The position numbers were made by a program, and so were the translations under genes. Below, in pieces: positions 1 to 64,000 of a stretch of DNA of 64,000 nt (its first letter is position 1; each line of letters opens with the position of its first letter). Location of the stretch: positions 124,001-188,000 of the forward strand of contig NZ_LFME01000001.1 of the NCBI RefSeq assembly GCF_001043115.1. The letters run 5' to 3'. This DNA is from Xanthomonas sp. NCPPB 1128. Lineage in GTDB: Bacteria; Pseudomonadota; Gammaproteobacteria; Xanthomonadales; Xanthomonadaceae. A model generated the notes under the pieces. The model was not told where the DNA came from and did not search any database. It saw only the letters and a program-made list of their open reading frames with translations.

Positions 1-427
1 GGAAGTTGACCACGTCGAAACCGCGCGCGCTGTAGTAGGTACGGTCGGTCTCGATCTTCTCGACGTTGATGCCAGTGGCCAGCGCCAGCACGTCGTTGGC
101 GTTGCGCAGGCCGAAGTCGTCCATCTGCTCGCGGCCGATGCTGCTCACCGATTGCGGCGTCTCCAGCGGACTCAACACCAATCCGGTGCCGGTGGCGCTG
201 GGCGGCACGGTATAGCCGTCCTCGCGCTGCGCGACCACGTCCAGCTTCTGCAGTTGGGTCGGCTCCCGGTCGCCGGCCACCGTGGCGTCGGCCGAGCCGG
301 CGCTGGCCTCGGCGGCGACGGCCGCGGTCGGCAGCAGCAGGGCGGCGATGGCCAGACACAGCGCGCGGCGCGCGGTGGCGTAGGGGGCCTGTGCAGCGGA
401 TCGGATGGGGCGGGCGGGGAGGTTCAT
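1..427 (-). CDS. TonB-dependent siderophore receptor, N-terminal part
   Basis: This is an outer-membrane receptor that would take up a ferric siderophore with TonB energy. Only the first 142 codons lie in the window; the gene runs off the left edge. The ATG at 427 opens a protein with an N-terminal signal peptide (hydrophobic LCLAIAALLLPTAAVAA), then the plug domain with the family motif SPLETPQSVSSIGREQMDDF and, further on, TDRTYYSARGFDVVNF. The last motif is typical of the FhuE/FoxA-like ferric-hydroxamate and pyoverdine receptor group. A Fur-box-like palindrome about 100 bases upstream fits iron control. The substrate cannot be told from this part alone. Confidence 0.88.
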   Translation of the reverse strand, partial: MNLPARPIRSAAQAPYATARRALCLAIAALLLPTAAVAAEASAGSADATVAGDREPTQLQKLDVVAQREDGYTVPPSATGTGLVLSPLETPQSVSSIGREQMDDFGLRNANDVLALATGINVEKIETDRTYYSARGFDVVNF

Positions 428-524
428 CGGTAGGGTCTATAGAATGGGCAGGAGGCAACGCCGTCGTCGCGCCGGAGGCTGGCGCAGCGGGATACGCGCT
501 GGGCAGTCCGGCCGATCAAGTGGC

Positions 525-543
525 GAATGCGAACTATTCTCAA
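525..543. promoter_or_regulatory. Fur-box-like palindrome
   Basis: The 19 bases AATGCGAACTATTCTCAAT match an ideal inverted repeat AATGAGAATTATTCTCATT at 16 of 19 positions. The site lies 98 bases upstream of the siderophore-receptor start and 101 bases upstream of kdsB, so it most likely controls the receptor. Confidence 0.6.
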
Positions 544-644
544 TAATTCATGGGGAAAGATCAATTCATGGCCGGATTCGTCCTGTTCCAGCACGCGCCT
601 GCCGCCGTGGCCCTTGACGCTCCCGCCGCCGGTGCGGTGCCGGC

Positions 645-1424
645 ATGAGCGCCGCCGTGCCGCGCTTCGTGGTCGCCATTCCGGCCCGCTATGCCGCCTC
701 GCGGCTGCCGGGCAAGCCCTTGCGTGCGCTCGGCGGCGAGCCGCTGATCCGCCACGTGGCGCGGCGCGCGCTCGCCGCCGGCGCCACGCAGGTGTGGGTG
801 GCCGCCGACGATGCGCGCATCGCCGCCGCGGTGGCCGACCTGGACGGCGTGCACGTGGCCAATACCTCGACCGAGCACGCCTCGGGGACCGATCGCCTGG
901 CAGAGTGCGCCGACATCGCCGGCTGGGACGATGCGACCCTGGTGGTGAATCTGCAGGGCGACGAGCCGTTCGCGCCGGTCGCCGGCATCGTCGCGGTGGC
1001 GCAGACCCTGGCCGACAGCGGCGCCGAGATGGCGACCCTGGGCACGCCGGTGGACGCGGCCGAGCACCTGTTCGATCCGAACGTGGTCAAGCTGGTGCGC
1101 AGCGCCGCTGGCGATGCACTGTACTTCAGCCGCGCGCCGATCCCCTGGCACCGCGACGCCTTCGCCACCTCGCAGGCGCACCTGCCGCTGCCCGGCCCGT
1201 GGCTGCGGCACATCGGCATCTACGCCTATCGCGCCGGCTTCCTGCGCCGGTTCGCGGCGATGCCGCCGGGCACGCCGGAGCGGATCGAGTCGCTGGAGCA
1301 GTTGCGGGTGTTGGAAGCCGGCTTCCGCATCGCGGTGGCGCTGTCGCCGGCGCCGTTCCCGCCCGGCGTCGATACGCCCGAGGACCTGGCGCGCGCCGAG
1401 GCCTACCTGCAGGGCCAGGCATGA
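645..1424 (+). CDS. kdsB: 3-deoxy-manno-octulosonate cytidylyltransferase
   Basis: KdsB activates Kdo with CTP to CMP-Kdo in the cytoplasm, the step before Kdo transfer to lipid A in LPS assembly. The 259-residue protein has the nucleotidyltransferase N-terminus [19 protein letters not shown], the [11 protein letters not shown] segment and the ending region [12 protein letters not shown] with [10 protein letters not shown] that mark this family. Length is normal (about 250). It is the first gene of a five-gene run; its stop overlaps the next start by four bases (ATGA). Confidence 0.97.
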
Positions 1425-1909
1425 AGCTGCTGTTGGTGTGCCTGGGCAACATCTGCCGTTCGCCGATGGCCGAGGGCGCGTTGCGCCGCCACCTGCAGCG
1501 CTCGCCGCTCGCCGGGTTGGTGGAGGTCGACTCGGCCGGTACCGGCGACTGGCACCGCGGCGAGCCGCCGGATCGGCGCGCGGTGGCCTGCGCCGCCGCG
1601 CATGACGTGGACATCGCCGGCCTGCGTGCGCGGCAGCTGCACAACCGCGACTTTGCCGAGTTCGACTGGATCCTGTGCGCCGATGCGGCCAATCTGCGCG
1701 ACGTGCGCCAGCGCGCACCGGCGTCGGCACACGAGCGCGTGGCGCTGTGGCTGCCGTGGGCCGGCGTGCATGGCCGAAGCGAGATCCCGGATCCGTACAC
1801 CGGCGGCAGCGTGCAGTTCGAGCAGGTCTGGCAACTGGTAGACGAAGCCGCCGCCGGCAGCGTCGCACGACTGTCCGTCGACGTCGGCTCCGGCATAATC
1901 GGCCGATGA
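1421..1909 (+). CDS. Low-molecular-weight protein tyrosine phosphatase
   Basis: This is a 162-residue cysteine phosphatase of the LMW-PTP family. The catalytic loop CX5R is seen as CLGNICRS (Cys7 to Arg13) close to the N-terminus, and the general acid lies in the DPYTGG motif near residue 127. In bacteria these enzymes often dephosphorylate tyrosine kinases of polysaccharide export; here the gene sits in a housekeeping operon without a visible cognate kinase. Start and stop overlap the neighbours (ATGA at both ends), which points to translational coupling. Confidence 0.93.
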
Positions 1910-3327
1910 ATTCCATCGCCGCCCTGGAACTTCCCGCGTCCGGCGCCTGGCTCAACGCCGAGCCGATCCGCCTGCGCGATCTGCAGGGCCGGGCACTGGT
2001 GCTGGCCTTCGTCAACGCCGCTTCGGTGTGGTGCGCGCAGCGCCTGGCCGAACTCGGCCAGTGGCAGGCGCGCAATCCCGGACGGCTGCAGGTGATCGTG
2101 GTGCAGGTGCCGCGCTTCGACAGCGAGCGCGCGCCGCAGCGCGCGCTGAAGCTGTTGCGCAGCCAGGGCGTGTCCGCGCCGATCCTGCTCGATGCCGACT
2201 GGGCCGCCTGGCAGCGCTTCGACATCCAGGCCTGGCCGACCCTGCTCCTGATCGATGCCGGTGGGGTGGAACGCGAGCGCCTGGTCGGGATCGGTGGCGC
2301 CGAACTGGACAAGGCGCTGCATGCGCTGTGCGCCGGGCAACCGCCGCCGCTGGACGAGGATCTGCGCGATGTCCGCGAGACCCAGCCGGAGCCGCGCCTG
2401 CCGTTGCGCTTCCCGACCGGCCTGGCGGTGGCCGAGGACCGCCTGTACGTCGCCGACAGCGGCCATCACCGCGTTCTCGAATGCAGCACCAGCGGTCGTG
2501 TGCTGCGCCAGTTCGGCATCGGCACCGCCGACTTCATCGACGGCGCGATCGGCGAGGCGGCGTTCCACCGCCCGCGCGGGCTGGCCCTGGAGCGTGGCGT
2601 GCTGTACGTGGCCGATACCGGCAACCACGCGCTGCGCCGGATCAACCTGCTCACCGGTCAGGTCGACACGCTGTGCGGCAACGGCCGTGCCGGCGAGCCG
2701 GTGGAAGGGCCGGTGGAGCAACCGCTGCTGGCGCCGCTGAACCATCCGCAGGACGTGGTGGTCGCCGACAACCAGGTGCACCTGGCGATGGCTGGCGACA
2801 ACCGCATCTGGAGCTACGACCTGGGCAGCCGCAGCCTGCGCTGGCGGGCCGGCGCAGGCGCGCTGGAACTGCGCGACGGCAGCGGTCACCTGGCCGCGTT
2901 CGCGCAGCCGTGCAGTCTGGCCGCGGTGCAGCAGGTACTGTACGTGTGCGATGCGCTCGGCTCGGCGGTGCGCTCGATGCAACTGCGCGGCGACCTGGTG
3001 CAGACCCTGCTCGGCGGCCAGGGGCCGTGGGATTTCGGCGACGAGGACGGACCGCGCAGTCGTGCCCGCCTGCAGTTCCCGCAGGCGATCGCACTGAGCC
3101 CGGATGCGCCGCTGCTGTGGATCGCCGACAGCGGCAACGGCAGCCTGCGCAGCCTGCGCCTGGGCGGCGGCGAATTGTCCACCGCGGCCCTGCCGCGGCG
3201 CCTGCACGGCCCGGCCGGGCTGGCGGTCGGCGCCGGCACGGTGTGGATCGCCGAGACCGACGCACATGCGGTGCTGCGCTACGACATCGCCAGCGGCGAA
3301 CTGCACGACGTCGCGATCGGCGAATGA
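1906..3327 (+). CDS. Thioredoxin-fold / NHL-repeat protein (NHLRC2-like)
   Basis: The 473-residue protein joins an N-terminal thioredoxin-like domain (residues about 1-140, with FDIQAWPTLLLIDAGG) to a beta-propeller of NHL repeats (for example RFPTGLAVAEDRLYVADSGH and RPRGLALERGVLYVADTGNH). This architecture resembles human NHLRC2. The redox CXXC is missing: the matching stretch is NAASVWCAQRL with a single Cys, so it is unlikely to be a normal disulfide oxidoreductase. No signal peptide is seen, so it should be cytoplasmic. It overlaps both neighbours by four bases. Its biochemical role is not known to me. Confidence 0.88.
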   Translation: MNSIAALELPASGAWLNAEPIRLRDLQGRALVLAFVNAASVWCAQRLAELGQWQARNPGRLQVIVVQVPRFDSERAPQRALKLLRSQGVSAPILLDADWAAWQRFDIQAWPTLLLIDAGGVERERLVGIGGAELDKALHALCAGQPPPLDEDLRDVRETQPEPRLPLRFPTGLAVAEDRLYVADSGHHRVLECSTSGRVLRQFGIGTADFIDGAIGEAAFHRPRGLALERGVLYVADTGNHALRRINLLTGQVDTLCGNGRAGEPVEGPVEQPLLAPLNHPQDVVVADNQVHLAMAGDNRIWSYDLGSRSLRWRAGAGALELRDGSGHLAAFAQPCSLAAVQQVLYVCDALGSAVRSMQLRGDLVQTLLGGQGPWDFGDEDGPRSRARLQFPQAIALSPDAPLLWIADSGNGSLRSLRLGGGELSTAALPRRLHGPAGLAVGAGTVWIAETDAHAVLRYDIASGELHDVAIGE

Positions 3328-5183
3328 GCACCCCCGCATTGCCCGCGTTCGACGGCAAGGCCTTTGCCGCCAACCTCAGTACCGCGCCCGGCGTCTACCG
3401 CATGTACGCCGCGGACGACACCTTGCTCTACGTCGGCAAGGCCGGCGCGCTGCGCAAGCGCGTGTCCAGCTATTTCAGCGGCTCGCCGAAGAACGCGCGG
3501 ACCATGGCCATGCTGGCGCAGGTGGCGCGCATGGACGTCACCGTCACCCGCAGCGAGGGCGAGGCGCTGCTGCTGGAAAACCAGCTGATCAAGTCGCTGT
3601 CGCCGCGCTACAACGTGTCGCTGCGCGACGACAAGAGCTATCCCTACGTGCTGCTGACCCGCGAGGAGTGGCCGCGGATCACCCTGCACCGCGGCCCGCG
3701 CGCGGTGCCCGGGCGCTATTTCGGCCCGTATCCCGGCGTCACCGCGGTGCGCGAGACGCTGAACCTGATGCACAAGCTGTTCAAGCTGCGCAGCTGCGAG
3801 GACAGCGTGTTCCGCAACCGCTCGCGGCCATGCCTGCAGTACCAGATCGGCCGCTGCAGCGCGCCGTGCGTGGCGCTGGTGGCGGCCGACGAGTACGCCG
3901 AGGCGGTGCGCCGCTCCACGCTGTTCCTGGAAGGGCGCAGCGACCAGCTCGGCGAGGAACTGGTGCAGGCCATGCAGGCCGCCAGCGAACGCCTGGAGTT
4001 CGAGCGCGCCGCGCGCCTGCGCGACCTGCTCGGCTCATTGCGCAGCATGCAGAGCCGGCAGTACGTGGACGGCCGCGCCGCCGACCTGGACGTGCTGGCC
4101 TGCGCCACCCAGGGCGCCAACGCCTGCGTGCTGCTGCTGGCGTTCCGCGATGGCCGCAACCTCGGCACCCGTGCGTTCTTTCCCAAGACCAACGGCGAGG
4201 ACAGCGCCGCCGAAGTGCTGGGTGCGTTCGTGTCGCAGTACTACGTCGAGCACGCGCCGCCGCGCGAGGTGCTGCTGGACCGCGAGATTCCCGAGGCCGA
4301 GCTGATCGAGGCGGCGCTGAGCTCGGCCGCCGAGCGCAAGGTGCAGCTGAAGTGGAACGTGCGCGGCGAGCGTGCCGGCTACCTGGAGCTGGCCAGCCGC
4401 AACGCCCAGGCCACCCTGGTCACCGAACTGACCAGCCGCAACGCCCAGCACGCGCGCAGCGAAGCGCTACGCGAGATGCTCGGCCTGGCCGAGCCGGTCA
4501 AGCGGGTGGAATGTTTCGACATCAGCCACACCATGGGCGAGGCCACGGTGGCCTCGCGCGTGGTGTTCGACGCCAGCGGCCCGGTGCGCAGCCAGTACCG
4601 GCGCTACAACATCAGCGGCATCGAGCCGGGCGACGACTACGCGGCGATGCGCCAGGCGATCGAGCGCCGCTTCCGCCGTGCCGCCGAAGGCGAGGGCAAG
4701 GGCGATGTGGTGCTGCCGGACTTGCTGCTGATCGACGGTGGCGCCGGCCAGCTGGCGCAGGCCACCGGCGCGCTGGCCGACCTGGGCGTGGACGGGGTGC
4801 TGCTGATCGGCGTGGCCAAGGGCGCCGAGCGCCGCGCCGGCCACGAGACCCTGGTGATGCCCGACGGGCGCGAGCTGCGCCCGGGCGCCGCGTCACCGGC
4901 GCTGCAGTTCATCCAGCAGGTGCGCGACGAGGCGCACCGCTTCGCCATCACCGGCCACCGCGGGCGCCGCCAGAAGGCGCGCATGACCAGCAAGCTGGAG
5001 GACATCCCGGGCATCGGCCCGCGGCGACGTGCCAGCCTGCTCAAGCATTTCGGCGGACTGGCCGGGCTCAAGGCCGCCGGCGAGGCCGAGATCGCGCGGG
5101 TGGAGGGCATCAATGACGCACTGGCCGCACGAATCTACGCTAACCTGCACGGACTGCCGGTGCCCGATCCGGCAGGCGAGTAG
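3324..5183 (+). CDS. uvrC: Excinuclease ABC subunit C
   Basis: UvrC makes the 3' and 5' incisions in UvrABC nucleotide excision repair. The 619-residue protein has the GIY-YIG nuclease domain at the N-terminus (PGVYRMYAADDTLLYVGKAG), a central UVR motif (ASERLEFERAARLRDLLGSL), the RNase H-like C-terminal nuclease (VECFDISHTMGEATVASRVV, LLIDGGAGQL) and terminal helix-hairpin-helix motifs (LEDIPGIGPRRRASLLKHFG). Length is typical. The ATG at 3324 overlaps the NHL gene stop, and pgsA follows after nine bases, an arrangement also found in many gammaproteobacteria. Confidence 0.98.
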   Translation: MSTPALPAFDGKAFAANLSTAPGVYRMYAADDTLLYVGKAGALRKRVSSYFSGSPKNARTMAMLAQVARMDVTVTRSEGEALLLENQLIKSLSPRYNVSLRDDKSYPYVLLTREEWPRITLHRGPRAVPGRYFGPYPGVTAVRETLNLMHKLFKLRSCEDSVFRNRSRPCLQYQIGRCSAPCVALVAADEYAEAVRRSTLFLEGRSDQLGEELVQAMQAASERLEFERAARLRDLLGSLRSMQSRQYVDGRAADLDVLACATQGANACVLLLAFRDGRNLGTRAFFPKTNGEDSAAEVLGAFVSQYYVEHAPPREVLLDREIPEAELIEAALSSAAERKVQLKWNVRGERAGYLELASRNAQATLVTELTSRNAQHARSEALREMLGLAEPVKRVECFDISHTMGEATVASRVVFDASGPVRSQYRRYNISGIEPGDDYAAMRQAIERRFRRAAEGEGKGDVVLPDLLLIDGGAGQLAQATGALADLGVDGVLLIGVAKGAERRAGHETLVMPDGRELRPGAASPALQFIQQVRDEAHRFAITGHRGRRQKARMTSKLEDIPGIGPRRRASLLKHFGGLAGLKAAGEAEIARVEGINDALAARIYANLHGLPVPDPAGE

Positions 5184-5192
5184 AGCAGCGCA

Positions 5193-5828
5193 ATGAAGTT
5201 GACCATCCCCACCTGGCTCACGCTGCTGCGGATCGTGATGATCCCCGTACTGGTGCTGGTGTTCTATCTGCCGTACACCTGGACCAACTTCGCGTCGGCG
5301 GCGATCTTCGGCCTGGCCGCGTTCACCGACTGGCTGGACGGCTGGGTCGCGCGGCGCTACCACCAGTACTCCGCGTTCGGCGCGTTCCTGGATCCGGTGG
5401 CCGACAAGCTGATGGTGGCGGTGGCGCTGTTCCTGATCGTGCAGGGCCATCCGACGCCGTGGATGGCGTTCTGGGCGGCGGTGATCGTCGGCCGCGAGAT
5501 CGCGGTGTCGGCGCTGCGCGAATGGATGGCCGAGATCGGCCAGCGCGCCAAGGTGCGGGTGGCGATGATCGGCAAGATCAAGACCACCGCGCAGATGGTG
5601 GCGTTGCTGTGCCTGCTGTATTCGGTGATGCCCGACGGCTCGCCGCCGGAGAGCGTGTGGATGGGCTTGTTCATCTTCCACGTCGGCGACTGGACCCTGG
5701 CGATCGCGTCGATCCTGACCCTGTTGTCGGGCATCCAGTACCTGCACGCGGCCTGGCCGAGCCTGCGCGACGACGAGCGCGCGGCGATGGCGGAAAAGAA
5801 CGCGAAAAAAATCGAAGGCAACGGTTGA
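5193..5828 (+). CDS. pgsA: CDP-diacylglycerol--glycerol-3-phosphate 3-phosphatidyltransferase
   Basis: PgsA makes phosphatidylglycerol phosphate, the committed step to phosphatidylglycerol and cardiolipin, in the inner membrane. The 211-residue protein carries the CDP-alcohol phosphatidyltransferase signature, seen from DWLDGWVARR to GAFLDPVADK, and several membrane helices (start ...PTWLTLLRIVMIPVLVLVFYL). Its TGA lies inside the -35 hexamer of the following tRNA-Gly promoter. The C-terminus is a charged tail (KNAKKIEGNG). Confidence 0.97.
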   Translation: MKLTIPTWLTLLRIVMIPVLVLVFYLPYTWTNFASAAIFGLAAFTDWLDGWVARRYHQYSAFGAFLDPVADKLMVAVALFLIVQGHPTPWMAFWAAVIVGREIAVSALREWMAEIGQRAKVRVAMIGKIKTTAQMVALLCLLYSVMPDGSPPESVWMGLFIFHVGDWTLAIASILTLLSGIQYLHAAWPSLRDDERAAMAEKNAKKIEGNG

Positions 5829-5852
5829 CAGGCTGCGTGGTCCCGGTAGAAT
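5825..5852 (+). promoter_or_regulatory. Sigma70-type promoter of tRNA-Gly
   Basis: TTGACA (5825-5830) and TAGAAT (5847-5852) are 16 bases apart, and the tRNA begins 12 bases after the -10. A GC-rich discriminator (CGCGGCC) follows, typical of stable-RNA promoters. The -35 box contains the pgsA stop codon. Confidence 0.8.
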
Positions 5853-5864
5853 TCGCGGCCTCAA

Positions 5865-5940
<76 letters not shown>

Positions 5941-5986
5941 GATTCAGCAGTACCGGCCTCCAGCGATTACGTATGGAGCGTCGATG

Positions 5987-6009
5987 AAAAGGGCTTCGGC
6001 CCTTTTTTC
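5987..6009 (+). terminator. Rho-independent terminator after tRNA-Gly
   Basis: A GAAAAGGGC / GCCCTTTTTTC stem closes on a TTCG tetraloop and carries a T run. It ends the pgsA/tRNA-Gly transcript. Confidence 0.9.
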
Positions 6010-6083
6010 ATGCCTGCGCGCCGGACCTGTGTAGCGCTGCGCGTGCAGCTCATGCTTCGCCGATCGAGCGATGCGCCGGGTAG

Positions 6084-6950
6084 TCAGACCCTCTGAGCCA
6101 TGGCGAGGACGCCGTCGATTGCCTGTTTGGCCTCCAGCAGCGTGCAGCCGTGTTCCTGCTGGTAAGTGCGGATCGCCTGCATCCTGGTTTCCGGCGCTTT
6201 CGCCAGTTCGCGCCAATCGGGCGGCGGCGGCGGTGGCGGCGTGTCGTACGCCCGCATCTCATGGCGCATGGTGATGTCGAAGTGCGGTAGTGGCTGGGCA
6301 AGCTCGGCCAGATACAGGTCCAGTTCCTGTTGCGAGAGGAACGCGGGTACGCGTTGCACGCAGGCCCTGGGGCCGGGCCGGAAATCGTGCAGCGTCAGCG
6401 GGCGTTGGCACAACTGATGCAGCCGCTCCCCGCGCTGTGGGTCCATGAAGCCACTCACGCTGCGGATGTCGGCGGCGATGAGATCGGCGGTCAGGGCGCC
6501 GTAGTCGTCGATCAGATGACTGGCGTTGCCGAGCGTCTGCAGATACTGCGCATACACGAAATCGTCGAACGTGCGGTATTGGATCCGGCAGCGGTCGTCG
6601 TCGTGCCACGCCAGGGCGACGCCCACGCTGCCCTCGTCGTCGGGCACCAGACAGTAGAGATCGCCTGCGCCGGACTGCGCGAACGGCAGGAAGCGCCGGC
6701 CGTCCTGCGCCTCGGGATGCAACCAGTCGGCGATGCTGCGCGCGCTCTTTTCGGTGCCGATCCACTCGTAGTCCCACCAACTGACGAACGGCACGATGCG
6801 TGGTTGCTCGGGGTCCTTCCACGCATCGAACCAGTGCGGGAAGTAGGTGGCGTTGCCCGTGCCGAGCAGCGAGCGCAGCAGGGGCGGGAGCGCGATGCCG
6901 GTCGCGTCCGCCAAGGCCTCGAAACCGAACAGCACGTTCATGCGCGGCAT
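6084..6950 (-). CDS. SMI1/KNR4 (SUKH)-like protein with L7/L12-like C-terminus
   Basis: The 288-residue cytoplasmic protein has features of the SUKH superfamily in its first 180 residues (GIALPPLLRSLLGTGN, YFPHWFDAWKDPEQPRIVPF, LPFAQSGAGDLYCLVPDDEG, IQYRTFDDFVYAQYLQ). SUKH proteins are often immunity proteins of polymorphic toxin systems. After a poly-proline stretch (PPPPPPPDW) the C-terminus TYQQEHGCTLLEAKQAIDGV resembles the ribosomal L7/L12 C-terminal helix pair. No toxin gene is visible nearby, so it may be an orphan immunity gene next to the tRNA. The ATG at 6941 is an equally possible start. Confidence 0.72.
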   Translation of the reverse strand: MPRMNVLFGFEALADATGIALPPLLRSLLGTGNATYFPHWFDAWKDPEQPRIVPFVSWWDYEWIGTEKSARSIADWLHPEAQDGRRFLPFAQSGAGDLYCLVPDDEGSVGVALAWHDDDRCRIQYRTFDDFVYAQYLQTLGNASHLIDDYGALTADLIAADIRSVSGFMDPQRGERLHQLCQRPLTLHDFRPGPRACVQRVPAFLSQQELDLYLAELAQPLPHFDITMRHEMRAYDTPPPPPPPDWRELAKAPETRMQAIRTYQQEHGCTLLEAKQAIDGVLAMAQRV

Positions 6951-7487
6951 CGCCGGAACAGCGCACGACCGCGTGCGGCATCGCAGACCCAGGCGGCATT
7001 CACGGCGATGTTGTGGGTGCTGCGGACCTGGCGCTTGCCGTCCCCGTTACTGCCATGCAGCGATCTTCCCCAACTGCGCAGTGGTAAAGGCAGGCGTGGT
7101 GCAGAAGCGTGGCCTACGCTGCTCGCGGTACAGCGTTGACGTTCCATTGCGCACCGTTGTGTCCATGGTTGCGACGGATTATTGCCGACCACCGCATCGC
7201 CGGGCCAGCCCACGTTTCGCGGACGCGTGCTACAGGTGGTCGGCAAATTTCCGTGCCGCCTCGGCGTGGCGGTGGCTGACGCCATGTCGGCACCGATAGG
7301 ACAACGGCTTCCCGCGGTGTCGTCAGTAGCGCAAAAAGAAGCGGGCAAGGCCTTTTTGTACTTGCGAAGCGCTGGATGGCGTTGGTTCGTACGTGCCGGG
7401 CTGGTGAACCCGCAGCAGGGTGGATGAGCACCAGGCGCGCACCATCAGCCACGGTGTGCAGCTGATTCGACGGCGCGCCCAGCGAGA
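6951..7487. other. Intergenic stretch without a supported gene
   Basis: All reading frames here are short and have no recognisable domain, and codon use is unlike that of the neighbours. It may be decayed accessory DNA downstream of the tRNA-Gly. No RNA gene or repeat was seen. Confidence 0.5.
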
Positions 7488-8324
7488 TCATTTCCACGTT
7501 ATTTCTTTCTTGGCGACCATTGCGCTGATTTCCAGTGCACCTTCACCACCCAGCTCTGGGTAACGCTGCTTGAGCGCCTCGATCAATTCGGTCGAATTGC
7601 GCGCCTTGCTAGCTTCGTTTTCGAAGGAGCGGATGTAGCCGGCAGTGAAATCCACCGCTTCCAGCCCGCGCGGCAAAGCATGTCCAATATGCCCTGGCAA
7701 CACCTGCAGCGGTGCCAGCGCCTTGATCTGGCCGAGCATCGTCAGCCAGATTGCACGCGATTCCAGCGTTTGCGTGTCGGCCATCCACACGTGCTGGCCG
7801 GCGGAGACCAGCACGCCGCCCGCCACCGTTCTGATCGAGGGGATCCAGACGAAGCTGCGGCCTGGCGAGAATCCCTCCAGGCCAACGATCTGCAGAACAT
7901 GGTCTTCCAGGCTCAGTGTATTGTCGTACAGCGGTTGCGGCACGATGAGGCGCTTGGGTGCATCTTTGCCCAGTTGCGGCCCCCATATTTTCAGCTTGTC
8001 GTCCTTGGTCGCTTCGATACGAGCGGCAACGTAGGGGGTGGCCACGATCCTGGCGTCCGGAAACGCGCTGTGCACGATGTCCAGCCCGAAGTAAAAGTCC
8101 GGGTCGCTGTGACTGATGTAGATGGTGATCAGGCGCTTGCCCGAGGCCTGGATCAGCGCGACGAGCTTGCGCGCCTGCGTGGCGCTGAACTGAGCATCGA
8201 TCAGCACCGCATCGTGCTGCCCCTGCACCAGTACCGAACTGACCGCGAAGATCGCTTTGTCGCCGGGATTGAAGAGTTGGGTGGTGAGTGTGGTCGGCCG
8301 GGTAGTCGGATGATCTGCCTGCAT
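7488..8324 (-). CDS. MBL-fold metallo-hydrolase with altered metal motif
   Basis: The 278-residue protein has a metallo-beta-lactamase layout: start QLFNPGDKAIFAVSSVLVQG, strand-helix DAVLIDAQFS, the motif region IYISHSDPDFYFGLD, and a later LPGHIGHALP. The usual HxHxDH metal motif is changed to H-S-D-P-D-F, so two of the normal histidines are missing; metal use or activity may differ. No signal peptide is seen from the chosen ATG, which has AGGA eight bases upstream; a longer frame exists upstream but lacks a ribosome site. It follows the MoaF-like gene on the same strand after 96 bases and may share its transcript. Confidence 0.82.
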   Translation of the reverse strand: MQADHPTTRPTTLTTQLFNPGDKAIFAVSSVLVQGQHDAVLIDAQFSATQARKLVALIQASGKRLITIYISHSDPDFYFGLDIVHSAFPDARIVATPYVAARIEATKDDKLKIWGPQLGKDAPKRLIVPQPLYDNTLSLEDHVLQIVGLEGFSPGRSFVWIPSIRTVAGGVLVSAGQHVWMADTQTLESRAIWLTMLGQIKALAPLQVLPGHIGHALPRGLEAVDFTAGYIRSFENEASKARNSTELIEALKQRYPELGGEGALEISAMVAKKEITWK

Positions 8325-8420
8325 GTCGATCCTGCGGAGGGAGAAGGGGAAGGGGGAAGCTGTCGCGCAGCGGCGCCGTTGGTGTGTGTGAGGGGCTGCG
8401 CAGCGACTGCAGCGGCGCAC

Positions 8421-8750
8421 TCACCTGAGCTTTTCGAGGCGTGACATGCCGCTATAGAAACGGCGATCGGGGGAGGTGATATGGGTGTACACGTGGCACT
8501 GCGCGAAGTCCTGTGCGTGCACCACGCTGGTGCCGTCCTGCTCCTGCCAGTACACCAGGTAGAGGCCGTCGCGTAGCTTCCTGTGGGTGTAGCGGATGGT
8601 TTCCACCATGCCCTGGTTGGGTTCCTGCAACTTCGTGAAGGTCATCGCCGCGCTATTGTCGAAGGCGATTTCGAAGGCGTTTCCCCCGCCGAAATCGACG
8701 TGGTACGTATGCTTGGCTGCGGGCAGCGGATCATTGTGCGAAGTGCTCAA
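8421..8750 (-). CDS. MoaF-like small protein (TTG start)
   Basis: The 109-residue protein begins STSHNDPLPAAKHTYHVDFG and ends FYSGMSRLEKLR. The pattern G.AFEIAFD, FTKLQEPNQGMVETIRYTHR, LYLVYWQEQDGTSVVHAQDF is that of the MoaF-type calycin-like domain found with MBL and monoamine-regulon genes. The start is chosen as TTG at 8750 because GAGGAG lies seven bases upstream and no in-frame ATG follows before the domain. A small-ligand-binding role is inferred only from the fold. Confidence 0.72.
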   Translation of the reverse strand: MSTSHNDPLPAAKHTYHVDFGGGNAFEIAFDNSAAMTFTKLQEPNQGMVETIRYTHRKLRDGLYLVYWQEQDGTSVVHAQDFAQCHVYTHITSPDRRFYSGMSRLEKLR

Positions 8751-9084
8751 GGTGATCTCCTCGGAGGTGGGAAGCGGCGGACGTCCTGGCCTGCCGCGGC
8801 TGGTGACAGCCGTGGCATCGGCATGCGTTACCGCCGCGCGCCGGTCGCGACATCGGGATTGGCCCAGCCGTGTTCGTGCCGCAAGCCGGCTCCTCGCGCC
8901 GCGCCAGTCAGTCAGTGTGCAAACGATCGGCGTGCATGGCGATGGGCGGTGACCCAAAGTTTGGTCCGTGGCAAAGGCCCGCGTGCAACTGTGGAATCCG
9001 TTGCTCGTGTCCGCGCGGGCGTAGGCGCATGGGTGCGGAGCGGCGCAGCCATGTACAAACCCCGTCATCCACGTGCCCCCCCCC

Positions 9085-9235
9085 CGCGCGTTGCTCGCCG
9101 GTGCGTATCTGTGCCTGCGCCTGCTCGACGACGGCTACGGCCTCACTGTGCTGGACAACCTGCCGACCGTCTCGCTGACAATCTCGCGCCCCTGTTGGAG
9201 CATCCGCATTCCGTTTCGTGGCCCACGGGTGGCGC
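9085..9235 (+). pseudogene. Remnant of an NAD-dependent nucleotide-sugar epimerase/decarboxylase
   Basis: One frame reads AYLCLRLLDDGYGLTVLDNL, which fits the Rossmann N-terminus of UDP-glucuronate decarboxylase/epimerase proteins (GSHLCxRLLxxGxxVxxLDN). After a frame change near 9165 a second frame reads ADNLAPLLEHPHSVSW, the expected continuation (xDNixxLLxHPxF). The glycine-rich start and all the catalytic region are missing. It is therefore a frameshifted fragment, not a working gene. Confidence 0.5.
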
Positions 9236-9613
9236 CGTGGATGATCGCGAACAGGCCCTCGCCAGAGGCTGTCCAAGCTTCGCCGACAGATGCACCAGCG
9301 GACACATCGTCGACAGCAGCGCCCACCGGCGCGAGAAGCCATGGCAGGCTCCAGCGCTGACGTCGGTGCCGATTGCCGACGGATCGTCTTCGGCGCCGGT
9401 GATCACACCGGATCCCAGTGGACGGGAACAGCACGCGTCGCGGTGCGGGCGCGGATTAGGCGGGCGTTGTCATCGCGATCGGCCGTTCGGGCAGGGCGGC
9501 GAACCTGCGCAGGCCTGCCCAATGCGCTGTGGGCGATGCTGCGCACGCTGGGGCACATTGGACTAAACCATCGCCAGCGCTAGGCCGGCACTTGGCAAGG
9601 CAGTACCCAACGC

Positions 9614-9636
9614 AAAAGGGCCGCTGGAAGCGGCCC
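9614..9636 (-). terminator. Terminator downstream of tRNA-Cys
   Basis: GGGCCGCT / AGCGGCCC stem with a three-base loop; on the minus strand it is followed by TTTT. It lies 18 bases beyond the tRNA-Cys 3' end. Confidence 0.8.
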
Positions 9637-9653
9637 ACGACGTCGAAACAAGA

Positions 9654-9727
9654 TGGAGGCCTGGGTCGGAATTGAACCGGCGTACGCGGATTTGCAGTCC
9701 GCTGCATAACCACTCTGCCACCAGGCC
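9654..9727 (-). tRNA. tRNA-Cys (GCA)
   Basis: The 74-base gene read on the minus strand starts GGCCTGGTGGCAGAGTGGTT, has anticodon loop CTGCAAA (GCA), T arm GGTTCAATTCC and encoded CCA. In E. coli the same tRNA (cysT) follows glyW directly; here it is 3.7 kb away and reversed. Confidence 0.97.
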
Positions 9728-10112
9728 GGTGGACTGACGTCTTGCCGCAACGCCCGTGGCGCCCGACAAAAACAAAGCCCCGCTACCGGGGCCCTGGCGC
9801 GGGTAGCGGACAGGGCCTTACGGCTCTCGTCCAACGCATTGATTCAAAAGATGTTTTTGAATCAGTCCGGCGCACAACGGAGTGCATTGTGTACCAAGCT
9901 CCCCGGCTTGGCAACCCTGGGCTGCGTGTATACGCGCTCTGTGGAGACTGCGCTGCGCAACCACGACGCGCACATGGCGTCGCCACCGGACTGGAATGCC
10001 GACCACAACGCCATGCCGGAGGCAGTAGACAAGCGCCGCATCGCGCGGACCCGCGCACGATCGGCATGCTGCCGCGCTCTAGCATGGCGCCACACCCAAA
10101 CGAGACATCGCC
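9728..10112. other. Intergenic stretch with hairpins only
   Basis: No gene is supported. It holds a terminator-like hairpin at 9778-9793 and a 9-bp hairpin GATTCAAAA-GATGT-TTTTGAATC at about 9840-9863. Confidence 0.5.
9765..9793 (-). terminator. Terminator-like hairpin upstream of tRNA-Cys
   Basis: GCCCCG-GTA-CGGGGC stem, followed on the minus strand by TTTGTTTTTG. It would stop transcripts entering tRNA-Cys from above, but no gene is seen that it would serve. Confidence 0.6.
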
Positions 10113-11297
10113 ATGAATCGATGGACACGCTGGAGCGGGACCGCGCTGTGCCTGGCCGCGAGCGCCACCGCCGCCGCGCAGACCTGCGCGCTGCAGACGC
10201 AGACCGTGAACCTGCCGCTGGCCTCCAAGGCCACGCCCAAATTCGCCTACCAGGTGCGTGTGCAGCTCGGCACCGATGCCGACGGCCGCAGCCGCGGCAG
10301 TCAGGTGCTGGAGGTGGACACCGGCTCCACCGGCGTGGTGGTGCCGCTGAGCGAGGCGCTGCGCAGCGCCTGGGACGCCTCCAGCACGCCCGGCCACATC
10401 TTCTATTCGAGCGACAGCAAATATCACCCCGGCAAGTACGTTGACGTGCCGATGCAACTCGGCGTCTCCGCCGACGGCAAGCGCGCCGCCGCGCGGGTGG
10501 ACCGCATCACCGTGCTGGCCGCGCAGTGCACCTGCGATGTGGCCACCGTCGCCCAGCAACCCAAGCCGCTGGCGCAGGTGCCGGCCACCTGCGCCGGCTA
10601 CGACGGCAGCCCGGCGCTGAGCAGCAGCACGCAGGTGCTGCGCAACTGCAGCACCATCTCGCCGACCTTCGGCATGATGGGCGTGGGCTACGACCGCGGC
10701 GTCGACCCCGCGCGCAACCCGTTCCTCAACCTGGCGCAGATGCGTGCGCAGCGCATGAGCCCCGGCTACATTGTCAGCGCCAAGGGCATCACCCTGGGCG
10801 TCAGCAATCAGGCGCTGGCCGGTTTCGCCCTGGTGCCGCTGCAGCGCGGCGCGGCCACCGCCACCGCCCCGAGTGACTGGCAGGCGCCCAGCGCCTGCGC
10901 CAGCTTCCCTGGCAGCGGCAGCGACTACCGCGTCTGCGGCAAGCTGCTGCCCGATACCGGCGTGTCCTACATGATGCTCAACCCGGTGGTGCCGCCGGCC
11001 ACGCCCGACAGCCTGCAACAGACCGTGCAGATGGCCGGTCATCCCACGCGCGTGGTGCCGGACGCCACCCAGCTGCGGCTCGACGTCGTCGACGCAAAGG
11101 GGCAGTCGGTGTTCGGCTACGGCTTTGCGGTCGGCGACGGCAAGGCGGCGACCCCGGACAGCGTGCAGTGGCGCGGCCCACTGAAGACGCCACCGGCGCA
11201 CATCAACAGCGGCCGGCACCTGCTCGCCGCGGGCGACTACGCCTACGACGCTGCCTGCGGGCATGCCGGCTTCAGGACGACGCCACCGGGCGATTGA
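10113..11297 (+). CDS. Secreted pepsin-like (DTG/DTG) protein, DUF3443-like
   Basis: The 394-residue protein starts with a Sec signal peptide (SGTALCLAASATAAAQ). It then shows two aspartic-protease-like active-site motifs: EVDTGSTGVVVP near residue 69 and LPDTGVSYMML near residue 285. Between them are several Cys residues (CTCD, CAGYDG, NCS) that could form disulfides in the periplasm or outside. Two DTG motifs in one chain are the layout of a bilobed pepsin; bacterial DUF3443 proteins share the first motif. Proteolytic activity is inferred, not known. It is a single gene, convergent with the receptor that follows. Confidence 0.75.
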   Translation: MNRWTRWSGTALCLAASATAAAQTCALQTQTVNLPLASKATPKFAYQVRVQLGTDADGRSRGSQVLEVDTGSTGVVVPLSEALRSAWDASSTPGHIFYSSDSKYHPGKYVDVPMQLGVSADGKRAAARVDRITVLAAQCTCDVATVAQQPKPLAQVPATCAGYDGSPALSSSTQVLRNCSTISPTFGMMGVGYDRGVDPARNPFLNLAQMRAQRMSPGYIVSAKGITLGVSNQALAGFALVPLQRGAATATAPSDWQAPSACASFPGSGSDYRVCGKLLPDTGVSYMMLNPVVPPATPDSLQQTVQMAGHPTRVVPDATQLRLDVVDAKGQSVFGYGFAVGDGKAATPDSVQWRGPLKTPPAHINSGRHLLAAGDYAYDAACGHAGFRTTPPGD

Positions 11298-11402
11298 GGG
11301 TCTGCGTCGCGCTCGCGATCGCCGGTGGCAGACATGTATGCCTGGTATGCAAGGCCGCCAACGGCACTCGATGCGCAGCCTGCGCATCGACCTGCAGCAG
11401 AC

Positions 11403-11437
11403 GCGGGCGCGATGGCACAGGCTGCCATCGTGCCCGC
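11403..11437. terminator. Hairpin between convergent genes
   Basis: A 15-bp stem with one G-T wobble (GCGGGCGCGATGGCA / TGCCATCGTGCCCGC) and a five-base loop lies just after both stop codons. There is no T run, so it is a weak or RNA-stabilising terminator. Confidence 0.5.
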
Positions 11438-11443
11438 GCTGCC

Positions 11444-13609
11444 TCACCAGCGATACGTGGCCGTGGCCGTCACCCGTCGCTGCTCGCCGTAGTAACAGTT
11501 GTCGTAGGCGTCGCAGTTGCTGAGGTAGGTCTTGTCGGTGAGATTGCGCACGTTCAAGGCGAAGTTCCAGCGGTCGCGGTCGTAGCCGAGCAGTGCGTCG
11601 AACAGGGTGAACGCCGGCACCTCGGCGCGTGCGGCGTCCAGGTCGCCGCGGTTGGCACCGGTGTAGCGCGCGCCCAGGCCGAGCCGGATGCCGCTGTCGA
11701 AACGGTAGTCGGCCCACAGGGCGGCGGCGTGGCGCGACACCGCCGACAGCGGCTTGCCCAGTTCGCTTGGATTGCTGCTGGCGGTGACGTCCACCGTCGG
11801 CGTGTAGCTGTAGGAGCCGATCACCTGCAGGCGCGGTAGCGGGTGCAGCGATGCCTCCAGTTCCAGGCCGCGGACCAGGGTCTCGCCGGTCTGGCGCGGA
11901 ACGAAGTCCGGGTCGTAGGTCAGGTAGTTGCGCCGACGCAGGTCGAACACGGCGGCGCTGTATGTCTGCGTGCCGCCGTCCGGCTGGAAGCGCAGACCGG
12001 CTTCGTACTGGCGCCCGCTCTCCGGACGGAACGCACGGCCGCTCAACGGGTCGCGCGTGGCGGTCGGTACGAAGGACTCGCTGTAGCTCAGGTACGGCGC
12101 CCAGCCGCTCGCGGCCACGTAGGTGAGACCGGCGCGCTTGCTGGCCTTGCGTTCGACGATGTCGCTGCGGCTGCCGTCCAGGCGGCTGTCGAGCTGGCTG
12201 TCGGCCCGGTCGTAGCGCGCGCCGACGGTGAGCAGCCAGCGCTCGCGCCAGCGCACCTGGTCCTGCACGTACAGCCCGGTCTGGCTCACCGTGGCGATGC
12301 CGTCGTACCAGGGCGCGGGCATCTTCACCGGATCACCGTAGACCGGATGGCGGACGTCCAGCGGCGTGGTGGTGCCGCCGCTGTGGCTGACCTGGTCGAT
12401 GCGCGTGCGTTGGTAGTCCAGGCCGAACAGCAGCGTGTGCTGCACGGCGCCGGCGTGCAGGCGCAGTTCGAGCTGGTTGTCCAGGTTCAGCGCGTGCACC
12501 GTTTCCTTGCTGTCCGAGGCGGTGCGGCGCAGCCGCGCGAAGTTGGTCGGGTCCAGCGGGTTGGCGGGGTCGTCGATGACGAAGCCGCGTCCCTGCACGC
12601 TGCGGTAGTCCACCTTCAGGCGGCCGTAGCGCGCGTTCTGGCGCAGGCTGAGCACGTCGCTGACGCGATGTTCGAACAGCGCGGCGAGCATTGCCGTGTC
12701 CAGGTCGAAGCGGTTGTAGCTCGGGTCGCTCTCGAACAGGCGGCTGGGGAGATAGGTGCCGATCGCGGTCGGCACCAGCGATCCCACCGCCGGCCGCATG
12801 CGCAGGTACACGCCGGCGCGGGTGCGGCCGAGTTGCGAGAGCAGGGTGAGGCGGGTGGCCTCGGTGGGCGCCCAGGTCAGCGCCGGGGCCAGGAAGCGGC
12901 GGTCGTCGCGCATCTCGCCGGCAGGCAGTTCGGCCTCGCGCGCCAGGGCGGTCAGGCGGTACAGCACGGTGCCGTCCTCGCTCAGCGGCCCGGACAGGTC
13001 GCCGGCGAGTTGCCGGCGCTGGTGATCGCCGAGTTGTACCTGCAGTTCGTGCAGTGGTTCGGCGGTCGGCCGCTTGCTGATCGCGTTGACCAGCCCACCG
13101 GGGCCGCTCTGTCCGTACAGCACCGAGGCCGGGCCGCGCAGCACTTCGATGCGCTCGGCGCCATAGCGCTCGATCGGCCAGATGCCCCAGTTGCCGTTGT
13201 TGCGCAGCGGCATGCCGTCCAGGTAGAAGCCGGGCGCATAGGCGTCGAAGCCGCGCAGCGAGATCCAGTCGTAGCGCGAGTCGGTGCCGTAGCGCGTGGG
13301 GATCACCCCGGGTGTGTAGCTCAGTGCGTCCTTGAGCGTCTGTGCGCCCTGGGCCTGCATGCGCGCATCGTCGATCACCGAGAGCGATTGCGGCGTTTCC
13401 AGCAGGCTGGTGTCGGTCTTGGTGGCGGTGCTGCTGCGCTTGCCGGGATCGTTGCGCTCGCTGACGCGCACAGTGGGCAGGGTGGTGGCGTGCGTTTGCG
13501 CGTAGGCGACGTGTGGGCCGGCCGTGGCGAGGACGGCAATGGTGGCGGCCAGCGGTGCGACGCGGCGGGTGCGGCGTACGAACGCCGGGCGGTGGAACGT
13601 GGGCGACAT
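11444..13609 (-). CDS. TonB-dependent ferric-siderophore receptor (ferrichrome type)
   Basis: The 721-residue protein has a signal peptide (APLAATIAVLATAGPHVAYA), a plug domain with SLLETPQSLSVIDDARMQAQ, LSYTPGVIP, WISLRGFDAYAPGFYLDGM and RIEVLRGPASVLYGQSGPGG, and a 22-strand-type barrel ending in TATATYRW (terminal aromatic Trp for BAM insertion). Plug sequence and length fit the FhuA/ferrichrome group. The start at 13609 is chosen because AAGGAG lies eight bases upstream; an in-frame start 16 codons earlier has no ribosome site. No clear Fur box was seen in front of it. Confidence 0.92.
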   Translation of the reverse strand: MSPTFHRPAFVRRTRRVAPLAATIAVLATAGPHVAYAQTHATTLPTVRVSERNDPGKRSSTATKTDTSLLETPQSLSVIDDARMQAQGAQTLKDALSYTPGVIPTRYGTDSRYDWISLRGFDAYAPGFYLDGMPLRNNGNWGIWPIERYGAERIEVLRGPASVLYGQSGPGGLVNAISKRPTAEPLHELQVQLGDHQRRQLAGDLSGPLSEDGTVLYRLTALAREAELPAGEMRDDRRFLAPALTWAPTEATRLTLLSQLGRTRAGVYLRMRPAVGSLVPTAIGTYLPSRLFESDPSYNRFDLDTAMLAALFEHRVSDVLSLRQNARYGRLKVDYRSVQGRGFVIDDPANPLDPTNFARLRRTASDSKETVHALNLDNQLELRLHAGAVQHTLLFGLDYQRTRIDQVSHSGGTTTPLDVRHPVYGDPVKMPAPWYDGIATVSQTGLYVQDQVRWRERWLLTVGARYDRADSQLDSRLDGSRSDIVERKASKRAGLTYVAASGWAPYLSYSESFVPTATRDPLSGRAFRPESGRQYEAGLRFQPDGGTQTYSAAVFDLRRRNYLTYDPDFVPRQTGETLVRGLELEASLHPLPRLQVIGSYSYTPTVDVTASSNPSELGKPLSAVSRHAAALWADYRFDSGIRLGLGARYTGANRGDLDAARAEVPAFTLFDALLGYDRDRWNFALNVRNLTDKTYLSNCDAYDNCYYGEQRRVTATATYRW

Positions 13610-13769
13610 CAGGCGACTCCTTCGATGCGGTGCCTGTGCGCGACGAACGCGGCGCACAGGCGGAGGGAAGGGCTGCCTGGGCGCGTGCCTGGGTGGCGAG
13701 GAAATGAGTGGGTCCGCCGCCGTTGCGGCGGCGGACGCTGTGCAAGCTAGGCGTTGTACGAGGGGGCGG

Positions 13770-14165
13770 TTACCAGCGGATACCTTCGAACGGGTTCCAA
13801 CTGGTGCTGCCCTTCACCTTGTCCAGATAGTAGGCGTAGTTGGCGGTCATGCCGACCAGGATCGAATAGGCGATACCGAAGGCCCGGCCGAACGCGTCCG
13901 GAAGGAAGGCCAACGCGATGCCGAAGCACAGCGAGATGGCGAGCAGGACCAGCGCCTTGCGCCACAGCCCGATGACGAACAGGTAGATGAAGCCGAAGAA
14001 GAAGGCGAACCAGTTCATGTTGAGGCGCAGCTTCTCCTTGAACGGCAGCGCTTTCATCGCTTCCTTGAAGCTCGCCGACTTGGGTTCGCCGTGGGTGTCG
14101 TAGAAGGTGAAGCGGAACTGCCATTTCGGGCTGTACTGGCTGTAGTCGTGGGTCGTGCTGTGCAT
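13770..14165 (-). CDS. DUF2628 membrane protein
   Basis: The 131-residue protein has a polar N-terminus (HSTTHDYSQYSPKWQFRF), then the DUF2628 core MNWFAFFFGFIYLFVIGLWR followed by two more hydrophobic segments (ALVLLAISLCFGIALAF and FGIAYSILVGMTANYAYYL) and a short WNPFEG end. It should lie in the inner membrane. Members are small and of unknown function. It is monocistronic and divergent from the secreted protein at 14403. Confidence 0.85.
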   Translation of the reverse strand: MHSTTHDYSQYSPKWQFRFTFYDTHGEPKSASFKEAMKALPFKEKLRLNMNWFAFFFGFIYLFVIGLWRKALVLLAISLCFGIALAFLPDAFGRAFGIAYSILVGMTANYAYYLDKVKGSTSWNPFEGIRW

Positions 14166-14402
14166 CGGGGTTCTCTTCTGCGGGTGGATGGAGTGGGGAA
14201 TTGGGTGGGTGGGTGGGCGCAACGCGCGCGATGACGCCGGTTGTGCGTCGTGTCGTCGCGTTGACCTTTGGCGATGTCGGAGGCACCGTATGCGCGGCCT
14301 GGCGATGTGGCCTGCAGCAGGTGTTGGCTGTGCCGCCAGGCGTGTGAGGCAAAAGCCGAGGTCTTTGCCGGTCTCGATCCTGCAGTCGACAAGGAGCGTG
14401 TG

Positions 14403-14870
14403 ATGGTGTTGAAGGGAGTTTCCGCCACGGCGCGCTGCGCGCTGCCGCTGCTCATGGCCGCGCTGTCCGCTGCGCCCGCCGCGGCCAGGGAGGCGCTGCA
14501 GTGCCCCGGGCGCCTGCGCATCGCCGAGGCACAACTGCAGAGTCCCGACGTGCCGGCCGGTGCCCGCGTTGATCTCGCCGCCGCGCCGCCGCTGCGGCTG
14601 TTCTCCAGTGGCGTCTATTCCGGGCCGCCGCACGAGATGGCCGCGCTTGTGCCGAGCAATGAGGACGCGCACCGCCCCGGCGATGCCGGCGTGTCGATCT
14701 GGCGTTTCGATGCGCCCGACCCGCACGGCATCTACCTGGTGTGCGGATACGGGCCGGACGGCAGGGTGCAGATCTCGCAGCGTGTCGGCGACGTCGCGCG
14801 CTGCGAGGCGACGCCGCTGCGCCCGAGTGGCGCCGATCCGACCGCCGGCACGATGTTCGTGTGCGAGTGA
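14403..14870 (+). CDS. Small secreted protein, STY0301-like
   Basis: The 155-residue protein has a signal peptide ending SAAPAAAREA. The mature part starts LQCPGRLRIAEAQLQSPDV, contains FSSGVYSGPPHEMAALVPSN and GIYLVCGYGPDGRVQISQRV, and ends in Cys residues (RCEATPL, FVCE). Spacing of the cysteines and of the P.xxAxLxPs/W/C.Y elements resembles the STY0301 family, whose role is unknown. AAGGAG lies six bases upstream of the ATG. The next small membrane-protein gene follows after nine bases. Confidence 0.72.
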   Translation: MVLKGVSATARCALPLLMAALSAAPAAAREALQCPGRLRIAEAQLQSPDVPAGARVDLAAAPPLRLFSSGVYSGPPHEMAALVPSNEDAHRPGDAGVSIWRFDAPDPHGIYLVCGYGPDGRVQISQRVGDVARCEATPLRPSGADPTAGTMFVCE

Positions 14871-14879
14871 GCCTGCGCG

Positions 14880-15188
14880 ATGGCAGGTGCGCGCAAAGCC
14901 GTGGCGATCGCGGCGCAAATGCTGGCCTGGGCCGGCTACGTGTTGGGGATGCTGCTGCTGTACGCCGTGTCCGGCAGCCCGTACGCATGGGTGGACGGCA
15001 CTGATCCGACGCTGTCCTCGGCCAGTTTCCAGGACAGCGGCAACGGGCGCCTGGTCGGCCTGTGCGTGTTGGCTGTGCTGGTGCTGCTGCAGGGTGTGCA
15101 TGCGCTGCTTAGCCGCCGCCGCGGCGTGCGCCTGGGCTGCCTGGGTGCGATGGTGCTGGCCTGCCTGGCCTGGTATTGCTGGAACTGA
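14880..15188 (+). CDS. Small membrane protein of unknown function
   Basis: The 102-residue protein has three predicted hydrophobic segments: AAQMLAWAGYVLGMLLLYAV, LVGLCVLAVLVLLQGVHALL and LGCLGAMVLACLAWYC. A short polar loop (YAWVDGTDPTLSSASF) lies between the first two. No family is recognised. It follows the STY0301-like gene after nine bases and is probably co-transcribed. The ribosome site is weak. Confidence 0.65.
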   Translation: MAGARKAVAIAAQMLAWAGYVLGMLLLYAVSGSPYAWVDGTDPTLSSASFQDSGNGRLVGLCVLAVLVLLQGVHALLSRRRGVRLGCLGAMVLACLAWYCWN

Positions 15189-15543
15189 GCGCAGTCTCCA
15201 GGCCGTGCGTGCGCACGGTTGACGCAGGCACGCGAACGCTGCGCGGCGCATGCCGCGGGCGATGACATCCTTGTCGCGCGTGCTGCAGTGCTGCATCGGA
15301 AGAACGGTCGTCCAGGACGGAGGAGCGGCTGGCGCCGCGCACGCCGACGCCATTCCAGCCCAGGAGGGGAAAGTCCTGTTGAAGAGACGAGCGAGGGGCG
15401 GCGATCCCTACCCGGCCTGATGGCGGGGATTGGGGAGTCGGGATTGGGGATTGGTCAGGGCGGCGCAGCGCGGGCCTGACGGTTTCGCCGGTGATGCCGG
15501 GCAGCCGGTGTCATGCGCTCGATCGCCCAATCCGGCGCTTGAC
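15189..15543. other. Intergenic stretch with short G-rich repeat
   Basis: No gene is supported between the convergent genes. It contains the GGGATTGGGGA repeat listed separately. Confidence 0.5.
15425..15454. repeat. GGGATTGGGGA-type intergenic repeat
   Basis: Three linked copies of a GGGATTGG unit (GGGGATTGGGGAGTCGGGATTGGGGATTGG, shown in two parts: GGGGATTGGGGAGTC and GGGATTGGGGATTGG). Such degenerate G-rich repeats are common between genes in Xanthomonas. A related C-rich form (CCATCCCGGCTCCCGAATCCC) is at about 49587. Confidence 0.65.
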
Positions 15544-17751
15544 TCAGGTCTGCGGCGTTTGCGTTGCCGCTTCGCGCGCCCTGCGCCGTATGCGTCGGCG
15601 CACCAGCCAGGCCGCTGCGGCCAGCAGCGCCAGGCCGGCCGCGCCCAGCGCGAGTCGTTGCGTGTGCACGAACTGGCGCACGGCCTGGCCGCGCTCGATC
15701 CACAGGCGTCGCCGCGCGCCTTCGAAATCCGGCGTTTCGCAGGCGCCCACGCCGAACACATAGGCCTTGCCGGGTACCGGGTTGAGCGCGCCCTGCGCGA
15801 CATAGCGCTGGTAGGAGCGACGCGCCTGCGCGGGGTCGAGGGTGATCAGCCAGTCGGTGGCCTGGCACAGCACCGCGGCGTAGGCCTGGCTGCGTGCGGG
15901 CAGGTCGTCGGCGGCGCGATCGGCCAGGGCCGCGGCGATCCAGCGGTAGTGGTAGCGGCGGTAGGGTTGTGCGGCGGTGGCGTTCCAGCGCTGCGCTTCG
16001 GCGGTGGCGATCAGGCCGCCTGGGCGCACCTGCGCGTGCGAGGCCGCTTCGGCGTAGTTGCCGGCGTAGACCCGGTTGTCCGGCCCCAGTTCGTAGCCCA
16101 GCAATTCCATGCCTTGGCGGCGCGCGATCAACGCCGCCCGGTAATTGGCCGCGGCGCGGCCGATGCCGGTCCATGCCGATGCGGCCTGTTCCCGCGCATC
16201 GCGATAGCCGCGCGCCGCTTCGCGCAGCTCGGCTTGAGCGAAATAGGGCAGCGCATCGTCGTAGCGGCCGGCACGCATCAGCCGGCGCGCCAGCAGTTCG
16301 CGCAGTTTCAGCGCTGGCGCGCGCTCCCAGTATTCCGGCGTCCCGTCCGTGGTGGCCGGCGCCGCGGCGGGGACATGGCGATCCACGTAGTCCTGCAGTT
16401 CCTGCACGGTGAGTACGCGTTCGGCGACCGCGGCGGCGTCTTCCCAGTAGAGGTCGCCGCTGCGGTACAGCTGCGCGAACGCCTCCACGTAGCTGCCGCG
16501 CTGCAAGGCCAGGATCGCCGCTTCGCCCTCGATACGGCATTGCGGTTTGAGCGTCTCGTTGCTCCAGTTCGCGGCGCGGCGCGTGCCCCAGTCCTCGTTC
16601 GGCGGGAAGCGCCGGGCCGCCTGCGCATAGGCCTGTGCGGCGCGCGCGGCGTCGCCGTCGCGCAGCGCCATCTTGGCGCGCAGCCACCAGGCCAGGCCGC
16701 TGTCGCCGGCATGCGCGAGCAGGCGCGCGGTGTCGCGGTAATCGCCCTGGCGATAGGCCAGCGCCGCCAGGCGGTCGGCATCTTCCACTGGGTCGTGGGT
16801 CGCCTCTTCGAGCAAGCGCAGGAAGCGTGCCGAGGACAGCGCGCTGCCGGTGTCGGGATCGAAGGCGGTGGTGTCGCTGAGCAGTTTGGCGATCAGCAGC
16901 CGCCGCACCGCCTGCTGCTGCAGCAGCGGCGCCAGTTCGGCATCGCCGCGGCGGGCGAGATCGGCGGCCACCTGCTTGAGCGAGCTCATGCCGGTGTCCG
17001 AACCCTGTGCCGCCTGCACCGCGTACAGGCCGATCGCGCCGTTCCAGTTACCGGTGGCGAGCAGCACGCGCGCTTCCTCGCCAAGGCTGGCGATGCCCAG
17101 CTCCAGCGGGTCGTCGAAGCCGGCCAGGCGCAGTGCGCGGGTCTGCTGGAAGGCCTGTCGCGCCTGCTGCCGGTACGCCTGCCGCTGCGCCGTGGCATCG
17201 CCGGCCAGCGCGCCGTCGGCGGCCAGCGCCAGGCTGCGCCCCAGCGAGTAGGCGGCCCAGGTGCTGCGCGCTCGGCGCTGCGCCTCGGGCAGGGCCAGCA
17301 CCTGGCGGAAGTAGTCCGCGGCCGACGGATAGTCGCCCTGCGCGAACGCCACTGCACCGGCGGTGTACAGGCGCAGTTCCGGCGGCAAGTCGGCACCCGC
17401 GCGCTCTGCCTGCCGCGCGTCGTCCAGCGCGCGCAGTTGTTCGATTCGGGCGAATTGCGCAGCGCTCAGTTGCGTGCGTTCGACGTCGCTGCGCTGCTGC
17501 GGGAACTGCGTGCCGGCGTCCCAGTAGCGTGGCAGGGTCGCCGCGCTGGCGCGGCCCAGGCCCTCGATCGGTGCGCCCAGGCGCTGCACCTCGCGGGCGA
17601 AGCTGCCCTCGGGCAATTGCGCCAGCGCGCCGGCGCGGTCGTCGAGCAAGCGGTACGGGAACTCCGGGCCACAGGCGCGGGCGCCGCCCAGCGGCAGCAG
17701 GAGCAGCGCGGTGGCGAGCGCGACTACGCGCCGGGAATCACGGCAGGACAT
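15544..17751 (-). CDS. Exported TPR-like protein, partner of DUF3142 lipoprotein
   Basis: The 735-residue protein has an N-terminal signal peptide (VVALATALLLLPLGGARAC) followed at once by CGPEFPYRLL; the Cys may be a lipidation site. The body is all-helical with TPR-like pairs (for example AVAFAQGDYPSAADYFRQVL and LKLRELLARRLMRAGRYDDA). A single membrane segment (LALGAAGLALLAAAAWLV) and an Arg-rich tail close the protein, so the large domain is likely periplasmic. The start overlaps the DUF3142 stop, so the two are made together. I do not know its function; a scaffold or envelope-assembly role is inferred. Confidence 0.75.
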   Translation of the reverse strand: MSCRDSRRVVALATALLLLPLGGARACGPEFPYRLLDDRAGALAQLPEGSFAREVQRLGAPIEGLGRASAATLPRYWDAGTQFPQQRSDVERTQLSAAQFARIEQLRALDDARQAERAGADLPPELRLYTAGAVAFAQGDYPSAADYFRQVLALPEAQRRARSTWAAYSLGRSLALAADGALAGDATAQRQAYRQQARQAFQQTRALRLAGFDDPLELGIASLGEEARVLLATGNWNGAIGLYAVQAAQGSDTGMSSLKQVAADLARRGDAELAPLLQQQAVRRLLIAKLLSDTTAFDPDTGSALSSARFLRLLEEATHDPVEDADRLAALAYRQGDYRDTARLLAHAGDSGLAWWLRAKMALRDGDAARAAQAYAQAARRFPPNEDWGTRRAANWSNETLKPQCRIEGEAAILALQRGSYVEAFAQLYRSGDLYWEDAAAVAERVLTVQELQDYVDRHVPAAAPATTDGTPEYWERAPALKLRELLARRLMRAGRYDDALPYFAQAELREAARGYRDAREQAASAWTGIGRAAANYRAALIARRQGMELLGYELGPDNRVYAGNYAEAASHAQVRPGGLIATAEAQRWNATAAQPYRRYHYRWIAAALADRAADDLPARSQAYAAVLCQATDWLITLDPAQARRSYQRYVAQGALNPVPGKAYVFGVGACETPDFEGARRRLWIERGQAVRQFVHTQRLALGAAGLALLAAAAWLVRRRIRRRAREAATQTPQT

Positions 17752-18934
17752 CGATGGCACCTGTGTGCAGCGTGCGGCAGCGGACCCAGCCGAGCGCGCG
17801 GCGTTCGCCGGCGGCCAGGGACGGGGAGGTGGGGGTGCGGTCGAAACTGGGCGCCTGCGCCGACAGGTGCAGGCGGTAATCGCCGAGCGCGTCGCCGGCC
17901 TCGCAGATGCTGCCGCGCAGGATCACGCGCCGCGGCGGCGCGGCCGCGGCGTTGCCGTGGTTGGCCAGGGTCAGATCGTAGACCGGGCCGGTGCCGCTGG
18001 CCTGCACTTGCACGGCCGGGTGCAAGGCACGCCCGCGCACCACCGCCTGCAGCGTCGCCAGCGGCCAGGCGCGGCGGTCACCCGGCAGCGGCAGGCGGAA
18101 CCAGACGATACCGGCCAGGTGCGGTGGGCGGTGGGCGCGCAGCGCATCGACGAAGGCCGCGAGCTGCTGCGGCGACACGCGCAGTTCGCGGCGTGTGCCG
18201 CTCGCCGCCAGCGGCGCCTCGCTTTCGATCAGCGGCGCGGCATCGGCGTCAGTGCCATCGACCAGGGCCACGCCGTAGGCCGGCAGGGCCAGCCAGAACG
18301 GCGTGGCACTGCGCCGGGCGTATCGGTCGGCCCAGCGCCGCGCCTGCACCGGATCGAACAGGCCGGCAGCCGGTGCGTTGACGGCATGCACCTGCAGCAC
18401 CGAGCTGTCGACCGTGCGCAGCAGCGAGTTCAGCGCCGGACTGTCCAGCCAGGCGGGCAGGGCGGTGATGCTCAGCGCCAGGTCGGCCGGCAGCACGCTG
18501 CGCAGCCGCCGCAGCAGCGCGGCGTAGGCGGGCAGACGCGCGGTGGCGCAATCGTGGTCGATCTCCACCCCACGCAGCGTCACGCCGGCAGTGCGCCAGG
18601 TGCGCACCACCTGCAATACCTCGGCGTCGATGCGCGTCGCGTCCAGTGCCGGCAACTGCCCGTCCAGCCGCACCACTGCGATCACCGGGCGGCCATCGGC
18701 GGCGAGCTGCCGCAGATCCACCGCGGCGCGGCCCCAGCCGGCGCGCGGATGCGCCTGCAGCGCGAGCACGCGCAGCGCCGAGAAATCCTCGCGCGTCTGC
18801 GCCAGCGCCGTGGCATGCGCGCCGCTCCATTGCCGCTGCCAGATGTAGACCTGTTGTTCCAGTGGCGCTGGCGACGATGCCGCGCAGCCGCCAAGCAACA
18901 GACTCAGCCCGAGCAGCGCGTGGCGCAGCAACAC
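17738..18934 (-). CDS. DUF3142 lipoprotein
   Basis: The 398-residue protein starts with a lipoprotein signal (LLRHALLGLSLLLGGCAASS; lipobox LGGC). The mature domain has QVYIWQRQWSGAHATALAQT, VRLDGQLPALD, GVTLRGVEIDHDCATARLPA, ITALPAWLDS and LALPAYGVALVDG, which match the DUF3142 family, a likely TIM-barrel of glycosidase-like build. A GTG at 18934 is taken as start because it puts the signal at the N-terminus; a TTG at 19009 would add 25 residues that look uncoded. The gene overlaps the TPR-like partner by 14 bases. Confidence 0.75.
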   Translation of the reverse strand: MLLRHALLGLSLLLGGCAASSPAPLEQQVYIWQRQWSGAHATALAQTREDFSALRVLALQAHPRAGWGRAAVDLRQLAADGRPVIAVVRLDGQLPALDATRIDAEVLQVVRTWRTAGVTLRGVEIDHDCATARLPAYAALLRRLRSVLPADLALSITALPAWLDSPALNSLLRTVDSSVLQVHAVNAPAAGLFDPVQARRWADRYARRSATPFWLALPAYGVALVDGTDADAAPLIESEAPLAASGTRRELRVSPQQLAAFVDALRAHRPPHLAGIVWFRLPLPGDRRAWPLATLQAVVRGRALHPAVQVQASGTGPVYDLTLANHGNAAAAPPRRVILRGSICEAGDALGDYRLHLSAQAPSFDRTPTSPSLAAGERRALGWVRCRTLHTGAIDVLP

Positions 18935-19029
18935 GGCGGCCGGATCAGGGCACACGCGGCCGCACGCCGCGGCGCAGGAATGGCGCCGTCGGGCCGGCAG
19001 CGCGCGCAACGTGGCTCATGCGGTAGCGG

Positions 19030-20703
19030 TCACGAGAACAGTCGTCCGAACAAGCGCTTCTTCGGCTTGGCGGCCAGTTGCCGGGCCAGGTCGTAGCTCT
19101 CGCGCACGTCCACACGCTCGTGCAGCGCGAGCGAGCGCTCGAAGGCGGCGACCGACGCGGGATAGGCATCGAGGTTCATGTGGCAATTGGCTTCCATCAT
19201 GTACAGCTGCGCCGCCGAGCCGGGATCCGACTGCAGCACTGCGTCGTCGAGCAGGGCGCGTGCCGCGTCGCAGGCCGGCAATGCGCTGCGGTAGTCCTTG
19301 AGCACGTAATGGCAGTTGGCCTGGTAGTAGTGCGTGTAGAAGTCGTCCGTGCCGTCGCGCTGCACGGCGAGGAAGTCCTGCAGTGCGGCCTTGGCGTCGG
19401 GCAGATAGTACAGCAGCAGGTAACCGCGCCCGTGTCGCGCGCGCTTGAGCGCCTGCAGATCCTGCTGCTGCGCGGCCTGGGCGATCAGGGCGGCGTAGGC
19501 GTCAACCGCGGCCGGGTAGTCGCGCGCTTCGCCGAGCGCGCTGGCGTGTACGAACAGGGTGTCCAGGTCGTGCGGATTGGCCTCGGCTGCCGCTTGCGAC
19601 AGGGCGGTATCGACGTGCTCCGGTTGCAGCCGGCCCAGCGCGCGCGCCGCGGTGAGACGGTGGTGCGCCTGCACCAGCGCATACAGCCGCAGCAGTTCCG
19701 GATCGGCCTGGGCGTCGTCGGGCAGTGCCTCGAATTCTTCCTGCGCCGCGTCGGCGATTTCCAGCACGTCGGTATAGCGGCCGACGCGGTTGAGATGGCT
19801 GCAGGCGCCCTGCGCGCAATCCAGGAACAGCGGCGTGTCCAGCTCGTAGTCCATCATCAGGGTCAGTGCCAGGTCCGCCGCCTCGGCGCGCATGCCCTGC
19901 TGGCGGTAGGCCTCGCGCAGGTTCTGATGCAGGAACTGGAACTGGCTGTGGCGCAGCCCTTCTTCGAGGATCGCCTGGGCCTGCGCGTACAGGCCTCGGT
20001 CCATGTACAGGAGGCCGAGGTTGTTGCAGCACATCGCGAAGGTATGGGTGTCGGTGTTGCAGGTGGCGGCGTCGCCCAGTTCCAGGGACTGCCGGAACAG
20101 CGTGGTGCAGTGCTCGTAGAGCGCGAACTGCACGGCATCGACGTAGCCGGCGTCGGCCGGATCCATTTGCGGGTACTTCCATTTGCCGATGGACACGCCG
20201 GCGCCGTAGTAGTGGCAGGCGTTGCCGTCGCGGAAGTCCAGCTGCAGCAGCTGCGGCGACTGCCCGGCGGGCAGCGCCTCCATCTCGAACAGGCGCACCT
20301 GCAGGTCCACCTGCGGCTGCAGCGCATGCGCGTTGCGATAGGCGCTGATCGCGGCGGCAGGTTCGTCCAGCCAGTAGTGCGCGCTGCCGAGCAGGCGGTG
20401 CGCCTGCGCGTTGTCCGGGGCCAGACCGATCGCGCGCTCGGCCCAGTCGGCGACGGTGCGCAGCGCCTGCCGGCGGTCGCCGCTGAAGTGGGCGCTGCAG
20501 TCCAGGTAGATCAGGCACTTCAACAGCCATGGCCCGGCGTCGCCCGGCGCGGCCTGGATCCTGGCGTCGCAGCGCTGCATCAGCAGGTCGAGGTCGGCCT
20601 CCTGCAGGTGGTTGAGCACGGTGGTGCCGGACCACAGCGCGTACAGTCCGTCGACGTCGTCCTGGTGAAGGGCGGCCATGCCGCGTTGGATCAGGGTCTG
20701 CAT
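19030..20703 (-). CDS. Cytoplasmic tetratricopeptide-repeat protein
   Basis: The 557-residue protein has no signal peptide and is built of TPR-type helix pairs, for example WAERAIGLAPDNAQAHRLLG, CCNNLGLLYMDRGLYAQAQA and YYQANCHYVLKDYRSALPAC. It ends in a basic tail (KPKKRLFGRLFS). Many Cys and His residues are present (ATCNTDTHTFAMCC). No partner or enzyme domain is recognised. A 13-base exact match to the fruR operator lies 63-75 bases upstream of the start. Confidence 0.8.
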   Translation of the reverse strand: MQTLIQRGMAALHQDDVDGLYALWSGTTVLNHLQEADLDLLMQRCDARIQAAPGDAGPWLLKCLIYLDCSAHFSGDRRQALRTVADWAERAIGLAPDNAQAHRLLGSAHYWLDEPAAAISAYRNAHALQPQVDLQVRLFEMEALPAGQSPQLLQLDFRDGNACHYYGAGVSIGKWKYPQMDPADAGYVDAVQFALYEHCTTLFRQSLELGDAATCNTDTHTFAMCCNNLGLLYMDRGLYAQAQAILEEGLRHSQFQFLHQNLREAYRQQGMRAEAADLALTLMMDYELDTPLFLDCAQGACSHLNRVGRYTDVLEIADAAQEEFEALPDDAQADPELLRLYALVQAHHRLTAARALGRLQPEHVDTALSQAAAEANPHDLDTLFVHASALGEARDYPAAVDAYAALIAQAAQQQDLQALKRARHGRGYLLLYYLPDAKAALQDFLAVQRDGTDDFYTHYYQANCHYVLKDYRSALPACDAARALLDDAVLQSDPGSAAQLYMMEANCHMNLDAYPASVAAFERSLALHERVDVRESYDLARQLAAKPKKRLFGRLFS

Positions 20704-20765
20704 GCAGCGAAGGCTCCGGAACAGGGCGGTGCGGGAACCGGCAGCAGCGCGCGGCAGCGTCTCCC

Positions 20766-20778
20766 GCGGGAACGTTGC
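20766..20778. promoter_or_regulatory. FruR-operator-like 13-mer
   Basis: GCGGGAACGTTGC is identical to the 13 bases at 56369-56381 in front of fruR and shares GGGAACGTT with the fruB palindrome. It lies in the promoter region of the TPR gene. Regulation by FruR is a guess from sequence identity only. Confidence 0.35.
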
Positions 20779-20871
20779 GGTAGATAGACGAGCCAGCTGC
20801 CGCTTTCCCTACCGCGGCCGGGACCGATCGGCGGCGCTGCGCGCTGCCGCCGATCGCACGGCGTTGCGCCG

Positions 20872-23800
20872 TTAGGGCGCCGCCGCGCCGAAGCGCCGGC
20901 TGTACTGGACGAACAGCTGGCGGCCGACGGTATCGAACCAGGACATGTCGTAGAACGGGTAGACGATGGCGCTGCGATCGCGCGGCGGCATCGCATCGAA
21001 CAGATTGGTGGCGCCCAGGGACAGCGTGGTGCGCGCGTCGAGCTGGTATTCCACGGTGGCGTTGACGCGATAGCTGGCGCCGATCCAGGGCGACAGGCCG
21101 CTGTTCGGGTCGTAGGTGCCGGTGGAGGACGCCCAACTGGGCAGGCGCCCCAGTCGCTGCGCGTGCAGGGTCGCCGACCAGGCCTGGCGCGACCAGCGCA
21201 GGCTGGCGCTGGCCTTGGTGCGCGGCATGTCGACTCCGCTGTTCACCGCGAACGCCCCGTGCATCGGCTCGCCGGCATAGAGCTGGGTGCGGTACTGGCG
21301 GACCCAGGTGTAGGCGAGCAAGGCGTCGAACGTGCCGAAGCGGGTGTCGCGTTGCCCATGCAGCAACGCATCGAGGCCGCTGGTGGTGGTGCGGGCCAGA
21401 TTCATCGGGCCCAGCGCCACGGCGTAGAGCCGTCCGTCCGCGGTACGGACGACCCGGGCGATGCTCTGCTGGCAGGCGGGCGAGGCGAGCGGGCGGCGGC
21501 CCAGACGGCAGTCGGCTTCATCGCGCAACGCGCGATCGGCGGACAGATCCTGGACCTGGTCGCGCAGATCGATCGCGAAATAGTCCAGGCTCAGGTCCAG
21601 CCCCTGCAGCGGCGACCACACCAGCCCGGCGGTCCAGGCGCGGCTGGTCTCCGGCTTCAGATCCAGATTGCCGGCGCGCCTGCGCAGTAGCGGCTCGTTG
21701 TCGAAGCGGCAATCGGCGGCGGCCACGGCGGCGTCTTCGCGGGCGCAACGGAGGTAGTCCGTGCCCTGGCTTTCGTCGATGCCCTCACCGGCATACAGGT
21801 AATGCAGGTCGGGCGCGCGGAACGCCAGGCCCTGCGAGGCGCGCAGCAGCAGGCGTTCGCTCGGCCGCCACTCCAGGCCGGCACTCCAGGTGAAGCGGCC
21901 GATCTGCCGGCCGGAATAGGCGTAGCGGTCGTAGCGCACCGCGCTGTCCACGATCAGCGATTCCAGCAGCGGCGCGCGTAGTTCCGCGGCCAGCGCCCAA
22001 CGTCGGCGCTGCCCTGCGCCATCGGCGTCGCGCCAGCTGTAGTAGTAGGACTGCGTCGCCAGCGGATCGGGGTGCAGGGCGTAGGCCTGCTCGCCGACTT
22101 CGGCGGTAAGCGCGAGGCCGGCATCGCCGCCGCGCAAGCCGAACAGCGCCGGTTGCCGCAGGGTCAGCGTGGCCGCGTCGATCCGCGATTGCGGTCGGTA
22201 GGTGGTGCGCGCGGCGATCGCGGCGTACTCGGCCGGCGTCAGTGCGGTGTACAGCCGCGCCGGGTCGGCGTCGAAACTCGGATAGCCCGAACGCGGATCC
22301 ACGCCGACCTGGTTGCCGAGGAACCAGGCATTGGCGCGCGCGGCGACGATCTGCGGCCAACGTGTGCGCAGCCGTGCCTGGGAGTGGCTGAGCACGGCCT
22401 CGTAGGACCAGCCGTCGCTGCCGAACGCGCCGTCCACGCCGGTGGCCACGCTGAGGCGCTGTTGCCGGTTGCGGACCATGCCGACTGCCAGTCCGCCCAT
22501 TTCCTCCGGTGCGAACTGCCGGCTCCAGTACTCCACCTGCGCGGTGCGCCGGTTGTAGAAATACCCTTCCTCGTTGCCATCCGGGCGCATGTAGGCCCAG
22601 GTCTGGACGCCGCGCATCAGTGCGATGTCCTGCAGGCCCAGTTGCAGGTCGGCGAACCACTCGGCGCGCTCGCCCAGCGCGCGATGCAGCGTGGCATAGG
22701 CATCGAGGCTACGCCGGCGATGCAGCATGGTGCCGTAGGCGATCGCGCGCGAGCTGCCGCAGTAGTAGCCGGGCAGGCCGCCGGCACCGGCGCCGTCGCG
22801 CGCGCTGTAGCCGGTGTCATGCCCATTGAGCGCCGCGAGCTGCGCGCAGGCCGCCGCGCCCGGGTCGAGATAGACGTCGTCGCCATCGGTGCGCAGGAAC
22901 GTGCGCCGCGGTGCGGTCGCGCGTGCATTGGGGGCGTCGTTGCTGGAATCCTGGCGGGCGCGCTGGTAGGCCCACAGCGGCTGTTGCAGATTCGCCTCGA
23001 TGCCGACCAGGCCGGACAGCGCCTGCCCGGAGAACCCATGGGTGAGGCTGGCCTGCAGCGTGCGCGCATCGCCGCGGCTGCTCTGGCCGACACGGGCGTC
23101 CACGGTGGTGCCATCGGCGTCGCGCTTGAGCAGGATGTTGATCACCCCGGCGATCGCGTCGGAGCCGTAGATCGCCGAGGCGCTGCCGCTCAGCACTTCG
23201 ATGCGCTCGACCATCGCCAGCGGCAGGCTGGCCACGTCGACGAAATTGCTGCGGCCGTTGAACGGCAGCGGAAAGTCGGCGACGCGGCGGCCGTTGATCA
23301 GCACCAGGGTATGGTTCGGGCCCAGCCCGCGCAGGCTCACCTGTTCGGCGCCCGGGGTGTAGTCGGCGCCGCTGCCCGATTGCTGGCTCTGGGTCTCGCC
23401 ACTGTTCTGGGTCAGTGCGCGCAGCACGTCCGGCAGGCGGCGGAAGCCGCTGGCGCGGATCTGCTCGGCATCGATCACCGTCACCGGCGCCGGCCCTTCC
23501 AGTTGCGCGCGCGGGATCCGCGAGCCGGTGACCTGCACCGTGGCCAGCTGCGCCGGCGCCGCGGCGGCAGATGGCACATCCGTGCGCGCCGGTGCAACCG
23601 CCTGCGCCGCGACTGCGGCCTGTCGTTGCAGCACGATATCGTTGCCCACGCGCTGGGCCTGCAGGCCGGTGCCCTGCAGCAGCGCGTCCAGCGCCCGCAG
23701 CGGATCGGCGACGTCGCGCACGCCCGGGGTGGACAGGTCGCGGACCAGGTCGGGCCGATACAGCAGTTGCAGGCCCGCCTGCCGCGCCAGCGTGTTCAGC

Positions 23801-23919
23801 GCCGGCGCCAACGGCCCGGCCGGGATGTCGAAGCGGGCCGGTTGCGCGATCGCCGAAGCGGCTGCCGTGGCGAGCAGCGCGCCCCACGTCAGTCTGCGCT
23901 GGATCGACCGCTGCGGCAT
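20872..23919 (-). CDS. TonB-dependent receptor with N-terminal STN signalling domain
   Basis: The 1015-residue outer-membrane receptor has a signal peptide (WGALLATAAASAIAQ), an STN domain at about residues 30-100 (FDIPAGPLAPALNTLARQAG, LLYRPDLVRDLS), a plug (VTGSRIPRAQLEGPAPVTVI, QVSLRGLGPNHTLVLINGRR, RIEVLSGSASAIYGSDAIAG) and a long barrel ending VQYSRRFGAAAP. The STN domain lets the receptor signal through FecR to the sigma factor encoded just upstream. The start at 23919 is preferred over ATG 23925 because AGGAG is then six bases away. The plug is of the Oar-like/large-barrel type common in Xanthomonas, so the ligand need not be iron. Confidence 0.93.
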   Translation of the reverse strand: MPQRSIQRRLTWGALLATAAASAIAQPARFDIPAGPLAPALNTLARQAGLQLLYRPDLVRDLSTPGVRDVADPLRALDALLQGTGLQAQRVGNDIVLQRQAAVAAQAVAPARTDVPSAAAAPAQLATVQVTGSRIPRAQLEGPAPVTVIDAEQIRASGFRRLPDVLRALTQNSGETQSQQSGSGADYTPGAEQVSLRGLGPNHTLVLINGRRVADFPLPFNGRSNFVDVASLPLAMVERIEVLSGSASAIYGSDAIAGVINILLKRDADGTTVDARVGQSSRGDARTLQASLTHGFSGQALSGLVGIEANLQQPLWAYQRARQDSSNDAPNARATAPRRTFLRTDGDDVYLDPGAAACAQLAALNGHDTGYSARDGAGAGGLPGYYCGSSRAIAYGTMLHRRRSLDAYATLHRALGERAEWFADLQLGLQDIALMRGVQTWAYMRPDGNEEGYFYNRRTAQVEYWSRQFAPEEMGGLAVGMVRNRQQRLSVATGVDGAFGSDGWSYEAVLSHSQARLRTRWPQIVAARANAWFLGNQVGVDPRSGYPSFDADPARLYTALTPAEYAAIAARTTYRPQSRIDAATLTLRQPALFGLRGGDAGLALTAEVGEQAYALHPDPLATQSYYYSWRDADGAGQRRRWALAAELRAPLLESLIVDSAVRYDRYAYSGRQIGRFTWSAGLEWRPSERLLLRASQGLAFRAPDLHYLYAGEGIDESQGTDYLRCAREDAAVAAADCRFDNEPLLRRRAGNLDLKPETSRAWTAGLVWSPLQGLDLSLDYFAIDLRDQVQDLSADRALRDEADCRLGRRPLASPACQQSIARVVRTADGRLYAVALGPMNLARTTTSGLDALLHGQRDTRFGTFDALLAYTWVRQYRTQLYAGEPMHGAFAVNSGVDMPRTKASASLRWSRQAWSATLHAQRLGRLPSWASSTGTYDPNSGLSPWIGASYRVNATVEYQLDARTTLSLGATNLFDAMPPRDRSAIVYPFYDMSWFDTVGRQLFVQYSRRFGAAAP

Positions 23920-23988
23920 ACGCATCTCCTGGTGGCGCGACGGAACGGGGGAGGGGGGGCGCGCCGCGGCACGGCGCGGCCGCGGCGG

Positions 23989-25050
23989 CTAACGCCGGTG
24001 CAGGATCACCGCTTCCGCATGCGGTTCCATGCGCACCGGATACTCGCGTTCCAGCAGCCGCGCGAAGCCCTCCAGATCGTTCCAGCGGATGCTGCCGCTG
24101 ATCCGCAACGCATGCAGCGCCGGATCGGCCAGCACCAGCGGCCGCCGGTTGAAGCGGTTGATCTCGGCCACCGCCTGCGGCAGCGTCACATCGTCGAAAC
24201 TGAGGTAGCCCTGGCGCCAGTCCAGTTGCCGCTCCGCCTCGGCGACGCTGGTACGGTGGACGCGTGCGCCCTGCGGACCGGCCGTGGCGATGCTGCCGGC
24301 GGGCAGCAGCACGGCCTGCGTGCGGTCGGCGGCGCCGGGATCCTCCATGCGCACCATGCCCTCGGTCACCACCACGCGCAGCGCGTCGCGATCCTGGCGC
24401 ACGTCGAAGCGGGTGCCGACCGCGACCACGCGGCGCGCGCCGCTCTGCACCACGAACGGCCGCGCCGGATCCTTGTGGACCGAGAAGAACGCCTCGCCCC
24501 GCTGCAACACCACCCGGCGCGCCTGCGGCCCGATGCTGGTCTCGAGCAGGCTGTCGCTGCTCAGCGTCGCCTGCGAGCCATCGGCGAGGGTGACGGTGCG
24601 CAGCTCGCCGATCTCGGTGCGGTAGGCCTGGGCCGTCGGTGTCGCCGGCACCAGGCCCAGGTACAGCCCGGCGGCGATGGCGACGCTGGCTGCGGCGCCG
24701 AGCGCGGCCAGCAGCCAGCCGCGGCGGCGGACTGTGGCGTGCCGCCGCGTGGTGGCCGCGCGTGCGACCACCGGCAGCTGCAGCGGCGACGGAATCGATG
24801 GCCCCGGCGTCACCGTCAGGCCGGTGCTCAAGCCGCGCGGCGCCGGTTGCCCGGCGGGGATGCCGGCCCCCAGCGCGCGCAGGCGCGCGGCTTCGTTCCA
24901 GGCCACGTCCAGGCGCAGGAATGCGACCCGGTGCGCGGTGGACGCCTCCAGCCATGCATCGAGTTCGGCCTGATCCGCCGCGCTCCAGGTGCCGCTCTCG
25001 CGCCGCGTCAGCCACTGCGCGGCCAGCGCTTCAATCGCCCAGCTTTCCAT
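23989..25050 (-). CDS. FecR-family anti-sigma regulator
   Basis: The 353-residue inner-membrane protein has a cytoplasmic N-terminal DUF4880-type domain (AIEALAAQWLTRRESGTWSA), one membrane helix (WLLAALGAAASVAIAAGLYL), and the periplasmic FecR domain (YRTEIGELRTVTLADGSQAT, RRVVLQRGEAFFSVHKDPAR, VVAVGTRFDVRQ). A C-terminal STN-like segment (DDVTLPQAVAEINRFNRRPL) follows. It would pass the signal from the TonB receptor to the sigma factor. It overlaps the sigma gene by 20 bases. Confidence 0.95.
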   Translation of the reverse strand: MESWAIEALAAQWLTRRESGTWSAADQAELDAWLEASTAHRVAFLRLDVAWNEAARLRALGAGIPAGQPAPRGLSTGLTVTPGPSIPSPLQLPVVARAATTRRHATVRRRGWLLAALGAAASVAIAAGLYLGLVPATPTAQAYRTEIGELRTVTLADGSQATLSSDSLLETSIGPQARRVVLQRGEAFFSVHKDPARPFVVQSGARRVVAVGTRFDVRQDRDALRVVVTEGMVRMEDPGAADRTQAVLLPAGSIATAGPQGARVHRTSVAEAERQLDWRQGYLSFDDVTLPQAVAEINRFNRRPLVLADPALHALRISGSIRWNDLEGFARLLEREYPVRMEPHAEAVILHRR

Positions 25051-25603
25051 CTTGCGGTTCCTGCACCACCACGGGCATCGGCGCGGCGGTCACCACCGCG
25101 CCATGGAAATGATCGGCGAGCAGGCGCACGCCCTTGGCCATGTGTTTTTCGACGGTCTTCTCGCTGATCCCCAGGCGCACCGCCACCTCCTTCTGCGACA
25201 GTTCCTCCACCCGGCGCAGCCAGAGCACCTCGCGGCAGCGGTCCGGCAGCCGGTCCAGCGCATGGGCCAGCCGCGCCAGCACCTGGCGGCCGCCGAGCCA
25301 GCGTTCCGGCGAGCGTTCGTCTATCAAGACGTTCAAGTCGTCCGGATTCCCCACCGCCTCGATGGAAACGATGCGGCTGCGCCGCACCCGGTCGGCCATC
25401 AGGTTGCGCGCGGTGGCGAACAGGAACGCCTGCGGCGTGTCCGGCAAGGCGCGTCGCGCCGCTTCGTAGACGCGGGTGTAGACCTCCTGGCGCAGATCGT
25501 GGATTTCCTGCGGATGCGGCCAGCTTCGCATCAGGTAGGCGACCAGCGCCGACTCGTGGACGAGGATCTGCTGGGCGAACCAGCGGTCCAGTTCATTGCT
25601 CAT
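25031..25603 (-). CDS. FecI-type ECF sigma factor
   Basis: The 190-residue protein has sigma region 2 (HDLRQEVYTRVYEAARRALP, AFLFATARNLMADRVRR) and region 4 (LPDRCREVLWLRRVEELSQK, VAVRLGISEKTVEKHMAKG). The last helix-turn-helix pattern is typical of FecI-like factors. It should direct transcription of the adjacent receptor. The ATG at 25603 has GGAG seven bases upstream. The order sigma - FecR - receptor is the classic cell-surface-signalling set. Confidence 0.95.
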   Translation of the reverse strand: MSNELDRWFAQQILVHESALVAYLMRSWPHPQEIHDLRQEVYTRVYEAARRALPDTPQAFLFATARNLMADRVRRSRIVSIEAVGNPDDLNVLIDERSPERWLGGRQVLARLAHALDRLPDRCREVLWLRRVEELSQKEVAVRLGISEKTVEKHMAKGVRLLADHFHGAVVTAAPMPVVVQEPQDGKLGD

Positions 25604-25856
25604 GGCGCGGCTCCATGCGATGGCACTGCACACGACCGGCGTAGCGCAGGCGATGGGCCGGCGTGTCGCTGCTCGGGTGGGATGGCGCCGGTGGCGCCAG
25701 GGAGCCGCCGTCGCGGCAAAGCAGGGTGCGTCCTGTCACTCGCTTCTCCTCGATCCGCTGCCATGGGGGAAGCGGCGGTCTGCTTCGTCTATTCCAGCAC
25801 GGGCCGATGCGATCGGTCCGCTCATCCCCGCTAGTTTCCCACCAAGGACCCGGCCA

Positions 25857-26309
25857 ATGCACCTGTTGTCCCGTTTGCGTCACCACACCTTCGCCCTGCT
25901 GCTGTGCGCGTTGCCGCTCGCCGGCGCCACCGCCGTCGCGCATGCCGAGCCGGCGCGGCCGGAGGTGGCCAAGCAGGTCAAGGCCTACGCCTCGGCCGAT
26001 GGCGTCAAGGTGTCCACGCTGCGCTACGGGCCGCGCGAGCGGCAACAGGCGCTGATCCAGGTCATCGACGCGGACAGCGCCATCGACGGCAAGATCCTGC
26101 TCGCCAGCACGCGCACCACCGACAAGGACACCCGCTACACCGTGCAACTCGACGGACGTCCCTACGTGCTGCTGATCGTCAGCGAGGCCGCGGGCGAGCT
26201 GTATGTGCCAGGTGCGCCCAAGCCGACCTGGGTGCGCTACGACGCCGGCCTGTCGGCGGAGAGCAACCCGGAGCACTATCTGACCGATTATCAGGAGCAA
26301 GCGCACTAA
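25857..26309 (+). CDS. Small exported protein of unknown function
   Basis: The 150-residue protein has a signal peptide (HTFALLLCALPLAGATAVAHA) and a mature domain rich in beta-strand pattern (GVKVSTLRYGPRERQQALIQ, ILLASTRTTDKDTRYTVQLD, RPYVLLIVSEAAGELYVPG). No Cys remains in the mature part. No family is recognised. AAGGA lies eight bases before the ATG. It is divergent from the sigma-factor gene, with 253 bases between. Confidence 0.7.
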   Translation: MHLLSRLRHHTFALLLCALPLAGATAVAHAEPARPEVAKQVKAYASADGVKVSTLRYGPRERQQALIQVIDADSAIDGKILLASTRTTDKDTRYTVQLDGRPYVLLIVSEAAGELYVPGAPKPTWVRYDAGLSAESNPEHYLTDYQEQAH

Positions 26310-26400
26310 CGCGCTGCGCTGGCGCTGTGCCTGGCCTCTCGAGAACGCCGGCAAACGCCAATCTGCGATGATGCCGGCCTCGCCACTCGATGCTGACCTC

Positions 26401-26817
26401 ATGACCCCATCGCGACCTGTCCTGCAGTGCGTCCGCGTATGCGGCGCGGCCCTGGTCGCGGCGCTCGGCCTGTGCGTCGTCGCGCAGGCCGCGCCGCCTG
26501 CGCAGACCGTCACGCGTTGCGGCTGGTTCGACAATCCCTCGCCCGGCAACGCCACGCTCGTGGACAAGGACGGCGAATGGATGGTCGGCCAGCAGGGTGG
26601 TCACCAGGCCGAGGGCACGTGGCCGACGTTTTCCCGGGCGCGCTGGGTGGCGACCGGAACGGGCAGTGCCGGCTATGGCTGCGCCTGTCTGAAGGTGCGT
26701 GCGCGTGACGACACCCAGGAAGTGACCACGATCGTAGCGGTCACGGTGCAGCCCTTGAAGATCTGCCGGCAGGACAAGGCGCTGCAGGGCAAGGAGCCGG
26801 AGAATCCGCTGAAGTAG
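26401..26817 (+). CDS. DUF4087 exported protein
   Basis: The 138-residue protein has a signal peptide (CGAALVAALGLCVVAQAA) and the DUF4087 pattern TRCGWFDNPSPGNATLVDKD, GEWMVGQQGGHQAEGTWPTF, GYGCACLKVRA and a final KICRQDKAL. The four mature Cys residues could form two disulfides in the periplasm. Function of the family is unknown. An earlier in-frame ATG at 26368 is possible but would put 11 residues in front of the signal peptide. Confidence 0.82.
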   Translation: MTPSRPVLQCVRVCGAALVAALGLCVVAQAAPPAQTVTRCGWFDNPSPGNATLVDKDGEWMVGQQGGHQAEGTWPTFSRARWVATGTGSAGYGCACLKVRARDDTQEVTTIVAVTVQPLKICRQDKALQGKEPENPLK

Positions 26818-26897
26818 CGTGTTCGCTCCGTAGCGGGCTGCCTGTGCGGCGGCATTCCCGGAAGCGTTGCCGCGGAGGGTGCGGAGCGCAACAACGG

Positions 26898-26921
26898 AAA
26901 AAGGAGCCGAAGCTCCTTTTT
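26898..26921 (-). terminator. Bidirectional terminator
   Basis: AAAAAGGAGC-CGAA-GCTCCTTTTT stem. It lies downstream of tRNA-Gly on the minus strand and of the DUF4087 gene on the plus strand, with T runs on both strands. Confidence 0.9.
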
Positions 26922-26959
26922 AGGGTTTCACTCGCATGCAGGAGGCGAGTGACGCAATT

Positions 26960-27035
<76 letters not shown>

Positions 27036-27048
27036 TTGGGAGCCGCGC

Positions 27049-27054
27049 ATTCTA
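27049..27054 (-). promoter_or_regulatory. -10 box of second tRNA-Gly
   Basis: TAGAAT on the minus strand, 13 bases before the tRNA, followed by a GC-rich discriminator. No good -35 is seen at normal spacing, unlike the first copy. Confidence 0.55.
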
Positions 27055-27170
27055 CACGCCTGCCGGTAGGTGCGCTAGCCCTGCGTTGCAAAAAAATGTC
27101 CGCGCGCCGCGTCAGGACGTCTGCGGGGCCGCGCGGCTCCCAAAGCGCCGCGACAGCGGGCCAATCCGGC

Positions 27171-28292
27171 TCAGGCCGCCAGCCACCACCACGCCAGCAG
27201 TGCCACCAGCAAGATAGCGCCGCCACCCAGCAACCGCGGCCGCTGCCACCAGCGCCGCGGTTGGCGGTCGATGGCATTGGCGCCGGCCCGACGCAGCAGG
27301 CCGCGGGCGAACCCCTGGCGGTCCATGCTGCGGTCGCAGGCCTCGACGCAGGCGCCGCAGGCCGTGCAGGCGTAGTGCGCGCCGTTGCGCGGATCGATGT
27401 CGGCCGGACAGGCCTGCACGCAGGCGTCGCAGGCCACGCAGTCGCCGAGCTGCTCGGCGCTGAACTTGGGCAGGGTGCCGGCATAGGCGGCCAGGGCCTC
27501 GCTGCGGCTGCCGCCCTGGCCGGCGAGCTGGGCGATGCTGGCGCGCAACGCGTAGTCGCGGGCGGTGACGGGGTCGAGCAGGCGCCGCCCGCGCTGGGCG
27601 ATGCTGCCAGTGCCGCATGCGCGGGCGCCGCGCGGTTCGCCGCGCATCGCGTCGTAGCCGATCAGCGGCGTGTCGCGGTCGCACAGCAGTGGCTGCAGGC
27701 GCGCGTACGGACACAGATAGCGGCAGGCCTGGCTGCGCAGGGAGCCGGCATTGCCCCAGGTGGCCAGCGCATAGAACAGCACCCAGAACGTCTCCCAGCC
27801 GCTCCAGGCGAACGGATGCAGGCGCGCGACCAGATCGGCGATCGGCAAGAAGTAGCCGACGAAGCTGACCCCGGTCCACAGCGCCACGGTCGCCCACAGC
27901 AGGTGTCGTGCCGCGGCCGGCCAATCGGCGAAGCGCCGTTCGATCCAGCCGAAAGCGTGGCTCCACACCGTCTGCGGACAGGCGAATCCGCACCACAGGC
28001 GCCCGGCCAAGGTGGTGAGCAACGCCAGCGCCGCGGCGGCGGCGGCCAGCGCCAGCAGCAGCCAGCCGACGTCGTGCGGCCATAGGGTCCAGCCGAACAC
28101 GTCGAAGCGCCGTGCCGGCAGGTCCAGCAGCAGCGCCTGCCGGCCCTGCCAGCGCAGCCAGGGCAGCAGGTAGAAGGCGGCGAACAGCAGCCACAGCACC
28201 ACGCGTCGGCATTGCGTGTACCGATGTGGCAGCGCCGGTCCTGCCGCGGCTGCGGGTGAGGTGACGACATGCAAGTGGATCGGGCGAGGCAT
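27171..28292 (-). CDS. ccoG: CcoG-like membrane polyferredoxin (variant)
   Basis: The 373-residue inner-membrane protein has four to five hydrophobic segments and the CcoG/FixG/RdxA marks: LWCGFACPQTVWSHAFGWIE, CRYLCPYARLQPLLC, and two 4Fe-4S motifs, CVACDACVQACP (Cys285-295) and CTACGACVEACD (Cys309-319). CcoG helps assemble copper into cbb3 oxidase. Two things are odd: about 50 extra residues lie between the RGEPRG motif and the first cluster, and the usual C-terminal Ig-like FixG_C domain is replaced by one membrane helix (LLGGGAILLVALLAWWWLA). No ccoNOP genes are in the window. Confidence 0.82.
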   Translation of the reverse strand: MPRPIHLHVVTSPAAAAGPALPHRYTQCRRVVLWLLFAAFYLLPWLRWQGRQALLLDLPARRFDVFGWTLWPHDVGWLLLALAAAAAALALLTTLAGRLWCGFACPQTVWSHAFGWIERRFADWPAAARHLLWATVALWTGVSFVGYFLPIADLVARLHPFAWSGWETFWVLFYALATWGNAGSLRSQACRYLCPYARLQPLLCDRDTPLIGYDAMRGEPRGARACGTGSIAQRGRRLLDPVTARDYALRASIAQLAGQGGSRSEALAAYAGTLPKFSAEQLGDCVACDACVQACPADIDPRNGAHYACTACGACVEACDRSMDRQGFARGLLRRAGANAIDRQPRRWWQRPRLLGGGAILLVALLAWWWLAA

Positions 28293-28303
28293 CGGCAGCT
28301 GGC

Positions 28304-28609
28304 TCAGGACAGCGGCGTGGCGTCGCCGTGCGGCGCCGGACGCAACAGGAAGCCGGTCAGCAGGCTCGAGGCCAGCGTCGCCAGCCAGAACATGAAGAAA
28401 CCCACCGTATAGCCCAGCTCGCGGCTGATCTGGCGGCCGGGGAAGGTGATGTCGCGCAGCGCCAGCGGATCGACCAGGGCGAAGAACAGCACGCTCATGG
28501 CGCCGGCGACCAGGAAACTCGGCCACAGGATCACTCCCAGCCGCTGCACCAGCGGGCGCGGCGTGCCGGGATCGAGCGGATCGAGCAGCGGATCGTCGGG
28601 AGGGGTCAT
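28304..28609 (-). CDS. Small two-helix membrane protein upstream of ccoG
   Basis: The 101-residue protein has two membrane segments (LGVILWPSFLVAGAMSVLFF and VGFFMFWLATLASSLLTGFL) linked by a polar loop. It ends 11 bases before the ccoG start and is surely in the same operon. No family is recognised; a role next to CcoG or an oxidase is inferred from position. An ATG at 28624 would add five residues. Confidence 0.7.
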   Translation of the reverse strand: MTPPDDPLLDPLDPGTPRPLVQRLGVILWPSFLVAGAMSVLFFALVDPLALRDITFPGRQISRELGYTVGFFMFWLATLASSLLTGFLLRPAPHGDATPLS

Positions 28610-28767
28610 GACGGTGGATTCCATCGCGGAAGGAGGATGCGGCATGCGCCAAGGCTGCGGCGCCACACGTCGCCGCGCCTGCCAGCCGCCTGGCCGCCGA
28701 TCCCCCGTCGACACCGGCGTCGGCGCATGCCGCAGCGGCAGACTAGGCAGCGCGGGCCGGCCCGACA

Positions 28768-28781
28768 TTGATCCTGATCAA
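28768..28781. promoter_or_regulatory. FNR/ANR-type box
   Basis: TTGATCCTGATCAA fits the FNR consensus TTGAT-N4-ATCAA perfectly. It lies 55 bases before the truncated haemoglobin start and 159 bases upstream of the divergent ccoG operon, and could serve both. Confidence 0.85.
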
Positions 28782-28836
28782 GGCCGCCGCCGTGGCGGCG
28801 TGGAGACTGGCGACATCGAAGAATGCGGAGCGGGCC

Positions 28837-29280
28837 ATGCAGGACGAGATCGAAGGCATGCCCTTGCCGGGGCCGGACCTGTGCAGCGAAGCGGAGGTGC
28901 AGGCGCTGGTGGGAGCGTTCTACCGCCGCGTGCGCGCCGACGCCGATCTGTCGGCGGTGTTCGCCGCGCACATTGAGGACTGGGATGCGCATGAGCGGCA
29001 GCTGTGTGATTTCTGGTCGGCGATGCTGCGGGGTACCCGGCGCTTCCGCGGTGCGCCAATGCCGCGGCACATGGCCATGCGCGAACTCAGCGAGCTGCTG
29101 TTCCAGCGCTGGCTGGGCCTGTTCCGCGCCACCACCGCCGAACTGCACAACGCGCCGATGCGGCTGCTGGCCGACGACATCGCCCAGCGCATCGCCGAGA
29201 CCTTCTGGCGCCGTCACCAGATGAGCTGGCGTCCGTTCGAGCCGGTGTCGCCGCTACCGCCGGCCGTATGCGCAGATTGA
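28837..29280 (+). CDS. Group III truncated haemoglobin
   Basis: The 147-residue haem protein matches the group III (Campylobacter Ctb-like) pattern: AFYRRVRADADLSAVF (B helix with Tyr29), DAHERQLCDFWSAMLRG, APMPRHMAMREL with the proximal His at residue 78, and FQRWLGLFRATTAEL. Family members bind oxygen or deal with NO and reactive oxygen under low oxygen. GGAG lies seven bases before the ATG; a perfect FNR box lies upstream. The following hemN start is 44 bases past the stop. Confidence 0.92.
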   Translation: MQDEIEGMPLPGPDLCSEAEVQALVGAFYRRVRADADLSAVFAAHIEDWDAHERQLCDFWSAMLRGTRRFRGAPMPRHMAMRELSELLFQRWLGLFRATTAELHNAPMRLLADDIAQRIAETFWRRHQMSWRPFEPVSPLPPAVCAD

Positions 29281-29290
29281 TCCAGGTCAA
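29277..29290. promoter_or_regulatory. Second FNR-type box, before hemN
   Basis: TTGATCCAGGTCAA fits TTGAT-N4-ATCAA with one mismatch. It overlaps the end of the haemoglobin gene and is 34 bases before the hemN ATG. Confidence 0.7.
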
Positions 29291-29324
29291 GGCGGCCGCG
29301 CCCGGTGCCGCGCATGCTCGGTCC

Positions 29325-30731
29325 ATGGACATCCCCACCGCGCCCGATCCTTCCGCCGCCTGGACCTTCGACGCCGACCTGCTGCGCCGCTACGACCGTC
29401 CCGGCCCGCGTTACACCTCGTACCCGACCGCGCCGCATTTCCAGACCGGCTTCGGCCCGGCGCAATTGTTCGCCGCGGTCCAGGCCAGCGATCCGCGGCG
29501 GCCGCTGTCGCTGTACGTGCACGTGCCGTTCTGCCGCAGCCCCTGTTTCTACTGCGGCTGCCACCGGGTCATCACCCGCGACCCGGAGCGCGGCCGCGGC
29601 TACGTGCAGCGGCTGCTGCGCGAGGCGGCGATGATGGCCGCGTGTTTCGAGGGCGAGCGCGAGGTGGTGCAACTGCACCTGGGCGGCGGCACCCCGAACT
29701 TCCTGGCGCCGGAGCTGCTCGGCGAACTGGTGCAGGGCCTGCGCAGCCTGTTCCGCTTCAGCCAGGCGCCGGACCGCGAGATGTCCATCGAACTGGACCC
29801 CCGCACGGTGACCCCGCAGGACATCGCCGCGCTGGCCGAACTGGGCTTCAACCGCGCCAGCCTGGGCATCCAGGATTTCGATCCGCTGGTGCAGCAGGCG
29901 ATCAACCGCCGCCAGGGCGTGCACGAGACCCTGGACATCCTGCGTGCCTGCCGCGTGCACGGCATGCGCTCGGTCAACGTCGACCTGATCTATGGACTGC
30001 CACGGCAGACCCTCGCCGGGTTCGAGCAGACCCTGGAGACGGTGATCGCCGCGCGTCCGGACCGCCTGGCGGTCTACGGCTACGCGCACATGCCGCAGCT
30101 GTTCAAGGCGCAGCGGCGCATCGCCGACGCCGACCTGGCCGACGCCGAACAGAAGCTGGCACTGCTCGGGCTGGCGGTGCGCAGGCTCTCGGCGGCCGGT
30201 TACCAGTACATCGGCATGGACCACTTCGCGCTGCCGCAGGAAGACCTGGCGCGCGCGCAGCGGCAGGGCAGCCTGCATCGCAATTTCATGGGCTACACCA
30301 CCCACGCCGACACCGACCTGCTGGGCCTGGGCGTCAGCGCGATCAGCCGCATCGGCGCCAGCTACAGCCAGAACCAGCGCGACCTGCCGGCCTGGGAAGC
30401 GGCCGTGGACGCCGGCGACAGCCCGGTGCTGCGCGGCCTGCAGCTCAGCGCCGACGACGCCCTGCGCGCCGAGCTGATCCAGCAGTTGATGTGCCAGGGA
30501 AGCGTGGACGTGGCAGCGCTGGCGCAGCGCCACGGCATCGACTTCGCCAGCTATTTCCGCGAGGAGCTGCGCGCCCTGGTGCCGCTGTGCGCGGACGGCC
30601 TGGCCGACTACCGCGACGGCGTGGTCCAGGCCACCGCCCGCGGCCGCCCGCTGCTGCGCCTGATCGCCATGTGCTTCGACCGCTACCTGCGCCAGCCCGA
30701 CCAGCCGGCGCGCTATTCGCGCGCGATCTGA
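29325..30731 (+). CDS. hemN: Oxygen-independent coproporphyrinogen III oxidase
   Basis: HemN is a cytoplasmic radical-SAM enzyme that turns coproporphyrinogen III into protoporphyrinogen IX without oxygen, for haem synthesis in anoxia. The 468-residue protein has RYDRPGPRYTSYPTAPHF, the SAM/4Fe-4S motif HVPFCRSPCFYCGCHRV, LHLGGGTPNFL, and the substrate-site stretch NFMGYTTHADTDLLGLGVSA. Length is normal. The ATG at 29325 is chosen since the upstream in-frame ATG at 29268 lies inside the haemoglobin gene. An FNR-type box is in the promoter and a terminator follows. Confidence 0.97.
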   Translation: MDIPTAPDPSAAWTFDADLLRRYDRPGPRYTSYPTAPHFQTGFGPAQLFAAVQASDPRRPLSLYVHVPFCRSPCFYCGCHRVITRDPERGRGYVQRLLREAAMMAACFEGEREVVQLHLGGGTPNFLAPELLGELVQGLRSLFRFSQAPDREMSIELDPRTVTPQDIAALAELGFNRASLGIQDFDPLVQQAINRRQGVHETLDILRACRVHGMRSVNVDLIYGLPRQTLAGFEQTLETVIAARPDRLAVYGYAHMPQLFKAQRRIADADLADAEQKLALLGLAVRRLSAAGYQYIGMDHFALPQEDLARAQRQGSLHRNFMGYTTHADTDLLGLGVSAISRIGASYSQNQRDLPAWEAAVDAGDSPVLRGLQLSADDALRAELIQQLMCQGSVDVAALAQRHGIDFASYFREELRALVPLCADGLADYRDGVVQATARGRPLLRLIAMCFDRYLRQPDQPARYSRAI

Positions 30732-30760
30732 GCGCCGCGCGGATTCCCTTGCCGTTGGCA

Positions 30761-30799
30761 TCCCCGGTGCCGCCGTGGCGGCGGTACCGGGGACTTTTC
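30761..30799 (+). terminator. Terminator after hemN
   Basis: A long GC stem TCCCCGGT...ACCGGGGA with inner GCCGCC/GGCGGC pairing is followed by CTTTTC. Confidence 0.7.
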
Positions 30800-30920
30800 G
30801 GTGGCGTCGCTCGGGCGTGCCGATGCCAGCATGCGGTGTCCCGATTCGGAGCGCGTGGTGGATCGGCATCGCCCCGCGGTTCACAAGCGCCACGCGATCA
30901 GGCACGCTACGCGCCACCAG

Positions 30921-31007
30921 GCCCGGATGGCGAAACTGGTAGACGCATCGGACTTAAAATCCGCCGGGGGCGACCCCATGCCGGTTCGATTCCGGCTCCG
31001 GGCACCA
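30921..31007 (+). tRNA. tRNA-Leu (UAA)
   Basis: The 87-base class II tRNA starts GCCCGGATGGCGAAACTGGT, has anticodon loop CTTAAAA (UAA), a long variable arm (CGGGGGCGACCCCATG) and encoded CCA. The same tRNA (leuZ) follows glyW-cysT in E. coli. A weak hairpin TTCGAGC...GCTCGAA at 31021-31042 may end its transcript. Confidence 0.96.
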
Positions 31008-31203
31008 TGGATGCGTAAATTTCGAGCGCTTCAGTGGCTCGAATCGACTTCACTGCTGTGTAGTTTTTGTGCAGCCCACTAGTTCGCGCAGTGAGGGTAG
31101 GGCGCTACCTGTGCGAGGCCGCTTACCGCCATGGCCAATGCGAACAGCATTCTGCTGCTGATGATCGCCTCCCGCCCGCCGCCCGCCGCCCTCGCGCGAG
31201 GCG

Positions 31204-31229
31204 CTGGAGTTCCGCGTATGGAACTCCAG
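31204..31229. repeat. 10-bp perfect hairpin
   Basis: CTGGAGTTCC-GCGTAT-GGAACTCCAG lies just downstream of the NmrA-like gene stop. It could be its terminator, though no T run follows on that strand. Confidence 0.5.
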
Positions 31230-31250
31230 CCTCCGATCCTTGGGAGGTAA

Positions 31251-32114
31251 TCAACCTGCAAGTCCAGCGACGAAGCCGCGATAGGAGTGCAGAGGACGCC
31301 CGAGCAGTTCGACCAGCCGCTGGCGGTCGCCCTCGTTGGGCAGCATGCCATCGCTGACGTAGCGTTCGGCCATGACCCGCATTTCGTAGGCCATCCACGT
31401 CGGCATGAAACTGGCCATGTTCGCTTCGAAGCCGCTCGGATCATCGCCGCCATAGGCGATCGGACGGCCGAGCGCTTCGCTCCAGATGGCAGCCGCGTCC
31501 GCGCCGGTCAGGGTGTCGGGGCCGACGATGTTGATCGTCTCGATCGGCAGCTTGCCGGGCGCCTGATCGCGGCGCATCAGCTCGATCGCGGCGACTTCGG
31601 CGATGTCGCGGGTGTCGACCATGGCCACGCCCTTGGAGCCGATGGGCATGGGGTAGACGTTGTAGTTCTTCACGATGTCCTTGATCATCACTTCGTTGTC
31701 GATGAAGTAGGTCGGCCGCAGGATCGTGGCGCTGAAGTCCAGCGCTTCCAGCATCCGTTCGGCACCGTACTTCACGGCGAAGTGCGGCACGTTCACCGCA
31801 CGGTCGGCATCGAACACCGACAGATAGACGACCCGGTCGACGCCCATCTCGCGCGCGATGTTGAGCGTGATAATCGCTTGGGTGAACTCGTCGCCGGTCA
31901 CCGCGTTCAGGAGGAAGAGCGTCCTGACCCCGGAGAGCGCGCGACGCAGGGAACCGATGTCCAACAGGTCGCCTTTGACCACTTCAACGGTGATGTCGAA
32001 TTCAGCTTTGGATGGGTCGCGGCTCAGAACGCGGACGCGTGCGCCACGCTGGGAGAGTTGTGCGACGACGTGGCGGCCGACGCGGCCAGTAGCGCCAGTG
32101 ACGAGGATGGTCAT
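31251..32114 (-). CDS. NmrA-like NAD(P)-binding protein
   Basis: The 287-residue Rossmann protein starts with the NAD(P) motif TILVTGATGRVGRHVV and the NADPH-type segment VRVLSRDPSK. It continues VVKGDLLDIGSLRRALSGVR, VVYLSVFDAD, ILRPTYFIDN and MVDTRDIAEVAAIELM. These mark the NmrA/HSCARG and quinone-reductase-like atypical SDR group, which sense redox state or reduce quinones. The catalytic YxxxK is not evident. AAGGAG lies eight bases upstream. It is divergently arranged with a LysR regulator, which likely controls it. Confidence 0.88.
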   Translation of the reverse strand: MTILVTGATGRVGRHVVAQLSQRGARVRVLSRDPSKAEFDITVEVVKGDLLDIGSLRRALSGVRTLFLLNAVTGDEFTQAIITLNIAREMGVDRVVYLSVFDADRAVNVPHFAVKYGAERMLEALDFSATILRPTYFIDNEVMIKDIVKNYNVYPMPIGSKGVAMVDTRDIAEVAAIELMRRDQAPGKLPIETINIVGPDTLTGADAAAIWSEALGRPIAYGGDDPSGFEANMASFMPTWMAYEMRVMAERYVSDGMLPNEGDRQRLVELLGRPLHSYRGFVAGLAG

Positions 32115-32227
32115 AGCGAGTGCTCCTTGATGGGATGGGTTGGTTGGTGCGAATGAACTGTAGGTCGTTTCATTTGCGAATCACAGATAGAAAAATATAG
32201 ACTGCACGTCTCATATATGGGACGGCT
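32115..32227. promoter_or_regulatory. Divergent promoter region NmrA-like / LysR
   Basis: The 113-base gap is clearly AT-richer than the surroundings (AGATAGAAAAATATAGACTG and CTCATATATGG near the LysR start). This is the normal place for a LysR operator, but no clean T-N11-A dyad can be fixed by eye. Confidence 0.5.
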
Positions 32228-33103
32228 ATGGATCTCGACGCGCTTCAGGATTTCCAGCTCGTGGCGGCGCACGGTGGCTTTGGTAAAGCCAGCCGCGCCA
32301 GCGGCCGTTCGAAAGCCACCCTCTCGCGACGGCTCGCCGATTTCGAAAACGCCTTGGGGGTTCGCCTCCTCGAGCGAGGCGGCCGAAGTCTGGTGCTCAC
32401 GGAGACGGGAGCGCTGTTGCTTTCCCAGACCGCCGGCCCGATGCGTGAGATCGTCGAGGCGGTCATGACGGCGCGGGAAGGCGTGACCGGGCCGCGCGGA
32501 CGCCTTCGCGTTGCCGCGCCGCTGCTGTTCTCGCAGGTCGCGCTTGGTCGGCTGGCTGCGCGATTCAGGGCCCTATATCCGGACGTTCAGATCGAGGTCG
32601 TTGCGGAAGACCGTTTGGCCGATCTGGTCGAGGAGCATTTCGACGTCGCGATCCGTGTCAATCCAAGGGAAGAAGGGGGCCTGGTCGGCAGGTGCTTCGC
32701 CAAAGACAGGCTGATCCTCGCAGCGGCCCCGTCGGTACGGATTCCTGCAGACGCCTTTGGCGAACCGGCTCCTATCCCTGCGGTCGTCATGCAGACCCAT
32801 CGAGAGGGAGACGTCTGGTCCGTAGGAGATGGGCAGGCCGCTTACGAGCCGCAGCCGGTGCTCACGCTGTCGTCGCTGCTGTCGATCCGCGATGCGGTCG
32901 TGGCGGGTGCGGGAGCCGCCCTGCTGCCGCAGTCGATCGTCGGCACCCAGTTGGACAGCGGAGAACTCGTGTCCTGGGGCATCGCCGGCAAGGACACCCA
33001 GCTCTGGGTGATGCATACGTCGCGTCGCCTGCAAAGCCCGAAGGTCAAGGCGTTCGTGGAGTTCATGGCGGAGCAGTACCCGACCGGATGGTTTGTCGTG
33101 TAA
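32228..33103 (+). CDS. LysR-family transcriptional regulator
   Basis: The 291-residue protein has the LysR helix-turn-helix at its start (DLDALQDFQLVAAHGGFGKA, SKATLSRRLADFENALGVRL, LTETG) and a substrate-binding domain (GRLRVAAPLLFSQVALGRLA, VAIRVNPREEGGLVGRCF, DAVVAGAGAALLPQSIVG). This is the type that controls a divergent oxidoreductase gene. Codon use at third positions is more mixed than in flanking core genes, a hint of acquisition together with the NmrA-like gene. Confidence 0.93.
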   Translation: MDLDALQDFQLVAAHGGFGKASRASGRSKATLSRRLADFENALGVRLLERGGRSLVLTETGALLLSQTAGPMREIVEAVMTAREGVTGPRGRLRVAAPLLFSQVALGRLAARFRALYPDVQIEVVAEDRLADLVEEHFDVAIRVNPREEGGLVGRCFAKDRLILAAAPSVRIPADAFGEPAPIPAVVMQTHREGDVWSVGDGQAAYEPQPVLTLSSLLSIRDAVVAGAGAALLPQSIVGTQLDSGELVSWGIAGKDTQLWVMHTSRRLQSPKVKAFVEFMAEQYPTGWFVV

Positions 33104-33430
33104 CAGGACTGCTGCATGGATCCGCTTACGATCTAGCGTGTTTGACCGCGTCGCGTCATCGCGCCAGCGGCATGCGGCCACATGCGTTGGCTGGCTCCAC
33201 TAGGGTTACTGCCCTCACTTCCGCCGACGCCCTCTCTGCCTCTCCAACCGGACACGCCAGCAAGCTCGGCCCGTGAAGTCCCCGTGCTGGGCATCCCGGC
33301 TTCAACCGTAGGGGAGGGGGCCCGGCCGCCTACCACGCCCAATGTGAACGCTCCGCTTTCTTTCACCTCGCCGAAAGGAGTGCGAAAGACAGCGTGCCTA
33401 GGCTCTGCCCCCATCAGCCGGAGAGCCACC
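33104..33430. other. Intergenic stretch before the biosynthetic locus
   Basis: No gene is supported. Composition is pyrimidine-rich on the plus strand (CCCTCTCTGCCTCTCCAACC). It probably holds the promoter of the HAD-aminotransferase operon. Confidence 0.5.
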
Positions 33431-34123
33431 TTGCGCGCCCAATGGAACATCCTTTGCGATTTTGACGGTACCGTTTCCCTGCAGGACGTGACCGACAGCC
33501 TGCTCGAGCACCTCGGGCGTCCCGGTTGGCAGGAACTGGAAGACGACTGGGTCGCTGGTCGGATCGGGGCCCGCGAGTGCATGAGCAAGCAGGTGGCGCT
33601 GCTCGACGGCGACGTCGATGCGTTGCACCGGGTGCTCGATGCGGTGCGGATCGATCCGGCCTTCGTGCGCTTCGTGGCGCTGGCCGAGCGCCTGGGCATC
33701 CCGCTGAGCATCGTCAGCGACGGCCTCGACTACGGCATCGCCCGGATCCTGGCCCGCCACGGCCTGCACCATCTGCCGATCATCGCCAACCGCCTGCTGC
33801 GTACCGACGCGGGCGAATGGCGCATGGCCTCGCCGCATGCGCGGCCGGACTGCCCCAGCGGCACCTGCAAGTGCGCGGTGATGGCGCAACAGCCGCCCGA
33901 GCGCGCCACCTTGCTGATCGGCGACGGCCGCTCCGATTTCTGCCTGGCCGGCAAGGCCGACCTGGTGTTCGCCAAGGACGGGCTGCTGCGCCATTGCCGC
34001 GCCAACGGGATCGCCCATTGCGCGATCACCGGTTTCGACGACGCCATCGCCCTGCTGCCCGACCTGGCCACGCCGGCGACCGCCCCCGTGTCCTTCCCGC
34101 TTCCTGTCACCCAACGAGCCTGA
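33431..34123 (+). CDS. HAD-IB phosphatase, MtnX-like
   Basis: The 230-residue protein has HAD motif I ILCDFDGTVSLQDVTDSLL, motif II in PLSIVSDGLDYG and motif IV LLIGDGRSDFCLAGKADLVF. Fold and length fit MtnX/phosphoserine-phosphatase-like enzymes, so it should dephosphorylate a small cytoplasmic metabolite; no methionine-salvage genes are nearby. No ATG or GTG is in frame before motif I; TTG at 33431 with GGAGAG five bases upstream is the best start. The aminotransferase gene follows after five bases, so both act in one pathway, perhaps a serine-like phosphorylated precursor. Confidence 0.85.
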   Translation: MRAQWNILCDFDGTVSLQDVTDSLLEHLGRPGWQELEDDWVAGRIGARECMSKQVALLDGDVDALHRVLDAVRIDPAFVRFVALAERLGIPLSIVSDGLDYGIARILARHGLHHLPIIANRLLRTDAGEWRMASPHARPDCPSGTCKCAVMAQQPPERATLLIGDGRSDFCLAGKADLVFAKDGLLRHCRANGIAHCAITGFDDAIALLPDLATPATAPVSFPLPVTQRA

Positions 34124-34128
34124 TCCCG

Positions 34129-35601
34129 ATGAACCGGAATGTCCCGCTTTCCTCGCTCGCACCGCTGCATGGCGATGCCGCGCCCGATCCGGAGGCGCTG
34201 CTGCGCACCGGCGCCGACCACCAGCGCGCGCTGAGCGATGCGCAGATGCTGGCCGACGAGTCCCAATACTGCTCCTACGGCGACACCGTGCACTACAGCG
34301 AGCCGCCGCGCATCTTCGGCCGCTGCGACGGCAGCTACCTGTACGACACCGAGGAAGTGCCGTACCTGGACCTGCAGATGTGGTACTCGGCGGTCAACTT
34401 CGGCTACGCCAATCCGCGCCTGAACCAGGCGCTGACCCGCCAGATCGAGACGCTGCCGCAGGTCGCCAGCCAGTACCTGCACCCGACCAAGATCGAACTG
34501 GCCAAGACCATCGCGGTCGACGCCGAGCGCAAGTGGGGCCGCAAGGGCCGCGTGCACTTCAACGTCGGCGGCGCGCAGTCGGTGGAAGACTCGCTGAAGC
34601 TGGTGCGCAACGCCAGCGCCGGCAAGAGCCTGGTGTTCGCCTTCGAAGGCGGCTACCACGGCCGTACCCTCGGTGCCTCGGCGATCACCTCGTCGTACCG
34701 CTACCGCCGTCGCTTCGGTCATTTCGACCGCGCCCAGTTCATCGAATTCCCGTACCACTTCCGCGGCCCTAAGGGCATGTCCAAGGAAGAGTACGGCGAG
34801 CAGTGCGTGGCCAAGTTCGAGCGCCTGTTCGAGACCGAGTACAACGGCGTGTGGGATCCCAAGGCCGGGCAGTGCGAATACGCGGCGTTCTACGTCGAGC
34901 CGATCCAGGGCACCGGCGGCTACGTGATCCCGCCGCCGAACTTCTTCACCGGCCTGAAGCGGGTGCTGGACAAGTACGGCATCCTGATGGTGGTCGACGA
35001 GATCCAGATGGGCTTCTTCCGCACCGGCAAGCTGTGGGCGATCGAGCATTTCGGCGTGACCCCGGACGTGCTGGTGTTCGGCAAGGCGCTGACCAACGGC
35101 CTGAACCCGCTGGCCGGCATCTGGGCGCGCGAGGAGCTGATCAACCCGACCGTGTTCCCGCCGGGTTCGACCCACTCCACCTTCGCCTCCAACCCGCTGG
35201 GCACCGCGGTCGGACTGGAGACCATGCGCATGCTGGCCGAGACCGACTACGAGTCGATGGTGATGGCCAAGGGCGCGCACTTCCTCGACGGCCTGCGCGA
35301 CCTGCAGAAGCGTCACCCGGAAATCGGCGACGTCGACGGTCTGGGCCTGGCCCTGCGCGCGGAGATCTGCCAGGCGGACGGCTTCACGCCGAACCGCAAG
35401 CTGCTCGACACCATGGTCGACATGGGCCTGGAAGGCGAGCTGCGCCACAACGGCAAGCGCATCGGCCTGATCCTGGACGTGGGCGGTTACTACAAGAACG
35501 TGATCACGCTGGCGCCGTCGCTGCACATCAGCCACGAAGAGATCGACCTTGGCCTGTCCTTGCTGGACCAGTTGCTGACCCGCGCCAAGCAGGTCGCATG
35601 A
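34129..35601 (+). CDS. Class III PLP aminotransferase
   Basis: The 490-residue enzyme has the class III fold: FNVGGAQSVEDSLKLVRNAS, FEGGYHGRTLGASAITSSY, YVEPIQGTGGYVIPPPNFF, MVVDEIQMGFFRTGKLW and the Schiff-base lysine in LVFGKALTNGLNPLAG (Lys319). Such enzymes move amino groups to or from omega-amines, ornithine, lysine, diaminobutyrate or amino-alcohol/aldehyde substrates; the exact one is not readable. It is second in the HAD-aminotransferase operon and is convergent with the ketosynthase gene. Confidence 0.93.
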   Translation: MNRNVPLSSLAPLHGDAAPDPEALLRTGADHQRALSDAQMLADESQYCSYGDTVHYSEPPRIFGRCDGSYLYDTEEVPYLDLQMWYSAVNFGYANPRLNQALTRQIETLPQVASQYLHPTKIELAKTIAVDAERKWGRKGRVHFNVGGAQSVEDSLKLVRNASAGKSLVFAFEGGYHGRTLGASAITSSYRYRRRFGHFDRAQFIEFPYHFRGPKGMSKEEYGEQCVAKFERLFETEYNGVWDPKAGQCEYAAFYVEPIQGTGGYVIPPPNFFTGLKRVLDKYGILMVVDEIQMGFFRTGKLWAIEHFGVTPDVLVFGKALTNGLNPLAGIWAREELINPTVFPPGSTHSTFASNPLGTAVGLETMRMLAETDYESMVMAKGAHFLDGLRDLQKRHPEIGDVDGLGLALRAEICQADGFTPNRKLLDTMVDMGLEGELRHNGKRIGLILDVGGYYKNVITLAPSLHISHEEIDLGLSLLDQLLTRAKQVA

Positions 35602-35605
35602 GCCG

Positions 35606-35644
35606 GGCGGGAGACGACGCGCGCATATCGCGTTGCCTCCCGCC
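35606..35644. terminator. Hairpin between convergent operons
   Basis: A 16-bp stem with two mismatches (GGCGGGAGACGACGCG / CGCGTTGCCTCCCGCC) is followed on the plus strand by GTTGTTT. It probably ends the aminotransferase and the ketosynthase transcripts. Confidence 0.6.
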
Positions 35645-35666
35645 GTTGTTTGCGGCGGCGGGCGCT

Positions 35667-36905
35667 TCAGCCCGCCGCGCGCAGCGCGATCACCGCATTG
35701 AGTCCGCCGAAGGCGAAGGAATTGCTCAGCACCGCCTGCACGTGGCGGGCGCGCGCCTGGTTGGGCACGTAGTCCAGATCGCATTCCGGATCGGCATCGA
35801 GGAAATTGGCCGTGGGCGGGACCACCTGCTCGCGCAGCGCGCCGATCGCCGCCACCAGTTCCAACGCGCCGGCCGCGCCGAGCGCATGGCCGTGCACCGC
35901 CTTGGTCGAACTGACCGCCAACGCCTCGGCGTGCGCGCCGAACACCTGCCGCAGCGCCTGGGTTTCGCAGCGGTCGTTGGCCTGGGTGCCGGTGCCGTGG
36001 GCGTTGATGTAGTCGATCTGTTCCGGCGCCAGGCCGGCGTCCTGCAGCGCCAGGCGCATCGCCGTGGCGGCGCCGTCGATGCTCGGCGCGACGATGTCGC
36101 CGGCATCGGAGCTCATGCCGAATCCCGCCAGTTCCGCCAGCGGCCGCGCGCCGCGGGCGGCGGCGTGCTCGGCGCTTTCCAACACGAACATCCCCGCGCC
36201 TTCGCCCAGCACCAGACCGCTGCGCTGCGCGCAGAACGGCCGGCAGGTGTCGTCGCTGACCACCCGCATCGCTTCCCAGGCGCGGACCAGCGCCAGGCTC
36301 AGGCAGGCTTCGCTGCCGCCGGCGATGGCCACGTCGGCCAGGCCATGGCGGACCATCAGCGCGGCCTGGGCGAACGCGTGGTTGGCCGAGGCGCAGGCGC
36401 TGGACACGGCGAAGGCCGGGCCGCGCAGGCCGAAGGCGATGCTGATCTGGCTGGCCGGGGCATTGGCCATGCTGCGCACGATGGTCAGCGGATGCAGGCG
36501 CTCTGCCTGGTCGCGGTACAGCCGGCGCGATTGTTCGTCGCGGCTGAGTTCGGCGCCGACGCCGGTGCCGACCACCACCGCGCAGCGCGCGCCGAGCGCG
36601 GCATCGCCGTGCGGCAGGCCGGACTGGGCGATCGCCTCGCGGGCGGCGACCAGGGCCATCTGGGTCATGCGATCGAGCTGGCCGGGGGCGATGCCGCCTG
36701 TCTGCGTGGCGTCCGGGGCGAACCCTTGCAGGGTCGCGGCCACGCGCATCTTCAGGGTGCTGAGCGGATCGGGCGAGGGCAGGGCGGCGATGCCGCTGCG
36801 GCCCTCGCGCATCGCGCTCCACAGCGCCTCGGCGCCGAGGCCGAGCGCGCTGACCGCGCCCATGCCGGTGACGACGACGCGCCGCGCGTGCGGAGAGGCG
36901 CCCAT
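35667..36905 (-). CDS. Beta-ketoacyl-ACP synthase (FabF-like)
   Basis: The 412-residue condensing enzyme has the KAS II triad: Cys171 in VSSACASANHA, His303 in NAHGTGT and His340 in KAVHGHALGAAGALE. It would elongate an acyl chain on an ACP with malonyl-ACP in the cytoplasm. It is not the housekeeping FabF context (no fabG, fabD or acpP here) and no chain-length-factor partner is present. It follows its own ACP gene by six bases, as in nodFE-type loci, so a specialised acyl product is inferred. Confidence 0.93.
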   Translation of the reverse strand: MGASPHARRVVVTGMGAVSALGLGAEALWSAMREGRSGIAALPSPDPLSTLKMRVAATLQGFAPDATQTGGIAPGQLDRMTQMALVAAREAIAQSGLPHGDAALGARCAVVVGTGVGAELSRDEQSRRLYRDQAERLHPLTIVRSMANAPASQISIAFGLRGPAFAVSSACASANHAFAQAALMVRHGLADVAIAGGSEACLSLALVRAWEAMRVVSDDTCRPFCAQRSGLVLGEGAGMFVLESAEHAAARGARPLAELAGFGMSSDAGDIVAPSIDGAATAMRLALQDAGLAPEQIDYINAHGTGTQANDRCETQALRQVFGAHAEALAVSSTKAVHGHALGAAGALELVAAIGALREQVVPPTANFLDADPECDLDYVPNQARARHVQAVLSNSFAFGGLNAVIALRAAG

Positions 36906-36911
36906 GGTGCG

Positions 36912-37187
36912 TCAGTGCGCCGGTTGCGCCGCGCTGGCCGCCGCCTTGGCCGCCAGCGCGTCCTCGACCGCCTGCACCAGCTTGCCGAGCGAGCCGTCGT
37001 CCAGGTTCGGGTCGCGCTGCGGGAAGGTGATGTCGAAATGCTCTTCGATGTCGAACAGGATTTCGATGGCCTCGAGCGAATCCACGCCCAGGTCCTGCAG
37101 CTTGGCATCGGGGGTCAGGCGTGCCGGGTCGATCTCGCCATGCTTGGCGACGATGCTGTGGATTTGCGACTCGATGGACGGGGTCAT
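36912..37187 (-). CDS. Dedicated acyl carrier protein
   Basis: The 91-residue ACP has the phosphopantetheine attachment motif LGVDSLEAIEILFDIEEHFD with Ser37. It has a longer Ala-rich tail (KAAASAAQPAH) than housekeeping AcpP. GGAG lies seven bases before the ATG; a longer in-frame extension upstream has no ribosome site. It should carry the chain made by the adjoining ketosynthase. The 112-base gap to the divergent GNAT gene is the control region of both. Confidence 0.93.
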   Translation of the reverse strand: MTPSIESQIHSIVAKHGEIDPARLTPDAKLQDLGVDSLEAIEILFDIEEHFDITFPQRDPNLDDGSLGKLVQAVEDALAAKAAASAAQPAH

Positions 37188-37299
37188 GGCAGTGCTCCGC
37201 GAAATGAAGGGCCACCGTGCGGCACCCGCCGCCGGTGGATCGCACGCTGCGGCCTGGGCCGCAGCATCCATTCTCCACGCTAGACGATCAATCTTGCAG
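37188..37299. promoter_or_regulatory. Divergent control region ACP / GNAT
   Basis: The 112 bases lie between the ACP gene and the GNAT-arginase operon and must contain two opposite promoters. CGATCAATCTTGCAGA lies just before the GNAT start; no certain -10/-35 pair was fixed. Confidence 0.5.
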
Positions 37300-38367
37300 A
37301 TGCCTTTCGTCAACCAACTCGAGCCTCAGGCCTTGCAGCGGCAGTTCCTGCAGCACCCGCCCGCCGGTTTCCTGATCCAGCCCCTGGAGCACGGGGTGCC
37401 GGCCTTCGAGGCCGATTTCGACCTGCTCACCACGGCCGAGCCGGCGCTGCGCGCGAAGGTCGCGCGGCTGCCGCTGCAGCGCCTGTGGCAGCGCTTGCTG
37501 CGGCCGCGCACCAGTTTCGTCGGCAGTACCGTCAGCGAATACGCCTGGCTGCCGCGCGCGGCCGACCCGGCGCAGTTGCCGCGGCAGTGGCGCGCGCAAC
37601 TGGGCCGGCGCCGCGCGCTGATGATCGTCAAGGACGTGCCGCAGCGCTCGCCGCTGCTCGATGACACCGACAACGCCTGGGCGCAGGCGTTCCTGGACGC
37701 CTGCGAGCGCAATGGCTACGTCCTGTTGCGCGGGCAGGCGCTGGCCTGGGTGCCGATCGATTTCGCCTCCACCGACGAATACCTGGCGCGGCTCTCGCGC
37801 GGGCGCCGCCGCAACATCCGCCGCAAGCTGCGCTCGCGCGCCAACCTGGAGATCGAGGTGCTGCCGACCGGCCCGGCCTTCGCCGATGCGGCGCTGCGCG
37901 CGCACTGCTATGCGCTGTACCAGGAGGTGTATGCGCAGAGCGAGATCCATTTCGACCTGCTCACCGCGCCGTTCTTCGATGCGCTGCTGACCGACGCCGA
38001 CTCGAACGGGCAGGTGTTCGTGTACCGGCACCAGGGCCGCATCATCGGCTGGAACCTGTGCTACGTGCACGAAGGCCGGCTGCTCGACAAGTACATCGGC
38101 TTGCATTACCCGGATGCGCGCGACCACAACCTGTACGCGCTGAGCTGGATCGAGAACCTCGATTACGCCTGCCGCCACGGCCTGACCGCCTACGTCGCCG
38201 GCTGGACCGATCCGGAAGTGAAGGCCCAGCTCGGCGCCAGCTTCACCTACACCTGGCATGCGGTGTACCTGCGCAATCCACTGCTGCGCGCCGTGCTGCG
38301 CCGATTGCGGTCGCTGTTCGAATCCGACGACGTCGGGCCGGCGGCCGATGCCGCCGAGGAGGACTGA
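37300..38367 (+). CDS. GNAT/FemAB-fold N-acyltransferase
   Basis: The 355-residue protein has a basic motif YLARLSRGRRRNIRRKLRSR followed by a GNAT core (HCYALYQEVYAQSEIHFDLL, GQVFVYRHQGRIIGWNLCYV, LLDKYIGLHYPDARDHNLYA). The basic motif is like that of the COG3146 (peptidogalycan-type, FemAB-related) acyltransferases. It has no signal peptide or membrane helix. Next to a dedicated ACP it may use an acyl-ACP donor and transfer the acyl group to an amine; that is inference. The arginase-like gene starts one base after its stop. Confidence 0.85.
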   Translation: MPFVNQLEPQALQRQFLQHPPAGFLIQPLEHGVPAFEADFDLLTTAEPALRAKVARLPLQRLWQRLLRPRTSFVGSTVSEYAWLPRAADPAQLPRQWRAQLGRRRALMIVKDVPQRSPLLDDTDNAWAQAFLDACERNGYVLLRGQALAWVPIDFASTDEYLARLSRGRRRNIRRKLRSRANLEIEVLPTGPAFADAALRAHCYALYQEVYAQSEIHFDLLTAPFFDALLTDADSNGQVFVYRHQGRIIGWNLCYVHEGRLLDKYIGLHYPDARDHNLYALSWIENLDYACRHGLTAYVAGWTDPEVKAQLGASFTYTWHAVYLRNPLLRAVLRRLRSLFESDDVGPAADAAEED

Positions 38368-38368
38368 G

Positions 38369-39247
38369 ATGCGCACCCCGGTCCTGCTCGATCTCGATGA
38401 TTCGCTGGGCGCAGTGCCCGACGCCGTGCGCCTGCCGTTGCGCAAGTGGTGCGATGGCCTGCGCTTCGCCTGCTCGATGGCGCGGCTGCGCCGTTTCGGC
38501 GCGGCGCTGGAGCAGGCGCTGCCGGCGCAGTACGGCACCGTGCTGCTGGGCAGCGGCGATTTCCATCACCTGAGCCTGCCGCTGATCGTGCGCCTGGCAC
38601 AGCGCGCGCAGGCGCCGTTGCGGGTGGTGGTGTTCGACAACCACCCGGACAACATGCGCTTCCCGTTCGGGGTGCATTGCGGCTCGTGGGTGCGACGCGT
38701 CGCCGCGCTGCCGCAGGTGGCGCAGGTCGAGGTGGCCGGCATCACCTCCGGCGACGTCGGCCCCGGCCATGCCTGGGAAAACCATCTGCTGCCGCTGTAC
38801 CGCGGCAAGCTGCGCTACTGGTGCAGCGGCGTGGACGTGGGCTGGGCGCGGCGGCTGGGCCTGGGCCAGGCGGTGCGCGGCTTCGACAGCGTGAGCACGC
38901 TGAGCGATGCCTTCGTCGAGCACCTGCGGCGCACGCCGATGCCGACCTATCTGTCGCTGGACAAGGACGTGCTGGATCCGCAGGACGTGCGCACCAACTG
39001 GGACCAGGGCCACCTGCGCGTGCCGCAGTTGCTGCAGGCGATCGAGGCGCTGCGCGGCCAGGTGTGCGGCAGCGACATCACCGGCGAAGTCTCGCTGGCA
39101 CATTACCCGCAGTGGTGGAAGCGCAAGCTGGCGGCGCTGGATGCGCAACCCGAGCCGTCGCCGGCGGATCTGTCGGCGTGGCAGGCGCAGCAGCACGCGT
39201 TGAACCTGCGGCTGCTGGCGGCGCTGGACGCGGCCACTGTGGATTGA
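38369..39247 (+). CDS. Arginase/ureohydrolase-fold protein
   Basis: The 292-residue protein keeps the three metal motifs of the arginase fold in variant form: LLGSGDFHHLSL (residues 60-71; GGDHS in arginase), VVVFDNHPDNMRF (89-98; DAHxD) and YLSLDKDVLDP (194-204; DxDxxDP). All likely Mn ligands are present, so it should hydrolyse a C-N bond of a guanidino, amidino or amide compound, or be a deacetylase-like relative. The residues that bind arginine are not recognised, so the substrate is open. It is the second gene of the GNAT operon. Confidence 0.85.
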   Translation: MRTPVLLDLDDSLGAVPDAVRLPLRKWCDGLRFACSMARLRRFGAALEQALPAQYGTVLLGSGDFHHLSLPLIVRLAQRAQAPLRVVVFDNHPDNMRFPFGVHCGSWVRRVAALPQVAQVEVAGITSGDVGPGHAWENHLLPLYRGKLRYWCSGVDVGWARRLGLGQAVRGFDSVSTLSDAFVEHLRRTPMPTYLSLDKDVLDPQDVRTNWDQGHLRVPQLLQAIEALRGQVCGSDITGEVSLAHYPQWWKRKLAALDAQPEPSPADLSAWQAQQHALNLRLLAALDAATVD

Positions 39248-39352
39248 TCTGGCCGATGCCAAGGCAGCGCCTCGCAGGCGCTGCCGCAGCGACGAGCGCC
39301 GGGATGCCTGCGTCGCGCGGTTCGCTTGCGCGGGCGACGGCAGTGCAGGTTG

Positions 39353-39426
39353 TCCCGCAGGAGCGGCTTTAGCCGCGACGGGCATTACCGGTAACGCCCG
39401 TCGCGGCTAAAGCCGCTCCTACGGGA
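39353..39426. repeat. Long REP-like inverted repeat
   Basis: Two 37-base arms pair at 35 of 37 positions with no loop; the core is GGAGCGGCTTTAGCCGCGAC and its complement GTCGCGGCTAAAGCCGCTCC. Copies of this GGAGCGGCTT(T/C)AGCCGCGAC type are widespread between genes in Xanthomonadaceae. It sits between two convergent operons of the biosynthetic locus and may end both transcripts. Confidence 0.85.
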
Positions 39427-39488
39427 TGCTTCCGTCGTGATCAGCGGCGCGCTTTCCGCGCGACGCGATGCTCGCAAATGGTGCCCTG

Positions 39489-40742
39489 TCAGACGCTCGG
39501 CGCAGCGGCGTGCACCAGGTCGAGGTCCAGCGGCGCAGGCCCGACCGCGGCGGCGCAGGCCGCCTGCAGCGTGGCCACGATGGTCTCGAAGCGCGCCTCG
39601 TCCAGCCACGGACTGTTGCTGATGCTCAGGCAGCGCGCGGCGAAGTCGCTGGCGTTGGGCATCGGCGTGCGCTCGACGATGCCGTCCAGGTAATCGTAGC
39701 CGGGCAGGGCATGCACGAACGGCACCGCCACGCCGAGTCCGCGCGGCCACAGCGTCGCCAGCACCGATTCGCGCGCAGCCGCGTCGGGCAGCAGCACCAT
39801 CAGGATCGGCCAACTGCCCTGGGCACCGGGCGTATCGGCGATCACGGTCAGGCCGGGGATGCTGGCCAGGCGCGCGCTGCGGCGCCGGCCCTGCTCGCGG
39901 ATCTGGGCAAGAAATGCCGGCCAGCGCGCGCTGGCGCGCACGCCGACGCCTTCGCGCCAGGCGCCGACCGCGTGCTGGGCGATGGCCGTGCCGAAGCGGT
40001 CGCCGGCCGCGCCCACGCGGTCGCCGCGGCGCAGTGCGCGGCGGACCGGCGCGCCATACGCCCAGCGCAGCGGCTGCGGCCGATACAGCGCGGCGTAGCC
40101 GAGCAGCTCCAGGCTGCGGCGCAGTTCCCAGCGCCAGTCGCGCTGGCCCAGGCGCGCGGCGGTGTCGGCCAGGCTGCGCTGCAGCGGCGCGTGCCGCGAC
40201 ATCAGCAGGCCGCCTTCGTAGAGGGTCAGGCCCTTGCCGGCGGCCAGGCTGCAGAAGCCGATGTCGCCGCCCAGGCCGGCCGGGCGGCCGTCGGGGTGCA
40301 CGCCGCCCAGCGCCTGTGCGGCGTCCTCGATCAGCAGCGCGCCGCAGCCTTCGGCGGCGCGGCGCAGCGGCGCCAGGTCGATCAGACGCCCGCCGAGATG
40401 GGTGGCGATGATCGCCAGGGTGTCGCTGCCGCAGCGTTGCGCCAGCTGCACCGGGTCCAGTTCCAGCGAGCCGGGCAGCAGATCGCACAGCACCAGTTGC
40501 AGGCCGCAGTGCGCCACCGCCAGTGCCACCAGCGGGCAGGTGTAGGCCGACACCAGCACCTGCCGGCGCCGGTTGGCCGCGGTCAGGGTGCGCAGGGCCA
40601 CGATCAGCGCCGCGGTGCCGGAGCAGGTCAGCAGTGCCTGCGGCAGGCCGACCGCGCTGGCCAGGCGGGTGCGCGCGCGGCCGGGCCACAGGTCGCGCCA
40701 CTGCAACGGCAGGCCGGCGGTCGGCGGAATCTCAATGCGCAT
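39489..40742 (-). CDS. DegT/DnrJ/EryC1/StrS-family aminotransferase
   Basis: The 417-residue PLP enzyme has ALLTCSGTAALIVALRTLT, VLVSAYTCPLVALAVAH, ATHLGGRLIDLAPLRRAAEG, LLIEDAAQALGG and the PLP lysine in FCSLAAGKGLTLYEGG (Lys170). The family aminates keto-sugars bound to nucleotides, or related cyclitols; ArnB is a member. It is the last gene of the hydrolase - SMR - SMR - DegT operon and overlaps the preceding transporter gene by 11 bases. Confidence 0.92.
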   Translation of the reverse strand: MRIEIPPTAGLPLQWRDLWPGRARTRLASAVGLPQALLTCSGTAALIVALRTLTAANRRRQVLVSAYTCPLVALAVAHCGLQLVLCDLLPGSLELDPVQLAQRCGSDTLAIIATHLGGRLIDLAPLRRAAEGCGALLIEDAAQALGGVHPDGRPAGLGGDIGFCSLAAGKGLTLYEGGLLMSRHAPLQRSLADTAARLGQRDWRWELRRSLELLGYAALYRPQPLRWAYGAPVRRALRRGDRVGAAGDRFGTAIAQHAVGAWREGVGVRASARWPAFLAQIREQGRRRSARLASIPGLTVIADTPGAQGSWPILMVLLPDAAARESVLATLWPRGLGVAVPFVHALPGYDYLDGIVERTPMPNASDFAARCLSISNSPWLDEARFETIVATLQAACAAAVGPAPLDLDLVHAAAPSV

Positions 40743-41130
40743 CGGCGGGATCCGCGCGTTCGCCCATCGCCAGGCAGACGATGCCGCCGACGATCAGCGC
40801 CGCGCCCAGCGCCTGCAGGACGCCGATGTGTTCGTTGAACCACCAGGCCGACAGCAGCATCACGCTGACCACCTCCAGGTGCGAGGCAGCAAAGGCCGGG
40901 CCGATCGGGGCGTGCTCGAGCAACTTCATCCAGGTGAAGAACGCACCGATGTAGCCGAGCAGCGCGGCGTACAGCCACGGGCTGCCGAGCAGGCGCAGCA
41001 CCCAGGCCAGTTCGGCCTGCGGCGGGAAGGCGTGGGTGCCGGCCAGCTTGAAGCCGATCTGCGCCAGGGTGTCGAAGCTCAGCAGCAGGGCAAAGCCCAC
41101 CGCGTAGCGATGCAGCGGCGGCCGGCTCAC
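40732..41130 (-). CDS. EmrE/ArnF-like small transporter subunit 2
   Basis: The 132-residue, four-helix membrane protein starts with GTG at 41130 inside the stop of the upstream subunit gene (GTGA). It has LLLSFDTLAQIGFKLAG in helix 1, LYAALLGYIGAFFTWMKLLE in helix 2, FAASHLEVVSVMLLSAWWFN and IGVLQALGAALIVGGIVCLA. The helix-1 Asp20 is spaced eight residues before Lys28, as Glu14 and Lys22 in EmrE. With its partner it should form an antiparallel heterodimer, as ArnE/ArnF do for undecaprenyl-phosphate-Ara4N. Confidence 0.85.
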   Translation of the reverse strand: MSRPPLHRYAVGFALLLSFDTLAQIGFKLAGTHAFPPQAELAWVLRLLGSPWLYAALLGYIGAFFTWMKLLEHAPIGPAFAASHLEVVSVMLLSAWWFNEHIGVLQALGAALIVGGIVCLAMGERADPADAH

Positions 41131-41489
41131 GAGCCCAACCCCACCACGGCCACGCCGGCGCTGACCAGGCAGATGCCGGCCACCTGCATGCGCCCGAGGC
41201 GTTCGCCGAACAGCCAGCGCCCGGCCAGCATGATCGCCACGATGTTGATCGAACCCAACAGCACGCCGCGGCCCAGCGGCACCAGCGACAGGAACGCGGT
41301 CCAGGCGAGGAATTCGAACACGTAGCAGGCCACGCCGGCCCACAAGTACGGCTGCCGGGCCATGTTCTGCCAGCGCGCCATGCCCGTGCCCTGCGGGCGG
41401 CTGGCGACGTACTTGAAGGCCAACTGGCCGGCGGTGTCCAGCGCCACCGTCGCCAGCCAGATTCCGACCACCGTGCCGCTCATCGCCAT
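41127..41489 (-). CDS. EmrE/ArnE-like small transporter subunit 1
   Basis: The 120-residue four-helix protein has helix 1 WLATVALDTAGQLAFKYVAS with Asp18 eight residues before Lys26, then LWAGVACYVFEFLAWTAFLS, GVLLGSINIVAIMLAGRWLF and VAGICLVSAGVAVVGLGS. It is paralogous to the next gene. Small multidrug-resistance-type pairs export cations, guanidinium or polyamines, or flip lipid-linked sugars. Start and stop codons interlock with the hydrolase upstream (TGATG) and the partner downstream (GTGA). Confidence 0.85.
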   Translation of the reverse strand: MAMSGTVVGIWLATVALDTAGQLAFKYVASRPQGTGMARWQNMARQPYLWAGVACYVFEFLAWTAFLSLVPLGRGVLLGSINIVAIMLAGRWLFGERLGRMQVAGICLVSAGVAVVGLGS

Positions 41490-42316
41490 CAGGCAGCCGC
41501 CTGCTGCGGGGGGGCGAGGGCGGCGAAGAACTGCGCCAGGCGCGCGCCGAGCACGCGCCGTTCGCGGTCCAGGGTGATCATGTGGTAGCTGTCGTGCAGC
41601 AGCAGCAGTTCCGTCGGCCCGGAGACGTTGGCGATCACCAGCCGCGCGTTGCTCAGGTCGGCGATGTCGTCCTCGGCCGCGTGCGCGACCAGGCACGGCG
41701 CGACCACCTTGGGCAGGTTGCGGCGCACGTCGCGCGAGAGCAGGTACATCTCGGCCAGCGCATGCCACGGATTGCCGGGCAGGCCGGCGGCGCTGCTGTC
41801 GCCACCGAGCATGGCGCTGCTGACCTGGGCGCGGATGCGCTCGTCGCGCAGGCCGTACGGCGGCTCTTCCAGGAACATGCGGCGCTTGCCGATGCCCAGG
41901 CGCTTGAACCACGGCAGCAGGAACGCCAGGCGTGCGCGCTTGGGGATGTTCCAGCCGTCGTAGCGGAAGGTGGCGCCGAGCACGCCGACCCCGTCCACCC
42001 ACTGCGGACGCTCCTGCGCCAGGCGCAGCGCCAGCAGCGCGCCCATCGACAGCCCGGCCACGAACAGCCGGTCGACCTGCGGGCGCATGCGCTCGGCGGC
42101 GGCCTCGACGCTGGCGTACCAGTCGCGCCAGCTGGTGGCCAGCAGGTCGTCCTCGTCGCCGCAGTGGCCGGCCAGCTGCACGCCGTGCACGCTGAAGCCT
42201 TCCCGGTTCAGACTCTTGCCGAGCAGGCGCATCTCGCTGGGCGTGCCGGTCAGGCCATGGATCAGCAGCACGCCGTTGCGGCCGCCTTCGAAGTGGAACT
42301 CGGCAGATTGGATCAT
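41489..42316 (-). CDS. Alpha/beta hydrolase, Est30/monoglyceride-lipase-like
   Basis: The 275-residue cytoplasmic serine hydrolase has GVLLIHGLTGTPSEMRLLGK, the nucleophile elbow VAGLSMGALLAL (Ser90), an acid in AHAAEDDIAD (Asp216 or 217) and the base His245 in LHDSYHMITLD. This layout is that of Geobacillus Est30 carboxylesterase. It would cleave or transfer medium-chain acyl esters. First gene of a four-gene operon; the 92 bases upstream separate it from the efflux operon on the same strand, so read-through is possible. Confidence 0.92.
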   Translation of the reverse strand: MIQSAEFHFEGGRNGVLLIHGLTGTPSEMRLLGKSLNREGFSVHGVQLAGHCGDEDDLLATSWRDWYASVEAAAERMRPQVDRLFVAGLSMGALLALRLAQERPQWVDGVGVLGATFRYDGWNIPKRARLAFLLPWFKRLGIGKRRMFLEEPPYGLRDERIRAQVSSAMLGGDSSAAGLPGNPWHALAEMYLLSRDVRRNLPKVVAPCLVAHAAEDDIADLSNARLVIANVSGPTELLLLHDSYHMITLDRERRVLGARLAQFFAALAPPQQAAA

Positions 42317-42408
42317 CGGAATGGGCGCGGCTGCGCAGTCTAGGTCATCCGTGCAGGGTCGCCGCCGCGCGTTTCAGCAGCCTTTCGCCGCGGTGGCGGC
42401 GTGCAGGC

Positions 42409-43308
42409 TCAGCGCTTGGCCGCGGCCGGGTTGCGGAAGCGTACCAGCACGCGCTGGCCCAGGCGCAGGGTGGAGGGCTGGGTGAAGGCCAGCACGCAGG
42501 CCACGCTGCGGTCGTTGCCGGCGGGCGTGGCGTCGTCGTGCAGCTGGGTGGGGCCGTAGGCCGGCGCCAGCCAGCGCACCACCGCCTCGCCGAGCACGGT
42601 CTGGCGGCCATCGTCGCTGATGACCTCGGCGGCCATGCCCGGGGTCACGCTGCCGGCATAGCTTTCGTTCAATTCGACGCGGACCAGGCGCGGCGCGTCC
42701 GGCAGCAGGGTCAGCAGCGGCGCGTTGGCCTCGCTGCGCGCGCCGACCGCGGCCGACAGCTGCAGCACGCGCCCGGCCACCGGCGCCTGCAGCCGGTATT
42801 GCGCGCGCTGCAACTCGGCCGCGCGCACCTGCGCCTCGGCCAGGGCCGCATCGCTGCGCGCGGTGTCCAGCGCGTCGACCAGGCCCTGCACCGCGTCGCT
42901 GGCGTCGTCGGCGCTCTGCCCGTCGCCGGCGCCCAAGCGTGCGGCCTCGGCCAGCCGCCGTTGCTTCTGCTGGGCGCTTTGCAGGCGTTGCTGCAGTTGT
43001 TTCAGGTGGGTGGTCGCGGCCTGCGCGCGGGTGCGGGCGATGTCCAGGTCGACCGCGGCGGCGCGGTCGTCGCCGGCGATCAGCAAGGCGCCTTTTTGCA
43101 CCGCGTCGCCCTCGTGCACCGGCACCTCGCGCAGGGTCGCGGCGACCGGCAGGCCGAGCTTGAGCACGCCGCCTTCCACATCGATGCGGCCGCGCGCCAC
43201 CGCCAGGTAGGCCGGGGTGGCGGCCGGCGCCGGGGCCGGCGTGCGGTCCGAGGGCGCGCATGCGGCCAGCAGCAGGCTCAGCAGGGGCGCGGCGGCGAAC
43301 GCTTTCAT
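42409..43308 (-). CDS. HlyD/RND-type periplasmic adaptor lipoprotein
   Basis: The 299-residue protein has a lipoprotein signal (FAAAPLLSLLLAACAPSDRT), a split lipoyl domain (LREVPVHEGDAVQKGALLIA and QYRLQAPVAGRVLQLSAAVG), an alpha-hairpin coiled coil (TTHLKQLQQRLQSAQQKQRR) and a beta-barrel (RLVRVELNESYAGSVTPGMA). It bridges the inner-membrane ABC permease to the TolC-like channel encoded upstream. Its start overlaps the ATPase stop (ATGA). It ends the six-gene efflux operon. Confidence 0.9.
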   Translation of the reverse strand: MKAFAAAPLLSLLLAACAPSDRTPAPAPAATPAYLAVARGRIDVEGGVLKLGLPVAATLREVPVHEGDAVQKGALLIAGDDRAAAVDLDIARTRAQAATTHLKQLQQRLQSAQQKQRRLAEAARLGAGDGQSADDASDAVQGLVDALDTARSDAALAEAQVRAAELQRAQYRLQAPVAGRVLQLSAAVGARSEANAPLLTLLPDAPRLVRVELNESYAGSVTPGMAAEVISDDGRQTVLGEAVVRWLAPAYGPTQLHDDATPAGNDRSVACVLAFTQPSTLRLGQRVLVRFRNPAAAKR

Positions 43309-44069
43309 GGTGCGGGATTCCGTGAGGGCAGGGGCGAGGGCGGCGCATTCACGCGGCGGTCGTCGAGGATGCGGCCGTCCTCCATCGACAGCACGCGGTC
43401 GGCGTGGCGGATCAGGCGCGGGTCGTGACTCACGCACAGCACCATGGTGTTGTGGCGGCGCGCGATGCGGTGCAGCAGGTCGATCACGATCTGGCCGTTG
43501 CCGGCGTCCAGCGCGCTGGTCGGTTCGTCGGCGAACAGCAGCGCCGGGTGCTTGGCCAGCGCGCGGGCGATCGCCACGCGCTGCTTCTCGCCGCCGGACA
43601 GTTCGGCCGGGCGCAGGTGCTGGCGGTGGGCGATGCCGACTTCGGCCAGCGCCTCTTCGGCACGGCTGCGCACCTCGGCCGGCGCCAGGCCCATGTACTG
43701 CAGCGGCAGCCGCACCTGGTCCAGCGCGCACAGCGCCGGGAACAGGTTGAAACCCTGGAAGATGAAGCCGGTGTGGCGCAGGCGGAACTGTTCCAGCGCG
43801 GTGGCGCCGAGCGCGCCCAGCTCCTCGCCCAGCGCCAGTACCTGGCCGGCGTCGGCACGCTGCAGGCCGCTGAGGATCGACAGCAGCGTGCTCTTGCCGC
43901 AGCCGGACGGGCCCGAGATCAGGGTCAGTTCGCCCGGCCACACCTGCAGTTCCACGTCGCGCAGCACCGGCGTGCGCAGGCTGCCGGAGACGAAGCTCTT
44001 GCACAGCCCGCTGCCGCAGAGGGTGGCGGCGGCCGGGTGCAGCGCGGCGGGGGCGACGATCCGGCTCAT
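43305..44069 (-). CDS. ABC transporter ATP-binding protein (MacB/LolD type)
   Basis: The 254-residue ATPase has Walker A GPSGCGKST, the Q loop FIFQGFNLFPALCALDQV, signature LSGGEKQRVAIARAL, Walker B ALLFADEPTSALD and the H loop CVSHD. It belongs to the LolD/MacB/FtsE group, which works mechanically with FtsX-like permeases. Stop and start overlap both neighbours by four bases. Confidence 0.96.
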   Translation of the reverse strand: MSRIVAPAALHPAAATLCGSGLCKSFVSGSLRTPVLRDVELQVWPGELTLISGPSGCGKSTLLSILSGLQRADAGQVLALGEELGALGATALEQFRLRHTGFIFQGFNLFPALCALDQVRLPLQYMGLAPAEVRSRAEEALAEVGIAHRQHLRPAELSGGEKQRVAIARALAKHPALLFADEPTSALDAGNGQIVIDLLHRIARRHNTMVLCVSHDPRLIRHADRVLSMEDGRILDDRRVNAPPSPLPSRNPAP

Positions 44070-45199
44070 CGCAGCAGCAACGCCGGATCGGCGCGGCGCA
44101 GCCCGCGCAGCGCGGCCAGCGCCGAGACCACGGTCAGCAGCATCACCGCGCACACGCACAGGCCCCAGCCGCTGGCGTTGAACGCCACCGGCACGTCGTG
44201 CGCGCGGGCCAGCGCGACCAGCGCCGCGCCCAGCGCGCTGGCGCCGATCAGGCCCAGCGCGCCGACCCACGCGGCCTGTTCCAGCACCACCCAGCGCAGA
44301 TTGCGCATGCTCACGCCCAGCGCGTTGAGCGTGGCGTACTCGCGCGCCGCACCGAGCACGGTGCCGAGCAAGGTCTGGCTGGTGATGGCCACGCCGACCA
44401 GCAGCACGATGCCGCCGAGGAACAGCACGCCGGAGCCGGCGCCGGTGTCGAACATCCAGAACAGGATGCTGCGCCGGGCGAAATCGTCCGCGCTCCAGGC
44501 TTCCACGCGCGGCCGCGCGACCGCGCCGTCGATCGCCTGCGCCACCGCCTGCGGGTCGGTGCCGGGACGCAGCCTGGCCACCATGTAGGTCGGCCAGTCC
44601 GGGTGTGCGGTATCGCTGTTGAGCGCGCGCGCGGTGTCCAGCGAGGCCAGCACGTTGACCCCGCCCAGCGCGCGCAGGCCGCGGCCGACCCCGATCACCC
44701 GCACGCGGTGGCCATTGATGCGCGCGCTGCTGCCGACGCCGACGCCGAGCTTGTCCAGTTCCGCGCGGTCCACCACCACGGTGTCCGGTTCGCGCAGTGC
44801 CGCGCGCAGGGCCGGGCTGAGCAGACGGGAGAACATCAGCCCGCCGTCGCGGGTGTCGATGCCGGAGATGTAGACCGACACCGCGCCGGTGTCGCCGGGG
44901 CCGCGCCAGTCGCCGTCGAACCAGAGGAACGGCTCGACCTGCGCCACCCGCGGGTCCAGGTACAGCGGCGCGGCCGCGTCCGGATCGATGGCGCGGCCCT
45001 GGTCCACGCTCTGCGTGCCGGGATAGCCCAGCCACAGGTCGGCGTCGGAGCCGGACACGTAGACGCTGGCGCTGCCGAAGATGCCCAGCACCAGCGCGGT
45101 CTGCAGCAGCAGCAACAGGCTGGCGAAGCCCACCGATACCACCACCGGCAGGAAGCGTCGCCACTCGTAGCGCAGGGTCTGGCGGGCCAGCGCGACCAT
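44066..45199 (-). CDS. FtsX-like ABC permease
   Basis: The 377-residue inner-membrane protein has one N-terminal helix (FLPVVVSVGFASLLLLLQTA), a large periplasmic MacB-type domain (SDADLWLGYPGTQSVDQGRA, VYISGIDTRDGGLMFSRLLS) and three C-terminal helices (VLFLGGIVLLVGVAITSQTL, AAWVGALGLIGASALGAALV, LCVCAVMLLTVVSALAAL). It is the partner of the ATPase. The ATG shares one base with the stop of the outer-membrane channel gene. Confidence 0.93.
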   Translation of the reverse strand: MVALARQTLRYEWRRFLPVVVSVGFASLLLLLQTALVLGIFGSASVYVSGSDADLWLGYPGTQSVDQGRAIDPDAAAPLYLDPRVAQVEPFLWFDGDWRGPGDTGAVSVYISGIDTRDGGLMFSRLLSPALRAALREPDTVVVDRAELDKLGVGVGSSARINGHRVRVIGVGRGLRALGGVNVLASLDTARALNSDTAHPDWPTYMVARLRPGTDPQAVAQAIDGAVARPRVEAWSADDFARRSILFWMFDTGAGSGVLFLGGIVLLVGVAITSQTLLGTVLGAAREYATLNALGVSMRNLRWVVLEQAAWVGALGLIGASALGAALVALARAHDVPVAFNASGWGLCVCAVMLLTVVSALAALRGLRRADPALLLR

Positions 45200-46623
45200 C
45201 AGGGTTGCGCGCCTTGGTGTTCGGTGCCGGTGTCGGGAATCGGCGCGGTGGCGCTGCCCAGTGCGGTGTGCAGGGCGACGTAGGCCAGGTCGCGCTGGCG
45301 CTGCGCTTCCAGCAGTTCCAGGGCGGCCTGGTCGCGCGCGGCCTGCTGCGTGGCCACGTCCAGGTCGCTGCCCAAGCCCAGCCGCCGGCGCTGCTGCGCG
45401 ACGTCGCTGGCCTGCTGTTGTGCCTGCAGCACTTGCTGCTGGGTCTCGACGTTGCGCCGCTGCTGTTCCAGTGCGGTCAGGGCGTCCTCGACCTCGTTGA
45501 CCGCCGCCAGCACGGTCTGCCGGTAGGCCAGGGTCGCCGCTTCCAGCAGATCGCCGCGCGCCTTGGCCTTGGCATGGCGGATGCCCCAGTCGAACAGCGG
45601 GATGTCGATCACCGGGCCGAACGAGGCGATGCCGTGGGTGGCGGTGCGGCGGTGGCTCAGCAGGGTGGTGGACCAACGGATCGAACCGCCCAGGCCGATG
45701 CTGCCGTACTGATCGGCGCGGGCCAGGTCCAGCGCGCCGGCGGCGCTCAGCACCTCGGCCTCGCGCGTGGCGATGTCCGGGCGCCGGCGCAGCAGATCGG
45801 CCGGGACGCTGTCGACCGCCGCGATCTGCAGCGTCGTCGGCGCGGCGCTGGCCGCGGCCGCGCTCCACGCCGGGTCGGGCGCGCTGCGGCCCAGTAGCAG
45901 GGCCAGGCGCCGCGCGGCCGCGGCGGCGGCCTCGCGTGGTTCGTTCATGGCGCTTTGCGCCTGCAGCGCGGCGGCTTGCGCCTGCGTCGCGGAGGCCGGG
46001 GTGGCTAGGTGCAGGTCGACCAGCGCCGCCTGCAGGGTCGCCTGGCGCTGGCGTGCGGCGACCACGTCCTGCTGTAGCCGCTCGGCCTGCTGCGCGTGGC
46101 GCAGGTCGATCCAGTTGCGGGTCACCTCGGCGATGGTCGCCGCGCGCACCTGCGCCAGGTCGGCCTGGGCGTTGTCCAGATCGCCGCGCGCCATGCGCCG
46201 GGTCGCCTCGCCGCGGCCGAACAGCGGCAGCTCCCATTCCGAGTCGAGCCCGACCACCAAGAACGAGGCGCTGGCGTCGGGGTCGATCGGGTCGAGGGTG
46301 CGCGCGCGCAACTGCGGGCGCTGCGAGGCGCCGGCCACCGCATCCAGGCGTCGCGCCGCCCGCAGCTTGGCCAGTGCCTGGCCGACGTTGAGGTCCTCGC
46401 GCAGCGCCTGCGCGACCAGCGCGTCGAGCTGCGGATCATGGAAGTCCTGCCACCAGGCCGTGCCGGGCGGGCGGGCGACCGCGGCCTGCGGCGTCGGGCT
46501 GCTCCAGTGCGCCGGCAACGATTGCTGCGGCAGGTCGGGCATCGGCGTGCTGGCGCAGCCGGCCAGCGCGCACGCGGCGGCCAGCGCCAGCAGGCTGGCC
46601 GGGCGAAAGCGGACGCGGGTCAT
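45199..46623 (-). CDS. Outer-membrane efflux lipoprotein (NodT/TolC family)
   Basis: The 474-residue protein has a lipoprotein signal (LLALAAACALAGCASTPMPD), WWQDFHDPQLDALVAQALRE typical of the NodT branch, long coiled helices (LAQVRAATIAEVTRNWIDLR) and the repeat half VPADLLRRRPDIATREAEVL. It forms the outer-membrane exit duct for the ABC-HlyD pump downstream. The gene overlaps the kinase stop by four bases. Confidence 0.93.
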   Translation of the reverse strand: MTRVRFRPASLLALAAACALAGCASTPMPDLPQQSLPAHWSSPTPQAAVARPPGTAWWQDFHDPQLDALVAQALREDLNVGQALAKLRAARRLDAVAGASQRPQLRARTLDPIDPDASASFLVVGLDSEWELPLFGRGEATRRMARGDLDNAQADLAQVRAATIAEVTRNWIDLRHAQQAERLQQDVVAARQRQATLQAALVDLHLATPASATQAQAAALQAQSAMNEPREAAAAAARRLALLLGRSAPDPAWSAAAASAAPTTLQIAAVDSVPADLLRRRPDIATREAEVLSAAGALDLARADQYGSIGLGGSIRWSTTLLSHRRTATHGIASFGPVIDIPLFDWGIRHAKAKARGDLLEAATLAYRQTVLAAVNEVEDALTALEQQRRNVETQQQVLQAQQQASDVAQQRRRLGLGSDLDVATQQAARDQAALELLEAQRQRDLAYVALHTALGSATAPIPDTGTEHQGAQP

Positions 46624-48041
46624 GCCTGCGGCTCCGCGCCGGCCGGCAGGTCCAGTTCCGCGCGCAAGCCGCCCAGCGCCGAACGCCGGTAGCGCAGCGT
46701 GGCGTGGTGGCGCGCGGCGATGTTGGCGACGATCGCCAGGCCCAGGCCGGTGCCGCCCTCGGGCGCGTCCGGGGCACGGAAGAAGCGCTCTCCCAGGCGC
46801 GGCAGCAGGGCCTCGTCGATGCCGTTGCCGGCGTCGTCCACGGCCAGGCGCACGGCCTGCGGATCGCGCCGCAGGCTGACCGTGACCACGCGGCCGGCGG
46901 CATGGCGGAAGGCGTTGTCCAGCAGGTTGTCGAGCAGTTCGCGCAGCGCATAGGTGTCGGCGGCCACCCAGGCGGGCGCGTCGTCGTCGCCGGCGTCGTA
47001 GCCCAGGTCCACGCCGGCGTGCAGCGCATCGGGGATGCGGTCGGACAGGGCCTGCGGCAGCCATTGCGCCAGGTCCAGCGGCAGCAGCTCGCGGATGCTC
47101 TCGCGCGGCGCCTGGGTACGGGTCAGCGCCAGCAGCTGGGTGGAGGTGCGGGTGGCGCGGTCGGTCAACTGGCGGATGTGCTGCAGTGCCTGCGCGGTGT
47201 CCTCCGGGCGCTGGCTGGCCTGGGCGCGTTGCACGTGCATGCTCAGCCCGGCCAGCGGCGTGCGCAGCTGGTGCGCGGCGTCGGCGAGGAAGCGCTCCTG
47301 CAGCGCCATCATGTGCTTGAGGCGGCCGAGCAGGCCGTCGATGGCCTGGGTCAGCGGCAGGATCTCCACCGGGATGTCCGGGCCAGACACCGGGCTGAGG
47401 TCGCGCTGGCTGTCGTCGAGCCGGCGCACCGCCGGCTCCAGCATGCGCAGGCCGACCCGCACGCCGTGCCAGACCAGCACCAGCAGGGAACAGGTGAGCA
47501 GCAGTTCGGTCGGCAGCATCAGCACCAGGATCTCGCGGGCGCGGCGATGGCGGTCGTCCAGGGTCTCGGCCACCGACACGGTGAGCCAGTCGCCCGGCTC
47601 CAGCGCCGAGGGCAGCAACAGGCTGGCCACGCGCACCGGCACGCCGTTGTCCATGTGGTCGTCGTACAGCATCACCCGGCCGATCTCGGCTGGATCCGGA
47701 TGCGCGGGAATCGGCTGGGTGCTGCCGCTGATCACCCCGTGGCGGCGGCTGTCCAGCTTGAAGAACACCCGGCCGTCGCTGCTGTATTCCAGCAGTTGCC
47801 GCGCCTGCAGGGTCAGCGGCATGCGCTCGCCAGGGTCGTTGACCGCGTTGGCCAGGCCCTGGGTGTCCTCCTTCAGGTCCATGTCGTGGACGTGATTGGT
47901 GTACTTGAGCATCAACAGGTAGAACAGCGCCGACACCACCAGCATCAGCAGCATGGTCGGAATCAGCAGGAACGCCAGCAGTCGCTGGCGCAGGCTGGGA
48001 TGGCGGTATGCCGGCGACTGCGCGGCCGCGGTCGCGCTCAC
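46620..48041 (-). CDS. Sensor histidine kinase
   Basis: The 473-residue inner-membrane kinase has two membrane helices (LLAFLLIPTMLLMLVVSALF and VLMLPTELLLTCSLLVLVWH) around a periplasmic sensor of about 130 residues, a HAMP-like linker, the H box DAAHQLRTPLAGLSMHVQ, N box LRELLDNLLDNAFRHA, and G boxes VDDAGNGID and GGTGLGLAIVANI. GTG at 48041 overlaps the regulator stop (GTGA). A longer in-frame extension upstream lies inside the regulator gene and is rejected. It resembles the TctE/QseC type. Confidence 0.94.
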   Translation of the reverse strand: MSATAAAQSPAYRHPSLRQRLLAFLLIPTMLLMLVVSALFYLLMLKYTNHVHDMDLKEDTQGLANAVNDPGERMPLTLQARQLLEYSSDGRVFFKLDSRRHGVISGSTQPIPAHPDPAEIGRVMLYDDHMDNGVPVRVASLLLPSALEPGDWLTVSVAETLDDRHRRAREILVLMLPTELLLTCSLLVLVWHGVRVGLRMLEPAVRRLDDSQRDLSPVSGPDIPVEILPLTQAIDGLLGRLKHMMALQERFLADAAHQLRTPLAGLSMHVQRAQASQRPEDTAQALQHIRQLTDRATRTSTQLLALTRTQAPRESIRELLPLDLAQWLPQALSDRIPDALHAGVDLGYDAGDDDAPAWVAADTYALRELLDNLLDNAFRHAAGRVVTVSLRRDPQAVRLAVDDAGNGIDEALLPRLGERFFRAPDAPEGGTGLGLAIVANIAARHHATLRYRRSALGGLRAELDLPAGAEPQA

Positions 48042-48745
48042 TGCGGGATCTGTGCGTGGTCGGCGGCCGGTGAGGCGGCGCGCGACTCCTCCAGCAGATA
48101 GCCCAGGCCGCGGATGGTACGGATACCGACGCCGGCGCCATGCAGCTTGCGCCGCAGGCGGTGCATGGAAATGTCCAGCCCGTTGTCGGTGATTTCGTGT
48201 TGCCAGTCGCACAGCGCCTCGGTCAGCTGGCTGCGGCTGACCACGCGCCCGCTGCGTAGCAACAGGGTCTCCAGCAGCGCGAACTCGCGTGCGGTCAGGT
48301 CCAGGGGCTGGTCCTGCAGCCACACCCGGCGCCCGGCCAGGTTGATGCGCAGTTGCCCCAGCACCAGTTCCGGCACGCCGCCGCTGCTGGTGCGGCGCAG
48401 GAGCGCGCGGGTGCGGGCGAGGAACTCGGACAGTTCGAAGGGCTTGATCAGGTAGTCGTCGGCACCCTGGTCGAGCGCGCGGATGCGGTCTTCCACCGCG
48501 TCGCGTGCGGTCACCACCAGGACCGGGATCTCGTCGCGGCGCGCCCGCAGGCGCTGCAGCACCTGCAGCCCGTCGCGGCGCGGCAGGCCCAGGTCCAGAA
48601 CCAACAGTTGATAGCTTTCGCTACCGAGTGCGCGTTCGGCGGCGGCACCGTCGCTGACATGGTCCACCACGTGGCCGCACTCGGCGAGCGAGTCGCGCAA
48701 TGCAACGGCAATGGACGTATCGTCTTCGGCGACCAGGATGCGCAT
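48038..48745 (-). CDS. OmpR-family response regulator
   Basis: The 235-residue regulator has the receiver domain (MRILVAEDDTSIAVALRDSL, phospho-acceptor in LLVLDLGLPRRDG, VVTARDAVEDRIRALDQGAD, YLIKPF) and a winged-helix DNA-binding domain (LTAREFALLETLLLRSGRVV, SRSQLTEALCD, VGIRTIRGLGYLLE). It is the first gene of the operon and probably controls the pump genes that follow. ATG 48745 is the normal family start. Confidence 0.95.
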   Translation of the reverse strand: MRILVAEDDTSIAVALRDSLAECGHVVDHVSDGAAAERALGSESYQLLVLDLGLPRRDGLQVLQRLRARRDEIPVLVVTARDAVEDRIRALDQGADDYLIKPFELSEFLARTRALLRRTSSGGVPELVLGQLRINLAGRRVWLQDQPLDLTAREFALLETLLLRSGRVVSRSQLTEALCDWQHEITDNGLDISMHRLRRKLHGAGVGIRTIRGLGYLLEESRAASPAADHAQIPQ

Positions 48746-49612
48746 GACGCGAAATGCTTGCAACGGGGATGTGGGAAAACCGTCGTAATCGGCGGCGGCG
48801 AAGTCACTACGTTCACATAAGTCGATGTAGCTTCGATGGAGCCTGCATGCAGATTGTGCGATGGGGTGATGATGATTGTCACCCATGACATCTTTTGCAC
48901 GGTTTCCTGGCCCGACCTCCGCCGGGTAGGGAAAATCCTATAAGAAGGCGCGGCATCCGCCGATCCTCACAGCCCCGCGGCGCCGGCATCATGCATACGC
49001 CGGCAACGTCACCGCTCCCGCGCCAGGGAGACGGGTTCGCACGGAATCGAACGGATCTCGATTCGCCGGCCACTTTTTCGCCCCCGCAGGCGCCGACGGA
49101 CCGGCGCATGGTCACTGCGATCGGAATCACAGGGAAGGAAACGCAGAAGGCCCCGGCATGCCGGGGCCTTCTGCGTTCAGTGCTTGCTGCGATGGCGTGC
49201 GGTGGTCGATGGCTGGCGTGCGGCCGCTGTCCGCGCCTGCCGTCGGCGGCTTTTGGGGTCGGTTGCGCGATCGGCCAGCCGTGGGCGTGGCGCATCTGCC
49301 GCCGCCATGCTCGCTCGACCTGGCTGGCGACGGCGCGGTGTTCCGTGCCTTTGTCGACCCAGGCGAACCGGGTCGTGCCTTATGGGCAGGTGCGGCCTGG
49401 CGTCAGGTCCGCATGCGTTGGCGCCAGTTCCCAGCTGTCAGCCGCCGGCGGACCAGCGGCGACATGGCGGGCAAACGTCGCCGGCCGGACTTCAGGCGGG
49501 TCCTCGGCAAACCATCGCGTTCGCCGACATACTCGCCTCAGCCGGCCCGATCACCGCAGCCGCCGCACCCGCTTCGGCGAATCCCCCATCCCGGCTCCCG
49601 AATCCCGGCCCC
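48746..49612. other. Long intergenic stretch
   Basis: No gene is well supported in 867 bases. It holds the promoter of the regulator operon near 48750-48900, a 34-base palindrome at 49142, and a protein-like but unrecognised frame at about 49240-49440 (plus strand; HLPPPCSLDLAGDGAVFRAF) that may be a decayed gene. A Xanthomonas-type C-rich repeat lies at about 49587. Confidence 0.5.
49142..49175. terminator. Perfect 34-base palindrome
   Basis: The arms CGCAGAAGGCCCCGGCA / TGCCGGGGCCTTCTGCG pair at every position, with only the central bases unpaired in RNA. It looks like an intrinsic terminator without a long T run. Confidence 0.6.
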
Positions 49613-50881
49613 TCAGAGCGCCCAGTCCAGTCGCAACCCGGCCACCAGGGCATTGGGCAGGTCGCGGGTGCGCGCCGGTTCGTTGAACTGGTCCGGGTGC
49701 ACGATGTAGTGCAGGTTCGGGGCGATGCGCAGCTGCGGGGTCACCTGGATGCCGTAGCTCAGTTCCATCATGGTCTGCGAACGGTGCGGGGTGCCGCTGC
49801 CGCCGGCCGCGGCGCGGGCCAGGCGCAGGTCTTCCAGGGCGTCGTCGCTGTAGTGCTGCTGGGTGACGACGAAGGCGATGTTGTCCTGCGGGCGGCTGGC
49901 GAAGGTGCCGCGCTGGACCAGGCCCAGTTCCAGGAAATGGTCTTCGATCAATTGCCCGGAGGTGCCCTTGAGCACCGAGCCGAACAGCACCAGGCCGCGG
50001 TTGCTGTCCGGGTCGGGGCGGGTGACCTGCTGTTCGAAGCGGACGAACGCGCCGGAGCGGCCGTTGCGGGTGGCGTAGTCCAGCCCGCTCAGCCGCGCCG
50101 GGTTGCCGTTGCGGTCGTTGAGCGGGTCGCGGTAGTCGGAGTTGTCCTGCCAGCCGCCGATCTCGTACATCGCCGGCAGGCGCGCGCCGCTGGCCTGGGT
50201 GGTGTAGCCGATCGCGTAGGGCACGATCACCCCGGTGCGGTCGTTGGTGCTCCAGTTCAGGCCGTGCTGGCCGCGTTCGGCCTGAATCGGGTTGACCTCG
50301 TAGGCGCCGACGTGGAAGTAGACGTTCGGGGTCACCCAGGCCTTGGCGTGCGCGGCCCAGCTCGACACCGGCCAATAGGTGAAGTTGCTGGTGCGGAACA
50401 CGAAGGTCGGGTTGCCGCAGGCCGAGTTGCCCTGGAAGTAGCCGCACAGCTCCGAGCCCAGGAAGTGGATGTTGGCCACGCTGCGGCCGGCCTCCAGCTC
50501 CAGGCGGTCGTCGAACAGCTTCTGGTCGATGGTGAAATTGGCCAGGCGGGTGCCCTGGCCGCCGTAGATTTCCTGCACCGAGGTGCTGTTGCCGATGTTG
50601 CCGTTGGCCAGGTTGGTGCCGTGGCGATTGATGCCGTAGACCTTCAGCGTGGCGCCGTTCCAGCCCATCAGCCTTTGCAGGTCCACGTCGGTGCCGAACA
50701 TCAGCTGCCCGGCGTAGGCGCTGCCCTCATGCTTGCCGCCGTCCAGCGACACGGCGCCTTCGCCGGTGTAGGCGAGCTTGAGCTTGAATGCGTCGCTGGC
50801 GTCCTGGGCGTGGGCCAGCGGTGCGGCGAGCGCCAGCGCCAGGGTGGCCAGGGGCAGGGACGAGATGAGTGGACGGGACAT
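49613..50881 (-). CDS. OprB-type carbohydrate-selective porin
   Basis: The 422-residue outer-membrane protein has a signal peptide (LATLALALAAPLAHAQ), YTGEGAVSLDGG, the OprB pattern RLANFTIDQKLFDDRLELEA, NIHFLGSELCGYFQGNSACG and a barrel ending LVAGLRLDWAL. It would let fructose or other sugars through the outer membrane. GAGGAG lies seven bases before the ATG. It follows fruA by 92 bases on the same strand, so it is part of the fructose operon or is a sub-operon. Confidence 0.92.
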   Translation of the reverse strand: MSRPLISSLPLATLALALAAPLAHAQDASDAFKLKLAYTGEGAVSLDGGKHEGSAYAGQLMFGTDVDLQRLMGWNGATLKVYGINRHGTNLANGNIGNSTSVQEIYGGQGTRLANFTIDQKLFDDRLELEAGRSVANIHFLGSELCGYFQGNSACGNPTFVFRTSNFTYWPVSSWAAHAKAWVTPNVYFHVGAYEVNPIQAERGQHGLNWSTNDRTGVIVPYAIGYTTQASGARLPAMYEIGGWQDNSDYRDPLNDRNGNPARLSGLDYATRNGRSGAFVRFEQQVTRPDPDSNRGLVLFGSVLKGTSGQLIEDHFLELGLVQRGTFASRPQDNIAFVVTQQHYSDDALEDLRLARAAAGGSGTPHRSQTMMELSYGIQVTPQLRIAPNLHYIVHPDQFNEPARTRDLPNALVAGLRLDWAL

Positions 50882-50973
50882 GGCGGAACTCCTCAGCAGG
50901 AAAAGGCCGGCGCGCCGCCAGCGGCGACGGGGGAGGGGCATCGCCTGGGCGACGCGCCGGCGCATGGACGGGA

Positions 50974-52704
50974 TCAGGCGGCGACCGGTTTCTTCAGCAC
51001 CCGCAGCGCCACGGCGGTGACCAAGGTGCCGGCGAGCAGCGCCACCAGGTACATGCCCAGGTGGCTGACCGCATTGGGGATCGGCAGCACGAACACGCCG
51101 CCGTGCGGCACTTTCAGCTCGGCGCCGGCGGCCATCGAGATCGCGCCGGCCAGCGCCGAGCCGAGCATCAGCGCCGGGATGGTGCGCAGCGGGTCGCGCG
51201 CGGCGTAGGGGATCGCGCCTTCGGTGACGAAGGCCAGGCCGAGCACGCCGGTGGCGGCGCTGCTGCCGCGCTCGTCCTGGGTGAAGCGGCTGCGGAACAC
51301 CCATGTGGCCAGGGCGATGCCCAGTGGCGGGGTCATGCCGGCGACCATCGCTGCGGCCATCGGCGTGTACACCTGGCTGGCGATCAGGCCGGTGGAGAAG
51401 GCATAGGCGGCCTTGTTGACCGGCCCGCCCATGTCGAAGGCCATCATCGCGCCCAGCAGCAGGCCCAGCAGCACCGCGCTGCTGCCCTGCATGCCGCGCA
51501 GCCATTCGGTGAGCCAGGCCAGCAGCTCGGCCACCGGCTGGCCGACCACGTACAGCAGCGCCAGGCCGACCAGCAGGGTGCCCAGCACCGGCAGGATCAG
51601 CACCGGCTTCAGGCCTTCCAGGGTGCGCGGCAGCTTGATCGCCCGGTTCAGTGCGGCCACGCCGTAGCCGGCGATGAAGCCCGCGAGGATGCCGCCGATG
51701 AAGCCGGCGCCGAGGTTGGCCGCGACCATGCCGCCGATCATGCCCGGGGCGATGCCGGGGCGGTCGGCGATGGAGTAGGCGATGTAGCCGGCCAGGGCGG
51801 GCACCATCAGGGTGAAGCCGGCCTTGGCGCCGATCTGGAACAGCGACCAGGCCAGGGTGCCCTTGTGCGCGTCGTCGAAGGCGTAGATGCCGCCGAGCGC
51901 GAACGCCAGCGCGATCAGCAGGCCGCCGGCGGTGACGAAGGGCAGCATGAACGACACGCCGGTCATCAGGTGCTTGTACGGGCCGGCGGAGCGGCCGCCC
52001 TGGGCCTTGGCCGGGGCGCTGCCGCCGTTGCCGGCGGCGTGCACGCCGGCCTCGGCCAGGGCCTTGCGGATCAGTGCCGGGCCGTCGTTGATCGCCGGCT
52101 TGGTGCCGCTCTTGAACAGGCGCTTGCCGCCGAAGCGGCCCAGGTCGACCTCGCGGTCGGCGGCGATCAGCACCAGGTCGGCGGCGGCGATCTCCTCGGC
52201 GCTGAGCGCGTCCTGCGCGCCGACCGAGCCCTGGGTTTCCACCCGGATCTGGTGGCCCAGCAGCCTGGCCGCCTGCTGCAGGCCCTCGGCGGCCATGAAG
52301 GTGTGGGCGATGCCGGTGGGGCAGGAGGTGATGGCGACGATGCGCTTGCCGGCGTCCTGGGTGTTGCCGGCAGCGGCCGGAACACTGGCAGCGGTCGCCG
52401 CGGCGCCCGCCAGCAGCGGCGCCAGCACCGCGCCGGCATCGGCCAGCACCGCGTCCAGGCTGCTGCGCTGCACGCTGCGCCCGCCGAAGCGGGCGGCATC
52501 GGCCTCGCCATCGCCGACCAGCAGCAGCGGCGCGGTGGCGGAGGCCGCGGCCAGGTCCAGCGGCGCGATCACGCCCTGCGGCGCGCGCACCTCGGCCTGC
52601 AGGACGGCGCCCCGCAGCGTGGCGGCATGGCGCAGCGCCTCGGCGGCGAGGACGGCTTCGGTACTGCGATCGCCGGCGGCGATCACCACGAGGATCGGAT
52701 TCAT
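50974..52704 (-). CDS. fruA: PTS fructose transporter EIIB'BC
   Basis: FruA takes up fructose and phosphorylates it to fructose 1-phosphate. The 576-residue protein has a degenerate IIB' domain (residues 1-100), a IIB domain with the phospho-cysteine in AITSCPTGIAHTFMAAEGLQ, and the membrane IIC domain (GVSFMLPFVTAGGLLIALAF, DMGGPVNKAAYAFS, FVTEGAIPYAARDPLRTIPA, HGGVFVLP). Length is normal for enterobacterial FruA. It follows fruK by 55 bases. Confidence 0.97.
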   Translation of the reverse strand: MNPILVVIAAGDRSTEAVLAAEALRHAATLRGAVLQAEVRAPQGVIAPLDLAAASATAPLLLVGDGEADAARFGGRSVQRSSLDAVLADAGAVLAPLLAGAAATAASVPAAAGNTQDAGKRIVAITSCPTGIAHTFMAAEGLQQAARLLGHQIRVETQGSVGAQDALSAEEIAAADLVLIAADREVDLGRFGGKRLFKSGTKPAINDGPALIRKALAEAGVHAAGNGGSAPAKAQGGRSAGPYKHLMTGVSFMLPFVTAGGLLIALAFALGGIYAFDDAHKGTLAWSLFQIGAKAGFTLMVPALAGYIAYSIADRPGIAPGMIGGMVAANLGAGFIGGILAGFIAGYGVAALNRAIKLPRTLEGLKPVLILPVLGTLLVGLALLYVVGQPVAELLAWLTEWLRGMQGSSAVLLGLLLGAMMAFDMGGPVNKAAYAFSTGLIASQVYTPMAAAMVAGMTPPLGIALATWVFRSRFTQDERGSSAATGVLGLAFVTEGAIPYAARDPLRTIPALMLGSALAGAISMAAGAELKVPHGGVFVLPIPNAVSHLGMYLVALLAGTLVTAVALRVLKKPVAA

Positions 52705-52759
52705 GCGGGCTCCCGATGAGCGCAAGAGGACGCGGCGCGGCAGGGCGACGCGGCGGAGG

Positions 52760-53713
52760 TCATGACAGGGTCTCGATGCGGACGGCGGCGGCCAGGTCCG
52801 GCAGGCGCTCGCGCGGCAGGCGGCGGGCGACGCCGCTGCCCAGCGTGGCCACGGCGAAGGCAGTGGCCTGTCGCGCGCAGGTCGCCAGGTCGGCGTCGGC
52901 GCGCAATGCCGCGACCAGGCCGGCGACCATCGCATCGCCGGCGCCGACGCTGCTGCCGCCGGTCAGCTGCGGCGGCTGTGCCAGCAACGCCTGCTCGCCG
53001 CGCACGAACAGCGCGCCGTCGCTGCCCAGCGACACCACGGCCAGGCCGATGCCGCGCGCCAGCAGCGCGCGTGCGGCGCCGAGCAGGTCGGCGGTGGTGG
53101 CGAGCGGCGCGCCGGCCCATTCCTCCAGTTCGTGGCGGTTGGGCTTGATTGCGAACGGCAGTTGCGCGCGTGGCGCGTCCAGGGCGGCGTGCAGCGGCGC
53201 GCCGCTGGTGTCCAGCAGCACCCGCGCGCCGGCCGCGGCGGCCTGCGCCTGCAGGTGTCGCCAGGTGTCCTCGGCCAGGCCGGCCGGCAGGCTGCCGCTG
53301 AGCACCACCGGCAGGCCGGGGCGCAGCACCTCGGCCAGGCGCGCGCCGATGCTGTCGAGCTGGGCCTGATCCAGCGCCAGGCCGGGCAGGTTGATGTCGG
53401 TGGTGGCGCCGCTGTCGGCGGCGACCAGTTTGAGATTGCTGCGGGTGTCGCCGGGCACGCGCAGGCAACGGTCGTCGATGCCGCGTTCGGCGAACAGCGT
53501 TTCGAACACCGGCGCATTGCCGGCGCCGAGCACGCCGAGCGCGGCGCAGCGCAGGCCGGCATCGGCCAGGCAGGCGGCGACGTTGATGCCCTTGCCGCCG
53601 GCGATGGCGTGGGCGCTGCGCGCGCGGTGCACCTGGCCCGGCTGCAGCCGGTCGATCGCCACAGTCAGGTCGATCGCCGGGTTCAGGGTGACGGTGACGG
53701 CATCGATGCTCAT
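52760..53713 (-). CDS. fruK: 1-phosphofructokinase
   Basis: FruK turns fructose 1-phosphate into fructose 1,6-bisphosphate with ATP. The 317-residue PfkB-family protein has TLNPAIDLTVAI at the N-terminus, the HRARSAHAIAGGKGINVAAC substrate motif, IKPNRHELEEW and the catalytic GSSVGAGDAMVAGLVAAL with the Asp base. The ATG overlaps the fruB stop by four bases. Confidence 0.97.
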   Translation of the reverse strand: MSIDAVTVTLNPAIDLTVAIDRLQPGQVHRARSAHAIAGGKGINVAACLADAGLRCAALGVLGAGNAPVFETLFAERGIDDRCLRVPGDTRSNLKLVAADSGATTDINLPGLALDQAQLDSIGARLAEVLRPGLPVVLSGSLPAGLAEDTWRHLQAQAAAAGARVLLDTSGAPLHAALDAPRAQLPFAIKPNRHELEEWAGAPLATTADLLGAARALLARGIGLAVVSLGSDGALFVRGEQALLAQPPQLTGGSSVGAGDAMVAGLVAALRADADLATCARQATAFAVATLGSGVARRLPRERLPDLAAAVRIETLS

Positions 53714-56223
53714 GCGCCGGCTCCGCCGTCGAGCGCGCGTACGTCCGCCGCGCTCTCGCAATCCAGCGCGCGCTGCGCCAGCGCCTGCAGCGCGTCCAGG
53801 CGGCTGCCGCGCAGGCGCGCCTTCACTGCGGGGATGTCGTTGGGGGTCATCGACAGCTCGTGCACGCCCAGCCCGGCCAGCAGCGCTGCGCCGAACGCAT
53901 CGCCGGCCAGGCCGCCGCACACGCCGACCCAGCGGCCGTGGCGCGCCGCGCCCTCGACGGTGGTGCGGATCAGGCGCAGCACGGCCGGGTGCAGGCTGTC
54001 GGCCTCGGCGGCCAGGTCCGGGTTCTGCCGGTCGATGGCCAGGGTGTACTGGGTCAGGTCGTTGGTGCCGATCGAGAAGAAATCCGCGTGTTTGGCCAGC
54101 GCATCGGCCTGGATCGCCGCCGCCGGCACTTCGATCATGATGCCCAGCGGCACCTCCGGCGCCTGCAGCTCGGCGCGCAGGCGCTCGCATTCGGCGCGCA
54201 GCGTCAGCAGTTCCGCCGCCGAGGTGATCATCGGGAACATGATCGCCAGGCGCGCGCCATCCTTGGCCGCGCGGTACAGCGCGCGCAGCTGCGGTTGCAG
54301 CAGGTCGGCGCGGCGCAGCAGCAGGCGCGCGCCGCGCACGCCCAGGAACGGGTTGTCCTCGCGCGGCAGGTTCAGGTGTGCGACCTGCTTGTCGCCGCCG
54401 ATGTCCAGCGCGCGCACGATCAGCGCGCGGCCGTCCAGCGCCTGCGCCATCGCGGTGTAGGTGGCGTACTGCTCGTCTTCGCTGGGCGTGCTGCCGCGCT
54501 CCAGGAACAGGAATTCGGTGCGCATCAGGCCCACGCTCTCGGCGCCTTGCGCCAGCGCCGTGGCGACCTGCTCGGGCAGGTTGACGTTGGCGCCGATCTC
54601 AAGGCGGTGGCCGTCCTCGGTCTGCGCCGGCTGGTTGCGCTGCTCGGCCTCGCGCGCGCGCAGCTGTTGCTGTTGGTCGATGTAGGCGCGGGCCGAGGCC
54701 AGGTCGGCGTCCGATGGCGCCAGGTACAGGCGGCCGCTGCTGCCGTCGACGATGACGGTGGCGCCATCCTCCAGGTCCAGCAGGTCGGCACCGCCGGCGA
54801 CCAGCGCCGGCAGGCCGAGGGTGCGCGAGAGGATCGCGGTGTGCGAGGTCGGCCCGCCCACCGCGGTGGCCAGGCCGAGCACGCGACCGGTATCGAGGTT
54901 GGCGGTGTCCGACGGCGACAGGTCGTGGGCGAGCAGGATGCACGGGGCGGCCGGCAACTGCGCCAGGCTGCCGCCGGCCAGGCTCGGATCCAGCTGCGCC
55001 AGCACCCGCCGGCCGACGTCGCGCAGGTCGCTGGCGCGGCCGGCGAGCACCGCATTGCCCAGCGCCGAGAGCTTGTTGGCCAGGCGCTCGACCGACTGCT
55101 GCCAGGACCAGGCGACGCCGTGGCCCTCGACCATCAGCTGGCAGGCCAGGGTGATCAGATCGGTGTCGTTGAGCAGTTCGGCCTGGGCGCGGAAGATCGC
55201 CGCATCGCCCGCGCCGAGCCGGCGCCGGGTGTCCTCTTCGATCGCCTGCAATTGCGTGCGGGTGCGCTGCAGGGCGTCGTGCAGCAAGGCGCCGCCGTCG
55301 CTCAGCGGCACCGGCGTGTCCGCCACCGCGACGTCGTGACCGGCCAGCTTGTGCACCACGCCGATTGCCAGGCCGGGGCTGGCGCCGATGCCGACGATGG
55401 CCGGCTGCGCCTGCGGCGGGATCCAGCCGGCGACCGGCGCGGCACGGCGCTGCGCGGCGGCCTCGGCGTCGGCCTGCTCCTGTGCGGTCAGGCCGTCGAT
55501 CACGCTGCGCAGCCGCGCCAGCGCCGCGGCGGCGTCCTGGCCCTCGGCCGAGATGGTCACGGTGTCGCCGGCGTGCAGGCCCAACTGCAGCAGCGACACC
55601 AGGTTCTTGGCGTCGCCGACCTGGTCGCCGGCACGCACCTGGATGCGGGCGGCGAAGCCGCGCGCGGTTTCCACCCAGCGTGTGGCCGGGCGCGCATGCA
55701 GGCCGGTGGGGTAGCGCACGGTCCAGTCGAAGCGCTCGGCCAGATCGCTGGCCGGCGCGGTGGGCGCGGCCGGGGCCGCATCCTCGCTGAGCGCGGCGAC
55801 GATCGCCTGCGGATCGTCGCTGGCGAACAGCGCCTCCAGCCGCGGCGGGTCCTGGATCAAGCGGGTCAGCCGCCGCAACACGGCGATGTGGGTATCGGAC
55901 TGGGCGGCGATGGCGACCACCAGGCGCGTGGTCTGGCCCGGGTTCCACTCCACGCCGTCGCGCAGCTGCAGCACCGCGATGCCGTCGCGGCGCACCAGGT
56001 GGCGGTCTTCGCCGGTGCAGTGCGGGATCGCCACGCCGTGGCCCAGGAAGGTGTTGGCCAGTGCTTCGCGGCGCAGCATGCTGGCCTCGTAGGCCGGCGG
56101 CACGCAGCCGGCGGCGAACAGCAACTGCGCCGCCTGGGCGATCGCGTCGGCCTTGTCGCGGACCTGGACATCGACCCGGACCAGGTCGCTGGAAACCAGG
56201 AGAGGGGAGGGCGTCTGGGACAC
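53710..56223 (-). CDS. fruB: Multiphosphoryl transfer protein EIIA-HPr-EI (FruB)
   Basis: The 837-residue cytoplasmic protein carries the whole PEP-to-FruA phosphorelay. In order: EIIA with phospho-His68 in VAIPHCTGED, HPr with His176 in PTGLHARPA, and enzyme I with His461 in VGGPTSHTAILSR, followed by the PEP-binding barrel (MRTEFLFLERG, RALDIGGDKQ, FSIGTNDLTQYTLAIDR, WVGVCGGLAGD). GTG 56223 is the start because AAGGA lies seven bases upstream and the in-frame extension runs into the fruR side. The operator palindrome is 38 bases upstream. Confidence 0.96.
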   Translation of the reverse strand: MSQTPSPLLVSSDLVRVDVQVRDKADAIAQAAQLLFAAGCVPPAYEASMLRREALANTFLGHGVAIPHCTGEDRHLVRRDGIAVLQLRDGVEWNPGQTTRLVVAIAAQSDTHIAVLRRLTRLIQDPPRLEALFASDDPQAIVAALSEDAAPAAPTAPASDLAERFDWTVRYPTGLHARPATRWVETARGFAARIQVRAGDQVGDAKNLVSLLQLGLHAGDTVTISAEGQDAAAALARLRSVIDGLTAQEQADAEAAAQRRAAPVAGWIPPQAQPAIVGIGASPGLAIGVVHKLAGHDVAVADTPVPLSDGGALLHDALQRTRTQLQAIEEDTRRRLGAGDAAIFRAQAELLNDTDLITLACQLMVEGHGVAWSWQQSVERLANKLSALGNAVLAGRASDLRDVGRRVLAQLDPSLAGGSLAQLPAAPCILLAHDLSPSDTANLDTGRVLGLATAVGGPTSHTAILSRTLGLPALVAGGADLLDLEDGATVIVDGSSGRLYLAPSDADLASARAYIDQQQQLRAREAEQRNQPAQTEDGHRLEIGANVNLPEQVATALAQGAESVGLMRTEFLFLERGSTPSEDEQYATYTAMAQALDGRALIVRALDIGGDKQVAHLNLPREDNPFLGVRGARLLLRRADLLQPQLRALYRAAKDGARLAIMFPMITSAAELLTLRAECERLRAELQAPEVPLGIMIEVPAAAIQADALAKHADFFSIGTNDLTQYTLAIDRQNPDLAAEADSLHPAVLRLIRTTVEGAARHGRWVGVCGGLAGDAFGAALLAGLGVHELSMTPNDIPAVKARLRGSRLDALQALAQRALDCESAADVRALDGGAGA

Positions 56224-56260
56224 GCGGAATCCTTGGGGTGGGCGGCAAGTGGGCGCAGTG

Positions 56261-56274
56261 TGGGAACGTTCCCA
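56261..56274. promoter_or_regulatory. FruR operator, fruB side
   Basis: TGGGAACGTTCCCA is a perfect 14-base palindrome with the central CG step typical of LacI-family operators. It lies between the divergent fruB and fruR genes. Confidence 0.8.
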
Positions 56275-56357
56275 GTGAATCGTCAATGTGCAGTGCACAA
56301 ATCCGTCGGAAAAGCCTGGTGTTACTATCTCGAAACGCCAGGCGACAGGGGGTTGGA

Positions 56358-56387
56358 ATGAAAACGATGCGGGAACGTTGCCAGTGA
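56358..56387 (+). other. Nine-codon upstream frame overlapping the fruR start
   Basis: ATG 56358 opens MKTMRERCQ and stops at the TGA that overlaps the fruR GTG (GTGA). It spans the second operator. It may be chance or a translational coupler; a ribosome site is weak (GGGGGTTGGA). Confidence 0.25.
56369..56383. promoter_or_regulatory. Second FruR operator, touching fruR start
   Basis: GCGGGAACGTTGCCA is an imperfect version of the fruB palindrome. It ends one base before the fruR GTG, so a bound repressor would block fruR transcription by its own product. Confidence 0.65.
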
Positions 56388-57364
56388 GCGTCAGCATTCA
56401 CGACGTGGCCCGAGTCGCCGGCGTCTCCACGTCCACGGTGTCGCGCGCGCTGGGGCAGGGGCCGGTCAGCGAAGAGGTGCGGGCGCGGGTGGAAGCGGCG
56501 GTACGTGAGACCGGCTACCGCCCCAACCTGATGGCGCGGCGGCTACGCTCGCAGCACTCCGGGGTGGTGGGCCTGATCGTCGCCGACATCCGCAATCCGT
56601 TCTTCACCGCCGCGATCCGCGCGGTCGAGGACGTCGCCTACCGCGCCGGCATGCGGGTGATCCTGTGCAATACCGACGAGGATCCGCAGCGCGAGGCGCT
56701 GTATCTGCAATTGATGCAGGAGGAGCGGGTCAGCGGGCTGATCTTCGCCCCGACCCGCACCACCCAGAGCCAACTGGGCAAGTTGACCTTCGACCATCCG
56801 GTGGTGCTGCTCGACCGTGCCGGCAAGGGCGGCACGCACGACAGCGTGGTCCTGGACAATGCCGCGGCCATGGCCGCCCTGGTCGATCACTTGGTCGGCC
56901 AAGGCGTACGCCGCATCGGCGGCCTGTTCGGCAAGACCAGCAGCACCGCTGCCGAACGCCGCGATGGCTATCTGGAGGCGATGCGCGGGCACGGGCTGAC
57001 GCCGGACTATCGCGAGGTGGCGCCGAGCGCGGAGGCGGCGATCGCCGAGGTCCAGACCTGGCTGGCACAGGCGCCCCGGCCGGATGCGCTGGTGGCCAGC
57101 AACAGCCTGCTGCTGATGGGGGCGCTGAAGGCCGCGCGCGGCGCCGGTCTGCGCATCCCGCAGGACCTGGCGCTGGCGGGCTTCGACAACGAGAGTTGGA
57201 CCGACCTGGTCGAGCCCGGGATCACCGTGATCGAACAGCCGGTGGAAGAGATGGGCCGCACCGCGATGTCGTTGCTGCTGGAGCGGATGAACGCGCCGAC
57301 GCAGCCGACCCGCAAGGTGGTGCTCAGCGGCCGCTGCATCGTGCGCGGGTCGAGCCTGCGCTGA
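56384..57364 (+). CDS. fruR: LacI-family fructose repressor
   Basis: The 326-residue regulator has the LacI helix-turn-helix and hinge at its start (SIHDVARVAGVSTSTVSRAL, RPNLMARRLRS) and a sugar-phosphate-sensing domain (VVGLIVADIRNPFFTAAIRA, VSGLIFAPTRT, VVLLDRAGKGG, LALAGFDNESWTDLVEPGIT). It is divergent from fruBKA-oprB and should repress it until a fructose phosphate appears. GTG 56384 is taken as start since it puts the DNA-binding helix at the usual place. Confidence 0.94.
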   Translation: MSVSIHDVARVAGVSTSTVSRALGQGPVSEEVRARVEAAVRETGYRPNLMARRLRSQHSGVVGLIVADIRNPFFTAAIRAVEDVAYRAGMRVILCNTDEDPQREALYLQLMQEERVSGLIFAPTRTTQSQLGKLTFDHPVVLLDRAGKGGTHDSVVLDNAAAMAALVDHLVGQGVRRIGGLFGKTSSTAAERRDGYLEAMRGHGLTPDYREVAPSAEAAIAEVQTWLAQAPRPDALVASNSLLLMGALKAARGAGLRIPQDLALAGFDNESWTDLVEPGITVIEQPVEEMGRTAMSLLLERMNAPTQPTRKVVLSGRCIVRGSSLR

Positions 57365-57446
57365 TTTTGCCGGGGCGCCATACGGTGGCGAGAGAGGATC
57401 GCCGCTGCGGCGACCGTGGTCTGCCGCAGCGGGAGGGGTGGTGCGC

Positions 57447-57623
57447 TTACTCGCTGCCGTCCGGGCGCGGATAGTCGTGTTCCGGATCGGCGTGGTTGCG
57501 CTTGGGATCGCTGTCGGGTTGATCGCGTGCCTTCCACTGCGCGTCGTCGTTGTGCATCTCGTCGGGTGTCTGACTGCGTTGCTGGGAATCGTGGGCGTTG
57601 TCGCGGTTGGCGGGCGGGGACAT
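57447..57623 (-). CDS. 58-residue highly polar small protein
   Basis: The protein begins MSPPANRDNAHDSQQRSQTP and ends NHADPEHDYPRPDGSE. It has no hydrophobic segment and is rich in Asp, Asn, Gln and Pro, so it is probably disordered. AGGAGG lies five bases before the ATG, which strongly supports translation. It follows the 107-residue gene by 15 bases. No family is recognised. Confidence 0.7.
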   Translation of the reverse strand: MSPPANRDNAHDSQQRSQTPDEMHNDDAQWKARDQPDSDPKRNHADPEHDYPRPDGSE

Positions 57624-57638
57624 GACGGACCTCCTGGA

Positions 57639-57962
57639 TCAGGCGGGGGTGTGCGCCGGATCGGGACTGCGGTCGCGCTGCTCGGATCCGTCCAGGCGTG
57701 CCCAGCAGGCGACGACCAGGGTTTCGGCATCGCTCCAGGCGATGCGCGGCCAGGGGTGCTCGGCGTCGTAGCGCTGACGCAGGCGCTGCAGCCGCACGTC
57801 GTTGGATTCGCGCGGCAGTTGCAGGAAGACGTCGCACGCCATCTTGATCAGGCGCGCATGTTCGCTGAAAGACTGCGACCCCAATTTGCCCGCCGCGTGC
57901 AGCGCTTTCCAATGCGCCAATTCGGCTTCGACATCCACGAGCAGGCTCGGAGCGTGACTCAC
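57639..57962 (-). CDS. Unknown 107-residue protein
   Basis: The helical protein has SLLVDVEAELAHWKALHAAG, FSEHARLIKMACDVFLQLPR, VRLQRLRQRYDAEHPWPRIA and SDAETLVVACWARLDG. It has no signal peptide. GTG 57962 is chosen because AAGGAG lies seven bases upstream and no ATG is in frame. It forms a two-gene operon with the 58-residue gene. Confidence 0.7.
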   Translation of the reverse strand: MSHAPSLLVDVEAELAHWKALHAAGKLGSQSFSEHARLIKMACDVFLQLPRESNDVRLQRLRQRYDAEHPWPRIAWSDAETLVVACWARLDGSEQRDRSPDPAHTPA

Positions 57963-58325
57963 GCGAGTTCTCCTTGAGTGAGAGGAATGGGAGATGCGGA
58001 GGCGCCCCCTGACGCGTCCACTTCCCGAGACTAGGCCGCGCCGCGTAAAGGCGGAGTCGTGCTGGTGTCGTCTGCGCGGCAAAACGCAGGCGTTTTCATG
58101 GCAAAGCGTGACGCCGGGTGGCGGCTTTCACGCGCTGTGTTGTGAAGATGGCCGCCGCCGCGCGTGTGAAGGCATGGCACGCGCATGCGATGCCTGTGTT
58201 CCGTGGATGGCTTGGTCCGCGCCCGCAGAGCGGCTTACCATGGGCGACGTCCGCATGCGCGGGCACTCCGGTTTCCACCATCACGCGCCGACGGCCGCCG
58301 TTGCCGGCGCCCGTAAAGGATTGGC
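57963..58325. other. Intergenic stretch between divergent genes
   Basis: No gene is supported. A small hairpin AAAACGC-AG-GCGTTTT lies at 58081-58096. Promoters of the small-gene operon and of the sugar dehydrogenase must be here but were not fixed. Confidence 0.5.
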
Positions 58326-59615
58326 ATGTCCGTCGCCCCCGTGTTCGATTCCGCGCCGCCGCGCATCGCCGTGATCGGCCTCGGCTATGTCGGCCTGCCG
58401 CTGGCGGTGGCGTTCGGCGCCCGCCATGACACGCTCGGCTACGACATCGATGCGCAGCGGGTGGCGCAACTGCGCGACGGGCACGATCAGACCCTGGAAC
58501 TGGAGGCCGAGGAGCTGCGCGCCGGCGTGCATTTGCGCTACAGCGACGACGCGGCCCAGTTGCGCGACCGTAACGTGTACATCGTCACCGTGCCGACCCC
58601 GATCGATGCGCACGAGCAGCCCGACCTGCAGCCGCTGCGCCAGGCCAGCGAGCTGCTGGCCGGCGTGCTCAAGCGCGGCGACCTGGTGATCTACGAGTCC
58701 ACCGTCTATCCGGGCACCACCGAAGAGGTCTGTGTGCCGCTGCTGGAGCAGGGCTCGGGATTGCGCTGCGACGTCGACTTCCATTGCGGCTACAGCCCGG
58801 AGCGGGTCAATCCCGGTGATCGCCAGCGGCGCCTGGCCGACATCCGCAAGATCACCTCCGGCTCGAACCCGGCCGCTGCCGACGCGGTGGACGCGCTGTA
58901 TGCCGGCATTATCGCCGCCGGCACCTGGCGTGCGCCGTCGATCCGCGTGGCCGAGGCGGCCAAGGTGGTGGAGAACATCCAGCGCGACGTCAACATCGCC
59001 CTGGTCAACGAACTGGCGCTGATCTTCGACCGGCTCGGCATTGACACCCAGGACGTGCTGGACGCCGCCGGCACCAAATGGAACTTCCTGCCGTTCCGGC
59101 CCGGCCTGGTCGGCGGCCACTGCATCGGCGTGGATCCGTACTACCTGCTGCACAAGTCAGAGAGCGTGGGCTACCACCCGGACCTGATCCACACCGCGCG
59201 CCAGGTCAACAACCGGGTCGGCGCGCACGTCGCCGCGCGGGTGCAGGCGTTGCTGGCGGGCAAGGGCGTGGCGATGGCCGATGCGTCCGTGCTGGTGCTC
59301 GGCGTCACCTTCAAGGAGAACTGCCCGGACCTGCGCAACAGCCGCGCGCTGGAACTGGTGCAGGCGCTGGCGGCGGCCGGTGCCCGCGTCGACGCCTGCG
59401 ATCCCTGGGCCGATCCGCACGCGGCGCAGGCGCACGGCGTCGAGCTGCTGCCCGAACCGGTGCCCGGCCGCTACGACGCGGTGGTGCTGGCGGTGGCGCA
59501 TGCGGCGTATCGCAACTTGGACGCGGCGCAGATCCGCGCACTCGGCACCCCCGGCCTGGTGGTCTACGACGTCAAGTCGGTGTGGCCGCGCGCGGCGGTG
59601 GACGACCGGTTGTAA
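58326..59615 (+). CDS. Nucleotide-sugar 6-dehydrogenase (TviB/WbpO-like)
   Basis: The 429-residue NAD enzyme oxidises a UDP-sugar at C6 twice to give the uronic acid for a surface polysaccharide. It has the NAD motif IAVIGLGYVGLPLAVAFG, VPTPIDAHEQPDL, STVYPGTTEEV, CGYSPERVNPGD, catalytic Cys in GLVGGHCIGVDPYYL and LGVTFKENCPDLRNSR. The PERVNPGD and GGHCIGVDPYY forms point to UDP-GlcNAc/GalNAc dehydrogenases (TviB, WbpO) rather than to plain UDP-glucose dehydrogenase. AAAGGA lies seven bases upstream. No other polysaccharide genes follow here. Confidence 0.92.
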   Translation: MSVAPVFDSAPPRIAVIGLGYVGLPLAVAFGARHDTLGYDIDAQRVAQLRDGHDQTLELEAEELRAGVHLRYSDDAAQLRDRNVYIVTVPTPIDAHEQPDLQPLRQASELLAGVLKRGDLVIYESTVYPGTTEEVCVPLLEQGSGLRCDVDFHCGYSPERVNPGDRQRRLADIRKITSGSNPAAADAVDALYAGIIAAGTWRAPSIRVAEAAKVVENIQRDVNIALVNELALIFDRLGIDTQDVLDAAGTKWNFLPFRPGLVGGHCIGVDPYYLLHKSESVGYHPDLIHTARQVNNRVGAHVAARVQALLAGKGVAMADASVLVLGVTFKENCPDLRNSRALELVQALAAAGARVDACDPWADPHAAQAHGVELLPEPVPGRYDAVVLAVAHAAYRNLDAAQIRALGTPGLVVYDVKSVWPRAAVDDRL

Positions 59616-59766
59616 GACCCGTCCCGGGCACGCCCACCCGCCCAGGTGGCTGGCACGACTGCCATCCGCAAGCTGTACCTGCGCAGAGCGGACCCGGTGG
59701 CGGGTGCGCCGCCATGACCGCGCCACCCTCTACACTCGCCGGCTTCCGACGCCTGCGAGGACCGCG

Positions 59767-61389
59767 ATGCACCGCTACCTAGCCTATCTCGCCAGTTGCC
59801 TGCTGCTGGCGCTGTCCATCGCCCTGTGCGCGATTTGGCCGTTGTGGGGCTGGGGCGTGGCCGCCTTCGCCGTGCTGGCGGTACTGGGCACCGTGGACCT
59901 GCTGCAGACCCGCAGCACCCTGCGCCGCAACTATCCGATCCTGGCGCATTTCCGCTATGGCCTGGAATCGGTCGGCCCGGAGATGCGCCAGTACTTCCTG
60001 CAGAGCGACATCGAGGAGGCGCCGTTCTCGCGGCAGCAGCGCGCCCTGGTCTACCAGCGCGCCAAGAACGTGATGGACGTGGTGCCGTTCGGCACCCAGC
60101 GCAGCACCTATGCGCCGGACTACGAGTGGATCAACCATTCGCTGGCCACCAGCGAGATCGCCGACCACGACTTCCGCGTCACCATCGGGCCCGATTGCGC
60201 GCAGCCGTACGCGGCCAGCGTGTTCAACATCTCGGCGATGAGCTTCGGTGCGCTGTCGGCCAACGCCATCCGCGCGCTCAACGCCGGCGCGCGCCAGGGC
60301 GGCTTCTACCACGACACCGGCGAGGGCTCGATCTCGCCCTATCACCGCGAGTGCGGCGGCGACCTGGTGTGGGAGATCGGCTCGGGCTACTTCGGCTGCC
60401 GTGACGAGCAGGGACGCTTCGACCCGCAGCGTTTCGTCGCCAACGCGACGCTGGAGCAGGTCAAGATGATCGAGATCAAGCTCTCGCAGGGGGCCAAGCC
60501 GGGTCACGGCGGGGTGCTGCCGGCGGCCAAGGTCAGCGCCGAGATCGCCGCTACCCGCGGCGTCGCCATGGGCCAGGACTGCGTCTCGCCATCGCGGCAT
60601 TCGGCGTTCTCCACGCCGCTGGAGTTGCTGCAGTTCGTGGCGCGGCTGCGCGAACTCTCCGGCGGCAAGCCCACCGGCTTCAAGTTGGCCATCGGCCACC
60701 CCTGGGAGTGGTTCGCCATCGCCAAGGCGATGCAGGAAAGCAGCCTGTACCCGGACTTCATCGTCGTCGACGGTGCCGAGGGCGGCACCGGCGCGGCGCC
60801 GGCGGAGTTCATCGACCACGTCGGCGTGCCGATGCACGAGGCGCTGCTGCTGGTGCACAACACCCTGGTCGGGCTGGACATCCGCGAACGCATCAAGCTC
60901 GGCGCTGCCGGCAAGATCACCAGCGCCTTCGACATCGCGCGCACCCTGGCGCTGGGCGCGGACTGGTGCAATGCCGGGCGCGGCTTCATGTTCGCGCTGG
61001 GCTGCATCCAGTCGCTGAGCTGCCACAGCGACCGCTGCCCGACCGGCATCGCCACCCAGGACCGGCGCCGCTGGCAACACCTGGATCCCACCGACAAGGC
61101 CACCCGGGTCGCGCACTACCACGCCAATACGCTCAAGGCGTTGCGTGAACTGCTCAGCGCCGCTGGCTTAGCGCATCCGTCGCAACTGGGGCCGGAGCAC
61201 ATCCTGCGCCGCATCTCGCAGGTGGAGATCCGCTCGCTGGCTTCCCTGTACCGCTACCTGGAGCCGGGCGAACTGCTGCGCACCGTGCCTGACCATGCGG
61301 TCTTCCACGATTACTGGGGCGACGCGCGCAGCGATTCGTTCCAGCCGCCGGAGCGCATCCGCCGCTTGCGCGACAGCAAATCGCAATGA
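59767..61389 (+). CDS. FMN-binding glutamate-synthase-family protein
   Basis: The 540-residue protein has two N-terminal membrane helices (YLASCLLLALSIALCAIWPL and WGVAAFAVLAVLGTVDLL), then a GltB-like FMN barrel: FNISAMSFGALSANAIRALN, GGFYHDTGEGSISPYHRECG, IKLSQGAKPGHGGVLPAAKV, IVVDGAEGGTGAAPAEFIDH and GAAGKITSAFDIARTLALGA. The Cys set CIQSLSCHSDRCPTGIAT fits the 3Fe-4S cluster of glutamate synthase. Lone members lack the glutaminase domain; their substrate is not known. The GNAT gene overlaps its stop by four bases. Confidence 0.92.
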   Translation: MHRYLAYLASCLLLALSIALCAIWPLWGWGVAAFAVLAVLGTVDLLQTRSTLRRNYPILAHFRYGLESVGPEMRQYFLQSDIEEAPFSRQQRALVYQRAKNVMDVVPFGTQRSTYAPDYEWINHSLATSEIADHDFRVTIGPDCAQPYAASVFNISAMSFGALSANAIRALNAGARQGGFYHDTGEGSISPYHRECGGDLVWEIGSGYFGCRDEQGRFDPQRFVANATLEQVKMIEIKLSQGAKPGHGGVLPAAKVSAEIAATRGVAMGQDCVSPSRHSAFSTPLELLQFVARLRELSGGKPTGFKLAIGHPWEWFAIAKAMQESSLYPDFIVVDGAEGGTGAAPAEFIDHVGVPMHEALLLVHNTLVGLDIRERIKLGAAGKITSAFDIARTLALGADWCNAGRGFMFALGCIQSLSCHSDRCPTGIATQDRRRWQHLDPTDKATRVAHYHANTLKALRELLSAAGLAHPSQLGPEHILRRISQVEIRSLASLYRYLEPGELLRTVPDHAVFHDYWGDARSDSFQPPERIRRLRDSKSQ

Positions 61390-61901
61390 CCGAAGCAGCG
61401 TCGGCCCGATTGCGGCAGGCGGTGCCTGAGGACATCCTGGTACTGTGGGCGCTGCGCACCCGCTGCGTGCGCGAGGTGTGCAGCAGCCACTACCCGCCGG
61501 ACGTGATCGCGCGCTGGTCCGCGGCACCGGCGCCGGTCTCGTACCGCGATCTGGTCGCCGTGGGCGCGGCGATCGTCGCCGAGGACGGCGACGGACGCGT
61601 GCTCGGCTTCGGCGTCGTCGACGTGGCCGGCGCAGAAATCGACGGCCTGTTCGTGGACCCATCGTTGCGCGGCAGCGGCCTCGGTCGGCGCCTGCTGCAG
61701 GCGCTGGAGCAGCGCCTGGCGCCGTGTCCGCGCATCCATCTCGCCGCTGCGCTGAATGCGGTGGCGTTCTATCGCGCGCAGGGCTATGCGGTGGTGCGCG
61801 AGGGACGCTATCCCCATCCCAGCGGAATCGAACTCGATTGCGTGTTCATGGAGAAGATCGGCGCGACCGGGCAACCGATCCAGCCGGGCGAGCAGGGATA
61901 G
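61386..61901 (+). CDS. GNAT-family acetyltransferase
   Basis: The 171-residue protein has RLRQAVPEDILVLWALRTRC at the start, AEIDGLFVDPSLRGSGLGRR (acetyl-CoA loop V-x-P-x-x-R-G-x-G) and LNAVAFYRAQGYAVVREGRY. It should acetylate a small molecule or protein amine in the cytoplasm. Substrate not readable. It overlaps the glutamate-synthase-like gene (ATGA), so the two probably act together. Confidence 0.9.
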   Translation: MTEAASARLRQAVPEDILVLWALRTRCVREVCSSHYPPDVIARWSAAPAPVSYRDLVAVGAAIVAEDGDGRVLGFGVVDVAGAEIDGLFVDPSLRGSGLGRRLLQALEQRLAPCPRIHLAAALNAVAFYRAQGYAVVREGRYPHPSGIELDCVFMEKIGATGQPIQPGEQG

Positions 61902-62050
61902 TCGTCTCCCTCCGTTGCCGCGCCGGCGGTCTCATAGACACAGCTGCAGACGTGGCGATCGTCAGCCGTTTTTGCGATGCAGCATTTATGCATACTCGCC
62001 ATTGACCCCGCCGCCCGTTATCGTGCCGTTACCTCCGCCGCGTACCGCGC

Positions 62051-64000
62051 ATGAACCACTCATCGGCCCCCGACGTCGTTTCTGCGCCGCTGCCCGCCGA
62101 TGAAGCGGAGCGCCTGCGCGCGCTGGCCGAACTGGGCATGCTCGATACTTCGCAGGAGCCGGACTTCGACGATCTGATCTGGCTGACCAGCCAGCTGTGC
62201 GATGCGCCGATCGCGCTGATCTCGCTGATCGACGAACGCCGGCAATGGCTCAAGGCCAGCTGCGGCCTGCCTGCCGGTACCACCGGCTATCCGCGTGAAC
62301 TGGCCTTCTGTACCTATGCCTTGCTGTCGCCGCAGCTGCTGGAGGTGCCGGATACCACGCTGGACCCGCGCTTCGCCCGCAACCCGCTGGTGTGCGGTGC
62401 GCCGCACCTGCGCTTCTATGCCGGCATGCCGTTGGTCGGCGACCAAGGCTATAGCTACGGCACGTTGTGCGTGATCGACATCCGTCCGCGGCAACTGGAC
62501 GCGCGCCAACGCGAGAGCCTGCAACGGCTGGCCAGGCAGGTCACCGCGCAACTGGAAGCGCGCCGCGACGCGCGCATCGCCCATGACCAGGCCAAGACCC
62601 TGAGCCTGCTGCTGGAAACCATGCCCGATGGCGTGGTGTCGTGCCTGGCCGACGGCACGCTGGGCGAATTCAATCAGGTGGCGCGGCAATGGCATGGGGC
62701 CGATCCGCGCGCCTTGCCGCCCGAGCAGTGGCCGCAGTACTTCGACCTATTCGACGCCAGCGGCAAGCGCCTGCTGTCCAGCGAGGAAGTGCCGCTGGTC
62801 CGCGCCTGGCGCGGCGAATCGGTGCGCGATGCGGAGATCGTGATCGCGGCCAAGGGGCAAGCGCCGCGCAGCGTGCTGTGCAATGCGGAACGGCTGGAGG
62901 GGCGCGATGGACGCGGCCTGGGCGCGGTCTGCGTGATGCGCGATGTCAGCGCCGAACGCGCAGCGTCGCACGCGGCACTGCTGGCCGGGCAGCGCTTTTC
63001 CGGCGCGTTCTCGGCAGCCGCGCACGGCATGGCGCTGGTGTCGCTGGAAGGGCGCTGGCTGGACGTCAACGACGCCTTGTGCGCGATGCTCGGCTACAGC
63101 CGCGCGGAATTGCTGGAGCTGCGTTTCCAGGACCTGACCCATCCGGACGATCTTGCCGAGGACATGGCCCTGGTGGCGGAGCTGATCGCCGGTCGATGCA
63201 GCGACTACCGCATCGAAAAGCGCTATCGCCGGCGCGATGGCGGCCTGGTACGGACGCGTCTGGCGGTGTCGCTGGTGCGCGACGAACAGGAGCACCCACT
63301 GCATTTCGTCGCACATATCCAGGACATCAACGAGCAACACCTGGCCGAGCTGCGCCTGCGCCATAGCGAGGCGCAACTGCGTACCATCGCCGACAACGCG
63401 CCGGCGCTGATCGCCTACCTCGACCGCGACCTGCGCTACCAGTTCGTCAACCGGCCGTATGCGGCATGGTTCGCGCTGGCGCCGGAGCGCATCGTCGGCC
63501 GCCGCCTGCACGAGGTGCTGGACCCGCAGCAACTGGCGCTGCTGCAACCGCATCTGCCGACGGCGCTGCAGGGCGTGCCGGCGCAGTTCGACGCCGAGTT
63601 GTGCGATGCCGCCGATAGCCTGCGGATCATGCACTTCAGCCTGATCCCCGATGTGGCGCTGGCGCCGCAGCCGGTCGGACTGCACCTGATGATCAGCGAC
63701 ATCACCGGGCAGACCCGGCTGGCGCGGCTGCTGGAAGAGCGTGCGCTGCGCGACGAACTGACAGGGCTGCCGAACCGGATGGCCTGGAACCAGATCCTGC
63801 GGCGGCGCATGAACGAGCGCCGCGGCCAGGGCCAGGTGGCGGTGATGTTCCTGGATCTGAACGACTTCAAGAGCGTCAACGACCGCTTCGGCCATCACGT
63901 CGGCGATGCGCTGCTGGTGCACTTCGCGCGGTTGCTGCAGCGCTGCCTGCGCGGACAGGACAGCATCGCCCGGCTGGGCGGCGATGAGTTCGTGGTCCTG
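62051..64000 (+). CDS. GAF-PAS-PAS-PAS-GGDEF signalling protein, partial
   Basis: The first 650 codons lie in the window; the frame is open to the right edge. A GAF domain comes first (LRALAELGMLDTSQEPDFDD, APIALISLIDERRQWLKASC, FYAGMPLVGDQGYSYGTLCV), then three PAS-type domains (LLLETMPDGVVSCLADGT; AFSAAAHGMALVSLEGRWLD, LGYSRAEL; RTIADNAPALIAYLDRDLRY), then GGDEF (LRDELTGLPNRMAWNQILRR, VMFLDLNDFKSVNDRFGHHV, and the active site RLGGDEFVVL at the last bases). It should make c-di-GMP; an EAL domain may follow outside the window. No membrane segment is seen. Confidence 0.95.
   Translation, partial: MNHSSAPDVVSAPLPADEAERLRALAELGMLDTSQEPDFDDLIWLTSQLCDAPIALISLIDERRQWLKASCGLPAGTTGYPRELAFCTYALLSPQLLEVPDTTLDPRFARNPLVCGAPHLRFYAGMPLVGDQGYSYGTLCVIDIRPRQLDARQRESLQRLARQVTAQLEARRDARIAHDQAKTLSLLLETMPDGVVSCLADGTLGEFNQVARQWHGADPRALPPEQWPQYFDLFDASGKRLLSSEEVPLVRAWRGESVRDAEIVIAAKGQAPRSVLCNAERLEGRDGRGLGAVCVMRDVSAERAASHAALLAGQRFSGAFSAAAHGMALVSLEGRWLDVNDALCAMLGYSRAELLELRFQDLTHPDDLAEDMALVAELIAGRCSDYRIEKRYRRRDGGLVRTRLAVSLVRDEQEHPLHFVAHIQDINEQHLAELRLRHSEAQLRTIADNAPALIAYLDRDLRYQFVNRPYAAWFALAPERIVGRRLHEVLDPQQLALLQPHLPTALQGVPAQFDAELCDAADSLRIMHFSLIPDVALAPQPVGLHLMISDITGQTRLARLLEERALRDELTGLPNRMAWNQILRRRMNERRGQGQVAVMFLDLNDFKSVNDRFGHHVGDALLVHFARLLQRCLRGQDSIARLGGDEFVVL

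What the first reader, a model, noticed from the sequence alone, without database searches (positions are those of the whole stretch)
33431..42316. Compact unnamed biosynthetic locus: dedicated ACP and ketosynthase with acyltransferase, arginase-fold enzyme, two aminotransferases, phosphatase, hydrolase and a paired SMR transporter
Seen: ten genes in four short operons of alternating direction with gaps of 1-6 bases or overlaps inside each operon: [HAD - class III aminotransferase], [ACP - KAS], [GNAT - arginase-fold], [alpha/beta hydrolase - SMR - SMR - DegT]. All catalytic residues I could check are intact. Known: a stand-alone ACP+KAS pair with an N-acyltransferase is the logic of NodF-NodE-NodA; ArnB (DegT) works with the ArnE/ArnF flippase pair. 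Inference: the locus makes a small amine or amino-sugar-like headgroup, acylates it with a special chain, and flips or exports it. I do not recognise this set as any described pathway (it is not the xanthomonadin/aryl-polyene type, which needs KAS-CLF pairs, dehydratases and ketoreductases).
Basis: partly seen in the sequence, partly recalled or inferred. Interest (0 to 1): 0.85.

Follow-up and report, generated by a model that had tools for sequence, protein, structure and literature searches.

The report
Uncharacterised exported amino-lipid gene cluster
Ten neighbouring genes in a Xanthomonas genome, plus an adjoining exporter and two-component sensor, form a conserved but apparently undescribed cluster that most likely makes an unknown fatty, amine-bearing molecule and moves it to the cell surface.

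Summary
The ten genes are present at 33431-42316 with the stated order, directions and tight spacing, and they are a real unit. Among 200 genomes of the order, the arginase-fold gene (38) and the class III aminotransferase (40) occur together in 37 of the 41 genomes that have either; the ketosynthase (32) occurs only with them. This holds even where the aminotransferase lies far away. The unit is larger than reported: a Dev/MacB-like exporter with outer-membrane channel and a two-component system follow at 42409-48745. The core is smaller: in 8 of 13 plasmid regions read, it is one run, HAD, aminotransferase, arginase-fold, SMR, hydrolase, FemAB-like, SMR. KAS/ACP and DegT are accessories; some other lineages have a fatty-acid desaturase or cyclopropane-fatty-acid synthase there, which points to an acylated product. 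Best reading: a regulated pathway that builds, flips and exports an unknown amino-lipid; the headgroup is unknown. Membership in NodFEA, Arn and cispentacin systems was tested and not met. The aminotransferase lacks the Glu/Arg pair of GABA transaminase in all 95 aligned rows. Nine full-text searches listed no paper on the set. No chemistry was tested and no structure could be predicted. Interest 0.68.

The parts
33431..34123 (+). HAD-IB phosphatase, MtnX-like (core); TTG start, same length as in the X. sacchari R1 annotation
   Evidence: PF12710 4e-15; NCBIfam DKMTPPase-SF 96.7 bits over cut-off 81.55; annotated MtnX-like in L240
34129..35601 (+). class III PLP aminotransferase-fold enzyme AT3 (core, the best conserved gene); K319; Thr262/Thr460 replace the GabT E211/R398 pair
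   Evidence: PF00202 4e-76; alignment to GabT; 95 of 95 aligned rows
35667..36905 (-). beta-ketoacyl-ACP synthase, FabF subfamily (accessory)
   Evidence: PRK07314 subfamily 414.5 bits over cut-off 387; fabF equivalog 427 below 493.75; C171/H303/H340
36912..37187 (-). dedicated acyl carrier protein (accessory), Ser37
   Evidence: PF00550 1e-10
37300..38367 (+). FemAB-like / GNAT-fold N-acyltransferase FEM (core)
   Evidence: PF04339 2.4e-14, PF13480 2e-11; no NCBIfam family at E<=0.001
38369..39247 (+). arginase-fold hydrolase ARG (core) with the metal-ligand positions and the motifs GSGD[FY]HH, DNHPD, TNW[DE]QG
   Evidence: PF00491 5e-9; no NCBIfam family at E<=0.001; motifs kept in 12 of 12 rows, window plus 11 distant members
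39363..39416 (.). perfect inverted repeat (two 21-base arms) between the convergent ARG and DegT genes; terminator- or REP-like
   Evidence: 2 matches, 0.04 expected
39489..40742 (-). DegT/DnrJ/EryC1 aminotransferase (accessory), K170
   Evidence: PF01041 7e-36
40732..41130 (-). small EamA/SMR protein SMR2 (core)
   Evidence: PF00892 7e-10; ArnF 27.7 bits, cut-off 99
41127..41489 (-). small EamA/SMR protein SMR1 (core)
   Evidence: PF00892 7e-7; ArnE 26.3 bits, cut-off 92
41489..42316 (-). alpha/beta hydrolase ABH (core), S90/H245; in two distant genomes its frame continues into a stretch resembling the N-terminal part of a distant FEM
   Evidence: PF12146 2e-21; L220 and L226, 28% and 32% identity, E 3e-8 and 5e-13, not seen by the FEM profile
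42409..43308 (-). periplasmic adaptor (HlyD type) of the exporter
   Evidence: PF13437 4e-11
43305..44069 (-). ABC ATPase; best named family DevA, LolD close behind
   Evidence: TIGR02982 219.3 bits, cut-off 295.8; LolD 202.4 bits, cut-off 307.75
44066..45199 (-). FtsX/MacB_PCD permease; only named hit DevC
   Evidence: PF02687, PF12704; TIGR01185 63.4 bits, cut-off 290.35
45199..46623 (-). outer-membrane factor, NodT type
   Evidence: TIGR01845 224.6 bits over cut-off 210.05
46620..48041 (-). sensor histidine kinase with 2CSK_N sensor domain (GTG start proposed)
   Evidence: PF08521, PF00512, PF02518; start
48038..48745 (-). OmpR-type response regulator
   Evidence: PF00072, PF00486; start

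Best explanation
A two-component-regulated biosynthesis and export cluster for an acylated amine, i.e. an amino-lipid of unknown headgroup. Shown by sequence: the genes co-occur and co-locate across Pseudomonadota; the most widely shared set is HAD, AT3, ARG, SMR, ABH, FEM, SMR; KAS/ACP, desaturase, cyclopropane synthase and DegT vary between lineages; a Dev-like exporter and a two-component system are attached in many. Inferred steps: AT3 aminates a precursor, perhaps a phosphorylated one, whose phosphate HAD removes; FEM joins an acyl or aminoacyl group to that amine; ARG hydrolyses a C-N bond and ABH an ester on an intermediate; ACP/KAS (or desaturase, cyclopropane synthase) set the chain; DegT adds a second amine or amino-sugar; the SMR pair flips the lipid across the inner membrane; the Dev-like pump with the outer-membrane channel carries it outward.
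For: Phyletic linkage in 200 order genomes: ARG and AT3 together in 37, ARG alone 1, AT3 alone 3, neither 159; no KAS ortholog (E<=1e-120) outside the ARG-or-AT3 set. Linkage survives physical separation: in G046, G085 and G189 AT3 lies on another contig, in G039 153 kb and in G125 1.59 Mb away. Plasmids: ARG in 47 and FEM in 47 of 72,556 records with identical genus tallies (record by record not compared). Seven-gene run in 8 of 13 annotated plasmid regions that I picked to read. Acyl-chain genes: desaturase in 4 and cyclopropane-fatty-acid synthase in 3 of those 13, two of each from one strain, and a CMAS-family gene directly after ARG in 5 of 39 representative loci (family checked on one). 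Exporter nearest to DevA/DevC and attached in 3 of 4 Agrobacterium regions. Correlated divergence of all ten proteins, r 0.74-0.96 over 28 loci.
Against: Desaturase and cyclopropane synthase could act on ordinary phospholipids under the same sensor. ATPase and permease score below the DevA/DevC cut-offs and LolD is nearly as good for the ATPase. In the phylum sample 9 of 25 AT3-positive genomes lack ARG, 8 of them in other classes. The mirror correlations have no outside control gene, so shared species history alone could give them. The Bartonella plasmid read holds only AT3-FEM-ARG. AT3 is replaced by a GSAM-like enzyme in Roseomonas and Aureimonas. The ABH-FEM fusion is weak: the FEM profile does not see it.
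Confidence: 0.5

Rival explanations
1. It modifies an existing envelope lipid (lipid A or phospholipid headgroup) in answer to cationic peptides or envelope damage, like the Arn system in purpose but with other enzymes; the product is an altered membrane lipid and not a new exported one.
For: SMR proteins hit ArnE/ArnF weakly; DegT is ArnB's family; a sensor kinase with response regulator lies in or beside 11 of the 13 plasmid regions read and in the window and L185/L188; a MipA/OmpV gene lies beside the run in 5 of 13. The abstract of PMC10936184 proposes Pseudomonas MipA/MipB as polymyxin co-sensors with ParR/ParS.
Against: No lipid A glycosyltransferase or deformylase among the ten genes; an exporter with outer-membrane channel is not needed for a headgroup change; no MipA among the sixteen window genes tested.
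Confidence: 0.22
2. It makes a soluble secreted amino compound (signal or antibiotic); KAS/ACP build a short chain, ABH is the releasing thioesterase, SMR and ABC pumps export and protect.
For: SMR proteins and tripartite pumps also export small molecules (recalled); KAS has distant similarity to cispentacin AmcF (233.8 bits, cut-off 325).
Against: Presence in 19 of 20 genomes of the genus would be unusual for an antibiotic; dedicated KAS/ACP are absent in several lineages; fatty-chain genes of other types occur in some of the others.
Confidence: 0.17
3. Unrelated operons that happen to be neighbours.
For: AT3 is unlinked from ARG in five order genomes; DegT and KAS/ACP are missing in some.
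Against: Phyletic co-occurrence at genome level, p about 1e-35 by genome and 1e-12 by genus (not corrected for phylogeny); one run of genes in alphaproteobacterial plasmids.
Confidence: 0.02

Closest known systems
DevBCA-TolC heterocyst glycolipid exporter (with its ketosynthase/ACP-dependent glycolipid pathway; role recalled)
   Same: adaptor, FtsX/MacB-type permease, separate ATPase, outer-membrane channel; DevA is the best and DevC the only named NCBIfam family hit
   Different: scores below the curated cut-offs, LolD nearly as good for the ATPase; here next to an aminotransferase, FemAB-like and arginase-fold set that I do not know from that system
NodF-NodE-NodA (rhizobial Nod factor acylation; recalled)
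   Same: dedicated ACP plus KAS and a separate acyltransferase
   Different: FEM is FemAB_like/Acetyltransf_6, no NodA-family hit listed; KAS/ACP dispensable
ArnB-ArnE/ArnF (aminoarabinose modification)
   Same: DegT enzyme beside two ArnE/F-like small membrane proteins; sensor kinase nearby
   Different: ArnB model 44.6 of 631 bits (best DegT hit is PseC, 92.2 of 423.5), ArnE/ArnF 21-27.7 of 92/99 bits; no ArnC/T/A/D-like family among the sixteen genes tested
Cispentacin (amc) type II PKS-like pathway
   Same: KAS and ACP resemble AmcF and AmcB distantly
   Different: 233.8 of 325 and 21.9 of 80 bits; rest of gene set differs (recalled)
MacAB-TolC
   Same: MacB_PCD and FtsX domains
   Different: ATPase is a separate gene; MacB model 177.1 of 966 bits for the ATPase

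Membership tests
NodFEA acylation system | adjacent dedicated ACP and KAS | tested here: met
   36912-37187 and 35667-36905, gap 6
NodFEA acylation system | NodA-family acyltransferase | tested here: not met
   FEM hits only PF04339 and PF13480 at E<=0.01
Arn (L-Ara4N) system | ArnB-grade DegT and ArnE/ArnF-grade SMR pair by curated cut-off | tested here: not met
   44.6/631; SMR2 21.0/92 and 27.7/99; SMR1 26.3/92 and 26.7/99
DevBCA exporter | DevA and DevC over curated cut-off | tested here: not met
   219.3/295.8 and 63.4/290.35, though best and only named hits
DevBCA exporter | exports a glycolipid | not testable with these tools
   needs chemistry
Cispentacin amc pathway | AmcF and AmcB over cut-off | tested here: not met
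   233.8/325 and 21.9/80
FabF (KAS II) | fabF equivalog cut-off and Cys-His-His triad | tested here: inconclusive
   triad present; fabF 427/493.75 not met, PRK07314 subfamily 414.5/387 met
Arginase/ureohydrolase superfamily | PF00491 match and bimetal ligand pattern | tested here: met
   36.4 bits over 22; H66, D90, H92, D94, D198, D200 (ligand roles recalled)
Arginase proper | acts on a guanidine | not testable with these tools
   TNW[DE]QG stands where arginases have another motif
GABA/ornithine-type class III aminotransferases | Glu/Arg gateway pair (GabT E211, R398; roles recalled) | tested here: not met
   Thr262 and Thr460 in 95 of 95 aligned rows. Control: of the 7 other class III enzymes in the same genome 2 show the pair (L228, L235), so its lack is not unusual
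Xanthomonadin/aryl polyene clusters | KAS-CLF pair, dehydratase, ketoreductase in the locus | tested here: not met
   one KAS and no such partner among the sixteen genes tested at 33431-48745; the defining list is recalled

The most novel reading that the evidence does not exclude
A new class of exported cationic lipid in which FEM transfers arginine (from an activated donor) to an aminated, acyl-bearing headgroup and the private arginase-fold partner ARG then trims the bound arginine to ornithine, releasing urea; the two genes would be paired for that reason. KAS/ACP, desaturase or cyclopropane synthase tune the tail, and a Dev-like pump places the lipid in the outer envelope under sensor control.
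Probability: 0.1. Interest if true: 0.87.

Novelty: new variant of a known kind. Interest (0 to 1): 0.68.

Why it matters
A gene set found in 19 of 20 genomes of a plant-associated genus, present in many other Gammaproteobacteria, and carried as a compact run on rhizobial and Agrobacterium plasmids, half of them typed conjugative (17 of 34 AT3-positive records), has no product, no name and no paper that my searches found. Two of its enzymes (FEM, ARG) match no NCBIfam family. If it makes an exported amino-lipid, lipidomes of Rhodanobacter, Comamonas, Rhizobium and Xanthomonas should hold an unassigned species that could be found by comparing a deletion strain with its parent, and the sensor pairing would tie it to envelope defence or host contact.

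Tried and rejected
Structure prediction of ARG and FEM never ran: the machine was busy, then switched off; so no fold search was made. Sequence searches of solved structures gave nothing for the FEM profile and only weak arginase matches for ARG. Ten literature searches: nine looked for this gene set or an idea about it, one for MipA. None listed a paper on the cluster, judged from titles and abstract starts; one search matched 752 papers of which 15 were listed, one search matched 17 with 15 listed. One search (serinol, a possible amino-alcohol headgroup) gave one review, seen only in the listing. NodFEA, Arn and cispentacin membership rejected by scores. Cyanophycin-synthase-like genes inside the Pigmentiphaga locus and other neighbours in L220, L221 and L223 were set aside. 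AT3 itself is not universal: a GSAM-like class III enzyme stands in for it in Roseomonas and Aureimonas.

Mistakes found: the histidine-kinase query used was in the wrong frame; those kinase results are dropped and replaced. In one search ARG is counted in 36 of 37 and 78 of 80 loci although every locus was fetched by ARG, because its hit was discarded where it overlapped FEM's. One search also applied identity thresholds of my own to eight queries (AT3, KAS, exporter and two-component genes).
Full report
What is there. The window is G000:C1:124001-188000. The ten genes reported at 33431-42316 exist with the stated families, directions and spacing. I call them HAD, AT3, KAS, ACP, FEM, ARG, DEGT, SMR2, SMR1 and ABH. 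The locus has the window's own base composition (70.7% against 70.4% G+C). The nearest named record found is Xanthomonas sacchari R1, with AT3 99.6% identical and the same gene order, so the host is probably that species or a close one.

It is a unit. ARG was found in 38 of 200 genomes of the order, the window's own included, AT3 in 40 at E<=1e-150 and KAS in 32 at E<=1e-120. ARG and AT3 are both present in 37, ARG alone in 1, AT3 alone in 3 and neither in 159; every KAS ortholog lies in a genome with ARG or AT3. ARG without KAS occurs in 8 genomes, KAS without ARG in 2. Fisher p for ARG and AT3 is 1.3e-35 by genome and 1.4e-12 over 69 genera; neither value corrects for shared ancestry. In genus g3 of the window's family, four genomes have both ARG and AT3, and six others listed have neither. 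In the window's own genus 19 of 20 genomes have ARG.

Neighbourhoods. All ten genes lie in the stretch in 16 of 37 and 32 of 80 loci, or 29 of 65 named loci with full flanks. FEM is present in 37 of 37 and 80 of 80, and its gap to ARG is within -60 to +200 bases in 79 of 80. The blocks are shuffled in order and direction between families but tend to stay together. In five order genomes AT3 lies elsewhere, 153 kb (G039) or 1.59 Mb (G125) away or on another contig (G046, G085, G189), and is still retained. In 28 named loci with an intact frame for all ten, pairwise distances of the ten proteins correlate at 0.74-0.96 (no outside control gene).

The unit is larger. Downstream of ABH lie an adaptor, an ABC ATPase, an FtsX/MacB_PCD permease, an outer-membrane factor, a 2CSK_N histidine kinase and an OmpR regulator, each overlapping the next by a few bases, 42409-48745. 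At least three of the four transporter genes are in the stretch in 16 of 37 and 39 of 80 loci; the correctly framed kinase has a match at E<=1e-20 in 19 of 37 and 27 of 80. The nearest named families are DevA for the ATPase (219.3 bits, cut-off 295.8; LolD follows with 202.4 of 307.75) and DevC for the permease (63.4, cut-off 290.35). I recall DevBCA-TolC as the heterocyst glycolipid exporter; the paper I tried was not held.

The core is smaller. In Rhizobium, Agrobacterium, Sinorhizobium and Phyllobacterium plasmids the set is one run: HAD, AT3, ARG, EamA, ABH, FEM, EamA, in 8 of the 13 annotated plasmid regions that I picked to read (two are from one strain). The other five are Bartonella (AT3-FEM-ARG only), two Roseomonas (GSAM-like enzyme in place of AT3, DegT kept), Aureimonas (GSAM-like) and X. 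sacchari. Over 72,556 plasmid records, ARG (E<=1e-10) and FEM (E<=1e-6) each hit 47 records with the same genus tallies; AT3 (E<=1e-80) hits 34. Of eight genomes outside the class with AT3 but no ARG, seven hold HAD-AT3-ABH, three of them with ACP-KAS in the same run (L221, L222, L224) and one with KAS up to the contig's end (L227); in the eighth (L219) only AT3 was recognised. In two (L220, L226) the ABH frame continues into a stretch that resembles the N-terminal part of the distant FEM of L185 (28% and 32% identity, E 3e-8 and 5e-13); the profile of the window-type FEM does not see it, so I count it as weak support.

Why a lipid. KAS/ACP are optional: of 22 genomes with no KAS in the stretch read, 18 have no ortholog at E<=1e-100. 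Other fatty-chain enzymes turn up in some such lineages: a fatty-acid desaturase inside the run in 4 of 13 plasmid regions, a cyclopropane-fatty-acid synthase in 3 of 13 (families checked for one of each), and a CMAS-family gene directly after ARG in 5 of 39 representative loci (L114, L118, L123, L127, L156, family checked for L118). Other lineages without KAS/ACP, such as the four g3 genomes, show none of these in what I checked. With a Dev-like pump and ArnE/F-like small membrane proteins, an acylated, flipped and exported product is the simplest reading. Two Salinisphaera loci, where no DegT was found, carry glycosyltransferase genes (GT9 in L117; GT87 in L124), which hints that DegT decorates the headgroup.

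What AT3 says. Against GabT the pair recalled as E211/R398, which handles glutamate's carboxylate, is Thr262/Thr460, invariant in 95 of 95 aligned rows, with Lys456, Arg179 and His349 also invariant (some rows are the same locus fetched twice). Of the seven other class III enzymes in the genome two show the pair (L228, L235), so the loss alone is not unusual; it does mean that the donor and substrate cannot be assumed to be those of GABA or ornithine transaminases. With a phosphatase gene usually close by (HAD in 29 and AT3 in 29 of 37 stretches, 48 and 55 of 80), a phosphorylated substrate is a fair guess and no more.

What ARG says. Metal-ligand positions and the motifs GSGD[FY]HH, DNHPD and TNW[DE]QG are kept in 12 of 12 rows, the window and 11 distant members. 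Its tight pairing with FEM suggests that both act on the same intermediate. The bold version is that FEM adds arginine and ARG trims it to ornithine; nothing here excludes or shows it.

Regulation. A sensor kinase with a response regulator, of OmpR or sigma-54 type, lies in or beside 11 of the 13 plasmid regions read; L185 and L188 have sigma-54 type pairs. The Bartonella region has none, and the X. sacchari stretch ends before that point. A MipA/OmpV gene sits beside the run in 5 of 13 plasmid regions. The abstract of PMC10936184 (only the abstract read) proposes MipA/MipB as polymyxin co-sensors in Pseudomonas; hence the envelope-defence rival.

Novelty. FEM and ARG match no NCBIfam family at E<=0.001. 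Paper searches (open-licence PubMed Central only, capped lists) showed no paper on the set; most subscription journals are not in that library. I rate it a new variant of a known kind: lipid-type biosynthesis and export built from known folds in a set that I could not match to any described pathway.

Noticed in passing
window 39363-39416: Perfect inverted repeat of two 21-base arms between the convergent ARG and DegT genes, 0.04 matches expected; terminator- or REP-like.
   Followed up: partly
G000:C1:239223-253481 (outside the window, same contig): A 5409-aa open frame with four ketosynthase-like stretches, looking like a modular PKS or hybrid megaenzyme.
   Followed up: no
L240 (NZ_CP010410.1): The X. 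sacchari R1 record that carries this genus-wide locus is labelled a plasmid of 508,653 bases; it may be a mislabelled piece of chromosome.
   Followed up: no
L237 and L242: Rhizobium acidisoli FH23 carries the cluster twice, on two plasmids typed conjugative, with desaturase and cyclopropane synthase both times.
   Followed up: no
L183 and L225 (G445, contigs C22 and C52): One genome holds FEM-ARG-SMR-SMR of the window type on one contig and HAD-AT3-ABH with a distant FEM on another.
   Followed up: no
L219:9412-11732: A 55% identical AT3 homolog overlaps a sulfotransferase gene by four bases, with no HAD or ARG recognised near; beside it lies a SIR2-NACHT-like frame at 11749-15156.
   Followed up: partly
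L120:10821-15856: Two cyanophycin-synthase-like genes lie between ARG and DegT in Pigmentiphaga.
   Followed up: no
L238:12437-14959: In Bartonella an AlgX-like SGNH gene and an MBOAT O-acyltransferase stand beside AT3-FEM-ARG.
   Followed up: no
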